Shown: piece by piece, positions 1 to 64,000 of the stretch
How the letters are laid out: the number at the start of each line of letters is the position of its first letter
Numbering within the stretch: the stretch's first letter is position 1
Assembly: GCA_907163375.1 (NCBI GenBank)
Contig: CAJQUW010003219.1
Location: 124,001 to 188,000, forward strand
DNA: 64,000 nucleotides
Reading direction: 5' to 3'
From: Prostheceraeus crozeri
Lineage: Eukaryota > Platyhelminthes > Polycladida > Euryleptidae
The notes under the pieces: generated by a model
What the model saw: only the letters and a program-made list of their open reading frames with translations
Databases searched by the model: none
Told to the model about the DNA's origin: nothing
Made by a program: the position numbers and the translations under genes

Positions 1-148
1 CATTTCACCGGCTAAGAGTAAAATGAAAATGCCAAGGAATTGGTTTAAGAGATCACCTTCCAACACCCCTCCCACACCCATCAGGCAAACAAATGAAAGA
101 GAGCGACGTAGAAGAACTCCTCCAAAGAAATACATGTTCTCAGACTAA
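1..148 (+). CDS. Basic-tailed structural protein, 3' end only (element A)
   Basis: The reading frame open from the window edge to TAA at 146-148 matches the C-terminal tail of the protein at 26,301-26,993: TPxNWFK, a proline/threonine stretch, an Arg-rich run, then PPKKYMFSD. The start lies outside the window. The arginine-rich end suggests nucleic-acid contact in the virion. Function is inferred from the copy in B only. Confidence 0.7.
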   Translation, partial: ISPAKSKMKMPRNWFKRSPSNTPPTPIRQTNERERRRRTPPKKYMFSD

Positions 149-152
149 TAAT

Positions 153-356
153 ATGAAGCAGATGTATTGCTTACCATGTAATGAGCCGCCGGAAGTAAAT
201 GTATCTGTAACTTATACTTGCTGTGCCAGCTCTCACAATGAGACTCCTAAGCAATGTAAACGTAAATCCCATAAATCCTGTGGTTGCTGTAAATGCAAAA
301 AAGTAAGAAAGGAAAAGCATGAGAAGAAGGAGGAAGAGTCAGTTGTCATCGGATGA
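153..356 (+). CDS. Small cysteine-rich protein (element A)
   Basis: Starts at ATG 153, four bases after the preceding stop, and encodes about 67 residues with CLPC, TCC and CGCCKCKK cysteine clusters and a Lys/Glu-rich end. The same protein occurs at 26,995-27,210 in B. Its 3' end overlaps the integrase start (ATG 319) in another frame. The cysteine spacing suggests metal binding. No family is recognised. Confidence 0.6.
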   Translation: MKQMYCLPCNEPPEVNVSVTYTCCASSHNETPKQCKRKSHKSCGCCKCKKVRKEKHEKKEEESVVIG

Positions 357-1402
357 ACTTTTAAAGTCAATATATTATGATGTAAAACATCCTATAGGAT
401 TTGCATCTATAAAGAAATTATCAAAAGCGAGTGGTCTTCCACAATCACAAGTTAAACAATGGTTAAAGGGTCAAGCTACATATACACTCCACAAACAAGC
501 GAAAAAGAAGTACCGGACCCGTCATTATATTGCTCATGACATTGATGAACAGTGGCAAGCAGATTTGTGTGACGTTGCTGCTATTTCAAAACATAACTCG
601 GGACACAATTTTATCTTAACCATAATTGATATTTTCTCGCGTTATGCTTGGGCTCAACCTTAAAAAACTAAAGAAGGCAAGCGAGTAGCAAAGGCATTCC
701 AGTCAATTTTCCGAGAGGGTTGTATTCCAAAAAGAATTCAGAGTGATCAAGGAAAAGAGATCGAAAATAAGCATGTGGGAAGATTATTTGAGAGATATGA
801 TATTGAGCTGCTTAGTGTAAAGAGTGCTTATAAGGCTGCACTAGTTGAACTTTTTAATCGTACATTTAAAAATCATTTGTGGCGACATTTCACTGCCAAA
901 CACAAGATTGGACAAAGGTTCTACAAGATTCGCTACATGCCTACAATCACTCTATTCATCGTTCTATTGGACTCACACCAGCGGATTGAATGCTGACAAC
1001 GTAGATAGAGTGCGTGAAACATTCCAACGCAAGCATGATCATGCTTAAAGTGATGTGAAAATAGGTGATCAAGTTCGCATATCAAAAGTTATGAGTGTTT
1101 TTGCCCAAGGGTATCTCCCGAATTGGACAGAAGAAATTTTCACAGTTTCAAGTATCAATAAAAAATACTCTCCAACAACCTACAAGTTGAAAGATTACGA
1201 TAATGAAGAAATTGATGGTAGCTTTTATCGCGATGAGATTGAGTTGGTCACTCAAAGTGAAACATATTTAGTAGAGAAAATCATTCGAAGTAAGAACCGA
1301 CAAGGTGAAGAATGGTGTCTTGTTAAATGGACTGGTTATCCTTCAAGTATGAACTCTTGGATGCGTCGTGCCGACATCTTTCATCTACGCGATCGTCAGT
1401 GA
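319..1402 (+). pseudogene. int: Chromodomain integrase, broken (element A)
   Basis: Homologous along its length to the B integrase. It starts MRRRRKSQLSS, with a stop just upstream in frame, which supports the same start in B. The core is present: QADLCD, SDQGKE, and a third acidic position in ALVELFN (B has ALVERFN). A TAA at 661-663 interrupts the catalytic domain, a frameshift follows near 900-960, and the C-terminal SH3-like and chromodomain part is open from 1,055. Inactive as read. Confidence 0.9.
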
Positions 1403-1442
1403 TTTATGCAAAGATATAACTTGCAGTGTCAAGGTCTAAGTT

Positions 1443-1906
1443 GTGAATCCGACTGCATCGTTTTATTCACGCCCCTCCTATCTAAGAGGCGTGGGTGCAA
1501 TTTACAGCGGCACCGGCCGTCAACGTGGAGGTAGCATATTTGGTGCGCTGAAATCTGTTGTAGCACCTCTCTTATCTACTGTCAGAAGATCTTTAAAACG
1601 AACTTTTTCAATAATGCTGTTGGCTTTGCTGGTGATGTTGTTAATGATATTACCAGTGGTAAAAATGTAAAGAACAGTTTGTTGAATCGTGGGAAGGAAC
1701 GCGGTCTAAGAACATTACAGCAAACTTTCAATGCTACTCAACAAAAGAAAGCACCTAAACGAATGAATGTTAGAAGAAAAGGAAAACAGGGCGAAGGTGG
1801 CAGGAAGCGAGCTTCAAACAAAACTAAGAAAAGGCATTTACGCAAACGTCGCGCGCGCTGTAATCTTTCATCAAGTGCTAAACGACGACGCTGTCATAAC
1901 TTCTAA
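1443..1906 (+). pseudogene. pVI/pX-like basic virion protein, broken (element A)
   Basis: Matches 28,303-28,758 in B. The ATG of B is GTG here (1,443), and a frameshift near 1,600-1,680 splits the frame into an N-terminal part (NPTASFYSRPSYL, RQRGGS) and a basic C-terminal part ending in an Arg/Lys/Ser-rich tail. The taatcATG spacing to the capsid gene is kept. Likely dead. Confidence 0.8.
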
Positions 1907-1908
1907 TC

Positions 1909-3468
1909 ATGGAGTGCAAAACTTCAGGCTTTTGTTTATTTGATCAACAAGCAATGCAGAAAGATATTCTTAGTTCAAGTACTGTAGATTATCATCTCCT
2001 ACAGCTGAGAATACTGGTCCTATTGAATTTGTTATTCCTGGCGCTAGCGATGATTACAGTGATTTGAGTTATGCGATGGTTGATGTGAGGTTTAGAATTC
2101 AACAAGAAGATGGAACTGAAATTGAGGATGCACATATAGTTGGTCTGAACAATTTACCGCTGGCTACATTATTTTGCGATGTTTCTCTAACTATTGGAGA
2201 GCAACAGGTGGAAGGTGGTCAAAGCGCTTATATCTATAAAGCATATTTGAATGCTCTATCACAATTTCATCCAGCTCAAAACAGTTATATGGAAGCAATG
2301 GGATGGTATAGAGATCAAGCAGCACTATTTGATAGTGAGACAAACACTGATTTTATAAAGCGATCTGCTTTGATTAAAGATAGTAAAGTATGTCAACTAT
2401 ATGGTCCACTTAATTTAGACTTCTTCAGACAATCAAAATTTTTACTCTGTAATACCAGTATGTGACTCAAACTTACATTGAATAAGCCTGAATTTTTGTT
2501 GAATGCATTTGTTTCAGTTGTGAAATTTAAAATTCATGTGGAAGATATTACAGTATACATTCGTCGAGTGGTGGCTAATCCAAGTGTAATTAGAGGACAT
2601 GCTGAGAGTCTTAACCGCAACAATGCCATTTATCCCATTTAAAAGCTTCTCACATTTACTATTCTTAAAGATCAAAAAAGTTTTATGAAAGATGGTCTTT
2701 TTCCATCGGAAGCGCCAAAGCTCCTCATGGTAGCAATGGTTGAAAATGATGCATTCAATGGTAATGTCAAGAAGAATCCTTTCAACTTCAAACACAACAA
2801 TTTAAGTGAAATTGCTTTGCGTGTAAATGGTGTTAGCCATCCTGGTCCACCCTATAAACCAGATTTTACTTCTTATCAATTTCTGCGTAGTTATGTTGAT
2901 TACATGAATGTCTTTGGCTCTTACAATATAGACGTACCAACGGACTGACTATGAAAGAGTTTAAAAATGGATATATTATTTATGCATTTGATTTGACTGC
3001 CTCATTGATTTGACTCCTCATGGTAGCAATGGTTGAAAATGATGCATTCAATGGTAATGTCAAGAAGAATCCTTTCAACTTCAAACACAACAATTTAAGT
3101 GAAATTGCTTTGCGTGTAAATAGTGTTAGCCATCCTGGTCCACCCTCTAAACCATATTTTACTTCTTATCAATTTCTGCGTAGTTATGTTGATTACATGA
3201 ATGTCTTTGGCTCCTACAATACAGACGTACCAACGGACTCACAATGAAGGAGTTTAGAAATGGATATACTATTTATGTATTTGATTTGACTGCCGACAGC
3301 GATATTAGTGCACCTTATCGTCAAGCTAACGTTCCTCATAATATTCGCTTGGATCTTGAGTTCAAAACAACGCTAACGGAGACGATCAATGTATTAATTT
3401 ATGCAGTCTTCGATTCAAGTATTGAAATAACTAAGTATCGTGACGTGATTCTTCACTATAATCGCTAA
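1909..3468 (+). pseudogene. Major capsid protein, broken (element A)
   Basis: Same protein as 28,761-30,039 in B. A frameshift near 1,990 and TGA at 2,463 (CGA in B and C) interrupt it. A 293-bp tandem duplication (2,721 and 3,014 both start CTCCTCATGG) repeats the VENDAFNGN-NPFNFKH segment. At the site where B and C are frameshifted, A is still in frame (NAFVSVVKF then IHVEDI), so that lesion arose after A split off. The stop overlaps the protease start as TAATG. Confidence 0.9.
2721..3306 (+). repeat. 293-bp tandem duplication inside the element A capsid gene
   Basis: The block from CTCCTCATGGTAGC at 2,721 recurs at 3,014 with few differences, each copy ending near the TATTTATG-TTTGATTTGACTGC segment. 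B and C have a single copy, so it is private to A. Confidence 0.9.
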
Positions 3469-3931
3469 TGAGTTGGTTGACTGCTGACGATATAAAGACT
3501 TAAGTACAGCGTAATGCAGATGAAGCTACGTTGAAAGCTTTTGATAATGTCTATTCACTAGATATCTTACCGACTACTGTAAAATAGTATCCCATCTTTA
3601 TTGTATTAAACACTCATTCGCAGAATTTAGAAGGTGGGCATTGGAAAGCTATCTTTGTTGGAAAAGACAGACGCGGTGAACTATTTGACTCTCTTGCTCA
3701 ACCTCCGAATATAACATTACAGCAGTGGTTGAGGAAGCATACTCGTCAATATATCAACGAAATGAGCGCATACTGCAACATCGACTTTCATCAACTTGTG
3801 GCGCTTTCGTATTGTACTTCATTTTAAAACGTTTACATGTACACCAATTTAAATCTGTTATTCAAAAGTTTTCATATAATCCATCTTCTAATGAAAAGAT
3901 GATTTGTATGTTCTATAATGATTTGAAATAA
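3468..3931 (+). pseudogene. Adenain-like cysteine protease, broken (element A)
   Basis: Starts ATG in the TAATG overlap with the capsid gene, as in B. In-frame stops follow (TAA near 3,502, TAG near 3,587). The C-terminal catalytic end is recognisable: STCGAFVLYFILKRL with the nucleophile Cys. The His region reads GGHWKAIFV. Dead as read. Confidence 0.88.
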
Positions 3932-3965
3932 AAAGCATCATGTTGGAATAAAAATTGTTTTTATT
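3927..3965. terminator. Convergent polyadenylation signals (element A)
   Basis: AATAAA on + at 3,927 (overlapping the protease stop) and 3,947, and TTTATT (AATAAA on -) at 3,960-3,965, sit between two convergent genes. The arrangement recurs in B at 30,496-30,531 and in C near 49,570-49,607. Confidence 0.6.
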
Positions 3966-4854
3966 TTACAATCCGTTGGTTATTTACATACTGAATTAGA
4001 TAGTCTAGGATCGTATCTGCTTGCATTTCAGATTTCAGTCCAGTAATGATAACTTTACTATTATGAAAGATTGCAACATGTACAGGCAACCAACAACTAA
4101 TGAGAGCCGCGGGAAAAAGTTCTCGATCATAACAAAAATTGAAACTGCTGGTATGAATCTTTAAAAACGATACATCTTCACTCAATTGAGTAGAGATTAC
4201 CATATTGTCCACAGTCAGATTCGACATCACACACCTCTCCCTCTTCCACATCCGTCGTAGTAGTTTCTGCAGCTCTAAGCGCATTAACCACGCTGATGAA
4301 TGAGAAAGGGCGCCGAGAATCTGTACAGTCCCATTTGGGAAGAGTTGTAGATTCCGTAAATTGCTCATCTTCACCACTAACATTTGCGGTCGACCCGGAT
4401 AATACTTGCTGTTTGGAATTTGTTGATGTAATGTTGTGAGATCGATTTTCGTGTAGAGTCTGATGCGTCGGAGAATGTTGACGATGGTGTAGCGATGACG
4501 TTTGATGATGAAGAAATGAGTAAATAGAGCAAGTAAATAGAGTATCGTCCTTTTATACTTTTCCCACCTGCCTTGATGAAATGTGAAGTAGGTAGAAAGT
4601 TGTGAATGATAGATTTGAATTCGCTGTTTGTTGAGTCGCACCCATATGCCATTTCCTATGCGTGAGTGTTTTTTCATATAGAAGTATTTTAAGTTCTTCA
4701 TAATATGATTTAGAGACTGAAAATGTCGATATGATAAAGCAAATACTCTTCTTACATTTCCAGTATAATCTTTGAAACATACGTTTCGTTCATGATCAAT
4801 CTCAACATATTGTAGGAAATCCAATTTCCAAGTCTTCATGATGGAGTGTGACAT
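3961..4854 (-). CDS. PC4-like / TBP-like fusion protein (element A)
   Basis: One open frame of 297 residues. Residues about 1-105 match the PC4-like module of B (RNVCFKD, FALSYRHFQSLNHIM, WEKYKR). From about residue 118 it matches the TBP-like protein of B (KRHRYTIVNI, KIDLTTL, YYPGRPQMLVVKM, ELFPAALISCWLPVHVAIF, SKVIITGLKS). In B these are separate overlapping frames; a short duplication near 4,520-4,550 joins them here and the internal TBP start codon is lost (Met to Ile). It is one of the few intact frames in A. It could be a real fusion or a chance in-frame decay product. Confidence 0.72.
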   Translation of the reverse strand: MSHSIMKTWKLDFLQYVEIDHERNVCFKDYTGNVRRVFALSYRHFQSLNHIMKNLKYFYMKKHSRIGNGIWVRLNKQRIQIYHSQLSTYFTFHQGRWEKYKRTILYLLALFTHFFIIKRHRYTIVNILRRIRLYTKIDLTTLHQQIPNSKYYPGRPQMLVVKMSNLRNLQLFPNGTVQILGALSHSSAWLMRLELQKLLRRMWKRERCVMSNLTVDNMVISTQLSEDVSFLKIHTSSFNFCYDRELFPAALISCWLPVHVAIFHNSKVIITGLKSEMQADTILDYLIQYVNNQRIVK

Positions 4855-4875
4855 TGTGTTGAAGATTGTGTCTGA

Positions 4876-5232
4876 TTAAAATTTGCGTAGCAATGCGATG
4901 AACTCGCGTCGAATGAATGACATAATGGAGCGATGTACACATCTTTTATATTTTTCCGAATTACATTTGCGAAATGAGAAATAGATAGAGAGATGAGAAT
5001 GATAGATTTGAATTTCATTTCTGTGATGTTGAAGCCAAACTTGATTACCCAAGGAGATGAATTTCAACGTTTTGAAATATTCCAAATCCCTCATGATATC
5101 ATTGAGATTGAAAAATTGTCGCCATGTTAATGTAATTCCTTTCGATGTATTTCCATAGGAATTCTTGAAATGAACGTTTCCATCGCGATCAACTTTAATA
5201 TATTGTAGAGAGCCCAAAATCCAAGTCTTCAT
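4876..5232 (-). CDS. PC4-like protein (element A)
   Basis: Starts at ATG 5,232 (MKTWILGSLQ) and encodes about 118 residues: GNVHFKN, SKGITLTWRQFFNLNDIM, LGNQVWLQ, EIQIYHS, RSIMSFIRREFIALL. It is a paralogue of the N-terminal module of the gene at 3,961-4,854. The KGITL-x-WRQF-x-L-x-x-I arrangement resembles the GISL-x-x-x-QW-x-x-L signature of PC4/Sub1 ssDNA-binding coactivators; this is inference by eye. Intact and conserved in all three elements. Confidence 0.55.
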   Translation of the reverse strand: MKTWILGSLQYIKVDRDGNVHFKNSYGNTSKGITLTWRQFFNLNDIMRDLEYFKTLKFISLGNQVWLQHHRNEIQIYHSHLSIYFSFRKCNSEKYKRCVHRSIMSFIRREFIALLRKF

Positions 5233-5268
5233 GTTGTTATGCAAATTGGTAATGTATAGATTACCGAA

Positions 5269-6668
5269 ATGAAAATGTCATTCTATCATGTTTTGCTTAG
5301 CAATGTGGCAACAAATAGATTTGTTGGCAATCGAGCTGCTATCTTTTCTACTCCCATTGATAATACACAACAGCTGAATGGGAAGTGGGAAGTAGGCGTA
5401 ACCCAAGTTGTTCACAGTAACTATGTCTATACTTTTGATCATGAAGTGATGACTATTAATATGAGACGTACAGATGCCTATCAGTGTGAAGAGGGATGTG
5501 GAGTTTACATTCCGAAATGGCCGAAGAAAGATTTCTCAACATGTAACAAATTCGTATTTGATTTCCTGAATAAAGCAGGTAGACACATTGTCGAGTTTAC
5601 TCCCCACAATGGTGAATATGATCATATGTATCATACAGTTGATAAAGATTGGATTCTTGCTTTGAGTTTGAGTTTAAGAAATGACTTGGGTTACTTTGCT
5701 AGCGCCTTGACAAGCTATGATAATTATAGAGCTAATTACTATCCAAGAGGTTGCAGAAATTTAATTTATGAAGAGAAAGCCTATTATATGGATCTTATTC
5801 CGAAAAATGAAAAGACGTTGGTGAAGAAGATTGTGATTAAGCCAAGAAAGACGAACATGACTTCTGAAGCATTATTGAAGAAATTTAATTATCTCCTTCG
5901 AGTAGATGGTGAACAAGTGGCAACATTAACTTACAACATAGGGTCTAGTAATATCGTAATCAATAAACTAAAGGATGATCTAGTATTGGTTTGTTCAGAA
6001 GATTTTCATCAGTTCTTGCGACATCGTTCTGCAACTCTTCATGGAAAATTTAATATGCGCTATCTGGGACATAATAGTTCAAATCAATTTGATACAGAAT
6101 GGTCCGTATCTTTATACAGAAAGTGTATAGATCCTTTAGGTGGTATCTTACATAAAACAAGAGTGTTGACACCTCGCATTATCACTTCAGCGAAATTGGC
6201 TATAAATTATTTGAATGAAGTGATTAATGAACAGAATATTTCTTTTTCTGAAAAAGAAGGTGTTCTGTCTCTTAGTTTAAGTGGGAAAAATATTGAGCTG
6301 ATTATGGACAAGACCCTAATGGACATTTGGGTTTTGATCAAAATACTTTTAAAAGTGGCACTGTAACCAAAGCTAGCGCAAGCACATCGTTATCGAGTCG
6401 TATTAACTATTTTCAGATATATTCCAATATTGGTGAAGATGTACGTGTGGGAGATGTTGAAGCTCCACTTCTAGCAATGATACCCTACCAACCAAAAAGC
6501 AATAGTGCTCTATCTGAGCATACTTTTCAGAAAGTGCATTATACAAACTTGAAATCAAACTACATGCCACAAATTGATATTGCAATTTATGACGATGCTG
6601 GTGCGTTGATTCCTTTTCATAAGGATGCTGTGACAAGTGTCACACTCCATTTTCGAATGAAGAATTAA
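5269..6668 (+). pseudogene. Polinton structural protein I (penton-type candidate), one frameshift (element A)
   Basis: Matches 31,809-33,206 in B; start ATG 5,269 or 5,275 (MSFYHVLLSN). Contains LNGKWEVGVTQVVHSN near the start and EDVRVGDVEAPLLAMIPYQP near the end. A one-base deletion near 6,330 (ACATTTGGG against ACATTTTGGG in B) shifts the frame; the rest is open to 6,668. Otherwise well preserved. Confidence 0.82.
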
Positions 6669-6707
6669 TACAAAAGTGTGGAAATATATGTTTCCAATGT
6701 GAATGAT

Positions 6708-8253
6708 ATGGAAAGTGAAAATGAGGACTCGTTTCTAATTTACTTACCCTGTAATCCTTCTATGAATAAATTTCCCAAAAATATACCATCAGACTATCGA
6801 GTAGAATTAAATCGTCCATTACTTCTAGAAGGTGAATGGGAAGTAGGGGTTTCCAGCATTTGTTATGATAGTAATATTCAGATTGTGAATGAATTGGAAG
6901 AAATGGTATTGACTCCTCGCACCCATGATGGAATAGCGATGAATAATGCATTCAAGTTTCCATACAATTTAAAATGAGATGGAAAGTGGAATTATGAATG
7001 GAATCAGTTAGAATCAGATTATTATGGATCATCAGATGAAGATAGAATCAAGGCATTCAATAGTGGCAATGCTTCTATCATGAAAAATAAGGGTCAGAAA
7101 GTTTATGAGTTTACTATCTATAAATGGCACGGGTGACACTTCTATCGTTTTCACTCTTTTACTAAAGGTCCTACATTGAGGTTGGATAATGAATTCTATC
7201 CACATCTCTGTTTTGGACACAGTCTGCATCTGACATCAATGGCTATTGCAAATGTTACAAAAATCTATTCAAACCGAATAAACAAATTAACAATAAACAA
7301 CCGAATCATAAATTTAAAATATTTGATGAAGATGTTGTAGAATGTGAAGAACGCATCATTTTGAAAAAGCGTGGTGTTCAACCTTTATCACTTACTGAGT
7401 TAGTAAAACGATGGAATGAGACTGTGGGTAAGAAGTATGGAGAGAAAATTATGGCGGACAAAAATAAGTTGGTTATTCAGAAATATAATGACAAACTTAC
7501 AGTTTATTTCTCTCCAACCTTGCGTCATTTTGTAAGACATTATACACCTATTACTGGAAGCGGTTTGGTTTATGCTTCTCATGAACATCACATTAAAGCT
7601 GATTCAGTTAATGATGAATAGTGGGTGGACATCTATGGTGATCGCATCAAGAAAATTTACCAATCTTATCAAGAAACTAAAGTTAGTATCAATACAATGC
7701 CGCGTCTATACAATACAGTTGAAAACTTTATTCGTGTCATAAATCCATATATACAACATAAGTTGATGAAGCAAGTGTTGAAAAGTAGATATGATGCAAA
7801 GGTACATCACATTTCGTTTTCAATTAAAAATCAAAGTGCTTTTCTGAAGCTGGGTGATCACATTCAATGTCAATTGAGTAACAATTTGAAAAAACTCTTT
7901 GGCTTTTCATTGCTACAAGATAGGTTTGCTACTTCATACACGATTGGTGTAGGAATACCAATGACACTTGATAAACATGAACAACATCTCTATATTCAAA
8001 ATGATCTGATTTCACCTATTTCTGTTGGTGAGAAAAAAGAATACATTTTACGTAATTTCATTCATGATAAAGACGCTTCCTATGGAATCGTTGAAAAGAT
8101 GTTTAAACCTATTTTCTAGCATCCTGTTATCAAACAAGCGATCCCGTCTATTACTATCAAAATTACGAATGGTTTACATGAGTGCATTCATGTGAAGGAT
8201 ACTAAATCCCTCATAACTTTTGTGTTTCGGAAAACAAAGTAAAGTCATTGTAA
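6708..8253 (+). pseudogene. Polinton structural protein II, broken (element A)
   Basis: Matches 33,247-34,773 in B. It begins MESENEDSFLIYLP at 6,708 and contains LEGEWEVGVSSICYD. TGA at 6,975, further stops near 7,133, 7,619 and 8,117, and a short duplication near 7,270-7,310 break it. At the codon where B and C share TAG, A has GAG (near 7,420), which dates that nonsense change to the B/C ancestor. Confidence 0.85.
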
Positions 8254-8457
8254 AATTTTATTGAAATAAAAAGATATAAATGAAAAAGTGTTTTGAAGAA
8301 GTGTTGACAAAGTGGGAAAGTCTTTTCACAGATATAGTGGGAATGAAATGACTGTAGGCATATATTCACAAGAAAGTGCAATCTAAGACGATGCATAAAG
8401 CAACAATGAATATCAACAAAAAACATCTTCAAAATACTGATTTAAGAATGAATCTAT

Positions 8458-11400
8458 TTACACATCTTCTGGATGTGGTAGTGTGAGTTTAATTCTTTTG
8501 GGTGGTGATATGTTTGTGTCAGGATGTCCATGTGGAAGAGATATGCTATGTCCTATCCAACACCTCTTATCCTCCCACGCTGAAAGTGCTCGCTTCCTAA
8601 ATGTATGAGTTTTTACCTCATGTGTCTTTCATTTTGAGATGGTCATGTTGACAAACGTTATGTTCTTATTTATGCAGGCCATCTTATAGGCCTTATGTTT
8701 CATATTTACAACAATCAATTTAGATATGCCTTTTGCGCGCTTAATACTGTCACTGGAGTCTTGGTTTCATAGAATACATTTTAGGACGAAGAAGAATCAT
8801 TTCCTTAATTTCTTTTCCTGCCATTTCATCTTTAAAGCATCTTAATTTTGCTTTATTTTTAGTAGAGTATAGTGGATGATCTGTAGGATAATTTGGTGTA
8901 TGAAAATATTTTTCTAAAGATTTTCCTACTTCATTGAAATTTAACTCTTTCTGAGCAGCGATACTTAAAAAGAAACTGTCGGTATCACCGCCCAGCAAAC
9001 GTACGTCTTTAATTAGAGGGCATGGTTTTAATATTCTGTAGAAGAGTTGATACATTTCAAGCTTGGAATAATCTAACACAGCTTGTCCAATGTAGATGAG
9101 CTTGCACAACTCTACTTCTGATTTTATCATTTTAACACCAACCAACTCATCATCTATAATATCTCTATCAATAAAGAGAGGTGATGTCGCTAACTCTTGA
9201 AATTTATCATTATGATTCACAAGTTTATAGTTAATACGCTTTCTAACGTCCTCCATCGTCTTACCAAAAAGACTATTATTCTTATATTTATAGAAATCCT
9301 TTTCAAAATTATTTTGGGCTAGTGCACGTTTCCGGCTGTTACTATCAATATAAGGTTTCAGAAAGGCTTTCTGTCTGAATTTGATAATGCGGTGAACTTT
9401 TTTTAAAATCATCCCCATTTCTAAATAAAATTTTAAGATAGAGAAGTGGACTAAATAATTAATAATATTTTCTTTGTCAAATTCAGTAAGCAAAAGTTTA
9501 CGGCAAGGCTTATACTTGGGCTGTCCGCTCCCTTCTAAATCTTTATGAAATTTTTTCATAAAGTCCGAAAACATATCTTCAGTCACTTCTCCTGATTCGG
9601 GTGCAAGTGGAAAATCCAGTTTTATTTTTAATACTATTTGGATAGATAAGATCTATCTCAAAATAATATCCCCAATCACCATTATCTGGAATAGCTAGTA
9701 TGTTTGAAGGGTTGGAGAAATGCTGAATTTCATTTTCACCCCACCAGATAAACTCAGAGTGAGGTAGAGGTTTGGACAGTGAACTATCATATAAATTATT
9801 CTGGTCATAGTACTTAAGATGAATCTGATCATCATCTATTATTTTTGATTTTATTTGATGCCTATTTACAAATGTGAGACCACCGCGAATTCCTCGTTCA
9901 AATGAATTATACATCTCTGGATCTTGCAAAAGATGGATGGTCTCTCCAGTCATTTTAAAAGCAGACTGGAATGACATGGCTGGAAGACTGACAAAGTGAA
10001 CAGGATCTAATTTATCTTCTTCTAATGCCACTCGTCGAAACTCCTGAAATACATCAGCCAGCAAAAATACATCTAATTTTAGATAGGCGATCATATAATC
10101 GATAAACGTTTGACAGGCAAATTTTTTCCATGCAACTTGAACATGATTGTAATCTTCTACCTTGCATTCTACACCAGTCAAATCATTTTTAAATTTGTCT
10201 ATTCATGGAAGAGAAGTCTCACTAGGTTTAGAAATGTTATCAAAGTATGCATATGGAAACACTCCTTTGCGTGTGATGACTTCATCCGTCAAGTTAGGAT
10301 ATTGTTTCTTCAAATTTTGAGTTAGTGGAAGAGACCTAAGATTTTGAACGAGATGCTGGTGATGAAGCCATGAATTGATAGGAATCTAAAAATTTTATAT
10401 CAAAATAGACTGTCTTATTTTCTTTAGTTTTGTCAACTGCTACTTTTGCTGTCATGGCCATGAACTTTTCTCTCGTTTGAGCTATTACACTTAACTTCCA
10501 CTCTTTCATTTTTCCTAACCCCCTTTTATTATCATTTGACTGTCATAACCTTTGAAATTATGAAAAATAACGGGTAGAGTGCACCGTTTCAGTCTCAGTG
10601 AAAAATTACATCTTGTACATAGCACGTTTCTAAATTTACCAGTGATGTGATCATGGTCGCGCACTTTCTTGATTTTATCTTCATCAAACGTTTTATTTCA
10701 TTTTGGGCAGACTTTACAACTTTCAAATTTTACTTGATCATCTGCTGTCATATTCAATGATCTGCGTTGGAGTTCACTATCATATTTTTGCTGAAATTTG
10801 ACAGCGCTTTCGAGGAATTGTAAGAATTCATGTATACAATCCTCACCTTGCCAGACGTGCATTTTATTATTTTTATTTTTGAAGTAATCATGCCATACAT
10901 CATAACATGATATGGCTGCCGCTTTATGGGTGTTGTCATCAATATAGCATTCGATGTCAGCATAGATGACACGAAGAGGACTTAATTCATCACCTTTTTC
11001 TCTATATGAAAACTCTTTATCTTTGGGCATGTATTCTATTTGCAGTTCACCTGGCTTACACCATTAGTGTGTTTCAAATTTATCTTTTGACCAGAGGGGG
11101 CGCATACAACGGTCACATATGAAATACTCTCCTCTTCTAGATGTTAAGTGGGAATATAGTCGAGTCATTTTAGGAATACCACAGTAATGCCAATTTTCAC
11201 TATCATTTTGATATACTAGCAAGAGATTGACTACCCGATCATAAGTTGATGAACGGTTGTTGTAGCGCACACCCTTAAGCCCCTCTTGCCAGATGTGAAC
11301 AACTATTTTAATTTCATTTAATTTTTCAAATTTCTCTATATCTTTAAACTTAATGTCTTCGCCATTGCAGTCATCAAACTTCAATTCATTCTCCCATTCA

Positions 11401-12425
11401 TGATATTTACTTCTACACAAACGGTTGTTCTGTACATCATGATTGTGGAGAATAGACAATACCGCATACTTAAAACACTGTGATTCACAATCAACAGAAA
11501 TGACTGCATTCTTAGCTCTTAACGTTTTTGGAAGATTGAAGGAGCCTCGACCACGGTAATTTTCTAATAGAGTAGTTTTAAACTTGACAGATTCTATGCC
11601 ATCAAAAATTAGACCACTATCGCGCTCGTTAAATTTATCAATATTTGATTTTAGTCCTTGGATGTGAAAATTTAACCAAGCTTCTTTATCGACTACCTCT
11701 GTAGCAGGAGAGAAGGGTATGTAAAACATCAACCTCTGTACTATTTCACCAGTATGATAATCAACTTTAACATATTTTATTTTAAGGTAGATGAGCGCTT
11801 TTATTCTAAACTGCTCTAAATTATGAAAGAGCGCATCTATCAATGTTGATTTTTGATGGAACTACTCCGGAAAATCAGCAATGGTTTCTGAGGATTCCAT
11901 ATGGTAATTTCTCACTACATTATTGAGCGATACTTCAGTTAGTCGAATAGAGGAGGTGCTGTTGCTATAACTATCATTTGTGTGCGTGTGGTGAAGTCTA
12001 TGTGAAAATAATTCAAAACCTGTTTCAAAAGATTGGAAACAAAATTCACAAGTAAAGGAGACATGTTGAATAGAATCATCCTCACCTCGGGAGATTGATG
12101 ATGGTTTGGGTTGACACACACGTTGTCTGATGTGTCGGGTGAGATCACGCTTCCTCGTAAAGATATGCCCACAATCAGCACATTCCCGCTCATTAGATTG
12201 CCGCGACTGGCCGCTTGAGCTGGAACTAGCATCACCTGAAAGAGAAATCATTCTATCATCTCTATTAAAGTTATAGTTTATTGTTACAACTTACCTTCAA
12301 ATATTAGGTCTAAAGTTTCCTCGAGAAGGGAGCGTTTTGGTGATGAAGTAGATGCCTGTAATTGAGAAAGATGCTATTAGTCAAACGTTTGAGGGAGATA
12401 AGTTAGGAAATCTTCAACTTACCAT
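8458..12425 (-). pseudogene. polB: Protein-primed family B DNA polymerase, broken (element A)
   Basis: Spliced like B: ATG-only exon 12,423-12,425; exon 12,295-12,355; third exon from 12,235, with GTAAGT donors and AG acceptors. The N-terminus has C2H2 fingers (CADCGHIFTRKRDLTRH). Exonuclease motif I is VIYADIECYID, and polymerase motifs include KYYDQNNLYDSS (Asp where B has Gly), NNSLFGKTMEDV and LLGGDTDSFFLS (near 8,980). Several frameshifts (near 9,585, 10,180, 10,690, 11,050, 11,850) make it dead. Confidence 0.92.
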
Positions 12426-12654
12426 TTCAACGAAATCAAGTTTAAGTATGATACTTCAATGTCAGAAAATGGTATAGTTTATCAAGATAGAGACTTCAAA
12501 TATTCTCAACACGTCTCAAATATAGAATGAAAATAAGTCTGTTTCCTCCCCCTTTATACTCTCATACTCCTCATTCATTGGCTGTTCATTTGATTGGCTG
12601 CTTGCTTGTACTTAAGCACTAAGAAATCAAGTTTATGGCATGCAATTTGAAGTC
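12426..12654. promoter_or_regulatory. Divergent promoter, PolB / acidic protein (element A)
   Basis: TATAAAG on - at 12,552-12,558 faces PolB. Two ATTGG (inverted CCAAT) boxes at 12,577 and 12,593 and a TACTTAAG motif lie toward the rightward gene. The same ATTGG pair and TACTTAAG are kept in B and C. Confidence 0.6.
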
Positions 12655-13062
12655 ATGAATTCACCATCAACTCAATCACCAGTGTCTGCATCAAGCATGC
12701 CAACTTGCCCTCCCGCTCCGAAAAAGGTAAAGGTGGAGAAGCAGAGAAATGTAGATGACATTCCAAAGTTAGAATTACCATCTCTCACAGAACAAGAAGA
12801 ACTGGAGATGATCTATGTGCGGTGGAAATACCTAATGTATAATAAGTAGGATGTGTCAAAGGAGGATGACATCAGCCTTCTCCATGACATACGGAGATGG
12901 TACAGCCCATCGTCCCAACCCAGAAACGAAGTGGAATGGAAGTACGTCTTTGGTGTGCTAGCTGCAGCGGAGGAAAGACTGTGATAACTGAAATGTGACT
13001 GTAGCAACTGTGAATCGCTGTGGGACAATATCAGTAGTGAAGAACGTTTAAACTACTTGTAA
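12655..13062 (+). pseudogene. Acidic protein, broken (element A)
   Basis: Counterpart of 39,220-39,675: MNSPSTQSP start, VRWKYLMY, then TAG at 12,847-12,849, after which RRWYSPSSQPR and AAEERL continue and a second stop follows. The intact copies in B and C encode 151 residues. Function unknown. Confidence 0.75.
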
Positions 13063-13214
13063 TTTCCAATAAATGTTTTATTTGCTATATCTGTCTATTT
13101 TCACTTATTTCTGGGTAATGTAGTCATCAACATCATAGTGAAAATCTAACCATTTGACAGCTCAGTATAAATCATAGGAGCTGATGCTAGACACTATCAT
13201 TTTTCCTAAATACT

Positions 13215-13231
13215 ACCTCTATCACTGAGGT
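13215..13231 (-). other. Conserved hairpin downstream of the leftward small gene (element A)
   Basis: On the minus strand ACCTC-AGTGATA-GAGGT, about 80 bases past the stop of the gene at 13,310-13,549. Same hairpin as 14,191, 39,990 and 58,721, with a compensating pair change at the stem base. Confidence 0.55.
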
Positions 13232-13309
13232 TAAATGATAAAGGCATTGAATATCAAAAACAGAGACATGTAGTTCTTTAGATTTATTTACAATTGAAGC
13301 ACATATACT

Positions 13310-13549
13310 TTATAGCGAGGAAAAGTCAAGCGGAAGAACCTTTAAGTCATTGTAGACTTTGTAGCACCTTGGACGTTTAGCGGCATCGGGGGCTCTTCTC
13401 ACGCGCGTTGTTTTCGGTGTCCACTCTTCATCTATCCAGACAATTCTTACAGTCTTGCCCTTTTCGCAAGTCTCCTCCTGATCACACTTGTCTTCATCAC
13501 ACCACTCATTGACGATCACAAAATTACATGGTGTTTCTGAGTTTGTCAT
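13310..13549 (-). CDS. Small conserved protein, left arm of inverted pair (element A)
   Basis: 79 residues from ATG 13,549. The central to C-terminal part (KGKTVRIVW, TPKTTRVRRAPDAAKRPRCY, KVYNDLKVLPLDFSSL) closely matches the gene at 13,713-13,964 in the opposite orientation. Acidic first half, basic middle. No counterpart at this place in B or C. Family not recognised. Confidence 0.65.
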   Translation of the reverse strand: MTNSETPCNFVIVNEWCDEDKCDQEETCEKGKTVRIVWIDEEWTPKTTRVRRAPDAAKRPRCYKVYNDLKVLPLDFSSL

Positions 13550-13667
13550 CTTGGCGTGCTAGCTCGTATCATGTGAATAAGAGTGCTACAATCTTCCGAC
13601 TTATGTAGTGTTCATCTAAATTAGAATCATTCTGATTGGTTGTTGAGGAATTCATTGTTGAAAAACA

Positions 13668-13675
13668 TATAAAAG
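13668..13675 (+). promoter_or_regulatory. TATA box of the rightward small gene (element A)
   Basis: TATAAAAG, 45 bases before ATG 13,713. Confidence 0.6.
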
Positions 13676-13712
13676 TCAGAAAATTGAAACACTTCTCATT
13701 CTCATCTATCTC

Positions 13713-13964
13713 ATGATGGAAGGTACATCTCCCGCCTTAGAGATTTTCAACAAAATATTTGAAGTGGTTGACGAGTGGGACGAAGAGCTTGATCTGAAGG
13801 AGACTTGTGATAAAGGCAAGATTGTGCAAGTTGTGTGGAGTAATGGCGATTTTACACCGAAAACAACGCGCGTGAGAAGAGCGCCCAACGCCCCAAAACG
13901 TCCAGGGTGCTACAAAGTGTACAATAACTTAGAGGTTATTCCGCTTGACTTTTCCTCGCTATGA
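13713..13964 (+). CDS. Small conserved protein, right arm of inverted pair (element A)
   Basis: 83 residues (start ATG 13,713 or 13,716), paralogue of the 13,310-13,549 gene: KGKIVQVVW, TPKTTRVRRAPNAPKRPGCY, KVYNNLEVIPLDFSSL. A TATAAAAG box lies at 13,668-13,675. Both copies keep an open frame while neighbouring genes have decayed, which argues for recent use or recent duplication. Function unknown. Confidence 0.7.
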   Translation: MMEGTSPALEIFNKIFEVVDEWDEELDLKETCDKGKIVQVVWSNGDFTPKTTRVRRAPNAPKRPGCYKVYNNLEVIPLDFSSL

Positions 13965-14190
13965 AGTATATGCGCTTCAATTATAAATAAACCTACATAC
14001 TACATGTCTTTGTTTTGCAATGTGCTTATCTAGAAATGGAAATAAATGGAGGAATTTAGATATGGGGTTAGTTAACACATTTATCATCGGTCTACTTTTC
14101 TATCAAAAGAGATCGCACCATTAGAGAAGATAGTGATTTTGTATACGTGTGGTGTAAGAGTGACCTCCCATTTCATCCCCTCATCATTTA

Positions 14191-14207
14191 GCCTCAATGA
14201 TAGAGGC
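14191..14207 (+). other. Conserved hairpin downstream of rightward small gene (element A)
   Basis: GCCTC-AATGATA-GAGGC. The stem differs from B/C (GTCTC/GAGAC) by a paired change, with the loop conserved. The stretch 13,965-14,536 around it holds no gene. Confidence 0.55.
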
Positions 14208-14536
14208 AGTTCTTAAAAGAACTCATGACTCATTCTCAGATAACGTTCGCAATGGAGAATTTAAAAAGTAACCTGTGGCAGGTAGCTAAGACTCAACCGA
14301 TTGGCGTTCAAAGTGCTACGTTGAGAACTGTGTCAAATGCCCAACATGAGTTGCCACAGAGGTTTTGGTCTAAAATATGACACACTCCCTTGCCACACTT
14401 ATCACTACGATATCATCCGCTGTCTCAAAAGAGATCGCCCACCAACAGAAAGAATTATACCGAAATCCTCCTTAACATGCAACGTTAAAGTTGACTGATA
14501 GAAGATACAACTTTATGATTATATTTTATATTTGTA

Positions 14537-14604
14537 TGATAGATTCAGTCAGACCGAAGTCTGTCCAGGGCAAACCACGTGGAGGTACTATCATATTTTG
14601 CCCC
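14537..14604 (-). ncRNA. HDV-like self-cleaving ribozyme R1 (element A)
   Basis: 68 nt on the minus strand, beginning 50 bases after the stop of the small gene at 14,655. P1 is GGGGCAA with TTGCCCT (7 bp, G-U at the cleavage site). P2 is TGATAG with CTATCA. P3 is ACC with GGT around loop TCCACGT. GG follows for P1.1. P4 is CAGAC-TTCG-GTCTG with a cUUCGg tetraloop. J4/2 contains the expected C but reads CUGAA rather than CGAA. The P4 stem differs from B/C by compensating changes, which supports a selected RNA structure. Cleavage is predicted just 5' of 14,604. Confidence 0.85.
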
Positions 14605-14654
14605 ATGGTGGTCTTTAAAAAGACCGTTGGTTCGTTCTCGGGAAATGAATAGAC

Positions 14655-14921
14655 TTAGGTTTGGCCGATTCCGCTGAGAGAGACTTGTAATCTCTCTATG
14701 TCAGCGGCATCGACCTCCTCTACTATAAGCTGACTATTAGAGGGCGGTATATACCCCCACTCTGTTGAATTGGCATCATCGTCAGTTATTGATGAGCCAA
14801 TTCGAGCAAGGTTGTTATAGACTCGCTGTCGCTCCTCCATCTCTAGAAGCTCAATAATTAAATTTCTCGGTCTAAGCCGAGGCTTGTCAGGAGAGCTGAC
14901 TGTCGTCTTAGGTGTTTTCAT
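14655..14921 (-). CDS. Small conserved protein (element A)
   Basis: 88 residues: MKTPKTTVSS, RLRPRNL, RVYNNLARIGSS, EVDAADIERL, LSGIG. Homologous to 40,413-40,679 in B and absent from C. Short basic N-terminus, then a helical, acidic part. Ribozyme R1 follows the stop by 50 bases. Function unknown. Confidence 0.72.
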   Translation of the reverse strand: MKTPKTTVSSPDKPRLRPRNLIIELLEMEERQRVYNNLARIGSSITDDDANSTEWGYIPPSNSQLIVEEVDAADIERLQVSLSGIGQT

Positions 14922-15006
14922 GATGGAGTATAGAATGAAAATGAAAGAGAGGCAATGGTTTAATACCCCTCTGATACAAAGACATGACTCAGTCTTTCTA
15001 ATTATG

Positions 15007-15073
15007 TGATAGATTCAGTCAAACCGAAGTCTGTCCAGGGCAAACCACGAGGAGGTACTATCACTCTTGCTCC
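15007..15073 (-). ncRNA. HDV-like ribozyme R2, probably degenerate (element A)
   Basis: Same fold as R1: P2 TGATAG/CTATCA, loop TCCTCGT, P4 CAGAC-TTCG-GTTTG with a G-U pair, same CUGAA J4/2. P1 reads GGAGCAA against TTGCCCT, so one A-C mismatch falls in the helix next to the cleavage site. It starts about 58 bases after the predicted last stop of the coiled-coil gene. Confidence 0.75.
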
Positions 15074-15130
15074 GTGTGCCTCTTAAAAGAGCCGTTTGGG
15101 GCGCTCTCGGGATCAAAAGCGATCCTACTG

Positions 15131-16271
15131 CTAATGTAAAAACTCTGAAAGGAAAAAAACAGGAGATTAGATGCGGTAAGGAAATGATCATGTTGAAGTA
15201 ACTTACTGGGCACTTTCTTCCGGACTTTTCGGACGACGAAGTTCTCAAGCTCGCCGGTGATGTCCATGTTTATGTGGAGACATCGGACTCCGTCGCCCTC
15301 GTAGCAATGCTGCGTCTGATTGGGGTCGCTTGTTATTGTCGGTACATCACACATATTATTTTCGAAGAGGGGAAGATGGACTTCATGCACTCTTCTTTTT
15401 CTACACTTCTCACGCTCATGCAATCGCTCCACTTCAGCCACCAACCCCTTGTTCACACCCTTCACTTCCTCTGTTTCCTTCACCACGCTTCGCATTCGAT
15501 CTATCTCATCATCCTTCCTCAACAAATTCGCCTGCAGACTACTCACCAAACTTGCTTTCTTCATCAGCTCACTCCTTTCCGCCATCCACTCTTTATCCTT
15601 CTGCCTCATACTTTCCAACTCTTCTCTCGTCACCTTATACCCTTCAGCCTTCGCAGTCAACTTCTCATTCTGAATCACTAGTACTTTATTCTTCTCCTCA
15701 ACCGCCCTCAATCGATCCTTCATCCTTACATATTCATCCCTCGTGTTCCCTTCATCCCTCCGAGGCGATGATGCCGCCAACGGCTTACCCACTTCCTTTC
15801 CCTCATCCTTTTTCTTCTCCTGAAGATCACCAATGTTCCCAAACAATTCCTCCAACACGTCATCCAAATCAACATCAACATCAGGCTTCTTGATGTCACC
15901 TCTCAACTCCACTTCTTCCTCACTGAAACCCTCATCAGTCGCCTTAGTAACACCTTTCTTCCCCACAGCACCCTCAATCGTCGCCACTGCCACTCTTACC
16001 TTTTCCATATCTAGTAAAACTCCCTCAAACCAAGACTCCTGCATTAAACCCCTGCATACTAATATTGCCACTAGGGCACTGGCTATGGTTCCTCTACATC
16101 ACTCCCATCCTCACATACCGCTCTATGATGCATACACACCCTCAACAACACTTTCCTCACATGCTCGCCCACCGTCCCCTCATTAATGTGCTTTTTGAGC
16201 TCGCTGCCTCTTGCAATACGGCCACAGCTACACTTGCCGATAAGCATTCGTGCATTGATCATCTTAGTCAT
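15131..16271 (-). CDS. Zinc-finger / coiled-coil protein, spliced (element A)
   Basis: ATG 16,271 lies just after an acceptor (CTATCTTTACAG). The N-terminus is KCSCGRIARGSELKKHI, a Cys/His finger. A frame change before 16,071 fits an intron (GTATGT donor on - near 16,115) or a frameshift. From 16,071 the frame runs through an acidic part (DVDVDLDDVLEELF) and a long Glu/Lys/Arg coiled coil (15,780-15,430). A GTAAGT...TTTCAG intron (15,145-15,206) leads to a short last exon with stop TAG 15,131-15,133. Sequence differs greatly from the B and C versions. Confidence 0.65.
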
Positions 16272-16406
16272 AGTGACGATTCTGTAAAGATAGGGGAAAA
16301 AATTTGATAGCAAGTGTTTATAGGATACTACTTGCTGATATGCATTGAAAGATTAAGTCCAAAAACATTTGATAGCAGTCGTCTAGGCGTTAGGCTCTTG
16401 AATCCC

Positions 16407-16532
16407 TTACAGGCATTTTTCAGAAGGGATGTTATCCCAGCTCCAAGGCCTCGACCCACAAATCCAACCTCGAGTGGACAGAGCGTGGGTCACGTCAGTG
16501 TGTTCGTATCCGGGCCACGATTTTGACATGGA
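16407..16532 (-). other. Conserved element with a kept reading frame in the leader of the coiled-coil gene (element A)
   Basis: On the minus strand this stretch matches 42,093-42,225 in B and 60,436-60,560 in C. One frame is open in all three and ends GWICGxRPWSWDxIPSE; in A it runs three codons past the point where B and C stop. It lies upstream of the coiled-coil ATG, in what looks like a 5' leader intron. Substitutions are mixed synonymous and not, so it may be an exon or a conserved nucleic-acid element. Confidence 0.45.
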
Positions 16533-16838
16533 AACCGGAGGAGTTATTTGCAAGAGGAAACGTCCCAAGTCGCGGAGACTCATAAACGACTGCTTTTTAT
16601 TCAAAAACTTTAATCATCATCATCAAATACGAATTTAAATTTTTCAGCATTTTAGTACTATTCATAAAACGTTTATAAGTAATCTGTCACCTACAGCACA
16701 TCATGAGCTGTCAAACGTTTTTTGAACTAAGTCTAAAGGACTTGTAGAAGCAAAGTTATAGCCGTTTGAAGATTTCGGCCTGCTATCATCAAATGGTCAG
16801 TCATGCTATACTGACTAACCTGTAAGTCTGACTCCTTA

Positions 16839-16850
16839 GCTGATATCAGC
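16839..16850. other. Perfect 12-bp palindrome in conserved leader segment (element A)
   Basis: GCTGATATCAGC, preceded at about 16,800-16,815 by a hairpin whose stem varies between copies (TCAGT/ACTGA here, CCAGT/ACTGG in B). A TATATAAG-type box on - lies near 16,945. The remaining 16,272-17,000 has no gene. Confidence 0.5.
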
Positions 16851-16999
16851 AATGAAAAGTCAGAAGTCCGATATCGGACCTCAAGAGAAACGACTTACCT
16901 GTAGTCAGTTTCTCAACTTAGTGAGATTCCTCTCCCGAACTCGTACTTATATATCCTGTGAATATGCAATCGATAAGAGGGGGGTCAGACATTGGTTAT

Positions 17000-17993
17000 C
17001 CAAAATTTGACGCTGAATACAAATCTTGTTTTATTTTTCTCGTCCGATGCTTCGTTCGCCCGCTGGAGTCCAAAACACAAAACTCAACCTCTGACGGCTC
17101 TCTAACATGGCCAAAAGTCTCAATGTCACTCTCAAGCCTCAGCAATGAAAGATAGGGCAAAACTGTGCTTTAGAATGAATTTGTGGCACTCTTAGCTTTC
17201 AAACGAGCTATTGCACGACTCTCCACTATTTCTAGAACCAAAGTTGGAAGATCGCTGCCGAGGGAGGGTCGAAGTTCTTCGTTGTTTGGCCTACGACTTT
17301 GAAAACAATTTCCCTAGACCCAAAATTGGCCAAAAAGTCCAAATCCGCCGTCCATTTTCACATACGAGGCTTCGTTTAGCCGCTACAGAGCAAAACTGAC
17401 CAATTCAACCTCTGACGGCGCTCTAACATGGCCAAAAGTCTCAATGTCACTCCCAAGCCTCAGAAATGAAAGATAGGGCAAAACTGTGCTTTCCAATGAA
17501 TTTGTGGCACTCTTAGCTTTCAAACGAGCTATTGCACGACTCTCTACCATTTCTAGAACCAAAGTTGGAAGATCGCTGCCGAGGGGGGAGGGAGGGAGGT
17601 CGAAGTTCTTCATTTTTAGCCCTATGACGCTGGAAACCACTCTACTAGACCCAAAATTGGCCAAAAAGTCCAAATCCACCGTCCATTTTCACGTACGAGG
17701 CTTCGTTTCGCCGCTACAGCCACTTTCTCACTCAAAAACACGCAAAAAACACACCTAAACCACACCTACACCCAAGAAACACAACATGTCGACCCAGAAT
17801 TTCATCAGGAAACCAAATCTAAACACAAAATAAACCTACAACCATCCCTACACACCAAAAACAAAGAACGCCACCCAAGAACAACCACGACGGTCGACCA
17901 AGACACACCCGGCCGGTCGACCCAGAATCACACCAACCCAACTCGCGCTCCAGAGGGGGGCGCTGTGCGCAGTTGGGAGGATTCCTTACTACT
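17000..17993 (-). repeat. Right terminal region of element A with 321-bp tandem repeat
   Basis: Contains two tandem copies of a block of period 321 (TTGCACGACT at 17,211 and again at 17,532), each with the AAACGAGCTATTGCACGAC motif also found in the B and C ends. It ends CCTTACTACT. The outermost 200 bases diverge from B. No gene seen. Confidence 0.82.
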
Positions 17994-18489
17994 CACGATT
18001 TGATGTAGTATCAAAATTATATTCCCTATTGCATTGCTTCTTGAAAAATACATGCTTATAGATGCAAAATTATACGGACCCCAGTGGCCATGCAGTGCTC
18101 ATCCTCATCAAAAATTCTAATCTCTGTGCTGAACCCTGCTAATTCGGGTAATTTGTTTCGGAATCCCGTAATCATAATTTTTCGGATCCCGAAATTCCGG
18201 GAATGAGTTTTATAATCCCGAAATTCCCGGGGGGTTAGAAAAGTATCCGGATTTGAAATCCCTCGCAAAAGTTCTCGTGAATCTTGATCAATCAATTTGA
18301 TCAATTCATTTGATCATTCAGCGTGTGCGATTATCCGTGAAATTCTGAAGTTTGACTTTTTCTTCTCATTGACTGCGAAATCTTTTCGATCTATTTATCG
18401 GAAAATATTCATGTCAGCACCAGTCAGCTTCTGACAAGACGGTGTGAATAAAATGCTATCGTTTGTCAACAATCCCTTGTCGGCCGATC

Positions 18490-18930
18490 AAAGGGCTGCT
18501 TCACACATGCGACGTTTTGCAGCGGGGAAGTCGCGCGGTTGTTTGTTTAACATTACAGTCTATGGAGTCTTTCACACATGTCGTGCGTTTTCATTTTGCT
18601 GCGAGTAAATCGGGCGATTTTGGCTTTTGACCTACAAATGATCTTTGACATCATCTCGAACTAAGAACATGTCTGAGTTCAGACTGATGTGGCGATCAAG
18701 ACGCGCTCCGAATTGTTAATTTTCGTCAAGTAGAACCGATTTTATCTGGAATGATATCTTTTATTTCCAAAGTGTTGATGTTCTCGAACTTCGTGTAGAT
18801 CAATCAATGCTGTAGCCAATGCTCATGCTAGCGACAATGACTGAAGTCAATCATCGTCACCAATTTTTATTTTGACTTCGTTCTCAGCCGTCAGTGGTCA
18901 GATTTCAGTGATCCACACACCAAACTCAGA
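18490..18930 (+). repeat. Diverged interspersed repeat, copy 1
   Basis: Aligns by eye with 21,060-21,510 through several shared blocks ending CTTCGTTCTCAGCCGTCAGTG. Looks like an old unclassified repeat family. Confidence 0.55.
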
Positions 18931-21059
18931 GTTGGAAGTGGGTCATGGGTCAGGTGGGTCAGGTGGGTTAGGTGGGTCACAAAATCGCGTGGGTCACGTG
19001 GGTCGTGGGTCAGACTTCGTTAACCCACTTCCAACCAGTTTGACCCATGATAGATTTGACAATCTCAAATACAGTAAACTTCATTTATTCGCATTCTTGT
19101 CATTCATGAAAAATGATTAAGTCAGTGTCACTGAAAGGGGTGTTGGATGCACAGTCAAAATATATAACACTATTGACTTTCACACGCCTCATACAGTTTC
19201 GAAAGGGGGCGGAATTCACACAAATTGAAGGCTCGAAGACAATTGCTGCTGTCTGCTGAGAGATGTTGGTTGGTGGAGAGAAGTTGTTTGAGTACAATGG
19301 TGTAGGCTCAATTCTCTGTCGCTATGTCACGATACCCAATGGTGTGTGACCTTGATTTCAGAAATACAACTGCTGAAGAAGCCAGGTATTCAGAGGTTTT
19401 ATTCATCTTGAAAATTTTCTTGCAATGCCAGATGACCTTCATTTTGCTTGTTTCGTTTGATTTTGTTGGTCTTTCGTAGAAAATATCCTCTGGTAGAGAT
19501 TGGCATGGTAAATCTCTGGTAAAGATTGAACAGAACCTAAATATTTTCGAAATATGTAAGAGATCAAAATATGTTGATAATATACATGCTTCATGTCTAA
19601 AGTATTTGGCCGTTCAATCTACTTTCGCATCGTACATGTTTCATGCATCTCATTGCTTATTCGATACATGATAATCTGCAATACGCTAATTCTTAAGGTC
19701 ATTGATATAGACTTTTCCTTTTCACACAGACTTATTACGGCAGAGCTCTGTGAGGAGATATTTCTTGACACTTCGCATCAATAAAAAGTTTCGTATTGAT
19801 ATTTGATTTGGCATCAATAAAAATAGGAATACTTACATGATGTCACTACTGATTGCTATCATAACGTACCCGTACATGTAGCGCCACTCAAATATATCAT
19901 TTCATTTATATGTGCATTGCAAGCTAATTCATGAATTATAATCTTTTCCTCGTGCAATTTTCTATTCACGCGTTACGCGTGCTTACTCCATTTGCTTTTC
20001 AATGGATGTCATTCTTACATCAAATATACAACTTTCTACTTAAATCTAACATTATCAGAAGTTAATGAAATTTGAATCGATTGCATTCAGAAGCAACAAA
20101 ATATTAGTTTGACGATTTCTCTGGGATAATTTTCACACATGTAGTATCTAACATAGTAAATGCATGAATAAATGATTTAAGGCTACTGCAATCTAATTTT
20201 AAATTTCATTTGATTAAGGAATGCAAAATTTGAAATTCAGTCTGTAGGGCCCTTAACTTAACTAATCATCTCTCTACGAGTTAAATAGGTAGCACTAAAA
20301 AGGATAGTCAAGAATTATAACAAGAAACAGAGTCGTTTAAATTTTCTTAGAACCTTAGGCATTTGTGGTGCATGAACTTTGATTATAAGATAATTAGGAT
20401 GAGGTTACATGTCTATGATAGTAATAATAAGCACTATATTGAAGAAATAAAAATCAGAACCTACATGAGTAGTACTTTTACGGATGATAAAATGTCACTG
20501 CTTCGCATTATACAATTTGCAGGCAAAAGGAACAGACGATTTAGAATGTTTAACGGTTGAACAATAAGGAAGACTATAATGCCCTGTAACAGGTAGTTTG
20601 CTTGGTAAAAGATGATGCAGCGCATGATCCATGGAATTCACACTTTCTGAAATGTCTCAGCATCAAAGTTTCACGACGAGAATTCAGTTATTCGACAGAA
20701 TTATCATGTGACAAGTGATATGATACATTTGAATCTTCACAACAAATCTTAACAACAATTTTGATACTACGAGGCCTCTAACTAGATCTAAAACCTTGAA
20801 TGAAAATGAAACTAAAGATGATACCTTGCCACCCTTGCAGCATGTGGGTCAGGTGGGTCGTGGGTCATGTTTTCGTGAAAAGTCGGTGGGTCAGGTGGGT
20901 CGTGGGTCAAGTTTCGTTGACCCACTTCCAACTCTTACCAAACTGATCCCCAGAGCATGAAGAACTTGATGGTGTTGATGGCGTCTGCCATGGAGAGAAA
21001 TTCTTGCCTTCGCAATCCCCTTTCCGTGGAACAATGGCCAACAGAGACAATTGAAAGCT

Positions 21060-21510
21060 ATGTCCATCGAAGACAATAGCATTGTCGCGCGGATGCCAGG
21101 GTAACATTGCAGCCTATGGAGCTTTTTACACATGTCGCGCGTTTTAAAAGCGGATAAATAGTCGCAAGAATTCTTCTGGAAATCATGCGATTTTGAGGCA
21201 ATTTTGGGTTTTGACCGACCAACGATCTAGAACATAGCGTAAATCTGAGCACATTTCTGAGTGCATATGCTACGATGATTAAAGCGCATTCCGAATTTCT
21301 AAATTTCCTTCAGCAGAACCGATTCTATCACAAATAATACATTTGAAGTTCCAAAGTGTTGAGGTTATTGACCTTCGCATACGTCAAACAATAGTGCCTT
21401 ACATGTTCGTGCAATCGACGATGAATGAAGTCAGTCCATGTCACCAATTTACATTTCGACTTCGTTCTCAGCCGTCAGTGCTCGGATTTTGGTGATTTAC
21501 ACATCGAAAT
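21060..21510 (+). repeat. Diverged interspersed repeat, copy 2
   Basis: Second copy of the 18,490-18,930 repeat, same orientation; ends just before a GGAGTC-rich stretch. Confidence 0.55.
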
Positions 21511-21866
21511 GATTCCCAGAATGTGAAGAAGTTGATGCCTCACATGGCTTTCGCCAGGAATGCGGAGTCGGAGTCCTGGACTCCTATCATTCTTGCTGGA
21601 GTCGGAGTCCTATCAAATGATACGACTCCGGACTCCGGCCTATAACTGGACCCGAAATATAATACAAGCAAATTATTTATCCTCGTGCATAGCTGTCACT
21701 GTCTTGATGTCAACTTTCTCCGTCAAACAAAAGTACAGAGACACTGCTGCATGCAAAGCTTGCAATAGTTGAGGGAATGAATCATGATAGTGAAAAAAGG
21801 ATTGTCTTTTCACTCGGTGATTTAGTAGAGAAGACAAGCCTTCCTAGCCTCGATCACACCTACGCG

Positions 21867-22680
21867 AGTAGTAAGTAAAACTCCACCACTGGACCGCGCA
21901 AGATGGCCGCCGTCGCTGACGTCCCCCCCCCTCCTGTCAGTCGAGTCGGTCGTGGTGTGCCGCCGTGTTGCTTCGAGTCTGACGTCCCCCCCTCTGGCCG
22001 GCCGTCGTAGCGCGAGGTGGTGTGTGATGCGCTCTCCAGGTTGGCGTGGTGTGCCCGCCAGGTTGGGAGGGTGGACTGTCGTAGCTCACCTGAAAAAATC
22101 CTAAGTGTCAGAGTGGCTTTGTATGGGTAAAATTTTGAAAATTTTCCAAAGTGTGGCATTTCGAACTTTACCAAAACATTTTTCATCAAATTTCGCTGAC
22201 CCCCCCCCCCGACAGCAATCTTCTAACTTTGGTTCTAGTAGACGGATTTTGTCTTACAGCTACTCGTTTGAAACAGGAGAAAAAACTGCTCGGTGAGATT
22301 TTTGTCGCGAGTCAATCAGACCAGCCGTTCAAAAGTTAGAGCTGTTGCAAGATTTTAGGTCGGAGCTCACCTGAAGAAATCCTAACTGTCAGAGTGGCTT
22401 TGTGTGGGCAAAATTTTGAAAATTTTCAAAAGTGTCGCATTTCGACCTGGGACCTTTACCATAACAGTTTCCATCAAATTTCACCGACCTCCCCCCCCCT
22501 CGGCACCGATCTTCCAACTTTGCTTCTAGTGGACGGATTTTGTCGTGCAATAGCTCGTTTGAAAGCTAAGAGTAAGACAAATTCACTGAAAAGAACGGCT
22601 TGTTCCTATCTGTCTTCGTTTAGATGTGAGACGCCATTTAAGATTTTGGGAGATTGGCGAAAAACGACAGAGTTAGAATT
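21867..22680 (+). repeat. Left terminal inverted repeat of element B with subterminal repeats
   Basis: The outer 50 bases are the inverse of 43,576-43,625. Further in, 22,500-22,680 is the inverse of about 43,013-43,190. Inside lies a direct repeat of period about 281 (the block starting AGCTCACCTGAA at 22,083 and again at 22,364). Poly-C runs (GACGTCCCCCCC) are repeated. No coding region is evident; short open frames here are incidental. Confidence 0.88.
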
Positions 22681-22803
22681 TCCCAAGAAACAGCTCCAGC
22701 GGGCGAATGAAGACTCGGATTGGTAAACGGAGGCCAGATGTGGAATCAGCTTGATGTTATTGTCCAATGAGGATCGTCATCCAATGGGAATCAAGCATTT
22801 CTT

Positions 22804-22811
22804 TATAAATA
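22804..22811 (+). promoter_or_regulatory. TATA box of the first gene of element B
   Basis: TATAAATA about 100 bases before the ATG at 22,908, with a CT-rich stretch between, as expected for an RNA polymerase II promoter just inside the inverted repeat. Confidence 0.6.
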
Positions 22812-22907
22812 GCGAGCTTTCCACAGTGAGAATCATTCCATCATTGAATCACACGAGTGACGGACGCACATTTTCTCTCTCTCTCTCTATTCTATTATCC
22901 AACTAAA

Positions 22908-23682
22908 ATGGTAAGTCGCTACTTCCCTCCCTCTCCTCCCTTGAACGTAAACTTGATACAATCTTTTTCATTTTCAGGCATCTACTCCATCTGCTACACT
23001 AGTAGGACAAAATGGTGATCAAACGTTACAAGGTTCGCTACGATCAGATCATCTACAACTGAGGCCAGTGGAAGAAAGAACCAAGGTACATAATCCTACA
23101 CCGCTACAGCGTAAATTTAAACAAGTCTTGCGTTATGACGATCATGGCGTAGTATTCCAAACGGGAATGCTCCCTTCCACGGATGTCAAGATAATGCACA
23201 ATCAGTATGGGGACTACATACTGATCCCCGTGAGTCCGTACATTCGCCGCCAACTTGATATTATTGAGGAGTACGTGACATTAAATATGGACATTCCTAC
23301 TCCTCTTGCTCAAGAGTGGAAGGCAAGAGATGACAAGGATACTCCCTATAGAAAGATTTGGGATGGTAATCACATTTGCCTACCGGTATCACATTGGTGC
23401 ACTTACTATAAGAAGGAGGGGGATCATTCAATACCCATCAGATGTGATGAGCTCGGAGAAGGTACTTGGGATATCCTTTTCAAAGTGAATGGGCTATATT
23501 ATGGTCGACACAAGGATAATAAAATAGCCTCTCTCTCCATGCATATGGAATCCATCCTATACATTCCAAAACCACCCAACGTGGATGACATAATTGATCA
23601 AATCCTTAACAGCAGTGGTACGAAGCGCAAGTCGGAGAAGAATGCTGCCTCAAAACGCAAATCAAAGAAGGAGAATTACTAG
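22908..23682 (+). CDS. Spliced basic-tailed protein, ATG-only first exon (element B)
   Basis: ATG 22,908-22,910 is followed at once by GTAAGT. The intron (22,911-22,977) ends TTTTCAG and the second exon (22,978-23,682) is open to TAG, giving 235 residues. An N-terminal Ser/Thr/Gln-rich stretch leads to a globular middle with several Trp and Tyr (WDGNHICLPVSHWCTYY, ELGEGTWDILFKVNGLYYG). The tail KRKSEKNAASKRKSKKEN looks like a nuclear localisation or DNA-contact segment. First gene of the element; missing from C. Family not recognised. Confidence 0.78.
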
Positions 23683-23716
23683 TCCTTTCCTAACTCTATC
23701 CTATGACAATTCGCTT

Positions 23717-23842
23717 ATGTGCTTTGAGTGTCGTAGACGTGGTCTTATTAGATACATTTTACTTCTTCGTTGCCATCATATCATTTGTGTATTTTGTCGT
23801 GAAAAGCATCGATGTAATTCTTCATTTTGTTATATGTTATAG
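23717..23842 (+). CDS. Mini zinc-binding peptide (element B)
   Basis: A 41-residue frame from ATG 23,717: CFEC, then CHHIICVFC, then CNSSFC. The C-x2-C / C-H / C-x2-C / C spacing resembles a RING half. The 3' part survives in C where its stop is altered. It could also be an exon: an acceptor-like CCGTTTTAG precedes 23,879. Confidence 0.45.
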   Translation: MCFECRRRGLIRYILLLRCHHIICVFCREKHRCNSSFCYML

Positions 23843-23894
23843 AACGTTTCCTTAGACGTGTAAATTTCCGTTTTAGGCTTCTATCATCATTTTT

Positions 23895-24424
23895 ATGGAT
23901 TGTGAGGGTGAACCTGTACAGGAGCTCAGTGCAATGCTGTGAACAATTGGACATATCAGATTGTTATTGTCTATCATCAACATGTCAACTGTGATCCCAA
24001 TGTTGATCAATGGGCGAGAAAACACATTCATGGACTTAATCTGAAATATTTGCAAGACTACGGCTTTTCTTGTGACAGTGCTCTTCTTATTGACTTTAAA
24101 CGATGGTTAGCTGCTTTCAATGTTATACGCATCTTTTGTAATAATCCTGGTAAGGAGAGGAAAGTATTTCCCAATCTAATCATTGATGACATTTTGCTCC
24201 CGCCTTGGGATAGTAGAGTGAATCAACATTATCATGAAGTCACGAAACGTTTAAAGGATTTGTGTGTTCCTATTTTGTCTGTTCGTTGTAGTAGCTACGT
24301 TCATAACCAATGCTTCTTTCCTCCTTACCTCAACACTGCCAAAGTCCTGTATGGTTATCATTGCTTGCTGTATGATAGTTACCAGCTGTATCTATTTTAT
24401 CTCCTTCAAACCATTGATTTATAA
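23895..24424 (+). pseudogene. DEDD exonuclease-like protein, frame broken (element B)
   Basis: ATG 23,895 opens MDCEGEPVQELSAML, like exonuclease motif I (D-x-E), then stops at TGA. The following frame carries VDQWARKHIHGLN and FKRWLAAFNVIRIFCNNPGKER, typical of DEDD-type 3'-5' exonuclease-like proteins with the HGLN segment. A one-base shift at about 23,938 separates them and is the same in C, so the lesion (or a recoding site) predates the B/C split. In C the downstream frame begins with an ATG; in B it is GTG. Confidence 0.5.
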
Positions 24425-24511
24425 TGCATGCTTGTTACTGTTATTCAATAAATGTTACTTTGAGAAGAGTTTTTGTTTTCATGCAATGGATGGGTTAGAT
24501 AAAGGGCAATC

Positions 24512-24922
24512 ATGTCTTTCTCAAACGACTGCGGAATATTACATTTTCATAGGCAAAGTTTAAAAGGAGCTGTTCAAGATTATGTGATAAATTTTCATAA
24601 AGATGAGACCGACATCGAAGCAGTGGTCGATGATGCTAGCACTCCATTTCTAGAGTTAATGAATACATTCTCTGATAGCATTGTCATGGCGCGATTAGTT
24701 GCGAAAATTAAGTTTAGTCATTTTGGAAAGGAAGAGGTGGAAAGTCGCTCTTTCCATTTTGCTTCTTATTCAATGGAAGTGGTAGATCACCCCCAAGAAT
24801 TTTTTAAAAGACATATGATAAAAATTGCTGAACGTCTTAACGCATTTAACCATCATGGTAGCAGTCTAGTGATTGAAGCGATTTCAGATATTCACATTCA
24901 ACTTTCCAGAATGAAAAATTGA
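24512..24922 (+). CDS. Conserved Polinton ORF (element B)
   Basis: 136 residues, intact in B and C. The second half (VAKIKFSHFG, SMEVVDH, MIKIAERLNAFNHHGSSLVIEAISDIHIQLS) resembles the conserved segment found N-terminal to many Polinton polymerases (small helices, then GSG-x-hydrophobic and a beta strand). Here it is a free-standing gene two bases before the RING gene start. Role unknown. Confidence 0.6.
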   Translation: MSFSNDCGILHFHRQSLKGAVQDYVINFHKDETDIEAVVDDASTPFLELMNTFSDSIVMARLVAKIKFSHFGKEEVESRSFHFASYSMEVVDHPQEFFKRHMIKIAERLNAFNHHGSSLVIEAISDIHIQLSRMKN

Positions 24923-24924
24923 AA

Positions 24925-25248
24925 ATGCAGTGTTACTTGATTGTAGCACAACTGGTTTTTGAGCTATGTCTGCTCACTCTCGAAGTATATTCCTTCTGTA
25001 CATGCGTCTATTATTTAGAAAAGGCTAGCAAATTCATATCTTCAAGAAGACTTGCTATAGACATCAGTAACGGTGAAACTATGTGTTGTGATGTATGTAA
25101 GCGAAAGGATGGAAATGAAAAGCGCATCTTCAAGAGATGTAAGCATGCTTTTTGTCAACGCTGTTTCATACGTAATTGCATTCAACTTTGCAAATGTAAC
25201 CACTGTGATATTGCTCATTTCGAGTGTCACTTATGCCGCAATAGTTAG
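24925..25248 (+). CDS. Membrane-anchored RING-type zinc protein (element B)
   Basis: Start ATG 24,925, 107 residues. The first 35 residues form a long hydrophobic segment (signal-anchor). Residues from about 53 carry CCDVC, KRCKHAFCQRC, CKCNHC and CHLC, a RING-like C/H pattern. Such proteins are often E3 ubiquitin ligases; membrane insertion is inferred from the N-terminus. Nearly identical in C. Confidence 0.7.
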   Translation: MQCYLIVAQLVFELCLLTLEVYSFCTCVYYLEKASKFISSRRLAIDISNGETMCCDVCKRKDGNEKRIFKRCKHAFCQRCFIRNCIQLCKCNHCDIAHFECHLCRNS

Positions 25249-25299
25249 TACCTATGCAAATGTGGTAAAGATAGGTTTTAGCAAAGACTAACACGGAAA

Positions 25300-25665
25300 A
25301 TGGCGAAACGTAAAATGACGAAACGTAAAAGTCAAAAGTCTTCAAAGTTTTCTTCGGCCATTCAAGCTCTCCGACGAATGAAAGCAAATCAGCGATACAA
25401 TGCTATACGACATGCTAACGATAAATTTATTCGAGAAATTGTTTCTCATGTGAGAAGTTTGAGGACAAAGAAATTATCACCACAACAACGAAAGTTACCT
25501 AAGCGACATACTACAAAATTGCGATTCCTCTCCAATCCTAAAGTTACCCTTCAAAGAAAGAGGAAAACTCTAACACAAAAGGGTGATTTCCTTTCAGTCT
25601 TACTTCCGCTGTTAGCTCCTGTAGTAGGTGACCTATTGGGTAGGATCTTTAATCCAAAGCGTTAA
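25300..25665 (+). CDS. pX-like basic membrane-active core protein (element B)
   Basis: 121 residues: very basic N-terminal two thirds (KRKMTKRKSQK, RRMKANQRYN), then KGDFLSVLLPLLAPVVGDLLGRIF, a hydrophobic amphipathic helix typical of adenovirus pX/pVI-like and Polinton or adintovirus small virion proteins. The GG/GD before the helix fits a protease processing site. Intact in B and C. Confidence 0.72.
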   Translation: MAKRKMTKRKSQKSSKFSSAIQALRRMKANQRYNAIRHANDKFIREIVSHVRSLRTKKLSPQQRKLPKRHTTKLRFLSNPKVTLQRKRKTLTQKGDFLSVLLPLLAPVVGDLLGRIFNPKR

Positions 25666-25696
25666 TTATGCAAATGTTGAATCCCAAAGTATTAAA

Positions 25697-26304
25697 ATGG
25701 ATTTCAGACTTCAATGTGATAAAGTTCTGACTGTATCAGGTCCATCTCATGCAGGTAAAACTGTTTTCACGCTGAATTTATTGGATAAAAGAAGGGAGTT
25801 GTTTAAGGAACCTATCAATCGAGTGATTTGGTGTTATGGCATCTATCAACCGTCGCTGTTTCAGGAATTGCAACGTCGTAACTTTATTCGACATGAAGGA
25901 ATTATTGCAGTGGATAAACTTCAGTCTAACAATGTTGATGTATTGGATGATTTATTAAAAGAAAGTAAGAATTCAAAAGATGTTACAGATATGTTCACTC
26001 GCGCAGCACATCATAAAAGGTGTTTTATCATCTATATCACACAAAATTTGTTTCCTGATGGAAAAGAAGCTCGTACACGAAACCTGAATACACACTATTA
26101 CGCTATTTTCAAGAATCCGCGAGATAAAAGTCAATTTGAAATTTTAGCGTGACAAGTTGCACCCAGAGGATCAAAAGCCTTAATTGAAATTTTTCAAGTA
26201 GCTACTGAAAAACCATACGGTTTGACTTTACGCAAGAGTGTCCGGAAGAATTTAGATTTCGAAGTGATATTTTGAAAACTCCCATGATTATCTACAAACT
26301 ATGA
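25697..26304 (+). pseudogene. FtsK/HerA-type packaging ATPase, broken (element B)
   Basis: Start ATG 25,697. Walker A GPSHAGKT near residue 16, Walker B-like VDVLDDLL, and CFIIYITQNLF (sensor strand). TGA at 26,150-26,152 (CGA in C) truncates it, and about 13 bases are missing near 26,222. The stop overlaps the next start. It would drive genome packaging into the capsid if intact. B has the intact Walker A; C has the intact C-terminus. Confidence 0.88.
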
Positions 26305-26993
26305 GTTCTTATTCTCGCATGATTGTTATTCCTCAGGATGAATATGTACAATTGACTGCCATGCAGCAAGTAAAGCAACCTCTTGCAAATCAAATGTATA
26401 GGAAAGAATTAGATTATCAGCAAAATGTTCACATCAAGGATACACATCGTGCTGTATTATTACAACCGGAAACTGTTGAGCAATTGAAAAACTTGAAGAA
26501 TAAGATGCGTGACTCTGTATCGACTGCTACACCTTTAGCATCTCGCGCACATGCCATATCTCTTTTCAACAGTATTGAACCCCACCTCAATGTAAATGAT
26601 AGAGGAGAAATCATTACAGATGAAAATAAAGTGATTGATGCTTCACGTTATGAAGACTTGATTCAGTATGCGACACGTAGAAAGCGCCGTCAGGGCTATG
26701 CTCCACCTGGTTGGTCATACTTTCTTAAACTATTGAAAAAGCATAATGTGCCAAAATTTGCTTTGAATAATGAGACATTGAAAGAACTTGATTCAACAGT
26801 GGCTACTGCTCCAATGCTTCAGACGATGAAAACGCCAACAAATTGGTTTAAGACGTCACCTTCTACATCCCCTCCCACACTCACTAAGCAAACAAGAGGA
26901 AGAACTCGACGTAGATCTACATCACCAATAAAACTAGTAAAAGGAAAACGTAAAACAGCTCCTCCCAAGAAATACATGTTCTCAGACTATTAA
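26301..26993 (+). CDS. Basic-tailed structural protein (element B)
   Basis: 230 residues, intact. Begins SSYSRMIVIPQDEY. The middle is helical (LKNLKNKMRDSV, DASRYEDLIQYATRRKRR) and the tail is Arg/Lys/Pro-rich, ending PPKKYMFSDY. It lies between the ATPase and Cys-rich genes in all copies. Probably a virion or DNA-condensing protein; family not recognised. Confidence 0.65.
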   Translation: MSSYSRMIVIPQDEYVQLTAMQQVKQPLANQMYRKELDYQQNVHIKDTHRAVLLQPETVEQLKNLKNKMRDSVSTATPLASRAHAISLFNSIEPHLNVNDRGEIITDENKVIDASRYEDLIQYATRRKRRQGYAPPGWSYFLKLLKKHNVPKFALNNETLKELDSTVATAPMLQTMKTPTNWFKTSPSTSPPTLTKQTRGRTRRRSTSPIKLVKGKRKTAPPKKYMFSDY

Positions 26994-26994
26994 T

Positions 26995-27210
26995 ATGAAG
27001 CAGATGTGTTGCTTGCCATGTAATGAGCCGCAAGAGGTAAATGTCGTTGTCACTTGCACTTGCTGCGCCAGCTCTCACAATGAAACCCCTAAGCAATGTG
27101 AACACCATCGCAAAGTCGCTAAAGCTAAATGCTGCAGTTGTTGTAAATGTAGAAAGGCAAGAAAACAAAAAGATGAGAAGGAGGAAAAAGAGTCAGTCGT
27201 CATCGACTGA
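26995..27210 (+). CDS. Small cysteine-rich protein (element B)
   Basis: 71 residues: CCLPC, CTCCASS, CCSCCKC clusters, then a Lys/Glu end. Overlaps the integrase start. Same as 153-356 in A; deleted in C. Metal binding likely, function unknown. Confidence 0.6.
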   Translation: MKQMCCLPCNEPQEVNVVVTCTCCASSHNETPKQCEHHRKVAKAKCCSCCKCRKARKQKDEKEEKESVVID

Positions 27211-28261
27211 ACGTTTGAAGTCAATCTATTATGATGTAAAACATCCGGCAGGATTTGCATCTATCAAGAAATTATCAAAAGCGAGTGGTCTTCCACAATC
27301 ACAAGTGAAACGATGGTTAAAGGGTCAGGCTACCTATACACTCCACAAACAAGCCAAAAAGAAGTACCACACCCGCCATTATATTGTTCATGACATCGAT
27401 GAACAGTGGCAAGCAGATTTGTGTGATGTCGCCACCTTTTCAAAACATAACTCGGGCAATAATTTTATTTTAACCGTCATTGATATTTTCTCGCGTTATG
27501 CGTGGGCTCAACCTTTAAAAACTAAAGAAGGGAAAGGAGTAGCAAAAGCATTCCAAACAATTTTTCGAGAAGGTCGGATTCCAAAAAGAATTCAGAGTGA
27601 TCAAGGAAAAGAGATCAAAAATCAGCATGTGGGAAGATTATTTGAGAGATATGATATTGAGCTGTTTAGCGTAAAGAGTGCTTATAAGGATGCACTAGTT
27701 GAACGTTTTAATCGTACATTAAAAAATCGCTTGTGGCGACATTTCACTACCAACTTAACAAAAAATTGGACAAAGGTTCTACAAGCTACACTCCATGCCT
27801 ACAATCACTCTGTTCATCGTTCTATTGGACTCAGACCAGTAGATGTAAATGCTGACAATGTAGATAAAGTGCGCGAATCATTCCAGCGTAAACGCACTCA
27901 TGTGAAAAGTGATGTGAAAATTGGTGACAAAGTTCGTATCTCAAAAGTGAAAAGTGTTTTTGCCAAAGGGTACCTTCCGAATTGGACAGAAGAAATTTTC
28001 ACAGTTTCAAGTATCAATAAAAAAGACTCTCCAACAACCTACAAGTTGAAAGATTACAATAATGAAGAAATTGAGGGTAGCTTTTACCGCGATGAGATTG
28101 AGGTAGTCACTGAAAGTGAAACATATTTGGTAGAGAAAATCATCCGATGTAAAAAACGGCAAGGTGAAGAATGGTGTCTTGTTAAATGGGCTGGTTATCC
28201 TTCAAGTATGAACTCTTGGATGCGTCGTGCCGACATCTTTCATCTAAGTGATCGACAGTGA
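27173..28261 (+). CDS. int: Retrovirus-type integrase with chromodomain (element B)
   Basis: 362 residues from ATG 27,173; a longer frame from 27,041 exists but A has a stop there. An N-terminal helix-turn-helix-like region (SIKKLSKASGLPQSQVKRWL) is followed by an rve core with D82 (QADLCD), D143 (QSDQGKE) and E177 (ALVERFNRTLK), then an SH3-like linker (VKIGDKVRI) and a C-terminal chromodomain (YLVEKIIRCKKR, WCLVKWAGYPSSMNSW). It cuts and joins element ends to target DNA. The only intact integrase here, so it could act on all three copies. Confidence 0.95.
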   Translation: MRRRKKSQSSSTERLKSIYYDVKHPAGFASIKKLSKASGLPQSQVKRWLKGQATYTLHKQAKKKYHTRHYIVHDIDEQWQADLCDVATFSKHNSGNNFILTVIDIFSRYAWAQPLKTKEGKGVAKAFQTIFREGRIPKRIQSDQGKEIKNQHVGRLFERYDIELFSVKSAYKDALVERFNRTLKNRLWRHFTTNLTKNWTKVLQATLHAYNHSVHRSIGLRPVDVNADNVDKVRESFQRKRTHVKSDVKIGDKVRISKVKSVFAKGYLPNWTEEIFTVSSINKKDSPTTYKLKDYNNEEIEGSFYRDEIEVVTESETYLVEKIIRCKKRQGEEWCLVKWAGYPSSMNSWMRRADIFHLSDRQ

Positions 28262-28302
28262 TTCATGCAAAGTTGTAACTAACAATGTTTAGGGTTTGAG
28301 CT

Positions 28303-28758
28303 ATGAATCCAACTGCCTCATTTTATTCACGACCCTCCTATTTAAGTGGTGGAGGACAAATTTACATCGGCGCTCGCCGCCAACGTGGAGGTAGCATACT
28401 TGGTGCACTGAAATCTGTTGTAGCACCTCTCATATCCAATGTCGGTAGATCTTTAAAACGAAATGTTTTAAGTAATGCCGTTGGCTTTGCTGGTGATGTT
28501 GCTAGTGATCTTTCCAGAGGTAGAAGTTTTAAGAGCAGTTTGTTGAATCGTGGGAAGGAACGCGGTTTAAAAACATTGAATCAGACCTTTGCTGGTGTTA
28601 CTCAAGGAAAGAAATCACCTAAACGAATGAATAAAGGAAGGAAGAAACATCGCGGAGCTGGTAAGGTGCGATCTTCAGTCAAAAGGCATTCACGCAAACG
28701 TCGCAGAGGCTCTAATCATTCATCAGGCGCTAAACGACGACGCTGCTATAACTTCTAA
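28303..28758 (+). CDS. pVI/pX-like basic virion protein (element B)
   Basis: 151 residues: FYSRPSYLSGGGQIYIG, RQRGGSILGALKSVVAPLISNVG (amphipathic helix after a GG), then a strongly basic tail ending GAKRRRCYNF. The layout fits an adenovirus pVI/pVII-like minor core protein processed by the element protease. Two bases before the capsid gene. Confidence 0.7.
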   Translation: MNPTASFYSRPSYLSGGGQIYIGARRQRGGSILGALKSVVAPLISNVGRSLKRNVLSNAVGFAGDVASDLSRGRSFKSSLLNRGKERGLKTLNQTFAGVTQGKKSPKRMNKGRKKHRGAGKVRSSVKRHSRKRRRGSNHSSGAKRRRCYNF

Positions 28759-28760
28759 TC

Positions 28761-30039
28761 ATGGAGTGTAAAACTTCCGGTTTTTGTTTGTTCGATCAAC
28801 AAGCCATACAGACAGATATTCTTAGTTCAAGTATTGTAGATTATCATCCTCGAACAGCTGAGAATGCTGGCCCCATTGAATTTGTTATTCCTGGTGGTAG
28901 TGATGACTACATAGATTTGAGTTATGCGACGGTTGATTTGAGGTTTAGAATTCAGCAAGCAGATGGAACTGCTATTGACGATACACATAAAGTTGGACTG
29001 AACAATTCACCATTGACTACATTACTTCGCGATGTTTCTCTAAAGATTGGAGAGCAGCAGGTGGAAGGTGGTCAAAGCGATTATCCCTATAAATCATATT
29101 TCAATCATGTATCACAGTTTCATCCAGCAGCACAAAAAAGTCATATGGAAGCCATGGGATGGTACAGAGATGCAGCAGGAAAATTTGATGTTGAAACAAA
29201 CAGTGGCTTTGTAAAGCGATCTGCTATGATTAAAGATAGTAAAGTATGTCAGCTATATGGTCCGCTGAATTTAAACTTCTTTAGACAGTCAAAGTTTTTA
29301 CTCTGTAATACCAGCATGCGACTCAAGCTGACATTGAATAAGCCTGAATTTGCGCTGAATGCATTTTGCTAAAGTTGACAATTTTAGAATTCATGTGGAA
29401 GATATTGCACTTTACATTCGTCGAGTAGTACCGAATCCAAGTGTCATTAGAGGACATGCTGAAGGTCTTAACCGCCAAAATGCCATTTACCCCGTTCAGC
29501 ATAGAAAGCTTCTCACCTTTACAATTCCGAAAGATCAAAAGAGTTTCATAAAAGATGGCCTCTTTCCATCGGAAGCACCGAAGCTCCTCATGGTGGCAAT
29601 GGTTGAAAATGATGCATTTAATGGTAATATAAAGAAGAATCCTTTCAATTTTAAACACAATCAGTTAAGTGAAATTGCTTTACGTGTAAATGGTGTGAGT
29701 CATCCTGGTCCACCCTACAAACTAGATTTTGCTGCAGATCAATTTATGCGCAGTTATGTTGATTTTATGGATGTCTTTGGCTTTTACAAATCGGATGACA
29801 CCAACGGACTCACTATGAAATAGTTTAAGAGTGGATATACTATTTATGCATTTGATTTGACTGCTGACAGCGATATTAGTGCACCCTATCGTCAAGCGAA
29901 CGTGCCTCATAATATTCGTTTGGATTTGACGTTCAAAAGAACGCTACCTGAGACGATCAATGTATTAATTTATGCAGTCTTCGATTCAAATATTGAAATT
30001 ACAAAGTATCGTGACGTGATTCTTCAGTATAATCGTTAA
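28761..30039 (+). pseudogene. Major capsid protein, double jelly roll (element B)
   Basis: About 425 codons. Contains the Polinton capsid signatures GPIEFVIPGGSDDYIDLSY, LTTLLRDVSLKIGEQQVEGG, VENDAFNGN, NPFNFKHNQLSEIALRVNG, YTIYAFDLTADSD and NVLIYAVFDSNIEI. A one-base insertion in a T run near 29,363 (shared with C, absent from A) shifts the frame, and TAG at 29,821 is private to B. Adjacent genes are the pVI-like protein and protease, a virion module. Confidence 0.92.
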
Positions 30040-30500
30040 TGAGTTGGTTGACTGCTGACGATATTAAGACTAAAGTGCAGCGTAATGCAGACGAAGCGAC
30101 GTTGAAAGCTTTTGATAATGTCTATTCGCTCGATACCTTACCACCTGCAGTAAATCACTATCCCATCTTTATTGTGCTAAACACTCATTCGCAGAATTTA
30201 GGCGGGGAGCATTGGAAAGCGATCTTTATTGGAGAAGACCGACGTGGTGAACTATTTGACTCTCTTGCTCAACCTCCAAATATACCAACACAGCAGTGGT
30301 TGAGAAAACATATGCGTCAATATCAGCGAAATGAACGCATACTACAACATCCACTTTCATCAACGTGTGGTGCTTTTGTACTGTACTTCATCTTAAAACG
30401 TTTACATGTATCTCGATTTGTATCTGTTATTCAAAACTTTTCATGTAATCCATCCTCTAATGAAAAAATGATTTGTAAGTTCTATCATGATTTGAAATAA
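30039..30500 (+). CDS. Adenain-like cysteine protease (element B)
   Basis: 153 residues, start in a TAATG overlap with the capsid stop. His in GGEHWKAIFI (about residue 58), Asp in GELFDSLAQPP, nucleophile Cys in STCGAFVLYFILKRL (about residue 109). Expected to process virion precursors at Gly-Gly-type sites. Full length and intact. Confidence 0.9.
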   Translation: MSWLTADDIKTKVQRNADEATLKAFDNVYSLDTLPPAVNHYPIFIVLNTHSQNLGGEHWKAIFIGEDRRGELFDSLAQPPNIPTQQWLRKHMRQYQRNERILQHPLSSTCGAFVLYFILKRLHVSRFVSVIQNFSCNPSSNEKMICKFYHDLK

Positions 30501-30531
30501 AAACATCATGTTGGAAAAATTGTTTTTTATT
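30496..30531. terminator. Convergent polyadenylation signals (element B)
   Basis: AATAAA (+) at 30,496-30,501 overlaps the protease stop; TTTATT (AATAAA on -) at 30,526-30,531 overlaps the TBP-like stop. Two convergent genes share a 30-base termination zone. Confidence 0.6.
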
Positions 30532-31072
30532 TTACAATCCGCTGGGTACGTACATACTCGATGAGATAGTCTAGGATCACATTTGCTTGTACATGAGATT
30601 TTAGTCCAGTAATGATCACTTTACTATTATGAAAGATTGCCACATGCACAGGTAACCAACAACTAATGAGAGCTGCAGGAAAAAGTTTGGGTTCATAACA
30701 CAAATTGTAACTGCTGTTACGAATCTTCAAAAATGATACACTTTCACTCAATTGAGTAGAGATCACCATATAGTCCACAGTCAGATTCGACATCACACAC
30801 CTCTCCCTCTTCCATATCCGACGTAGTAGTCTTTGTAGCTCTAAGCGCATTGACTGCGCCGATGAATGAGAAAGGGCGCCGAGAATCTGTACAGTCCCAT
30901 TTGGGAAGAGTTGAAGATTCCGTGAATTGTTCATCTTCACCACTAACATTTGAGGACGGCCCGGGTAATACTTGCTGTTTGGAAGGTGTTGGTGTAATGT
31001 TGTGAGATCGATTTTGGTGTAGAGTCTGATGCGACGGAGAATGTTGACGATGGTGTAGCGATGGCGCTTCAT
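30527..31072 (-). CDS. TATA-binding-protein homologue (element B)
   Basis: 181 residues from ATG 31,072, the size of the TBP core. First repeat: YTIVNI, KIDLTTL, YYPGRPQMLVVKM, FPNGTVQILGA. Second repeat: SNLTVDYMVISTQL, CYEPKLFPAALISCWLPV, HVAIFHNSKVIITGLKS, ANVILDYLIEYV. These line up in order with eukaryotic TBP (IVNI; KLDLKTIA; YNPKRF; IFSSGKM; SSYEPELFPGLIY; SGKVVLTGAK). It overlaps a longer PC4-like frame for 329 bases. Likely directs transcription of element promoters; DNA binding not shown. Confidence 0.82.
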   Translation of the reverse strand: MKRHRYTIVNILRRIRLYTKIDLTTLHQHLPNSKYYPGRPQMLVVKMNNSRNLQLFPNGTVQILGALSHSSAQSMRLELQRLLRRIWKRERCVMSNLTVDYMVISTQLSESVSFLKIRNSSYNLCYEPKLFPAALISCWLPVHVAIFHNSKVIITGLKSHVQANVILDYLIEYVRTQRIVK

Positions 31073-31394
31073 GATGAAAAAATGAGTAAATTGAGCGATG
31101 TACCTTCCTTTTATACTTTTCCCAACTACCCTGATGAAATGTGAAGTTAGTATGAAGTTGGGAATGATAGAGTTGAATTCGCCAATTGTTGACGCGCAAC
31201 CATATTCGATTTCCAATACGTGAATGTCTTTTCATATAGAAGTATTTCAAATCCTTCATGATATGATGTAGAGATTGAAAATGACGATAAGATAAAGCAA
31301 ACTCTCTTCTCACATTTCCAGTTGAATCTTTGAAATAGACGTTTCGATCATGATCCGTTTCAATACGTTGTAGGGAATCTAATTTCCAACTCAT
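30744..31394 (-). CDS. PC4-like protein with overprinted C-terminus (element B)
   Basis: 216-residue frame from ATG 31,394. Residues 1-105 (RNVYFKDSTGNVRREFALSYRHFQSLHHIMKD, WLRVNNWRIQLYHS, WEKYKRKVHRSI) are paralogous to the next gene and loosely resemble PC4/Sub1. The remaining 110 residues are read in a frame overlapping the TBP-like gene and are rich in Ser, Thr, Pro and acidic residues, like an activation tail. The same overlap is open in C, while A has the two fused. Real translation of the tail is uncertain. Confidence 0.55.
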   Translation of the reverse strand: MSWKLDSLQRIETDHDRNVYFKDSTGNVRREFALSYRHFQSLHHIMKDLKYFYMKRHSRIGNRIWLRVNNWRIQLYHSQLHTNFTFHQGSWEKYKRKVHRSIYSFFHHEAPSLHHRQHSPSHQTLHQNRSHNITPTPSKQQVLPGPSSNVSGEDEQFTESSTLPKWDCTDSRRPFSFIGAVNALRATKTTTSDMEEGEVCDVESDCGLYGDLYSIE

Positions 31395-31416
31395 GGTGCG
31401 TGGTAGTCATGTCTGA

Positions 31417-31773
31417 TTAAGAATTGCATAGTAGGGCGATGAACTCACGACGAATAAATGTCATGATGGAGCGATGTATGTATCTTCTATGCTTCTCCCA
31501 ATTGTATTTGCGAAATGAGAAACAGTTTGCGGAGTGAGAATGGCAGATTTGAATTTCATTTCTGTAATGTTGAAGCCAAACTTGATCACCCAAGGAGATG
31601 AATCTTAATGTTTCAAAATATTCCAAATCCCTCATGATATCATTGAGGTTGACAAATTGTCGCCATGTTAATGTAATACCTCTTGATGTATGACCATGAG
31701 AATTTTTGAAATGTACGTTTCCATCACCATCAACTCTGATATGTTGTAGAGAGTCCAAAATCCAAGTCTTCAT
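31417..31773 (-). CDS. PC4-like protein (element B)
   Basis: 118 residues, start ATG 31,773. GNVHFKNSHGHTSRGITLTW, then RQFVNLNDIMRDL, LGDQVWLQ, EIQICHS, TFIRREFIALL. Paralogue of the gene just downstream. The R-G-I-T-L-x-W signature followed by a helix suggests a PC4-type ssDNA-binding coactivator; resemblance is by eye. Intact in all three elements, unlike most neighbours. Confidence 0.55.
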   Translation of the reverse strand: MKTWILDSLQHIRVDGDGNVHFKNSHGHTSRGITLTWRQFVNLNDIMRDLEYFETLRFISLGDQVWLQHYRNEIQICHSHSANCFSFRKYNWEKHRRYIHRSIMTFIRREFIALLCNS

Positions 31774-31808
31774 GATGTTATGCAAAGCTGCAGATCAGCA
31801 ATATAAAA

Positions 31809-33206
31809 ATGTCGTTTTATCATATTTTGCTTAGCAATGCGGCCGCAAATAGATTTGCTAGTAATCGAGCCGCACTCTTTTCTACTCCCATTGATCATAC
31901 ACAACAGCTAAATGGAAAGTGGGAAGTGGATGTCACTCAACTTGTTCATAGCAACTGTGTCTATACTTTTGATCATGAGGTGATGACTATTAATATGCGA
32001 CGCACAGCTGCTTACCAATGTGAAAAGGGCTGCCGAGTATACATTCCACAGTGGCCAAAGAAAGATCTCTTATCATGTAAAAAGTTTATATATGATTTCC
32101 TGAATAAAGCGTGTAAACATATTGTCCAATTTACTCCGCACAATGATGATCATAATTATGTACACCATGTAGTTGAGAAAGATTGGATTGTTGGTTTAAG
32201 TCCAAGTTTAAGAAATGATTTAGGTTACCTCGCTAGCGCCTTAACAAGCTATGATAATTTTAACGTTAATTACCACATAAGTGGTTATAAACAGTTAATA
32301 TATCGAGAGGAAGCTTATTATGTAGATCTTATTCCAAGAAATGAGAAGACGTTGGTGAAGAAGATTGTGATTAAGCCAAGAAAGACAAACATGACTCCTG
32401 AAACATTATTGAAGAAGTTTAATTATCTCCTTCGAGTTGATGGTAAACAAGTGGCAACATTGACTTATATCAAATCATCTAATCATATTGCAATAAGTAA
32501 ATTAAATGATGATAATCTAGTATTAGTTTGTTCAAAAGATTTTCATCAGTTCTTACGACATCATTCTGCAGCTGTTCATGGAAAATTTGATATGCAACAT
32601 TTACCATGTGAAAGGTCAAATCAATTTGATACAGAATGGACCGTATCTTTATACAGAAAGTGTGTAGAGCCTTTAGGTGGTATCTTACATGAAACAAGAG
32701 TGTTGATACCTCGCATTATTACTTCAGTTAAATTGGTTGTAGATTATTTAAATGAAGTGATTAATGAGCAACATATTTCATTTTCTGAAAAAGAAGTAAC
32801 TTTGTCTCTCACTATAAGTGGAAAAGGTATTGAACTAATTATGGATAAAACTCTAATGGACATTTTGGGTTTTGATCAAGATATCTTTAAAAGTGGTACT
32901 GTAACCAAAGCTAACGCAGACATGTCGCTATCGTGTTGTATTAACTATTTTCAGATATATTCCAATATTGGTGAAGATGTACGTGTGGGAGATGTTGAAG
33001 CTCCATTGCTAGCAATGATACCATACCAACCAAAAAGCTGCAGTATTTTATCTGAGCATACTTTCAAGAAAGTGCATTATACAAAGCTGAAATCAAACTA
33101 CATCCCACAAATTGATATTGCAATTTATGACGATGCTGGTGCGTTGATTCCTTTTCATAAAGATGCTGTTACAAGTATCACACTCCATTTCCGAATGAAG
33201 AGTTAA
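31809..33206 (+). CDS. Polinton structural protein I, penton-type candidate (element B)
   Basis: 465 residues, intact; start ATG 31,809. N-terminal SFYHILLSNAAANRF, then LNGKWEVDVTQLVHSN; C-terminal EDVRVGDVEAPLLAMIPYQP, IDIAIYDDAGALIPFH, SITLHFRMK. These G-x-W-E-V and VGD-x-x-APLL signatures mark a large family encoded by Polintons next to capsid genes; a minor capsid/penton role is likely but not established here. Homologous in its N-terminus to the next gene. Confidence 0.78.
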   Translation: MSFYHILLSNAAANRFASNRAALFSTPIDHTQQLNGKWEVDVTQLVHSNCVYTFDHEVMTINMRRTAAYQCEKGCRVYIPQWPKKDLLSCKKFIYDFLNKACKHIVQFTPHNDDHNYVHHVVEKDWIVGLSPSLRNDLGYLASALTSYDNFNVNYHISGYKQLIYREEAYYVDLIPRNEKTLVKKIVIKPRKTNMTPETLLKKFNYLLRVDGKQVATLTYIKSSNHIAISKLNDDNLVLVCSKDFHQFLRHHSAAVHGKFDMQHLPCERSNQFDTEWTVSLYRKCVEPLGGILHETRVLIPRIITSVKLVVDYLNEVINEQHISFSEKEVTLSLTISGKGIELIMDKTLMDILGFDQDIFKSGTVTKANADMSLSCCINYFQIYSNIGEDVRVGDVEAPLLAMIPYQPKSCSILSEHTFKKVHYTKLKSNYIPQIDIAIYDDAGALIPFHKDAVTSITLHFRMKS

Positions 33207-33246
33207 TGCAAAAGTATTCTAATATATTTTTTCCAATGTGAATAAT

Positions 33247-34773
33247 ATGGAAAGTGAAAATAAGGACTCGTTTCTAATCTACTTACCCAGTAGTGCTTCT
33301 ATGAATAAATTACCCAAAAATAAACCATCAGGCTATCGAGTAGAATTAAATCGGCCACTGCATTTAGAAGGTGAATGGGAGGTTGGCGTTTCTAGTATTT
33401 GCTATGATATCAATATTCAGAATGTGAATGATTTGGAAGAAATGATATTGACTCCTCGCACCCATGATGGAATAACGATGAATAATGCATTGCAGTTCCC
33501 ATACAATTTAACGTCAGATGGAAAGTGGAACTATGAATGGATTCAGATAAAATCAGATTATTATGAACCATTTGGGAATGAGAAAATTATTAAGGCGTTC
33601 AATAGTGGTAATACTTCCATCATGAAGAATAAAAATCAGAAAGCTTATGAGTTTACTATCTATCATTGGAGTGGGAGACAATTCCTTCGCTTTCATTCTT
33701 TTACTAAAGGTCTTACACTGAGGTTGGATAATGAATTCTATCCACATCTCGGTTTTGGCCATGGACTACATCTAACGTCAATTGCTACTGCAAATGTTAA
33801 AAAAGTTTATTCAAATCAAATCAACAAATTTCATTATAAATTTAAAATATTTGATGAAGATGTTGTAGAATGTGACGAACGCATCATTTTGAAAAAGTGT
33901 GGTGTTCAACCTTTATCACTTATTGAGTTATTAAAACGATGGAATTAGACTGTGGGTAAGAAGTATGGGGAGAAAATCATGGCGGACAAAAATAAGTTGG
34001 TTATTCAGAAATATAATGACAAACTTACAGTTTATTTCTCTCCAACCTTGCGTCATTTTGTAAGACATTATACACCTATTATTGGAAGCGGTGTGGTGTA
34101 TGCTTCTCATGAATATCACACTAAAGCTGATTCACTTAATGATGAATGGTGGGTGGACATCTATGGTGATCGCATCAAGAAAATTTACCAGTCTTATCAA
34201 AAATCTAAAGTTGCTATCAATATAATGCCACGTCTATATCATACAGTTGAAAGCTTCATTCATGTAGTAAATCCTTATATACAACAGAAGTTGAAGCATG
34301 TGATGAAAAGTAAATATGATGTAAAGACACACCACATTTCGTTTTCAATTGAAAATCAACGCGTTGTTCTGAATCTGGGTGATGACATTTAATGTCAATT
34401 GAGTAAAAATTTGAAAAAACTCTTTGGTTTTTCAATGCTACAAACTGTGTTTACTGCTGCGCATACGATTGGTATAGAAACACCAATGACACTTGATAAA
34501 CATGAACAGCACCTTTACATTCAAAGTGATTTGATTCTACCTATTTCTGTTGGTGAGAAAAAAGAATACATTTTACGTGATTTCATTCATGATAAAGACG
34601 CTTCATATGGAATAGTCGAGAAGATGTTTGAATCTATTTTCTATCATCCCGTCGTCAAACAAACTATACCCTCTATTACTATCAAAATTACCAATGGTTT
34701 ACAAGAGTGCATCCATGTGAAAGATACTAAATCTCTCTTTAGTGTTTCGAAAAACAAAGTGAAGTCATTGTGA
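33247..34773 (+). pseudogene. Polinton structural protein II, broken (element B)
   Basis: About 508 codons from ATG 33,247: DSFLIYLPSSASMNK, LEGEWEVGVSSICYD, then FYPHLGFGHGLHL and a C-terminal half with LTVYFSPTLRHFVRHY, SVGEKKEYILRDFIHDKDAS. TAG at 33,946-33,948 (shared with C; GAG in A) and TAA at 34,390 (private) interrupt it. Paralogue of structural protein I; penton- or spike-like role possible. Confidence 0.82.
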
Positions 34774-34940
34774 TATGTTTATTGAAATAAAAATATGTGT
34801 ATGAAAAAGTCTTTTCACAGATACAGGGGAATGGGCTGACTGTAGGCATACATTCACAAGGAAGAAACGATCTCATGCGATACATAAAACAACCATGTAT
34901 ATCTACAAAAAGCAACATCAAAATACTGAGTTAAAGTTGA

Positions 34941-37900
34941 TTATGACAATACATCTCCTGAATGTGGTAGCGTGAGTTTTATTCTTTTGGGTGGAGGTAT
35001 GTTTGTGTCAGGATGTCCATGTGGAAGAGATGTGTTATGTCCTATCCAACACCTCTTATCTTCCCATGCTGAAAGCGCTCGTTTCTTGAACGTGTGCGTT
35101 TTCACAGTATGAACTTGAGATTTTAAGATTGTCATATTGACAAACGTTATAGTTTTATTTTTATAGGCCTTCTTATAGGACCGATGTTTCATTTTGTGAA
35201 CAATGGATTTTGATATACCTTTAGCACGCTTAATACTATCTGCACATTCTTTTAATTTCATGGAATACATTTTAGGACAGAGGAGAATCATTTCATCTAT
35301 TTTTCATCTATTTCCTTTCCTGCTGTTTCATCCTTAAAACAACCAAGTTTGGCTTTATTCTGTATGGAATAGAGTGGATGAGTGGGATTGTAGCTAGATG
35401 TGTCGAAATATTTTTCTAATGACTTAGCTACTTCATTAAAATTTAAATCTTTTTGAGTGGTAATTCCTAAAAAGAAACTATCTGTATCACCACCCAGCAA
35501 GCGAACCTCTTTTACGAGAGGGCATGGTTTTAATATTTTGTAGAAGAGTTGATACATTTCAAGCTTGGAATAATCTAAAACGGCTTGCCCAATATAGATG
35601 GGTTTGCACAACTCAACTTCAGATTTTATCATTTTAACACCTACAAGATCCTCATCGATAATGTCTCTATCAATGAAAAGAGGTGATGAGGTCAATTTGT
35701 GATATTTTTGATCATCAACGACTAGTTTGTAGTTCATACGTTTTCTAACATCCTCCATGGTCTTTCCGAAAAGACTGTTATTCTTATATTTATAAAAATC
35801 CTTTTCAAAATTATTTTGGGCGAGTGCACGTTTTTGACTGTTACTATCTATTTAAGGTTTGAGGAAGGCTTTCTGTCTAAATTTGATAATGCGGTGAACT
35901 GACTTTAGAAGCATGCCCATTTCTAAAAAGAATTTTAGTATGCAGAAGTGCACGAGATAATTTTTCTTATCATATTGGGTGAGTAAAAGTTTGCGGCATG
36001 GTTTATACCTTGGCTGTCCATACTCTCTTAAGTTATTATGAAATTGTGGCATGAATGGTGAAAACATATCTTCAGTCACTTCACCAGATTCAGGTGCGAC
36101 TGGGAAATCAGCAGTTTTATTTTTGATACTATTTGGATAAATCAAATCCACTTCAAAATGATATCCCCAATCACCTTCATCTGGAATCTTCAGAATGCTT
36201 GAAGGGTTGGAGTAATACGCATGCTCATCTTGATTTAACCAACTAAACTCGGAATGAGGTAGTGGTTTAGACAGTGAACTGCCATATAAATTATTTTGGT
36301 CATAGTATTTTAGGTGGATATGATCATTACCTACTGTTTTAGATTTTATGTGATGTTTATTCACAAATGTGAGACCACCGCATATTCCGCGCTCAAATAT
36401 GTTATACATCTCGGGGTCTTGTAAGAGATGGATGGTCTCACCAGTCATTTCAAAGGCTGATCTAAAGGACATGGCTGGTAGACTGACAAAGTGGACAGGA
36501 TCTAATTTGTCTTCTTCTAATGCCACTCGTCGAAATTCCTGAAAGACATCAGCCACCAAAATGACATCTAATTCTAAGTAAGCGATCATATAATCGACAA
36601 ACGTTTTACAATCAAATTCTAGCCATGCCTCTTGAGCATGTTCATAGTCCTCTACTGGACAATCTTGACCCGTCAAATCGTTTTGGAATTTGTCAATGGA
36701 AGGAAAGGTTGTTTCAATTAGTTTAGACATTGAGCTAAAATACGCATAGGGAAAGACTCCTTTGCGAGTGATTATTTCATCCGTTAAGTTTGGATAGTGT
36801 TTCTTCAAAGTTTGACTATGAGTAAGAAACTTGAGATTACGAACGAGAGAAGCTAGTGACGCTGACATGAATTGGAATGAATCTAAAAATTTTATTTCGA
36901 AGAAGACTGTCTTATTTTCTTTAGTTTTATCTACTGGTACTTTTGCTGTCATTGCCATGAATTTTTCTCTCGTTTGCGCTATTACATTAAACTGCCACGA
37001 TTTCATCTGGCTCAACCTTCCTTTTATGAGCATATGACTGTCATAGCCCTTAAAGTTATGAAAAATGACGGGTAGCACACGACGTCTCAACCTAAGTGAA
37101 AAGTTACATTTGGAGCAGAGTGCGTTTCTAAATTTACCAGTGATGTGATCATGATCACACACTTTCTCAATTTTATCGTCATCAAACGTTTTATGACATT
37201 TAGGGCACGATGTGCAACTTTTAAATTTTTGTTTGTCTTCATCTGACATATGTAGTGACTTATGCTGCAATTGGAAATCATATGATTGTTGAAATTTGGC
37301 AGCTCTATCGAGAAATTCTAGAAATTTTGAAATGCAATCTTCACCTTGCCAAGTATGCACTTTGTTTTGCCTATTCCTAAAGTGGTCATGCCATACTTCA
37401 ATAGCAGGATATGGCTGCTGGCTTGTGGATGATATCATCAATGTAGCATTCTATGTCTGCGTAAATGACACGCAGGGGACTTAATTCGTCACCATTATCC
37501 CTATGTGAAAATATTTTATCTTCGGGCATGCGTTCCATTTGTAATTTACCTCGCTTGCACCATTCATAGTGAGTTTCAAATTTATCTTTACTCCAAAATG
37601 AGCGGATGCAGCGGTCGCATACAAAATGTTCACCTCTTCTATAGTGCCCCAAGTGAGTGTACAAGCGAGAGATTTTGGGAATACCACAGTAGTGCCATTC
37701 CTCGCTATCATCTTGTTTTACTAATAAGAGGTTGACTACACGTTCATAACAAGTTGAACGTGAATTATAGCGGGCACCCTTCAACCCCTTCTCCCACACG
37801 TGAACGACAATTTTAATCTTATTATGTTTTTCGAACGTTTCTACATCTTTGATTTTCATGTTGTTACTATCACATCCTTCAAAGACTAGTTCATCCTCCC

Positions 37901-38927
37901 ACTGTGTATAGCTATAGGTGCGATCTCGATGCGCGTTGATATCATTATAGTGAAGGATGGATAGGACTGCATATTTGAAACACTGCGATTTACAATCGAC
38001 ATTGATGACAGCTTTCTTATTATACAACGTTTTTGGTAGTTTAAATGTGCCTCGAGCTGCATGACTTTCTAATAGGGAAATTTTGAACATGGCTGAGTCC
38101 ATGCCATCAAAAATGAGAGCGCTGTCGCGTTGATTGAATTTATCTACATTTGATTTTAAACATTGAATGTGAAAATTTAGCCAAGACTCGCAGTCTACAA
38201 CTTCGGTTGCGGAAGAGGAAGGAACATGAAACTGTATTCCCTCCGTCACTTGACCCGTTTGAAAATCTATTTTAATATATTTTAGTTTAAGGTAGATGAG
38301 CGCCTTCATTCTAAAATTGTCTAAATTGTTGAAGAGCGCTTCGATAATGGTAGAATTTTGAAGGAGCCACTCAGGAAAATCTACTATTTGAGTATTGGAC
38401 TCCATGCAGTAGTCGCGTACTAAATGACTATGGGAAACGTTAATGAGGGAGATTGTAGAGGTACCGTTGGTGTAGTGATCATTTACATGCGTGTGTTGAA
38501 GTCTGTGCGAAGATCGCTGAAAGTGACTATCAAAAGAAAGAGGGCACAAATCGCAAGGAAAGGAGATGTCATCGTCAGAATCAACTTCACCTCCGGAGAT
38601 TGATGCCGCTTTGCGTTGACACACACGTTGTTTGATGTGTCGAAGGAGACTGTGCTTCCTTGGAAACATATGTCCGCAGTCGGCACATTCCCACTCGTTG
38701 CCTTGTCGCGAGAGTCCTGAGCTAGAGCTAACATCACCTGAAATAGAAATCATTCTATCATCTCTGTTCAAGTCTCAGTGTATTGTTACAACCTACCTTG
38801 ACTCAACAGCTCTAAACTTTCGTCGAGAAGGGAGGGCTTTGGTGATGAAGTAGATGACTGAAATTGAGGAAGATGCTATTAGCCACACGTTTGAGGGAGA
38901 TGAATGAAGAAGTCTTCAACTTACCAT
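34941..38927 (-). pseudogene. polB: Protein-primed family B DNA polymerase, spliced, broken (element B)
   Basis: Exon 1 is only ATG (38,925-38,927); intron 38,858-38,924; exon 2 38,797-38,857; intron 38,738-38,796; exon 3 from 38,737. About 1,286 codons. Two N-terminal C2H2 fingers and a third (CDRCIRSFWSKDKFETH). Exonuclease motifs YADIECYID, FHNFKGYDSH and LELDVILVADVFQ. Polymerase motifs YYDQNNLYGSS, NNSLFGKTMEDV, GGDTDSFF (near 35,485), LCPKMYS. A one-base insertion (near 37,403), TAA (35,852) and an 11-12-base duplication (near 35,300) disable it. Confidence 0.93.
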
Positions 38928-39219
38928 TTCAACGAAATCAAGTTTAAGGTTGATACTTCAACAAGATAGAGACTTCACCAAAATAATACGTCTCAAGTTT
39001 GGAATTCACGAGAGAGCAGTTCACTTGTACGCCTCAAATAATAACAGAATTCGCTAGAGAACACTTCACTTATACGTCAGAAAGACAGAGTGAAATGGCA
39101 CGAATGCCACTTTGCTTATATCCTTTCATGCTCATCATTCATTGGCTGTTGATTTTGATTGGTTGCTTGTTTATACTTAAGAATTAGGAAACATTTCAAA
39201 GTTATTATTCGCAGTCAAC
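38928..39219. promoter_or_regulatory. Divergent promoter, PolB / acidic protein (element B)
   Basis: TATAAGC on - at 39,114-39,120 faces PolB. Rightward: ATTGG boxes in TTCATTGGCTG and GATTGGTTGC and a TATACTTAAG near 39,172 precede ATG 39,220. Same motifs in A and C. Confidence 0.6.
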
Positions 39220-39675
39220 ATGACAAGCCCTCCGACAACACCGAACACTACATTGGAGTTCTCTTCTCCATGCTCATCGCCAAAGGCGCTCGTTACACCA
39301 AACGCTCCAACGAAGGGGAAAGTAGAAAAGGTGTACCGACTCGACAACATTAGAAAGTTGTCATTACCAGCGGACGACGAAGAGGAGAGTGTATGTGAGA
39401 AGGAGTATCCCGACTTAACAGGCGTGAGGTGGAAGTATCTGCAGTACGATACTGATGATGTGATGGAGATCACCAGCACCAAATTCCTCCATCAATTATG
39501 GGAATGGTACACCCCTAACTCCCAGCCACGAACTATGGCGGAGTGGGAATACATCGATAAAGTGAGGCTCGCGGTAGAAGAACGATTGAAGCAAGTGAAC
39601 TGTTTTTGTGATCTGTGTGAAGTCAGACTCTGGGACGATATTGACGATGAAGACCTTTTGAAATACATTCAATAA
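39220..39675 (+). CDS. Acidic protein (element B)
   Basis: 151 residues from ATG 39,220, intact and nearly identical to C. Pro/Thr/Ser-rich N-terminus, KGKVEKVYRLD, VRWKYLQYD, LWEWYTPNSQPRTMAEWEY, then CFCDLC and an acidic end DDIDDEDLLKYIQ. Divergent from PolB. Function unknown; acidic character suggests a regulatory or protein-binding role. Confidence 0.7.
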   Translation: MTSPPTTPNTTLEFSSPCSSPKALVTPNAPTKGKVEKVYRLDNIRKLSLPADDEEESVCEKEYPDLTGVRWKYLQYDTDDVMEITSTKFLHQLWEWYTPNSQPRTMAEWEYIDKVRLAVEERLKQVNCFCDLCEVRLWDDIDDEDLLKYIQ

Positions 39676-40297
39676 TAAATTTTTATTTCGTATTATCTTT
39701 GCTTTCATACTGACTTGAATGGGGCTTCAGTGGATGATTTAACCATGCATACTTTTTCATTTGGAAATAGTAGCACACTTAGTTTAACTTGCAAATCTTA
39801 TAACATTTCATATGGGTAATAATGGTAGATGAAATAGTGTTAAATAAAATTAAGATAGCTTACATGATTCTGGGATAGCAATCGACTGCGATCCATGTGT
39901 AAAGAGCTTGTTAGACTACGGAAGGGAGAAGTGTGATATGTTGCGTGTGGCGCGTGAGTGTCCTCCCATTTCATTCCATTCATCAATTCGTCTCATTGAT
40001 AGAGACAGGTAGAACTCATGGTTCTCATAACGTATGCAATGGAAAGTTTATAAGGCAACCTTCGACAGCTGGCTAAATGTCGGCCTGGCGTGAATGCATA
40101 TTACGTTGAGACAGAGGCAATCACTTGCAAACATGACGCAGAGAGGTTTAACAAGATTGACCATTGCCGAATGTCCCTTGCGGTATACATAGCTACGGGT
40201 TTCACCGCCGCCCTTTACAGGAACGCCCGTCGAAAGGAAGTATTACACCGAACTTCATTTGCAACGTTCAAGTTGACTGATAGCAGATTCAACTTAA
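39676..40297 (+). other. Gene-free segment with conserved structure (element B)
   Basis: No gene seen. Matches C (58,407-59,028) closely and A (13,965-14,536) in blocks: the TCCTCCCATTTCAT block, the hairpin at 39,990, AAGGCAACC-TGGCTAAA, and CAACGTTCAAGTTGACTGATAG next to the ribozyme. Block conservation suggests an untranslated region with RNA structure. Confidence 0.5.
39990..40006 (+). other. Conserved covarying hairpin (element B)
   Basis: GTCTC-ATTGATA-GAGAC, 315 bases after the acidic-protein stop. A has GCCTC/GAGGC and ACCTC/GAGGT stems with the loop kept. Confidence 0.55.
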
Positions 40298-40365
40298 TGA
40301 TAGTATTCGCCAGTCCGAAGACTGCCCAGGGCAAACCGTGAGGAGGTTCTATCATGTCTTGCCCC
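40298..40365 (-). ncRNA. HDV-like self-cleaving ribozyme R3 (element B)
   Basis: 68 nt on the minus strand, 48 bases after the stop of the small gene. P1 GGGGCAA/TTGCCCT with G-U at the cleavage site; J1/2 GACA; P2 TGATAG/CTATCA; P3 ACC/GGT with loop TCCTCAC; GG for P1.1; P4 CAGTC-TTCG-GACTG with cUUCGg; J4/2 GCGAA with the catalytic-type C followed by GAA, as in the HDV ribozyme. All elements of the nested double pseudoknot are in order and canonical. Predicted cleavage 5' of 40,365. Confidence 0.92.
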
Positions 40366-40412
40366 ATGGTGGCCCTTATCTGACCCGGTGGTTCGTTCTC
40401 GTGACCGTCATC

Positions 40413-40679
40413 TCACTTCATACCGATTCTGCTGAGAGAGAGTCGAAACCGTTCAACATCAGCAGTGTCGACTTCCATGCTAGTTGGTATGTGAGTGTAG
40501 AGTGGAATGTAGCGCCATTCCATTGGATTGGTAACACTTGCTGTCATCGCATTGCCAATCCGAGCAAGATTGTTGTGGACTCTGTTTTGCTCCTCTATTC
40601 TAGCAAATTCATTAGATAAATTTCGCGGTCTTAACTGCGGTCCGCGAGGAGAGCTGACTGCAGCGTTTGATGTCTCCAT
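40413..40679 (-). CDS. Small conserved protein (element B)
   Basis: 88 residues: METSNAAVSS, LRPRNLSNEF, RVHNNLARIGNAM, EVDTADVERFRLSLSRIG. Homologous to 14,655-14,921 in A. TATATAAA on - at 40,711-40,718 is its likely TATA box. Missing from C, apparently through recombination between flanking ribozyme repeats. Function unknown. Confidence 0.72.
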   Translation of the reverse strand: METSNAAVSSPRGPQLRPRNLSNEFARIEEQNRVHNNLARIGNAMTASVTNPMEWRYIPLYTHIPTSMEVDTADVERFRLSLSRIGMK

Positions 40680-40710
40680 GATTGAAATGAAATGAAATGA
40701 GAGGTAGTGG

Positions 40711-40718
40711 TTTATATA
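40711..40718 (-). promoter_or_regulatory. TATA box of the small leftward gene (element B)
   Basis: TATATAAA on -, about 32 bases before the ATG at 40,679, so the gene is transcribed on its own and ribozyme R4 lies outside its mRNA. Confidence 0.6.
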
Positions 40719-40770
40719 CCCCTCTAACGCGACGCAACGTTCAAGTTGACTGATAGCAGATTCAACTTAA

Positions 40771-40856
40771 TGATAGTACTCGCCAGACTAAAGACTGTGG
40801 CCAGTCTAAAGACTGCCCAGGGCAAACCGCGTGGAGGTTCTATCATGTCTTGCCCC
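40771..40856 (-). ncRNA. HDV-like ribozyme R4 with duplicated P4 hairpin (element B)
   Basis: 86 nt. P1 GGGGCAA/TTGCCCT, P2 TGATAG/CTATCA and loop TCCACGC as in R3, but the P4 region holds two successive hairpins (CAGTC-TTTA-GACTG, then a weaker CAGTC-TTTA-GTCTG). J4/2 reads GCGAG instead of GCGAA. It lies about 60 bases after the predicted stop of the coiled-coil gene. Probably weakened or inactive, or a natural two-P4 variant. Confidence 0.78.
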
Positions 40857-41138
40857 ATAGTGGCCCTTATCAGAGGCGTTTGTGGCGTTCTCGGGGTGTG
40901 GGATAGGGACTCAGACTCAGGCTTGCCGTCTAGACTGCGGCTCCCGCAACGGGGCGGGTCGTCGCTTCTCTTGGATGTCTGTAAAGAAAGAAGTAGTGAG
41001 TTATCATCTTACATTTTAATTTAGTCATTTTTGCTTACAGATCTTCTTGGGCGCTTCCTCATAAAGGAAATTCGAGATCAGATCACGATGATCGAAGGTG
41101 AAGTGTAGACACTCCACCCCTTTCTTCACCCGAGAGTA

Positions 41139-41992
41139 TCATTTCTCCCCTCTTCCACGCTCGTACAAGAGAGGAGTTTCTGCTACTCTCCCCTTTCTAA
41201 TAGGGATGTGCAGACGGCTGGAACGCACCCTTCGATCGCGATCTACCAGCTGCGCCGAACGGTGCAGCTCGTGGTTCGTCTCGACAACCTTAGCCATCTG
41301 CACACGGGGTCTCTCCACTTCCTCCTTCAACCTTCGTATCTCCTTCTCCCTACTTTCCCTCTCTGCTAGCAAAGCCTCTTCTCTGGCTTCCCCTCGAGAG
41401 TCTTGAGCCTCTCCTGCTCCAACTCGCCATCCCGCTCGCTTAATCTCTCCTTCACCTTCTTCATCTCTCCGGCCACGTTCTTGAGGTCCTCATACTTTGC
41501 CTTGTATGAGAAGGCCTCCTCCTTCAACTTCTCCACCTCTTTCTTTAGTTTATCCCGTTTGGCGATCACCGGCGGGCGCTTGACAAAATTGCGACATTGC
41601 GCTGCAATTCCGCTCGCAGTCACGGCTGCAGGGGTCTCGCGATCGAGGTCGACGTCCTCAATGGCGGATTGTAGCTCATTGGCCTCAGTGGCGAAGAGTC
41701 ATCTCCGTTGTTGTTCGTTGGCGGATTGTAGCTCCAAAGAACGGAGCTCAGTGGCGAAGAGTGAACTCCGTTCTTCTTCGCCTACTTCGCCTGTTTGACA
41801 CTCGCTGTGTTGTGAGTGCCAATCCTCCAGCCGCTCACTTAAGCGATGGACTTTGTAGGCTCCGCAATAGTAGCGACCGACCCCTATCTGTTTCTTACTA
41901 GCGCGAGCGTGCTTCTTGAAGGCGTCAGATCGGAATACCTTCCGGCATTGACACAGTTTGAAACTGGTCTTCACATTATTGTATCTCGGCAT
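41139..41992 (-). pseudogene. Zinc-finger / coiled-coil protein, frames broken (element B)
   Basis: ATG 41,992 follows an acceptor (CGCTTCAG). The N-terminus CQCRKVFRSDAFKKHARASKK with later Cys/His is a zinc-finger-like region; then a coiled coil (KLKKEVEKLKEEAF, LKNVAGEMKKVKERL, KEIRRLKEEVERPR). The frame changes near 41,630 and 41,370. A minus-strand intron (GTAAGC ... CTTTACAG, about 40,981-41,040) leads to a last exon with a stop near 40,917, followed by R4. Sequence is unlike the A and C proteins although the architecture is shared. Confidence 0.62.
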
Positions 41993-42092
41993 TTCTGAAG
42001 CGAAAAACGGAAAACAATGATTTTAGATTCAAATCATCATGTTATCAATACTTGAGGATAGACGAGTTAAGCTGATGAATCCGTTACAGGCA

Positions 42093-42225
42093 TTACTCAG
42101 AGGGGATCTTATCCCAACTCCAAGGCCTCGGCCCACAAATCCAACCTCCCGCGCACAGAGCTTGCGTCATATCACTGTGTTGGTATTCGGACCCTGATTT
42201 TGACTTGAAAATCGGTGAAGTTATT
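42093..42225 (-). other. Conserved leader element with kept reading frame (element B)
   Basis: Same as 16,407-16,532 (A) and 60,436-60,560 (C). Minus-strand frame ends CAGGWICGPRPWSWDKIPSE then TAA. It sits between the coiled-coil ATG and its putative upstream TATA box. Confidence 0.45.
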
Positions 42226-42494
42226 TACATCAGGAAACAAGTCTCGAGCCGAAGCTCGCCTCGTACAACATTATAAATGCCTTAGTTGACAGGGTCGAAA
42301 ATCCCGAAAAATCATCAAAAATAACAAATTTAAATTTTTCAGCATTTTTGCACTACTCATGAAATTTTATAAGTAGTCTATAAATATAGCTTTGATCAAG
42401 AGCTATCACATGCAACTTGAATCAAGTCAATAGGTGTGCTAGAACCGAAGATACACCGCTTACAAGTTTCTGGCCTATTCAATCAAAGTGATCA

Positions 42495-42545
42495 CCAGTC
42501 ATATACTGGCTAACCAATAAGTCTGACACCTTAGCTGATATCAGC
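42495..42545. other. Hairpin plus 12-bp palindrome in leader (element B)
   Basis: CCAGT-CATAT-ACTGG (42,495-42,509) followed by GTCTGAC and the perfect palindrome GCTGATATCAGC (42,534-42,545). Conserved in order in A and C. The rest of 42,226-43,012 shows no gene; a TATAAAAG box on - lies near 42,665. Confidence 0.5.
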
Positions 42546-43012
42546 AATCGAAAAATCTAACCCGTATTCCATACGAAAACACGACTTGGAGCCGGAGCTC
42601 GGATCTGTTCACGAACCTCTAGCAAGTTATTAGTAAAAGTGATTTCTCAGTTGATGCTCCCTGCTTTTATAGTCGGCCAATTGTCAAATCCAGAAAAATT
42701 CCTAAGTTAGAAAATGGGAAAATTGGCCTTTTTACGGTTTTCAATGGCATCTCAACTCACAACCCTGACTCCCATCCGTCTCAAAATTTCGGATCTAGTA
42801 TATCTCAGTGCGGTCTGTCCACTGAAATAGGTCAGAAGCCTTGAATCGATCTAGTTTTTCGTCAAAAAATTCATCTTGAAAAAATTTGAAAAAATTTTTC
42901 CTCAAATCATGATGGACACACTCTTCTTAGGGTGAATAAATGACGCTGATTCCAAATCTGAAATCCGTTTTGCTCTCCGATGCTTTGTTTTGAAGCTACA
43001 GCCCAAAACGTC

Positions 43013-43625
43013 CAAAATTCTAACTCTGTCGATTTTCGCCAATCTCCCAAATCTTAAATGGCGTCTCACATCTAAACGAAGACAGATAGGAACAAGCCGT
43101 TTCTTTCAGTGAATTTGTCTCACTCTTAGCTTTTAAACGAGCTATTGCACGACTTTCTACGATCACTAGAAGCGAAATTGGAAAATCGGTGCCGTGGGGG
43201 GGGGTGGACGTCAGCGAAAATTTTTTTCTTTCCGATTGCTTTCAAATTCACCATACAGATGCAGAATTTCACGCTGAATCCGAATCTGGCGTCTGTTTTC
43301 CCATCCGATGCTTCGTTTTGGCGCTACAGCCCAAAACGTCCAAAATTTTACCTCTGTCCTTTTTTCGAAGTTGAACATTTTTTCTCGCCGATTGCTTTCA
43401 AATCCACCATACCGATGCAGAATTTTAAGCTGATCACGAATCTTAAGTCCGTTTCACCATTCCACCACGACAACCTAGACGGTCGCCCACGTCAACCTAG
43501 GCGGTCGCCCACGTCAACCCACCCGAGGCCAACTAACACTCTCGTTTTCGAGGGGGGGACGTCAGCGACCAATTTTCGACGGCGGCCATCTTGCGCGGTC
43601 CAGTGGTGGAGTTTCCCTTACTACT
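43013..43625 (-). repeat. Right terminal inverted repeat of element B
   Basis: Inverse of the left repeat, including the outer AGTAGTAAG end and the ATGGCCGCC block. The left copy lacks about 11 bases present here just inside that block. The segment around GCTACAGCCCAAAACGTCC is repeated within the region. No gene seen. Confidence 0.88.
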
Positions 43626-43753
43626 GACGTGGTCTTATTAGATACATTTTACTTCTTCGTTGCCATCATATCATTTGTGTATTTTGTCGTGAAAAGCATC
43701 GATGTAATTCTTCATTTTGTTATATGTTATGGAACGTTTCCTTAGATGTGTAA
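43626..43753 (+). pseudogene. Mini zinc peptide, 5'-truncated (element C)
   Basis: Only the 3' two thirds of the 23,717 gene remain, starting at the junction with B's right end. The stop of B (TAG) is TGG here, so the frame runs seven codons further to TAA. Confidence 0.6.
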
Positions 43754-43784
43754 ATTTCCGTTTTAGGCTTCTATCATCATTTTT

Positions 43785-44314
43785 ATGGATTGTGAGGGTG
43801 AACCTGTACAGGAGCTCAGTGCAATGCTATGAACAATTGGACATATCAGATTGTTAGTGTCTATCATCAACATGTCAACTGTGATCCCAATGTTGATCAA
43901 TGGGCGAGAAAACACATTCATGGACTTAATCTGAAATATTTGCAAGACTACGGCTTTTCTTGTGACAGTGCTCTTCTTATTGACTTTAAACGATGGTTAG
44001 CTGCTTTCAATGTTATACGCATCTTTTGTAATAATCCTGGTAAGGAGAGGAAAGTATTTCCCAATCTAATCATTGATGACATTTTGCTCCCGCCTTGGGA
44101 TAGTAGAGTGAATCAACATTATCATGAAGTCACGAAACGTTTTAAGGATTTGTGTGTTCCTATTTTGTCTGTTCGTTGTAGTAGCTACGTTCATAACCAA
44201 TGCTTCTTTCCTCCTTACCTCAACACTGCCAAAGTCCTGTATGGTTATCATTGCTCGCTGTATGATAGTTACCAGCTGTATCTATTTTATCTGTTTCAAA
44301 CCATTGATTTATAA
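43785..44314 (+). pseudogene. DEDD exonuclease-like protein, frame broken (element C)
   Basis: Same as 23,895-24,424 with the identical frame break after MDCEGEPVQELSAML. Here the downstream frame starts with an ATG at 43,829 (GTG in B), so an N-terminally shortened product is possible, though it would lack the motif I acidic residues. Confidence 0.5.
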
Positions 44315-44401
44315 TGCATGCTTGTTACTGTTATTCAATAAATGTTACTATGAGAAGAGTTGTTGTTTTCATGCAATGGATGGGTTAGATAAAGGGCGAT
44401 C

Positions 44402-44812
44402 ATGTCTTTCTCAAATGACTGCGGAACATTACATTTTCATAGGCAAAGTTTAAAAGGAGCTGTTCAAGATTATGTGATAAATTTTCATAAAGATGAGACC
44501 GACATCGAAGCAGTGGTCGATGATGCTAGCACTCTATTTCTAGAGTTAATGAATACATTCTCTGATAGCATTGTCATGGCGCGATTAGTTGCGAAAATTA
44601 AGTTTAGTCATTTTGGAAAGGAAGAGGTGGAAAGTCGCTCTTTCCATTTTGCTTCTTATTCAATGGAAGTGGTAGATCACCCCGAAGAATTTTTTAAAAG
44701 ACATATGATAAAAATTTCTGAACGTCTTAACGCATTTAACCATCATGGTAGCAGTCTAGTGATTGAAGCGATTTCAGATATTCACATTCAACTTTCTATA
44801 AAGAAAAATTGA
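44402..44812 (+). CDS. Conserved Polinton ORF (element C)
   Basis: Intact 136-residue copy of 24,512-24,922 with a handful of substitutions. Same GSS-x-V-I-E-A and hydrophobic pattern near the end. Role unknown. Confidence 0.6.
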   Translation: MSFSNDCGTLHFHRQSLKGAVQDYVINFHKDETDIEAVVDDASTLFLELMNTFSDSIVMARLVAKIKFSHFGKEEVESRSFHFASYSMEVVDHPEEFFKRHMIKISERLNAFNHHGSSLVIEAISDIHIQLSIKKN

Positions 44813-44814
44813 AA

Positions 44815-45138
44815 ATGCAGTGGTACTTGATTGTAGCACAACTGGTTTTCGAGCTATTTCTGCTCACTCTCGAAGTATATTCCTTCTGTACATGCGTCTA
44901 TTATTTAGAAAAGGCTAGCAAATTCATATCTTCAAAAAGACTTGCTATAGACATCATTAACGGTGAAACTATGTGTTGTGATGTATGTAAGCGAAAGGAT
45001 GGAAATGAAAAGCGCATCTTCAAGAGATGTAAGCATGCTTTTTGTCAACGCTGTTTCATACGTAATTGCATTCAACTTTGCAAATGTAACCACTGTGATA
45101 TTGCTCATTTCGAGTGTCACTTATGCCGCAATAGTTAG
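44815..45138 (+). CDS. Membrane-anchored RING-type zinc protein (element C)
   Basis: Intact copy of 24,925-25,248: all RING Cys/His positions and the N-terminal hydrophobic segment are kept; differences are mostly in the membrane segment. Confidence 0.7.
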   Translation: MQWYLIVAQLVFELFLLTLEVYSFCTCVYYLEKASKFISSKRLAIDIINGETMCCDVCKRKDGNEKRIFKRCKHAFCQRCFIRNCIQLCKCNHCDIAHFECHLCRNS

Positions 45139-45189
45139 TACCTATGCAAATGTGGTAAAGATAGGTTTTAGCAAAGACTAACACGGAAA

Positions 45190-45555
45190 ATGGCGAAACG
45201 CAAAATGAAGAAACGTAAAAGTCCAAAGTCTTCAAAGTTTTCTTCAGCCATTCAAGCTCTCCGACGAATGAAAGCAAATCAGCGGTACAATGCTATACGA
45301 CATGCTAACGATAAATTCATTTGTGAAATTATTTCTCATGTGAGAAAGTTGAGGACGAAGAAATTAGCACCAAAACAACGAAAGTTACTTAAGCGATATG
45401 CTACAAAATTGCGTTTCATCTCCAATCCTAAAGTCACCCTTCAAAGAAAGAGGGAAACTCTAACACAAAAGGGTGGTTTCCTTTCAGCAATACTTCCGCT
45501 GCTAGCTCCTGTCGTGGGTAACCTATTGGGTAATATCTTTGGCTCTAAGCGTTAA
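45190..45555 (+). CDS. pX-like basic membrane-active core protein (element C)
   Basis: Intact 121-residue copy of 25,300-25,665. Here the helix is preceded by a clean QKGGFLSAILPLLAPVVGNLLG, so the Gly-Gly processing-type site is intact, while B has GD. Confidence 0.72.
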   Translation: MAKRKMKKRKSPKSSKFSSAIQALRRMKANQRYNAIRHANDKFICEIISHVRKLRTKKLAPKQRKLLKRYATKLRFISNPKVTLQRKRETLTQKGGFLSAILPLLAPVVGNLLGNIFGSKR

Positions 45556-45586
45556 TTATGCAAATGTTGAATCTCAAAGTATTAAA

Positions 45587-46206
45587 ATGGAGATTTCAGA
45601 CTTCAATGCGATAAAGTTCTGACTGTATCAGGTCCATCTCATGCAAGTAAAACTATTTTGACGCTGAATTTATTGGATAAAAGAAGGGAGTTGTTTAAGG
45701 AACTTATCAATCGAGTGATTTGGTGTTATGGTATTTATCAACCGTCACTGTTTCAGGAATTGCAAAGTCGCAACTTTATTCGTCATGAAGGAATTATTGC
45801 AGTGGATAAACTTCAGTCTAATGATGTTGTTGTATTGGATGATCTATTAAAAGAAAGTAAGAATTCCAAAGATGTTACAGATATGTTCACTCGCGCAGCA
45901 CATCATAAAAGGTGCTTTATCATCTATATCACACAAAATTTGTTTCCTGATGGAAAAGAAGCTCGTACACGATACCTGAATACACACTATTATGCTATTT
46001 TCAAGAATCCGCGAGATAAAAGTCAATTTGAAATTTTAGCGCGACAAGTTGCACCCAGAGGATCAAAAGCCTTAATTGAAATTTTTGAAGCAGCTACTGA
46101 AAAACCATACGGTTACTTATTTATTGACTTTACCCAAGAGTGTCCGGAAGAATTTAGATTTCGAAGTGATATTTTGAAAACTCCCATGATTATCTACAAA
46201 CTATGA
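45587..46206 (+). pseudogene. Packaging ATPase, broken N-terminus (element C)
   Basis: Two extra bases directly after ATG 45,587 put the start out of frame. Walker A reads GPSHASKT, with Ser replacing the last Gly before Lys-Thr. The C-terminal part (from 45,658) is open and complete to the TGA overlapping the next ATG. The damage is complementary to that in B. Confidence 0.88.
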
Positions 46207-46769
46207 GTTCTTATTCTCGCATGATTGTTATTCCTCAGGATGAATATGTACAATTGACTGCTATACAACAAGTAAAGCAACCTCTTGCAAATCAAATGTA
46301 TAGGAAAGAATTAGATTATCAGCAAAATGTTCACATCAAGGATCCACATCGTGCTGTATTATTACAACCGGAAACTGTTGAAGAATTGAAAAACTTGAAG
46401 AATAAGATGCGTGACTCTGTATCGACTGCTACACCTTTAGCATCTCGCGCACATACCATATCTCTTTTCAACAGTATTGAACCCCACCTCAATGTAAATG
46501 ATAGAGGAGAAATCATTACAGATGAAAATAAAGTGATTGATGCTTCACGTTATGAAGACTTGATTCAGTATGCGACACGTAGAAAGCGCCGTCAGGACTA
46601 TGTTCCACCTGGCTGGACATACTTTCTTAAACTATTGAAAAAGCATAATGTGCCAAAATTTGCTTTGAATAATGAGACATTGAAAGAACTTGATTCAACA
46701 GTGGAGAGGCATGTTGAGTTGTTTAGTGTAAAGAGTTTGAGAGGCATGACATTGAGTCGTTTAGTGTAA
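46203..46769 (+). pseudogene. Basic-tailed structural protein, truncated by deletion (element C)
   Basis: Matches 26,301-26,993 for about 165 residues, then jumps at KELDSTVE into out-of-phase integrase sequence (HVELFSVKS), losing the Arg/Lys tail, the Cys-rich gene and half of the integrase. Confidence 0.8.
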
Positions 46770-47356
46770 AGAGTGCTTACAAAGCTGCACTGGTTGAACC
46801 TTTTAATCGCACATTAAAAAAGCGCTTGTGGCGACATTTTACTGCCAACTTGACACAAAATTGGACAAAGGTTCTACAAGATACACTCCATGCCTACAAT
46901 CACTCTACCCATCGTTCTATTGGACTCAGACCAGTAGATGTAAATGCTGACAATGTAGATAAAGTGCGCGAATCATTCCAGCGTAAACGCACTCATGTGA
47001 AAAGTGATGTGAAAATTGGTGACAAAGTTCGTATCTCAAAAGTGAAAAGTGTTTTTGCCAAAGGGTACCTTCCGAATTGGACAGAAGAGGTATTTACAGT
47101 ATCAAGGATTGATCAAAAAGACTCTCCCACTACCTACAAGTTGAAAGATTACAATAATGAAGAAATTGAGGGTAGCTTTTACCGCGATGAGATTGAGGTA
47201 GTCATTGAAAGTGAAACATATTTGGTAGAGAAAATCATCCGATGTAAAAAACGGCAAGGTGAAGAATGGTGTCTTGTTAAATGGGCTGGTTATCCTTCAA
47301 GTATGAACTCTTGGATGCGTCGTGCCGACATCTTTCATCTAAGTGATCGACAGTGA
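46757..47356 (+). pseudogene. int: Integrase C-terminal fragment (element C)
   Basis: Keeps only SVKSAYKAALVEPFNRTLK onward: the last catalytic Glu, the SH3-like part and chromodomain (YLVEKIIRCKK, WAGYPSSMNSW). Both catalytic Asp residues are deleted, so it is inactive. A short repeat (GAGGCATG ... GTTTAGTGTAAAGAGT twice, 46,706-46,775) marks the deletion join. Confidence 0.9.
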
Positions 47357-47397
47357 TTCATGCAAAGTTGTAACTAACAATGTTTAGGGTTTGAGCT

Positions 47398-47853
47398 ATG
47401 AATCCAACTGCCTCATTTTATTCACGACCCTCCTATGTAAGTGGCGGAGGACAAATTTACATCGGCGCTCGCCGCCAACGTGGAGGTAGCATGCTTGGTG
47501 CACTGAAATCTGTTGTAGCACCTCTCATATCCAATGTCGGTAGATCTTTAAAACGAAATGTTTTAAGTAATGCCGTTGGCTTTGCTGGTGATGTTGCTAG
47601 TGATCTTTCCAGAGGTAGAAGTTTTAAGAGCAGTTTGTTGAATCGTGGGAAGGAACGCGGTTTAAAAACATTGAATCAGACCTTTGCTGGTGTTACTCAA
47701 GGAAAAAATCGCCTAAACGAATGAATAAAGGAAGGAAGAAACATCGCGGAGCTGGTAAGGTGCGATCTTCAGTCAAACGGGCATTCACGCAAACGTCGCA
47801 GAGGCTCTAATCATTCATCAGGCGCTAAACGACGACGCTACTATAACTTCTAA
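47398..47853 (+). pseudogene. pVI/pX-like basic virion protein, frameshifted (element C)
   Basis: Copy of 28,303-28,758. A one-base deletion near 47,705 ends the frame early; a one-base insertion near 47,778 would restore it. The N-terminal part with GG site and helix is complete. Confidence 0.75.
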
Positions 47854-47855
47854 TC

Positions 47856-49134
47856 ATGGAGTGTAAAACTTCCGGGTTTTGTTTGTTCGATCAACAAGCC
47901 ATACAGACAGATATTCTTAGTTCAAGTATTGTAGATTATCATCCTCGAACAGCTGAGAATGCTGGCCCCATTGAATTTGTTATTCCTGGTGGTAGTGATG
48001 ACTACATAGATTTGAGTTATGCGATGCTTGATTTGAGGTTTAGAATTCAGCAAGCAGATGGAACTGCTATTGACGATACACATAAAGTTGGACTGAACAA
48101 TTCACCATTGACTACATTACTTCGCGATGTTTCTCTAACGATTGGAGAGCAGCAGGTGGAAGGTGGTCAAAGCGATTATCCCTATAAATCATATTTCAAT
48201 CATGTATCAAAGTTTCATCCAGCAGCACAAAAAAGTCATATGGAAGCCATGGGATGGTACAGAGATGAAGCAGGAAAATTTGATGTTGAAACAAACAGTG
48301 GCTTTATAAAGCGATCTGCTATGATTAAAGATAGTAAAGTATGTCAGCTATATGGTCCGCTGAATTTAGACTTCTTTAGACAGTCAAAGTTTTTACTCTG
48401 TAATACCAGCATGCGACTCAAGCTGACATTGAATAAGCCTGAATTTGCGCTGAATGCATTTTGCTAAAGTTGACAATTTTAGAATTCATGTGGAAGATAT
48501 TGCACTTTACATTCGTCGAGTAGTACCGAATCCAAGTGTCATTAGAGGACATGCTGAAGGTCTTAACCGCCAAAATGCCATTTACCCCGTTCAGCATACA
48601 AAGCTTCTCACCTTTACAATTCCAAAAGATCAAAAGAGTTTCATAAAAGATGGCCTCTTTCCATCGGAAGCACCGAAGCTCCTTATGATGGCAATGGTTG
48701 AAAATGATGCATTTAATGGTAATATAAAGAAGAATCCTTTCAATTTTAAACACAATCAGTTCAGTGAAATTGCTTTACGTGTAAATGGTGTGAGTCATCC
48801 TGGTCCACCCTACAAACTAGATTTTGCTGCAGATCAATTTATGCGCAGTTATGTTGATTTTATGGATGTCTTTGTCTTTTACAAATCGGATGACACCAAC
48901 GGACTCACTATGAAAGAGTTTAAGAGTGGATATACTATTTATGCATTTGATTTGACTGCTGACAGCGATATTAGTGCCCCCTATCGTCAAGCGAACGTGC
49001 CTCATAATATTCGTTTGGATTTGACGTTCAAAAGAACACTACCTGAGACGATCAATGTATTAATTTATGCAGTCTTCGATTCAAATATTGAAATTACAAA
49101 GTATCGTGACGTGATTCTTCAGTATAATCGTTAA
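47856..49134 (+). pseudogene. Major capsid protein, one frameshift (element C)
   Basis: Same protein and same T-run insertion (near 48,458) as B, but without B's later TAG, so the only lesion is the shared one. All capsid signature segments are present on either side. A +1 recoding event at this site cannot be excluded. Confidence 0.92.
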
Positions 49135-49571
49135 TGGGTTGGTTGACTGCTGACGATATTAAAACTAAAGTACAGCGTAATGCAGACGAAGCGACGTTGA
49201 AAGCTTTCGATAATGTCTATTCGCTCGATACCTTACCACCTGCAGTAAATCACTATCCCATCTTTATTGTGCTAAACACTCATTCGCAGAATTTAGGCGG
49301 GGAGCATTGGAAAGCGATCTTTATTGGAGAAGACCGACGTGGTGAACTATTTGACTCTCTTGCTCAACCTCCAAATATACCAACACAGCAGTGGTTGAGA
49401 AAACATACGCGTCAGTATCAGCGAAATGAACGCATACTACAACATCCACTTTCATCAACGTGTGGTGCTTTTGTACTGTACTTCATCTTAAGACGTTTAC
49501 ATGTATCTCGATTTGTATCTGTTATTCAAAACTTTTCATATAATCCATCCTCTAATGAAAAAATGATTTGA
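49134..49571 (+). CDS. Adenain-like cysteine protease, C-terminally shortened (element C)
   Basis: 145 residues; GGEHWKAIFI, ELFDSLAQPP and STCGAFVLYFILRRL are intact. A small deletion near 49,566 removes the last eight residues relative to B. Possibly still active. Same TAATG overlap with the capsid gene. Confidence 0.85.
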   Translation: MGWLTADDIKTKVQRNADEATLKAFDNVYSLDTLPPAVNHYPIFIVLNTHSQNLGGEHWKAIFIGEDRRGELFDSLAQPPNIPTQQWLRKHTRQYQRNERILQHPLSSTCGAFVLYFILRRLHVSRFVSVIQNFSYNPSSNEKMI

Positions 49572-49602
49572 AATAAAAACATCATATTGGAAAAATTGTT
49601 TT

Positions 49603-50148
49603 TTATTTTACAATCCGCTGGGTACGTACATACTCGATGAGATAGTCTAGGACCACATTTGCTTGTACATGAGATTTTAGTCCAGTAATGATCACTTTAC
49701 TATTATTAAAGATTGCAACATGCACAGGTAACCAACAACTAATGAGAGCTGCAGGAAAAAGTTTGGGTTCATAACACAAATTGTAACTGCTGGTACGAAT
49801 CTTCAAAAATGATACACTTTCACTCAATTGAGTAGAGATCAGCACATTGTCCACAGTCAGATTCGACATCACACACCTCCCCCTCTTCCATATCCGACGT
49901 AGTAGTCTTTGTAGCTCTAAGCGCATTGACTGCGCCGATGAATGAGAAAGGGCGCCGAGAATCTGTACAGTCCCATTTGGGAAGAGTTGAAGATTCCGTG
50001 AATTGTTCATCTTCACCACTAACATTTGAGGTCGGCCCGGGTAATACTTGCTGTTTGGAAGGTGTTGGTGTAATGTTGCGAGATCGATTTTGGTGTAGAG
50101 TCTGAAGCGACGGAGAATGTTGACGATGTTGTAGCGATGGCGCTTCAT
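49603..50148 (-). CDS. TATA-binding-protein homologue (element C)
   Basis: 181 residues from ATG 50,148, nearly identical to B, with both TBP repeats complete (KIDLATL, YYPGRPQ; SNLTVDNVLISTQL, CYEPKLFPAALISCW, SKVIITGLKS). Changes from B are scattered and conservative. Overlaps the PC4-like frame as in B. Confidence 0.82.
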   Translation of the reverse strand: MKRHRYNIVNILRRFRLYTKIDLATLHQHLPNSKYYPGRPQMLVVKMNNSRNLQLFPNGTVQILGALSHSSAQSMRLELQRLLRRIWKRGRCVMSNLTVDNVLISTQLSESVSFLKIRTSSYNLCYEPKLFPAALISCWLPVHVAIFNNSKVIITGLKSHVQANVVLDYLIEYVRTQRIVK

Positions 50149-50470
50149 GATGAAAAAATGAGTAAATTGAGCGATGTACCTTCCTTTTATACTTTTCCCA
50201 ACTACCTTGATGAAATGTGAAGTTAGTATGAAGTTGGGAATGATAGAGTTGAATTCGCCAATTGTTGACGCGCAACCATATTCGATTTCCAATACGTGAA
50301 TGTCTTTTCATATAGAAGTATTTCAAATCCTTCATGATATGATGTAGAGATTGAAAATGACGATAAGATAAAGCAAACTCTCTTCTCACATTTCCAGTTG
50401 AATCTTTGAAATAGACGTTTCGATCATGATCCGTTTCAATACGTTGTAGGGAATCTAATTTCCAACTCAT
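49820..50470 (-). CDS. PC4-like protein with overprinted C-terminus (element C)
   Basis: 216-residue frame identical in layout to 30,744-31,394. The N-terminal PC4-like module matches B residue for residue over long stretches. The overprinted Ser/Thr/Pro tail also remains open. Confidence 0.55.
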   Translation of the reverse strand: MSWKLDSLQRIETDHDRNVYFKDSTGNVRREFALSYRHFQSLHHIMKDLKYFYMKRHSRIGNRIWLRVNNWRIQLYHSQLHTNFTFHQGSWEKYKRKVHRSIYSFFHHEAPSLQHRQHSPSLQTLHQNRSRNITPTPSKQQVLPGPTSNVSGEDEQFTESSTLPKWDCTDSRRPFSFIGAVNALRATKTTTSDMEEGEVCDVESDCGQCADLYSIE

Positions 50471-50492
50471 GGTGCGTGGTAGTCATGTCTGA

Positions 50493-50849
50493 TTAAGATT
50501 TGCATAGTAGGGCGATGAACTCACGACGAATAAATGTCATGATGGAGAGATGTATGTATCTTCTATACTTCCTCCAATTGTATTTGCGAAATAAGAAACA
50601 GGTTGCGGAGTGAGAATGGCAGATTTGAATTTCATTGTTGCGACGTTGAAGCCAAACTTGATCACCCAAGGAGATGAATCTTAATGTTTCAAAATATTCC
50701 AAATCCCTCATGATATCATTGAGGTTGACAAATTGTCGCCATGTTAATGTAATACCTCTTGATGTATGACCATGAGAATTTTTGAAATGTACGTTTCCAT
50801 CACCATCAACTCTGATATGTTGTAGAGAGTCCAAAATCCAAGTCTTCAT
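50493..50849 (-). CDS. PC4-like protein (element C)
   Basis: 118 residues, intact; differs from B mainly in the last third (QRRNNEIQ, FLFRKYNWRKYRR). Same start context (ATG 50,849). Confidence 0.55.
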   Translation of the reverse strand: MKTWILDSLQHIRVDGDGNVHFKNSHGHTSRGITLTWRQFVNLNDIMRDLEYFETLRFISLGDQVWLQRRNNEIQICHSHSATCFLFRKYNWRKYRRYIHLSIMTFIRREFIALLCKS

Positions 50850-50884
50850 GATGTTATGCAAAGCTGAAGATCAGCAATATAAAA

Positions 50885-52282
50885 ATGTCGTTTTATCATA
50901 TTTTGCTTAGCAATGCGGCCGCAAATAGATTTGCTAGTAATCGAGCCGCACTCTTTTCTACTCCCATTGATCATACACAACAGCTAAATGGAAATTGGGA
51001 AGTGGATGTCACTCAACTTGTTCATAGCAACTGTGTCTATACTTTTGATCATGAGGTGATGACTATTAATATGAGACGTGCAGCTGCTTACCAATGTGAA
51101 AAGGGCTGCCGAGTATACATTCCACAGTGGCCAAAGAAAGATCTCTTATCATGTTAAAAGTTTATATATGATTTCCTGAATAAAGCGTGTAAACATATTG
51201 TCCAATTTACTCCGCACAATGACGATCATAATTATGTACATCATGTAGTTGAGAAAGATTGGATTGTTGGTTTAAGTCCAAGTTTAAGAAATGATTTAGG
51301 TTACCTCGCTAGCGCCTTAACAAACTATGATAATTATAACGTTAATTACCACATAAGTGGTTATAAACAGTTAATGTATCGAGAGGAAGCTTATTATGTA
51401 GATCTTATTCCAAGAAATGAGAAGACGTTGGTGAAGAAGATTGTGATTAAGCCAAGAAAGACAAACATGACTCCTGAAACATTATTGAAGAAATTTAATT
51501 ATCTCCTTCGAGTTAATGGTAAACAAGTGGCAACATTGACTTATATCAAATCATCTAATCATATTGCAATAAGTAAATTAAATGATGATGATCTAGCTTT
51601 AGTTTGTTCAAAAGATTTTCATCAGTTCTTACGACATCGGTCTGCAGCTGTTCATGGAAAATTTGATATGCAACATTTGCCATCTAAAAGGTCAAATCAA
51701 TTTGATACAGAATGGACCGTATCTTTATACAGAAAGTGTGTAGAGCCTTTAGGTGGTATCTTACATGAAACAATAGTGTTGATACCTCGCATTATTACTT
51801 CAGTTAAATTGGTTGTAGATTATTTAAATGAAGTGATTAATGAGCAACATATTTCATTTTCTGAAAAAGAAGGTACTTTGTCTCTCACTATAAGTGGAAA
51901 AGGTATTGAACTAATTATGGATAAAACTCTAATGGACATTTTGGGTTTTGATCAAGATATCTTTAAAAGTGGTGCTGTAACCGAAGCTAACGCAGACATG
52001 TCGCTATCGCGTCGTATTAACTATTTTCAGATATATTCCAATATTGGTGAAGATGTACGTGTGGGAGATGTTGAAGCTCCATTGCTAGCAATGATACCAT
52101 ACCAACCAAAAAGCTGCAGTATTTTATCTGAGCATACTTTCAAGAAAGTGCATTATACAGGGCTGAAATCAAACTACATCCCACAAATTGATATTGCCAT
52201 TTATGACGATGCTGGTGCGTTGATTCCTTTTCATAAAGATGCTGTGACAAGTATCACACTCCATTTCCGAATGAAGAGTTAA
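50885..52282 (+). pseudogene. Polinton structural protein I, one nonsense (element C)
   Basis: Copy of 31,809-33,206 with TAA at 51,155-51,157 (AAA in B). The rest is open, including EDVRVGDVEAPLLAMIPYQP and the C-terminal LHFRMK. Confidence 0.85.
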
Positions 52283-52321
52283 TGCAAAAGTATGCTAATA
52301 TATTTTTCCAATGTGATTAGT

Positions 52322-53848
52322 ATGGAAAGTGAAAAAAGAGATTCGTTTCTAATTTACTTACCCAGTAGTGCTTCTATGAATAAATTTCCCAAAAATAAAC
52401 CATCAGGCTATCGAGTAGAATTAAATCGCTCACTACATCTAGAAGGTGAATGGGAGGTTGGCGTTTCTAGTATTTGCTATGATAGCAATATTCAGAATGT
52501 GAATGATTCGGAAGAAATGACATTGACTCCTCGCACCCATGATGGAATAACGATGAATAATGCATTGCAGTTCCCATACAATTTAACGTCAGATGGAAAG
52601 TGGAACTATGAATGGATTCAGATAAAATCAGATTATTGTGGTCCATTTTGGAATGAGAAAATTATTAAGGCGTTCAACAGTGGTAATACTTCCATCATGA
52701 AGAATAAGGATCAGAAAGTTTATGAGTTTACTATCTATCATTGGAGTGGGAGACAGTTCCTTCGCTTTCATTCTTTTACTAAAGGTCTTACACTGAGGTT
52801 GGATAATGAATTCTATCCACATCTCGGTTTTGGCCATGGACTACATCTAACGTCAATTGCTACTGCAAATGTTACAAAAATCTATTCAAACCGAATAAAC
52901 AAATTTCATCATAAATTTAAAATATTTGATGAAGATGTTGTAGAATGTGAAGAACGCATCATTTTGAAAAAGTGTGGTGTTCAACCTTTATCACTTATTG
53001 AGTTATTAAAACGATGGAATTAGACTGTGGGTAAGAAGTATGGGGAGAAAATCATGGCGGACAAAAATAAGTTGGTTATTCAGAAATATAATGACAAACT
53101 TACAGTTTATTTCTCTCCAACCTTGCGTCATTTTGTAAGACATTATACACCTATTATTGGAAGCGGTGTGGTGTATGCTTCTCATGAATATCACACTAAA
53201 GCTGATTCAGTTAATGATGAATGGTGGGTGGACATCTATGGTGATCGCATCAAGAAAATTTACCAATCTTATCAAAAATCTAAAGTTGCTATCAATATAA
53301 TGCCGCGTCTATGTCATACAGTTGAAAGCTTCATTCATGTAGTAAATCCTTATATACAACAGAAGTTGAAGCATGTGATGAAAAGTAAATATGATGTAAA
53401 GACACACCACATTTCGTTTTCAATTGAAAATCAACGCGTTGTTCTGAAACTGGGTGATGACATTCAATGTCAATTGAGTAAAAATTTGAAAAAACTCTTT
53501 GGTTTTTCAATGCTACAAACTGTGTTTACTGCTGCGCATACGATTGGTATAGAAACACCAATGACACTTGATAAACATGAACAGCACCTTAACATTCAAA
53601 GTGATTTGATTCTACCTATTTCTGTTGGTGAGAAAAAAGAATACATTTTACGTGATTTCATTCATGATAAAGACGCTTCATATGGAATAGTCGAGAAGAT
53701 GTTTGAATCTATTTTCTATCATCCCGTCGTCAAACAAACTATACCCTCTATTACTATCAAAATTACCAATGGTTTACAAGAGTGCATCCATGTGAAAGAT
53801 ACTAAATCTCTCTTTAGTGTTTCGGAAAACAAAGTGAAGTCATTGTGA
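52322..53848 (+). pseudogene. Polinton structural protein II, one shared nonsense (element C)
   Basis: Copy of 33,247-34,773. The only interruption is TAG at 53,021-53,023, identical to B and GAG in A. The remainder (53,027-53,848) is open to the true end. Confidence 0.85.
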
Positions 53849-54016
53849 TGTGTTTATTGAAATAAAAATATGTATATGAAAAAGTCTTTTCACAGATATA
53901 GGGGGAATGGGCTGACTGTAGGCATATATTCACAAGGAAGAAACGATCTCATGCGATACATAAAACAACCATGTATATCTACAAAAAGCAACATCAAAAT
54001 ACTGAGTTAAAGTTGA

Positions 54017-57000
54017 TTATGTCAATACATCTCCTGAATGTGGTAGCGTGAGTTTTATTCTTTTGGGTGGAGGTATGTTTGTGTCAGGATGTCCATGTGG
54101 AAGAGATGTGTTATGTCCTATCCAACACCTCTTATCTTCCTATGCTGAAAGTGCTCGTTTCTTGAACGTGTGCGTTTTCACAGTATGAACTTGAGATTTT
54201 AAGATTGTCATATTGACAAACGTTATAGTTTTATTTTTATAGGCCTTCTTATAGGACCGATGTTTCATTTTGTGAACAATGGATTTTGATATACCTTTAG
54301 CACGCTTAATACTATCTGCACATTCTTTTAATTTCATGGAATACATTTTAGGACGGAGGAGAATCATTTCATCTATTTCCTCTCCTGCTGTTTCATCCTT
54401 AAAACAACCAAGTTTGGCTTTATTTTGTATGGAATAGAGTGGATGAGTGGGATTGTAGCTAGATGTGTCGAAATATTTTTCTAATGACTTACCTACTTCA
54501 TTAAAATTTAAATCTTTTTGAGTGGTAATTCCTTTTCCTTTTCCATAATCCTTTTCAAAATTATTTTGGGCGAGTGCACGTTTTTGACTGTTACTATCTA
54601 TGTAAGGTTTGAGGAAGGCTTTCTGTCTAAATTTGATAATGCGGTGAACTGACTTTAGAAGCATGCCCATTTCTAAATAGAATTTTAGTATGCAGAAGTG
54701 CACGAGACAATTTTTCTTATCATATTGGGTGAGTAAAAGTTTGCGGCATGGTTTATACTTTGGCTGTCCATACTCTCTTAAGTTATTATGAAATTGTGAC
54801 ATGAATGGTGAAAACATATCTTCAGTCACTTCACCAGATTCAGGTGCGAGTGGGAAATCAGCAGTTTTATTTTTGATACTATTTGGATAAATCAAATCCA
54901 CTTCAAAATAATATCCCCAATCACCTTCATCTGGAATCTTCAGTATGTTTGAAGGGTTGGAGTAATACTCAAGCTCATCTTGATTTAACCAACTAAACTC
55001 GGAATGAGGTAGTGGTTTCGACAGTGAACTGCCATATAAATTATTTTGGTCATAGTACTTTAGATGGATATGATCATCACCAACTGTTTAACATTTTATA
55101 TAATGTTTATTTACAAATGTGAGACCACCGCGGATTCTGAGCTCAAATATGTTATACATCTCGGGGTCTTGTAAGAGATGGATGGTCTCACCAGTCATTT
55201 TAAAGGCTGATCTAAAGGACATGGCTGGTAGACTGACAAAGTGGACAGGATCTAATTTGTCTTCTTCTAATGCCACTCGTCGAAATTCCTGAAAGACATC
55301 AGCCAGCAAAATGACATCTAATTCTAAGTAAGCGATCATATAATCGACAAACGTTTTACAATCAAATTTTAACCATGCCTCTTGAGCATGTTTATAGTCC
55401 TCTACTGGACAATCTTGACCCGTCAAATCGTTTTGGAATTTGTCAATGGAAGGAAAGGTTGTTTCAATTAGTTTAGACATTGAGCTAAAATACGCATAGG
55501 GAAAGACTCCTTTGCGAGTGATTATTTCATCCGTTAAGTTTGGATAGTGTTTCTTCACAGTTTGACTATGAGTAAGAAACTTGAGATTACGAACGAGAGA
55601 AGCTAGTGACGCTGACATGAATTGGAATGAATCTAAAAATTTTATTTCGAAGAAGACTGTCTTATTTTCTTTAGTTTTATCTACTGGTACTTTTGCTGTC
55701 ATTGCCATGAATTTTTCTCTCGTTTGCGCTATTACATTAAACTGTCACGATTTCATCTGGCTCAACCCTCCTTTTATGAGCATATGACTGTCATAGCCCT
55801 TAAAGTTATGAAAAATGACGGGTAGTACACGACGTCTCAACCTATGTGAAAAGTTACATTTGGAGCAGAGTGTGTTTCTAAATTTACCAGTGATGTGATC
55901 ATGATCACGCACTTTCTTCATTTTATCGTTATCAAACGTTTTATGACATTTAGGGCACGATGTGCAACTTTCAAATTTTTGTTTGTCTTCATCTGACATA
56001 TGTAGTGACTTACGCTGCAATTGGGAATCATATGATTGTTGAAATTTGGCAGCTTTATCGAGAAATTCTAGAAATTTTGAAATGCAATCTTCACCTTGCC
56101 AAGTATGCACTTTGTTTTGCCTATTCCTAAAGTGGTCATGCCATACTTCATAGCAGGATATGGCTGCTGGCTTGTGGATGATATCATCAATGTAGCATTC
56201 TATGTCTGCGTAAATGACACGCAGGGGACTTAATTCGTCACCATTATCCCTATGTGAAAATATTTTATCTTTGGGCATGCGTTCCATTTGTAATTTACCT
56301 CGCTTGCACCATTCATAGTGAGTTTCAAATTTATCTTTACTCCAAAAGGAGCGGATGCAACGGTCGCATACAAAATGTTCACCTCTTTCAGAGCGCCCTA
56401 AGTGTGTATACAAGCGAGAGATTTTGGGAATACCACAGTAGTGCCATTCCTCGCTATCATCTTGTTTTACTAATAAGAGGTTGACTACACGTTCATAACA
56501 AGTTGAACGTAAATTATAGCGGGCACCCTTCAACCCCTTCTCCCACACGTGAACGACAATTTTTATCTTATTATGTTTTTCTAACGTTTCTACATCTTTG
56601 ATTTTCATGTTGTTACTATCACAACCTTCAAAGACTAGTTCATCCTCCCACTGTGTATAGCTATAGGTGCGATCTCGATGCGCGTTGATATCATTATAGT
56701 GAAGGATGGATAGGACTGTGTATTTGAAACACTGTGATTTACAATCGACATTGATGACAGCTTTCTTATTATATAACGTTTTTGGTAGTTTAAATGTGCC
56801 TCGAGCTGCATGACTTTCTAATAGGGAAATTTTGAACATGGCTGAGTCCACGCCATCAAAAATGAGAGCGCTGTCGCGTTGATTGAATTTATCTACATTT
56901 GATTTTAAACATTGAATATGGAAATTTAGCCAAGACTCGCAATCTACAACTTCGGTTGCGGAAGAGGAAGGAACATGAAACTGTATTCTCTCCGTCACTT

Positions 57001-57676
57001 GACCCGTTTGAAAATCTATTTTAATATATTTTAGTTTAAGGTAGATGAGCGCCTTCATTCTAAAATTGTCTAAATTGTTGAAGAGCGCTTCGATAATGGT
57101 AGAATTTTGAAGGAGCCACTCAGGAAAATCTAGTATTTGAGTATTGGACTCCATGCAGTAGTCGCGTACTAAATGACTATGGGAAACGTTAATGAGGGAG
57201 ATTGTAGAGGTACCGTTGGTGTAGTGATCATTTACATGCGTGTGTTGAAGTCTGTGCGAAGATCGCTGAAAGTGACTATCAAAAGAAAGAGGGCACAAAT
57301 CGCAAGGAAAGGAGATGTCATCGTCAGAATCAACTTCACCTCCGGAGATTGATGCCGCTTTGCGTTGACACACACGTTGTTTGATGTGTCGAAGGAGACT
57401 GTGCTTCCTTGGAAACATATGTCCGCAGTCGGCACATTCCCACTCGTTGCCTTGTCGCGAGAGTCCTGAGCTAGAGCTAACATCACCTGAAATAGAAATC
57501 ATTCTATCATCTCTGTTCAAGTCTCAGTGTATTGTTACAACCTACCTTGACTCAACAGCTCTAAACTTTCGTCGAGAAGGGAGGGCTTTGGTGATGAAGT
57601 AGATGACTGAAATTGAGGAAGATGCTATTAGCCACCCGTTTGAGGGAGATGAATGAAGAAATCTTCAACTTACCAT
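54017..57676 (-). pseudogene. polB: Protein-primed DNA polymerase, catalytic core deleted (element C)
   Basis: Exons as in B: ATG 57,674-57,676; 57,546-57,606; third exon from 57,486. The 590-residue N-terminal part is intact to TGA near 55,746 (Trp in B), with further stops near 55,086 and 54,140. At 54,530-54,545 about 200 codons are deleted (from EKDF to TTQKDLNF), removing the NNSLFGKT and DTDS motifs. Cannot polymerise DNA. Confidence 0.93.
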
Positions 57677-57950
57677 TTCAAGGAAATTATGTTGAAGGTT
57701 GATACTTCAACAAGATAGAGACTTCACCCAAATAATACGTCTCAAGTTTGGAATTCACTTGTACGCCTCAAATAATAGAATTCACTAGACAACAGTTCAC
57801 TTACACGTCTCAAAGACAGAGTGAAATGACACGAATGTCACTTTCTTTATATCCTTTTATGCTCATTATTCATTGGCTGTTGATTCTGATTGGTTGCTTG
57901 TTTATACTTAAGAATTAGGAAACATTTCAAAGTTATTATTCGCAGTCAAC
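57677..57950. promoter_or_regulatory. Divergent promoter, PolB / acidic protein (element C)
   Basis: TATAAAG on - at 57,845-57,851; ATTGG boxes and TATACTTAAG near 57,903 toward the rightward gene, as in A and B. Confidence 0.6.
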
Positions 57951-58406
57951 ATGACAAGCCCTCCGACAACACCGAACACTACATTGGAGTTCTCTTCTCC
58001 ATGCTCATCGCCAAAGGCGCTCGTTACACCAAACGCTCCAACGAAGGGGAAAGTAGAAAAGGTGTACCGACTCGACGACATTAGAAAGTTGTCATTACCA
58101 GCGGACGACGAAGAGGAGAGTGTATGTGAGAAGGAGTATCCCGACTTAACAGGCGTGAGGTGGAAGTATCTGCAGTACGATACTGATGATGTGATGGAGA
58201 TCACCAGCACCAAATTCCTCCATCAATTATGGGAATGGTACACCCCTAACTCCCAGCCACGAACTATGGCGGAGTGGGAATACATCGATAAAGTGAGGCT
58301 CGCGGTAGAAGAACGATTGAAGCAAGTGAACTGTTTTTGTGATCTGTGTGAAGTCAGACTCTGGGACGATATTGACGATGAAGACCTTTTGAAATACATT
58401 CAATAA
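57951..58406 (+). CDS. Acidic protein (element C)
   Basis: 151 residues, one substitution from the B copy (39,220-39,675). CFCDLC near the end and an acidic tail. Function unknown. Confidence 0.7.
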   Translation: MTSPPTTPNTTLEFSSPCSSPKALVTPNAPTKGKVEKVYRLDDIRKLSLPADDEEESVCEKEYPDLTGVRWKYLQYDTDDVMEITSTKFLHQLWEWYTPNSQPRTMAEWEYIDKVRLAVEERLKQVNCFCDLCEVRLWDDIDDEDLLKYIQ

Positions 58407-58720
58407 TAAATTTTTATTTCGTATTATCTTTGCTTTCATACTGACTTGAATGGGGCTTCAGTGGATGATTTAACCATGCATACTTTTTCATTTGGAAATA
58501 GTAGCACACTTAGTTTAACTTGCAAATCTTATAACATTTCATATGGGTAATAATGGTAGATGAAATAGTGTTAAATAAAATTAAGATAGCTTACATGATT
58601 CTGGGATAGCAATCGACTGCGATCCATGTGTAAAGAGCTTGTTAGACTACGGAAGGGAGAAGTGTGATATGTTGCGTGTGGCGCGTGAGTGTCCTCCCAT
58701 TTCATTCCATTCATCAATTC

Positions 58721-58737
58721 GTCTCATTGATAGAGAC
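58721..58737 (+). other. Conserved covarying hairpin (element C)
   Basis: GTCTC-ATTGATA-GAGAC, identical to B; the surrounding 58,407-59,028 contains no gene and mirrors B. Confidence 0.55.
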
Positions 58738-59028
58738 AGGTAGAACTCATGGTTCTCATAACGTATGCAATGGAAAGTTTATAAGGCAACCGTCGACAGT
58801 TGGCTAAATGTCGGCCTGGCGTGAATGCATATTACGTTGAGACAGAGGCAATCACTTGCAAACATGACGCAGAGAGGTTTAACAAGATTGACCATTGCCG
58901 AATGTCCCTTGCGGTATACATAGCTACGGGTTTCACTGCCGCCCTTTACAGGAACGCCCGTCGAAAGGAAGTATTACATCGAACTTCATTTGCAACGTTC
59001 AAGTTGACTGATAGCAGATTCAACTTAA

Positions 59029-59096
59029 TGATAGTATTCGCCAGTCTAAAGACTGCCCAGGGCAAACCGCGAGGAGGTTCTATCATGTCTTGCCCC
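59029..59096 (-). ncRNA. HDV-like self-cleaving ribozyme R5 (element C)
   Basis: 68 nt on the minus strand, 115 bases after the coiled-coil stop (about 55 after splicing out a leader-like GTAAGT...TTTTCAG intron, 59,140-59,200). P1 GGGGCAA/TTGCCCT; P2 TGATAG/CTATCA; P3 ACC/GGT; L3 TCCTCGC, the same heptamer as in the HDV genomic ribozyme; GG for P1.1; P4 CAGTC-TTTA-GACTG; J4/2 GCGAA. The best match of the five to the HDV consensus. Predicted cleavage 5' of 59,096. Confidence 0.92.
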
Positions 59097-59210
59097 ATGG
59101 TGGCCCTTGTCAGAGCCGTTGGTTCGTTCTCGTCGCATCTGAAAATAGAAAGAAAATAGATGAAATTATATTCAAGTGATAGAGTTGATATTAACTTACT
59201 ATCAATTAAC

Positions 59211-60312
59211 TTAATCGGTTCGTTGAACTTTGGATTGTGGTGGCTGAGGCAAGTATTTGGCCGGCAACTTCCGCTTGCGGTGGCGCAATTCCTTGATATC
59301 GCCATCATGTTTTATTGAGAGATGAAGGCAGCGCATCACCGCCATCGCCCCATCGTAGCACTCGAACGTGGTGTCCAAGTCCTCACTCTCAAGGATGACG
59401 CTGTCGACGATTCTGCTCTTGATGACGGGAATGTGGAGCGTTGTTCGTATCTCCTCTTTCTTCTGGCTCTCAGTCAGGCTAGTCTTTAGTTGCTCGATTT
59501 TTAACTTTGACACCTCTTCCTGAGCTTTCAGTGATTTTATGTACGTCGCCTGCTCTTCAACTCGTTTCTCGCTGGCAAGCACCCTTTCGCGGAAAGGTTC
59601 CAAGTTAATTACTTGGGTCTTGAGGGTCCGAATCTCGGCTACCTGACCCTTCAGGTGGAAATTGTCATCCCTAAGGGCCGAACATTCGTTTTTGTAACGA
59701 GTGAGCTCATCTTTTAATTTCGTGAGTGCATATTCCTGGCTCACTTTTGCGATCTGGGTATCCTTATTCCAGCTGTTCATCTGCTGCTTAATCCCCTTCT
59801 TTACTGGGGAAGGTGCGATCACTTTCTTTATCGGGGAAGACTGATTTACCGGTTTTCCTGTCTCTTCCGCGTTTTTATTGATGACGACCTCCTCAAAATC
59901 GGAGTCATCTGAGCTGTCCAAATCGCTTAGTAGGGCCTTCTCTTCTGCTGTCGATGAGGTAGTGACCGAAGCAGCAGGTTCCAAAATTGTTGCAATAGCC
60001 TCTTGTAGTGCTGCGTCTAAATCGACTGTTGCTTCTTTGAAGTAGGGTGTGATCAATTTGCCGATGTCTGATGTTGTATAATTACTAGCCTTCTTGATCG
60101 GACATTCGGCGTGGGCGATGTAAAATGCCTCATGGTCCTTGCCTTTCAAAAATTTCAGGCAATGTGTGCAGCCGGAAATAACGGCTCTTTCCTCGTGAAG
60201 GTGAGGAGTATTTGTATTTTTTGTATTTGTTAATGTGGCGTTTAAATTCGCCGCCTCTCTTAATCTCTCCACAAGAGCACTTTTTGAATAAAAATTTTGA
60301 GTTGCCTCCCAT
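59211..60312 (-). CDS. Zinc-finger / coiled-coil protein (element C)
   Basis: ATG 60,312 follows acceptor TTTCTTTCTACAG. Starts KCSCGEIKRGGEFKRHI (finger, like A), then changes frame before 60,272 (intron or frameshift). The main frame has CTHCLKFLKGKDHEAFYIAHAEC (C-C-H-C), an acidic stretch (LLSDLDSSDDSDFEEVV), a long coiled coil (YALTKLKDELTRYKNEC to LKTSLTESQKKEE) and a basic end (ELRHRKRKLPAKYLPQPP). It shares architecture, not sequence, with B. R5 lies in its 3' untranslated region. Confidence 0.65.
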
Positions 60313-60435
60313 TATCTGTAGAAAGAAAGATAAAATATAATTACTGACAAGCGACATTGGCAGTCATTTTTATAATCATACAGCTAAATTGTGAGATTGG
60401 TGGAAAGTGTCGAACCTTTGAATCCGTTACAGGCA

Positions 60436-60560
60436 TTACTCAGAGGGGATCTTATCCCAACTCCAAGGCCTCGGCCCACAAATCCAACCTCCCGCGCACA
60501 GAGCGTGCATCATATCACTGTGTTGGTATCCGGACCCTGATTTTGACATGAAAACCAGTG
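60436..60560 (-). other. Conserved leader element with kept reading frame (element C)
   Basis: Minus-strand frame SKSGSGYQHSDMMHALCAGG, then a WICGPRPWSWDKIPSE end with a stop, as in B. Upstream of the coiled-coil ATG. Confidence 0.45.
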
Positions 60561-60833
60561 GATTGTTTACAAAGGCTGCAAATTCCAAGCCGAAGCTCGC
60601 CCCCCACAACTTTATAAATGTCTTAGTTGAATTCAGCAGGGTCGAAAATCCCGAAAAATCATCAAAAAAAACAAATTTAAATTTTTTAGCATTTTGCACT
60701 ACCTATAAAATTTTTTAAGTAGTCTATAAATATAGCTCTGATGAAGAGCTATCACATGTCATTTAAATCAAATGAACTGGACTTCTAGAAGCAAAGTTAC
60801 AAGCCTTTCAAATTTTGGAGTCTTTTATGGCCT

Positions 60834-60890
60834 GGAGACGAAGGCCATCTCCTGGCGAACCTCTAAGTCTGACGCCTTAACTGATATCAG
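60834..60890. other. Hairpin and palindrome in leader (element C)
   Basis: GGAGA ... TCTCC hairpin (60,834-60,852), then GTCTGACG and the palindrome CTGATATCAG (60,881-60,890). Same order as A and B; stem sequences differ but pairing is kept. The minus-strand TATATAAG box near 61,030 and a GTAGGT donor near 60,980 mark the likely leader exon. No gene in 60,561-61,089. Confidence 0.5.
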
Positions 60891-61089
60891 CAATGAAATT
60901 TTCTAAGTCGGTTTCTTACAGAAACCTGGAATTTGGAATGCCCGAAGCTATCATCGGAGCTCAGAGAGACGACCTACCTTTGACAATCGCTCTCCTCTAA
61001 ATGAAAAGTCTCTGTCGGTTCCCTGCTTATATAGTGTGTGGCGATCAGCTGATGACGTAATACCCATCATCCAAAACTTTAAATCCGTC

Positions 61090-62021
61090 TATCTCCGGTT
61101 CTAGTGCTCCGATGGAGCTGAAAATTCACCATCAACGTGTAGAATTTGATGCTGAATCCGAATCTGCCCTCCATTTTCCCATCCGATGCTTTGTTTTGGC
61201 TCTACAGCCCACAGCCATCGCAAAAATTGTAACTTGTCGTTTTTCGGAAAAATGAAGAAATATTTTTTCTCTCCGATTGCTTTCAAATTCACCATATAGA
61301 TGCAGAATTTCACGCTGATTCCAAATCTGAAATCCGTTTTGCTCTCCGATGCTTCGTTTTGAGGCTACAGCCCAAAACGTCCAAAATTCTAACTCTGTCG
61401 TTTTTCGCCAATCTCCCAAATCGTAAATGGCGTCTCACATCTAAACAAGGACAGATAGGAACAAGCCGTTTCTTTCAGTGAATTTGTCTCACTCTTAGCT
61501 TTCAAACGAGCTATTGCACGACTTTCTACGATCTCTAGAACCAAATTTGGAAGCAACGCTGCCGGGGGGGGGACATCCCTGCACCATACCGATGCAGAAT
61601 TTGACGCTGAATCCGAATCTGGCCTCCGTTTTCCCATCCGATGCTTCGTTTTGTATCTACAGCCCAAAACTAACCCAAATTCGCCGTTAACTCTGTCGTT
61701 TTTCCGAAAAATGTTGAAAATTTTTTCTCGCCGATTGAGCTGGAAATCACACCACAGATGCAGAATTTGACGCTGAGTCCAAAAATCACATTTGCAAAGT
61801 CCTCCGAGCACTGCTTCCACTCGAAACATCCCATTTTCACCCCAAAATTTATCAGATTTCATGAAAATCCTAACACACTATAGCACCAAGTCAAAACCTG
61901 GCGGTCACCCAAGTCCACCACGACACTCTGTCGTTTTATCGAGGGGAGGGGGGGACGTCAGCGAACATTTTTTGGCGGCGGCCATCTTGCGCTATCCAGA
62001 AGTGTAGAACTCCTTACTACT
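61090..62021 (-). repeat. Right terminal region of element C with subterminal repeats
   Basis: Carries repeated blocks built on GATGCTTCGTTTTG and CTACAGCCCAAAAC, the AAACGAGCTATTGCACGAC motif, poly-G runs next to ACGTCAGCG, and GGCGGCGGCCATCTTGCGC before the terminal CCTTACTACT. It is related to B's right end but clearly diverged, unlike the internal genes. No gene seen. Confidence 0.82.
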
Positions 62022-64000
62022 AGCATCATCTTCCAGTTCTCAACATGGCAAAAGAATGGACTAAATTTGTAAGTTAGGGTCTATAAGAAATTGGTATTTC
62101 GATAGAATTGGCGTTTGAAGATTCTGCTTTGCGAAGGATTATAGCCGCATCGAATAGTGTTTTGTCTTTGGTTTTGTCTGTTATCATAAGGAAAATAGGT
62201 TCTATTATAATTAGGGACAAAATTTTTCCTGGACGTTTTTTGGCGGACCGTCAATTGGCAGAAGATGTAAATCAGAAGAAAAAAAGTTGCTTCTTTTCCC
62301 AAATTAATTTGTTTAAGGTAGCTTCCATTTCTGAGGCTCGATCCCATTGTTGGAATTGTTGCTGAATGTCACGTTCATCACAGTTTAACTGCATCATTTC
62401 TATCATTTCATTGTCAATTCTTTCCATAAAATCCGTTTTTGCTGTTGCAGTCATCCTTGATCTTGTTATCTCATGATAAACCTCCTTTTTCATCAAATCC
62501 CTTATTCTCGAGAGTCACCAGGCTTTTGGCACGTAAGTGTGACCTAAATTCGCACGCAGAGGATTACAGTGTAGCTGAATGATGTGGAAGAGGATTTTTA
62601 AATAACTTTTTCGGAATTCTCGGAGCTGTTTCCTGAAGGGCTTGTTCATGGGCTGTTGAATTGCTTCTATGGGCTTCATACAATGCGAACTTCCGTTGAT
62701 TAAGTTTTTTATCCCATTCTTGTTTAGGTATCCCATGTTCCAAATTTTTTTTGATTTCTGTCGATGTACCATTCATTTTAGAATCAATTTCGAGTTTCAA
62801 TTTACTAACCTCAGTGAATAAATACTTTAACGGAATTGAGTGATCATGATTGTAATGCAGAAGGAATGATGGTATTTCACAGATTATCAGTGTCATGACA
62901 GCCCTGGAGATTTAATGTTTGTCAAATTAGCAATTCGATGGGTTCCTATTACCATAGAGTAGGGATATCCTATGCCTATTACTTTCTTGCTCAACCTCAA
63001 GGGTATTTTCTTAAGCGTGATCATAACACATGCAACCTGCCACTTGCAGAGCAAAATTACATAATCAAAGACAATTACTTCAATTAACTTTGTAAGATGG
63101 TTCCACATCAGTAGTAACCCTATCCCAGACGCAAGTGAAAAATGTGAAATGATGAGTCATCAGGCTGACTCAGCCCCCCCCCCTCTGGAAGGAAGGTGAA
63201 GGAGGTGGCCAAGGATGTGCTGGGAGGAATGGGTCCGAGAGGAAGCCACCGCCCCCCCCCCGACGACTCAACTGACCAAATTGGCCGAAAAGACCAAAAT
63301 TGTTCAGAATCATGTGAAACAAACTTCTATCAAGGTTTCAGGTTGAAATTCGCACAAAAAAAATTTCGAAAATGTTCGTTGCTTTGGGTCTCGACACAGG
63401 ATTTTTTCGTGAAAAAATTTTTTTTCAAAATGTTGGAATTGAGCTCCGAGACCCATCCCATCGTGTTTGTCGTCAACAGTTGGGTCGGTGAAGTTTCTGT
63501 GAAAAACCGCCCCCCCCTCCCAACGACTCAAGCGACCAAGTTGGTCGATTGGTCGAAAAAACCAAAGTTGTACAGAATCATGTGAAACAAACTTCTATCA
63601 AGGTTTCAAATTGAAATTCACACAAAAAATTTTTTCGAAAATTTTTCACTACGGTGGTTGAAAATACTTGGATTTTTTCAAGTCCAAATGTGAAATGTCG
63701 CTTTTTTAGCCAACTTTGACGATGAATAGCGGAGGATTGGAAGTGAATGAAGAGCTCGGGTTTCTTTCAGGGGTAAGACCGCGCTTTGTTCTCTAGGATC
63801 CACTCTTTTCAGATGCGTGGCAGGCTCCGTTTTTAAATGAGAGCCTGTTCAAAATCGAGTTTTTGCGCATTTTCCAAGATTTTGGAATTTTTTGAAAAAA
63901 CGACCGAGTGTTTTAACTCGGCTTCTGGTCATCGTAGAGGGTCGAGGGATGTCTTAAATGAAAGGGGAGAGCGAGAAAACGTGACACTTAAAATTTGGAG
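62022..64000. other. Right flank, no gene recognised
   Basis: Starts AGCATC after C's terminus. Short minus-strand frames at 62,272-62,896 have Glu/Lys-rich sequence but no recognisable family, possibly a decayed transposon gene. 63,240-63,640 is a tandem repeat. Poly-C runs occur at 63,174, 63,252 and 63,509. Confidence 0.5.
63240..63640 (+). repeat. Tandem repeat of period 268
   Basis: The block poly-C, GACTCAA-GACCAA-TTGG, CAGAATCATGTGAAACAAAC, TATCAAGGTTTCA occurs twice (CAAGGTTTCA at 63,331 and 63,599). The poly-C next to ACGACTCAA and the AAAATTTTTTCGAAAATTTTTC tract recall the subterminal repeats of the Polintons here. Confidence 0.65.

Follow-up and report, generated by a model that had tools for sequence, protein, structure and literature searches.

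Self-cleaving ribozymes beside histone-type stem-loops at Polinton gene ends: a putative route to histone-type mRNA 3' ends

In the prevailing view, the mRNAs of animals acquire their 3' ends by two main routes, namely cleavage with polyadenylation, or a U7/CPSF-73 cut after the histone stem-loop, and the tail of histone mRNA reads ACCCA. Self-cleaving ribozymes of the HDV-like kind are carried by RTE retrotransposons. They were also described for the retrotransposons R2 and L1Tc in the literature excerpts available. CPSF-73 cleaves histone pre-mRNA under the guidance of U7 snRNP, for which a downstream element serves, and the 3' end of histone mRNA falls just after the hairpin (PMC1924863). 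For the theta ribozymes of gut phages, the available text proposes the processing of tRNA 3' trailers (PMC10879173), and for type-P1 twister ribozymes a conserved core and a U-A cleavage step are given in the excerpted sources (RF03160; PMC5408937). A ribozyme and the histone stem-loop are mentioned in the available portion of a work on designed hammerhead ribozymes (PMC13264038).

The window studied here, a single stretch of 64 kb, had been described in an earlier note as holding HDV-like ribozymes inside a Polinton, a combination regarded there as unreported, and no paper in the open-licence PMC literature searched joined both. No paper combining histone stem-loop, ribozyme and transposon was found in the same literature, and its titles and abstract openings, as far as listed, contained no report of a natural ribozyme-histone stem-loop combination. 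The histone stem-loop, the gene context and the alternative twister ribozyme were absent from the earlier note, and they turn the sighting of a ribozyme into a likely mechanism. As far as can be judged from sequence, the Polinton ribozymes quite probably replace U7/CPSF-73 and generate histone-type mRNA 3' ends.

HDV-like ribozymes in three related Polintons

Three related copies of the element were delimited by direct repeats and inverted terminal arms, copy A at about 1-17 kb, copy B at 22.5-43.2 kb and copy C at 43-61.5 kb. Inverted terminal repeats were present (arms I2 and I3), a DNA_pol_B_2 domain was detected in copy C (PF03175, E 7e-7), and copy B encoded an integrase with rve and a chromodomain. 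The Ulp1-type protease ORF of copy B scored just below its Pfam cut-off, ATPase-like ORFs also stayed below theirs, and capsid proteins were not recognised by Pfam or PHROGs among the ORFs tried. Read from this gene content and these termini, the elements are classed as Polintons.

Copies B and C resembled a tandem array with a common middle terminal repeat (22485-22649, 43046-43210 and 61415-61553). The polymerase region (37398-38771, 35852-37441 and 55745-57520, minus strand) encoded an endonuclease VII domain, accompanied by a C2H2 zinc finger that scored under its cut-off. The copies also carried a TATA-binding protein gene (30527-31216, 49603-50292 and 3961-4854, minus strand). In A and in B its product matched PF00352 (E about 1e-17), and the protein of copy C was 95% identical to that of B. 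A protein search returned 10 relatives on short contigs with 41-77% identity, and the abstract openings listed from the open-licence PMC literature contained no report of a Polinton with a TATA-binding protein.

Five minus-strand HDV-like copies, R1 to R5, had been proposed, and rereading of the sequence reproduced their positions to within 1 nt. The full double pseudoknot claimed for R3 and R5 was recovered, whereas the P2 given as 6 bp pairs up to 7 bp in R5, and the count of two intact copies rose to three because R1 was likewise complete. The intact ribozymes were R5 (59028..59096, minus strand), with cleavage predicted between 59097 and 59096, R3 (40297..40365, minus) and R1 (14536..14604, minus; J4/2 ACTGAAT). 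From its 5' end R5 comprised GGGGCAA (P1), GAC, ATGATAG (P2), A, ACC (P3), TCCTCGC (L3), GGT (P3') and TTGCCCT (P1'), followed by GG, G, the P4 hairpin CAGTC-TTTA-GACTG, GCGAATA (J4/2) and CTATCAT (P2'). R2 (15006..15073, minus) had a single P1 mismatch (A-C), and R4 (40770..40856, minus), with a duplicated P4 hairpin and J4/2 GCGAG, was probably defective. The HDV consensus around the catalytic C of J4/2 is CNRA; the catalytic C was found in GCGAA of R3 and R5 and in ACTGAA of R1 and R2, and R4 failed. The compensating change in P4 from CAGAC/GTCTG to CAGTC/GACTG between copies was borne out by the alignments.

The proposed check with an HDV pseudoknot descriptor was favourable. In its strict form the descriptor matched R1, R3 and R5 only (at 14604, 40365 and 59096 of the 64-kb window), and no match occurred on either strand of 228 dinucleotide shuffles. 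A looser form allowing one mismatch hit seven places in the window, three of them outside R1-R5, and yielded 2.4 matches per shuffle (20 shuffles), so it was dropped as unspecific and the strict form alone was taken as informative.

The companion check with Rfam covariance models gave a mixed outcome, R5 being matched under the gathering scores. R5 scored 28.3 bits with RF02682 (E 7e-4 in 131 nt; gathering 44), 26.6 bits with RF00094 (E 0.02 in 131 nt; gathering 50) and 15.3 bits with RF00622 (gathering 35). Over the whole 64 kb the E-value of R5 was 0.33, R4 reached 23.5 bits (E 4.1), the HDV families gave no entry for R1, R2 or R3 up to an E-value of 10, and no Rfam family reached its gathering score anywhere. 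In 651 nt, R1 alone matched the CPEB3 model (15.6 bits, E 0.33). With its scores below gathering, R5 is classed as HDV-like on structural grounds and is not assigned to an Rfam family. Taken together, the presence of HDV-like ribozymes within Polintons was upheld by sequence, structure and covariation, with weak backing from Rfam. No sixth module was found in the window by the RNA model, except one weak match at 14127-14237 (E 0.2).

By eye, a further hairpin was seen soon 3' of R1, R2 and R5 (about 14485-14535, 14975-15005 and 59000-59027, minus strand), formed by AAAGTTG/CAACTTT, AAAGAC/GTCTTT and AAGTTGA/TCAACTT respectively, with the structure kept and the sequence differing. The last module was followed by a conserved block, some 350 nt in length and apparently non-coding (58633-58983 and 39902-40252 of the window, minus strand; 2358-2706 in the genomic locus L013), and the same block also adjoined a twister-type element (L120, 1079-1465).

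Histone-type stem-loops and gene layout

A histone 3' stem-loop or its remnant lay directly 5' of the cleavage site at each of R1 to R5. The stem-loop of R1, GGTCTT-TTTA-AAGACC (14610..14625, minus strand) followed by ACCAT, scored 30.4 bits with Rfam Histone3 (E 1.1e-6 in 651 nt) and was the top RNA-family match of the 64 kb (E 1e-4), with the R5 ribozyme second. That of R2, GGCTCT-TTTA-AGAGGC (15078..15093, minus) with 5/6 pairs and the 4-nt tail ACAC, scored 20.4 bits (E 0.006 in 651 nt); the gathering score of the family (RF00032) is 34. R5 was preceded by GGCTCT-GACA-AGGGCC (59102..59117, minus), a 6-bp stem with the non-canonical loop GACA, and by the 5-nt tail ACCAT from the stem to the cleavage site (59097..59101, minus). 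The stem-loop of R4, GCCTCT-GATA-AGGGCC (40862..40877, minus), formed 5/6 pairs, and the decayed one of R3, GGGTCA-GATA-AGGGCC (40371..40386, minus), 4/6, all six pairs being kept in R1 and R5 only. The gap from stem to ribozyme was 5 nt in R1, R3, R4 and R5 (ACCAT; ACTAT in R4) and 4 nt in R2. Strict hairpins occurred twice in the window, both times at ribozymes, compared with 0.16 in window shuffles. The features of RF00032 (6-bp stem, 4-nt loop, ACC tail and CCAAA-like 5' flank) were displayed by R1 and by genome copies of R2 type.

The source genome (2.05 Gb, 14,165 contigs) contained 14,739 copies of the ribozyme core 12-mer GGTTTGCCCTGG and 16 of its reversed control. Forty loci (L009-L048) were chosen among 100 listed places of the 12-mer, together with L001, L003 and L008, and the RNA model gave 124 matches in 67 sources (the window, the core loci and 20 loci picked by stem-loop score). 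After removal of six matches from duplicate loci, 118 modules (79 distinct) were retained, 100 from the window and core-picked loci and 18 from loci picked by stem-loop score. A hairpin, defined by at least 5/6 pairs or by 5/5 (5-6 bp), was present in 109 of the 118 modules; all nine misses fell within the core-picked and window set (91/100 there), and these fractions describe listed or best-scoring copies because the places were not randomly drawn. From stem end to cleavage site the 109 modules measured 5 nt (n = 88), 4 nt (n = 17), 2 nt (n = 3) or 9 nt (n = 1). In L009-L048, 68 strict hairpins were counted, and the descriptor ribozyme began exactly 5 nt on in 60 of them; seven of the remaining eight had the same ribozyme bearing one to few changes, and one had a twister.

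The nine modules without a scorable hairpin comprised two decayed ones, of which one was R3, and seven that stood first in their arrays and had none (L012, L024, L028, L031, L032, L039 and L040). A twister was observed further 5' in L031 and L032, and no twister was found upstream in the stretches inspected of L012/L058, L024, L028, L039/L057 and L040.

In the reverse test, Rfam Histone3 was run over the genome with 75 of 295,389 candidates scored, and 52 matches were obtained. An HDV-like ribozyme followed at 18 of the 20 places examined among these 52 (67-100 bits with the RNA model), in some cases damaged by changes in P1 or by a deletion (e.g. L062-L064 and L068). Nine genome places exceeded the gathering score of 34, and seven of them were stem-loop plus ribozyme modules. 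At L059 and L060, the two best-scoring stem-loops of this genome search, no ribozyme was found, and no histone frame was seen by eye in about 400 nt upstream. The evidence base of this census is one genome; in a viral contig collection, no stem-loop-ribozyme relative was retrieved with a PolB piece, the TATA-binding protein alignment or stem-loop-ribozyme patterns.

We regard it as unlikely that the ribozyme forms the 3' end and the hairpin is an exonuclease roadblock or folding insulator that is not bound by SLBP. Terminal 3' hairpins protect RNA in general, and a CUUA loop is unusual for most animals. The commonest loop among the modules was CUUA, with a few CAUA, GACA and GAUA, as against the usual UUUC/UUUA, which counts against a histone-type function, as do the non-canonical 15-nt hairpins found beside twister ribozymes. 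However, hairpins of R1 type and R2 type matched Histone3 including the flanks, the tail had the length seen in histone mRNA, and the host encodes SLBP. A single contig gave two matches to the SLBP RNA-binding domain, one of 52.7 bits over model positions 34-69 and one of 32.9 bits over positions 1-37, the latter interrupted by a TGA, as may happen at an exon edge. CUUA is, moreover, a natural histone loop in C. elegans, for which the available excerpts list CTTT/CTTA loops and CUUA in four H2B genes. A histone-type end carrying an SLBP-binding hairpin is therefore the reading preferred here.

The modules terminated tandem monocistronic genes. In copy C, R5 stood at the 3' end of the gene 1 ORF (59211..60272, minus strand; 353 aa, no Pfam family above cut-off), and a probable 3'-UTR intron, GTAAGT...TTTTCAG (59139..59199, minus), was recognised from sequence between its stop and the stem-loop. 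Gene 2 of copy B (40413..40679, minus; 88 aa) lay between R4 and R3 with a TATATAA box at 40712..40718 (minus), and gene 2 of copy A (14655..14921, minus; 88 aa) lay between R2 and R1, its stop 29 nt before the stem-loop; the gene 1 ORF of copy A read unspliced for 336 aa (15061..16071, minus). In the genomic locus L013, one strand carried gene 1 (348 aa), gene 2 (88 aa) and gene 3 (83 aa) in succession, each ending in a stem-loop and a ribozyme. The stem-loop of gene 1 was preceded by a probable 3'-UTR intron, TATATAA stood before gene 2 and again before gene 3, and a convergent ORF came after the last module. Among the 99 modules with enough context, 76 had an ORF of at least 70 aa ending within 230 nt. 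The stop was located 26-36 nt upstream of the stem-loop in 43 of 46 gene 2/gene 3 modules, and 93-159 nt upstream, intron included, in 27 gene-1-like modules; three others fell outside this pattern.

At L008, gene 3 and its ribozyme module were tandemly repeated every 519 nt to give four modules. Copy A held two inverted gene-3 relatives (13310-13549, minus; 13713-13964, plus). In each of them the ribozyme module was replaced by AATAAA, 21 nt past the stop.

This layout disfavoured a reading in which the ribozyme serves the downstream RNA, releasing the 5' end of the transcript that follows and aiding its translation as in R2 retrotransposons, which we consider very unlikely. The HDV-like ribozyme of R2 does sit at the 5' end of the element, according to the excerpts available, and two of the three modules of L013 have a gene after them. 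Against it, a TATA box was in reach of 51 of the 99 modules, exactly at +120 or +168 after cleavage in 39, and the next ATG mostly followed 32 or 41 nt past the box, which places the ribozyme 5' of where transcription probably starts. The last module of L013 was without a sense gene after it in the stretch examined, and this reading leaves unexplained why a stem-loop precedes the ribozyme. The module is accordingly read here as the 3' end of the gene before it.

Twister ribozymes at the same place and pair-preserving changes

At L032, behind a gene-1 relative, the sequence directly 3' of a canonical histone stem-loop (Histone3 28.3 bits, E 2.2e-6) matched twister-P1 with 41.5 bits (E 3.4e-8 in 221 nt), and the sequence of L031 started inside the same twister. 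Genome-wide, twister-P1 (RF03160) gave 38 matches with 62 of 85,252 candidates scored, and none reached the gathering score of 67.2 (best 57.1 bits). The assignment to twister is thus made by E-value and core (P1, P2 and P4 as in RF03160), not as a gathering-level member, and a gathering-level Rfam scan of 15 loci returned nothing, the twister and stem-loop appearing there by E-value only. Among the 20 places examined of these 38 matches, 19 belonged to a second family. The hairpin stem ended exactly 6 nt before the U-A step in 15 of the 20 (ACCCAU in 11 of these 15), and five were without a hairpin; in a shuffled control, in which any such hairpin within 8 nt was counted, it appeared in 67 of 1000. 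The hairpins of this second family measured 15 nt and closed with an A-U pair at their foot, for which reason they are called histone-like rather than proven histone stem-loops, and they may not bind SLBP. One element of the second family had a terminal sequence in common with the window Polintons, in the same order. That either an HDV-like or a twister ribozyme can occupy this place speaks for selection on the cut itself, made there.

A stem-loop-twister pattern was found in four viral stretches and 15 stretches of a prokaryote collection, none with a histone stem-loop by eye. One of the pattern matches, L084, resembled a phage twister.

The pairing of the modules was evaluated in two alignments. 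In 23 aligned modules 96.0% of cells were paired, with 24 double changes compared with 7 in shuffles, and further pair types showed no excess (13 vs 13.4 in shuffles). In 81 distinct modules, whose alignment had been fitted to the RNA model, 95.3% of cells were paired and 70 cells had changed on both sides compared with 19 in shuffles, and when the partners were slid the paired proportion was 23-51%. A count of the pairs that showed any double change was non-discriminating, with 7 in register, 7 at a slide of +2 and 8 at a slide of +3. Double changes affected five of the six stem-loop pairs, P1 (G-C to A-U) and P4 (U-A to A-U), and P2 in the 23-module alignment. Since shuffles ignore relatedness, weight was given to the proportion of cells that paired when the partners were slid and to the change of ribozyme class.

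Least credible of all is the notion of decaying DNA, in which ribozyme and hairpin were co-inherited from one ancestor and spread by copying with no present function, for although many copies are near-identical, so that their conservation carries little information, and the window copies are partly decayed (R2, the R3 hairpin and R4 are damaged), pair-preserving changes between subfamilies occurred in stem-loop, P1, P2 and P4, two unrelated ribozyme classes stood at one place, and the gene 2/gene 3 frames remained long in 46 of the 99 modules with context.

A putative 3'-end module and known systems

The arrangement suggests a composite 3'-end module consisting of a stop codon, a short 3' UTR, a histone-type stem-loop, about 5 nt and a self-cleaving ribozyme. 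Once the module has been transcribed by RNA polymerase, the ribozyme would fold and cut just 3' of the stem-loop, and the resulting mRNA would end, as does replication-dependent histone mRNA, in a 6-bp hairpin and a short tail (ACCAU) with no poly(A). Host SLBP would bind the hairpin and support export, stability and translation, and the ribozyme would take the place of the U7 snRNP/CPSF-73 complex and its downstream element. The element would gain 3' ends independent of the host cleavage complex, in compact genes, and its expression could be coupled to S phase or to further conditions rich in SLBP, for instance eggs. The sequence shows the ribozymes, the stem-loops, their almost constant spacing, the order of the genes, the exchange of ribozyme class and a host SLBP; cleavage in cells, binding by SLBP, the lack of poly(A) and the coupling to the cell cycle are what we infer from this arrangement. 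Self-cleaving ribozymes leave a 2',3'-cyclic phosphate, and histone mRNA has a 3'-OH.

A wider version appears somewhat favoured on balance. According to it, a Polinton lineage repeatedly recruited ribozymes of the unrelated HDV-like and twister classes for a cut just past a captured histone stem-loop, by which its terminal genes would yield SLBP-bound, poly(A)-less mRNAs without U7/CPSF-73; together with the element's own TATA-binding protein, this would give control of both transcript ends and coupling to host DNA replication. If the proposal holds, the ribozyme-made histone-type end would be a natural third route to mRNA 3' ends, and HDV-like and twister ribozymes, few of whose roles in eukaryotic genomes are known, would gain a directly testable job. 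The module also hints at how Polintons may time gene expression, and a compact, protein-free 3'-end cassette would be of practical interest.

Compared with described systems, the Polinton ribozymes resembled those of R2, RTE and L1Tc in being double-pseudoknot ribozymes on a mobile element. They differed in place: the retroelement RNAs have the ribozyme at their 5' end, whereas those of the Polintons were found at the 3' ends of genes in a DNA virus-like transposon, beside a histone stem-loop and with up to four per array among the loci examined (L008). In the available portion of the literature, theta ribozymes come closest as a functional precedent, being likewise small, HDV-like and described as making RNA 3' ends instead of host nucleases; they are proposed to act on phage tRNAs, whereas the Polinton modules would act on mRNAs of a eukaryotic element with a hairpin that is likely protein-binding. 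The twister matches had the conserved core and U-A step of RF03160, as far as the excerpted sources describe it, and differed in the adjoining histone-type hairpin at Polinton gene ends. With the 3' end of histone mRNA (RF00032) the modules had in common a short 3' UTR, a 6-bp stem, a 4-nt loop and an end few nt past the stem, but a ribozyme occupied the place where histone genes, by the accessible text, use a U7/CPSF-73 site, and the genes were non-histone. The elements agreed with known Polintons/Mavericks in PolB, an rve integrase with chromodomain and terminal inverted repeats, to which the ribozyme 3'-end module and the TATA-binding protein gene are additional here. In this way, the parts belong to known kinds, and the composite, a ribozyme-made histone-type mRNA end as proposed here, fits no kind that is known or was found.
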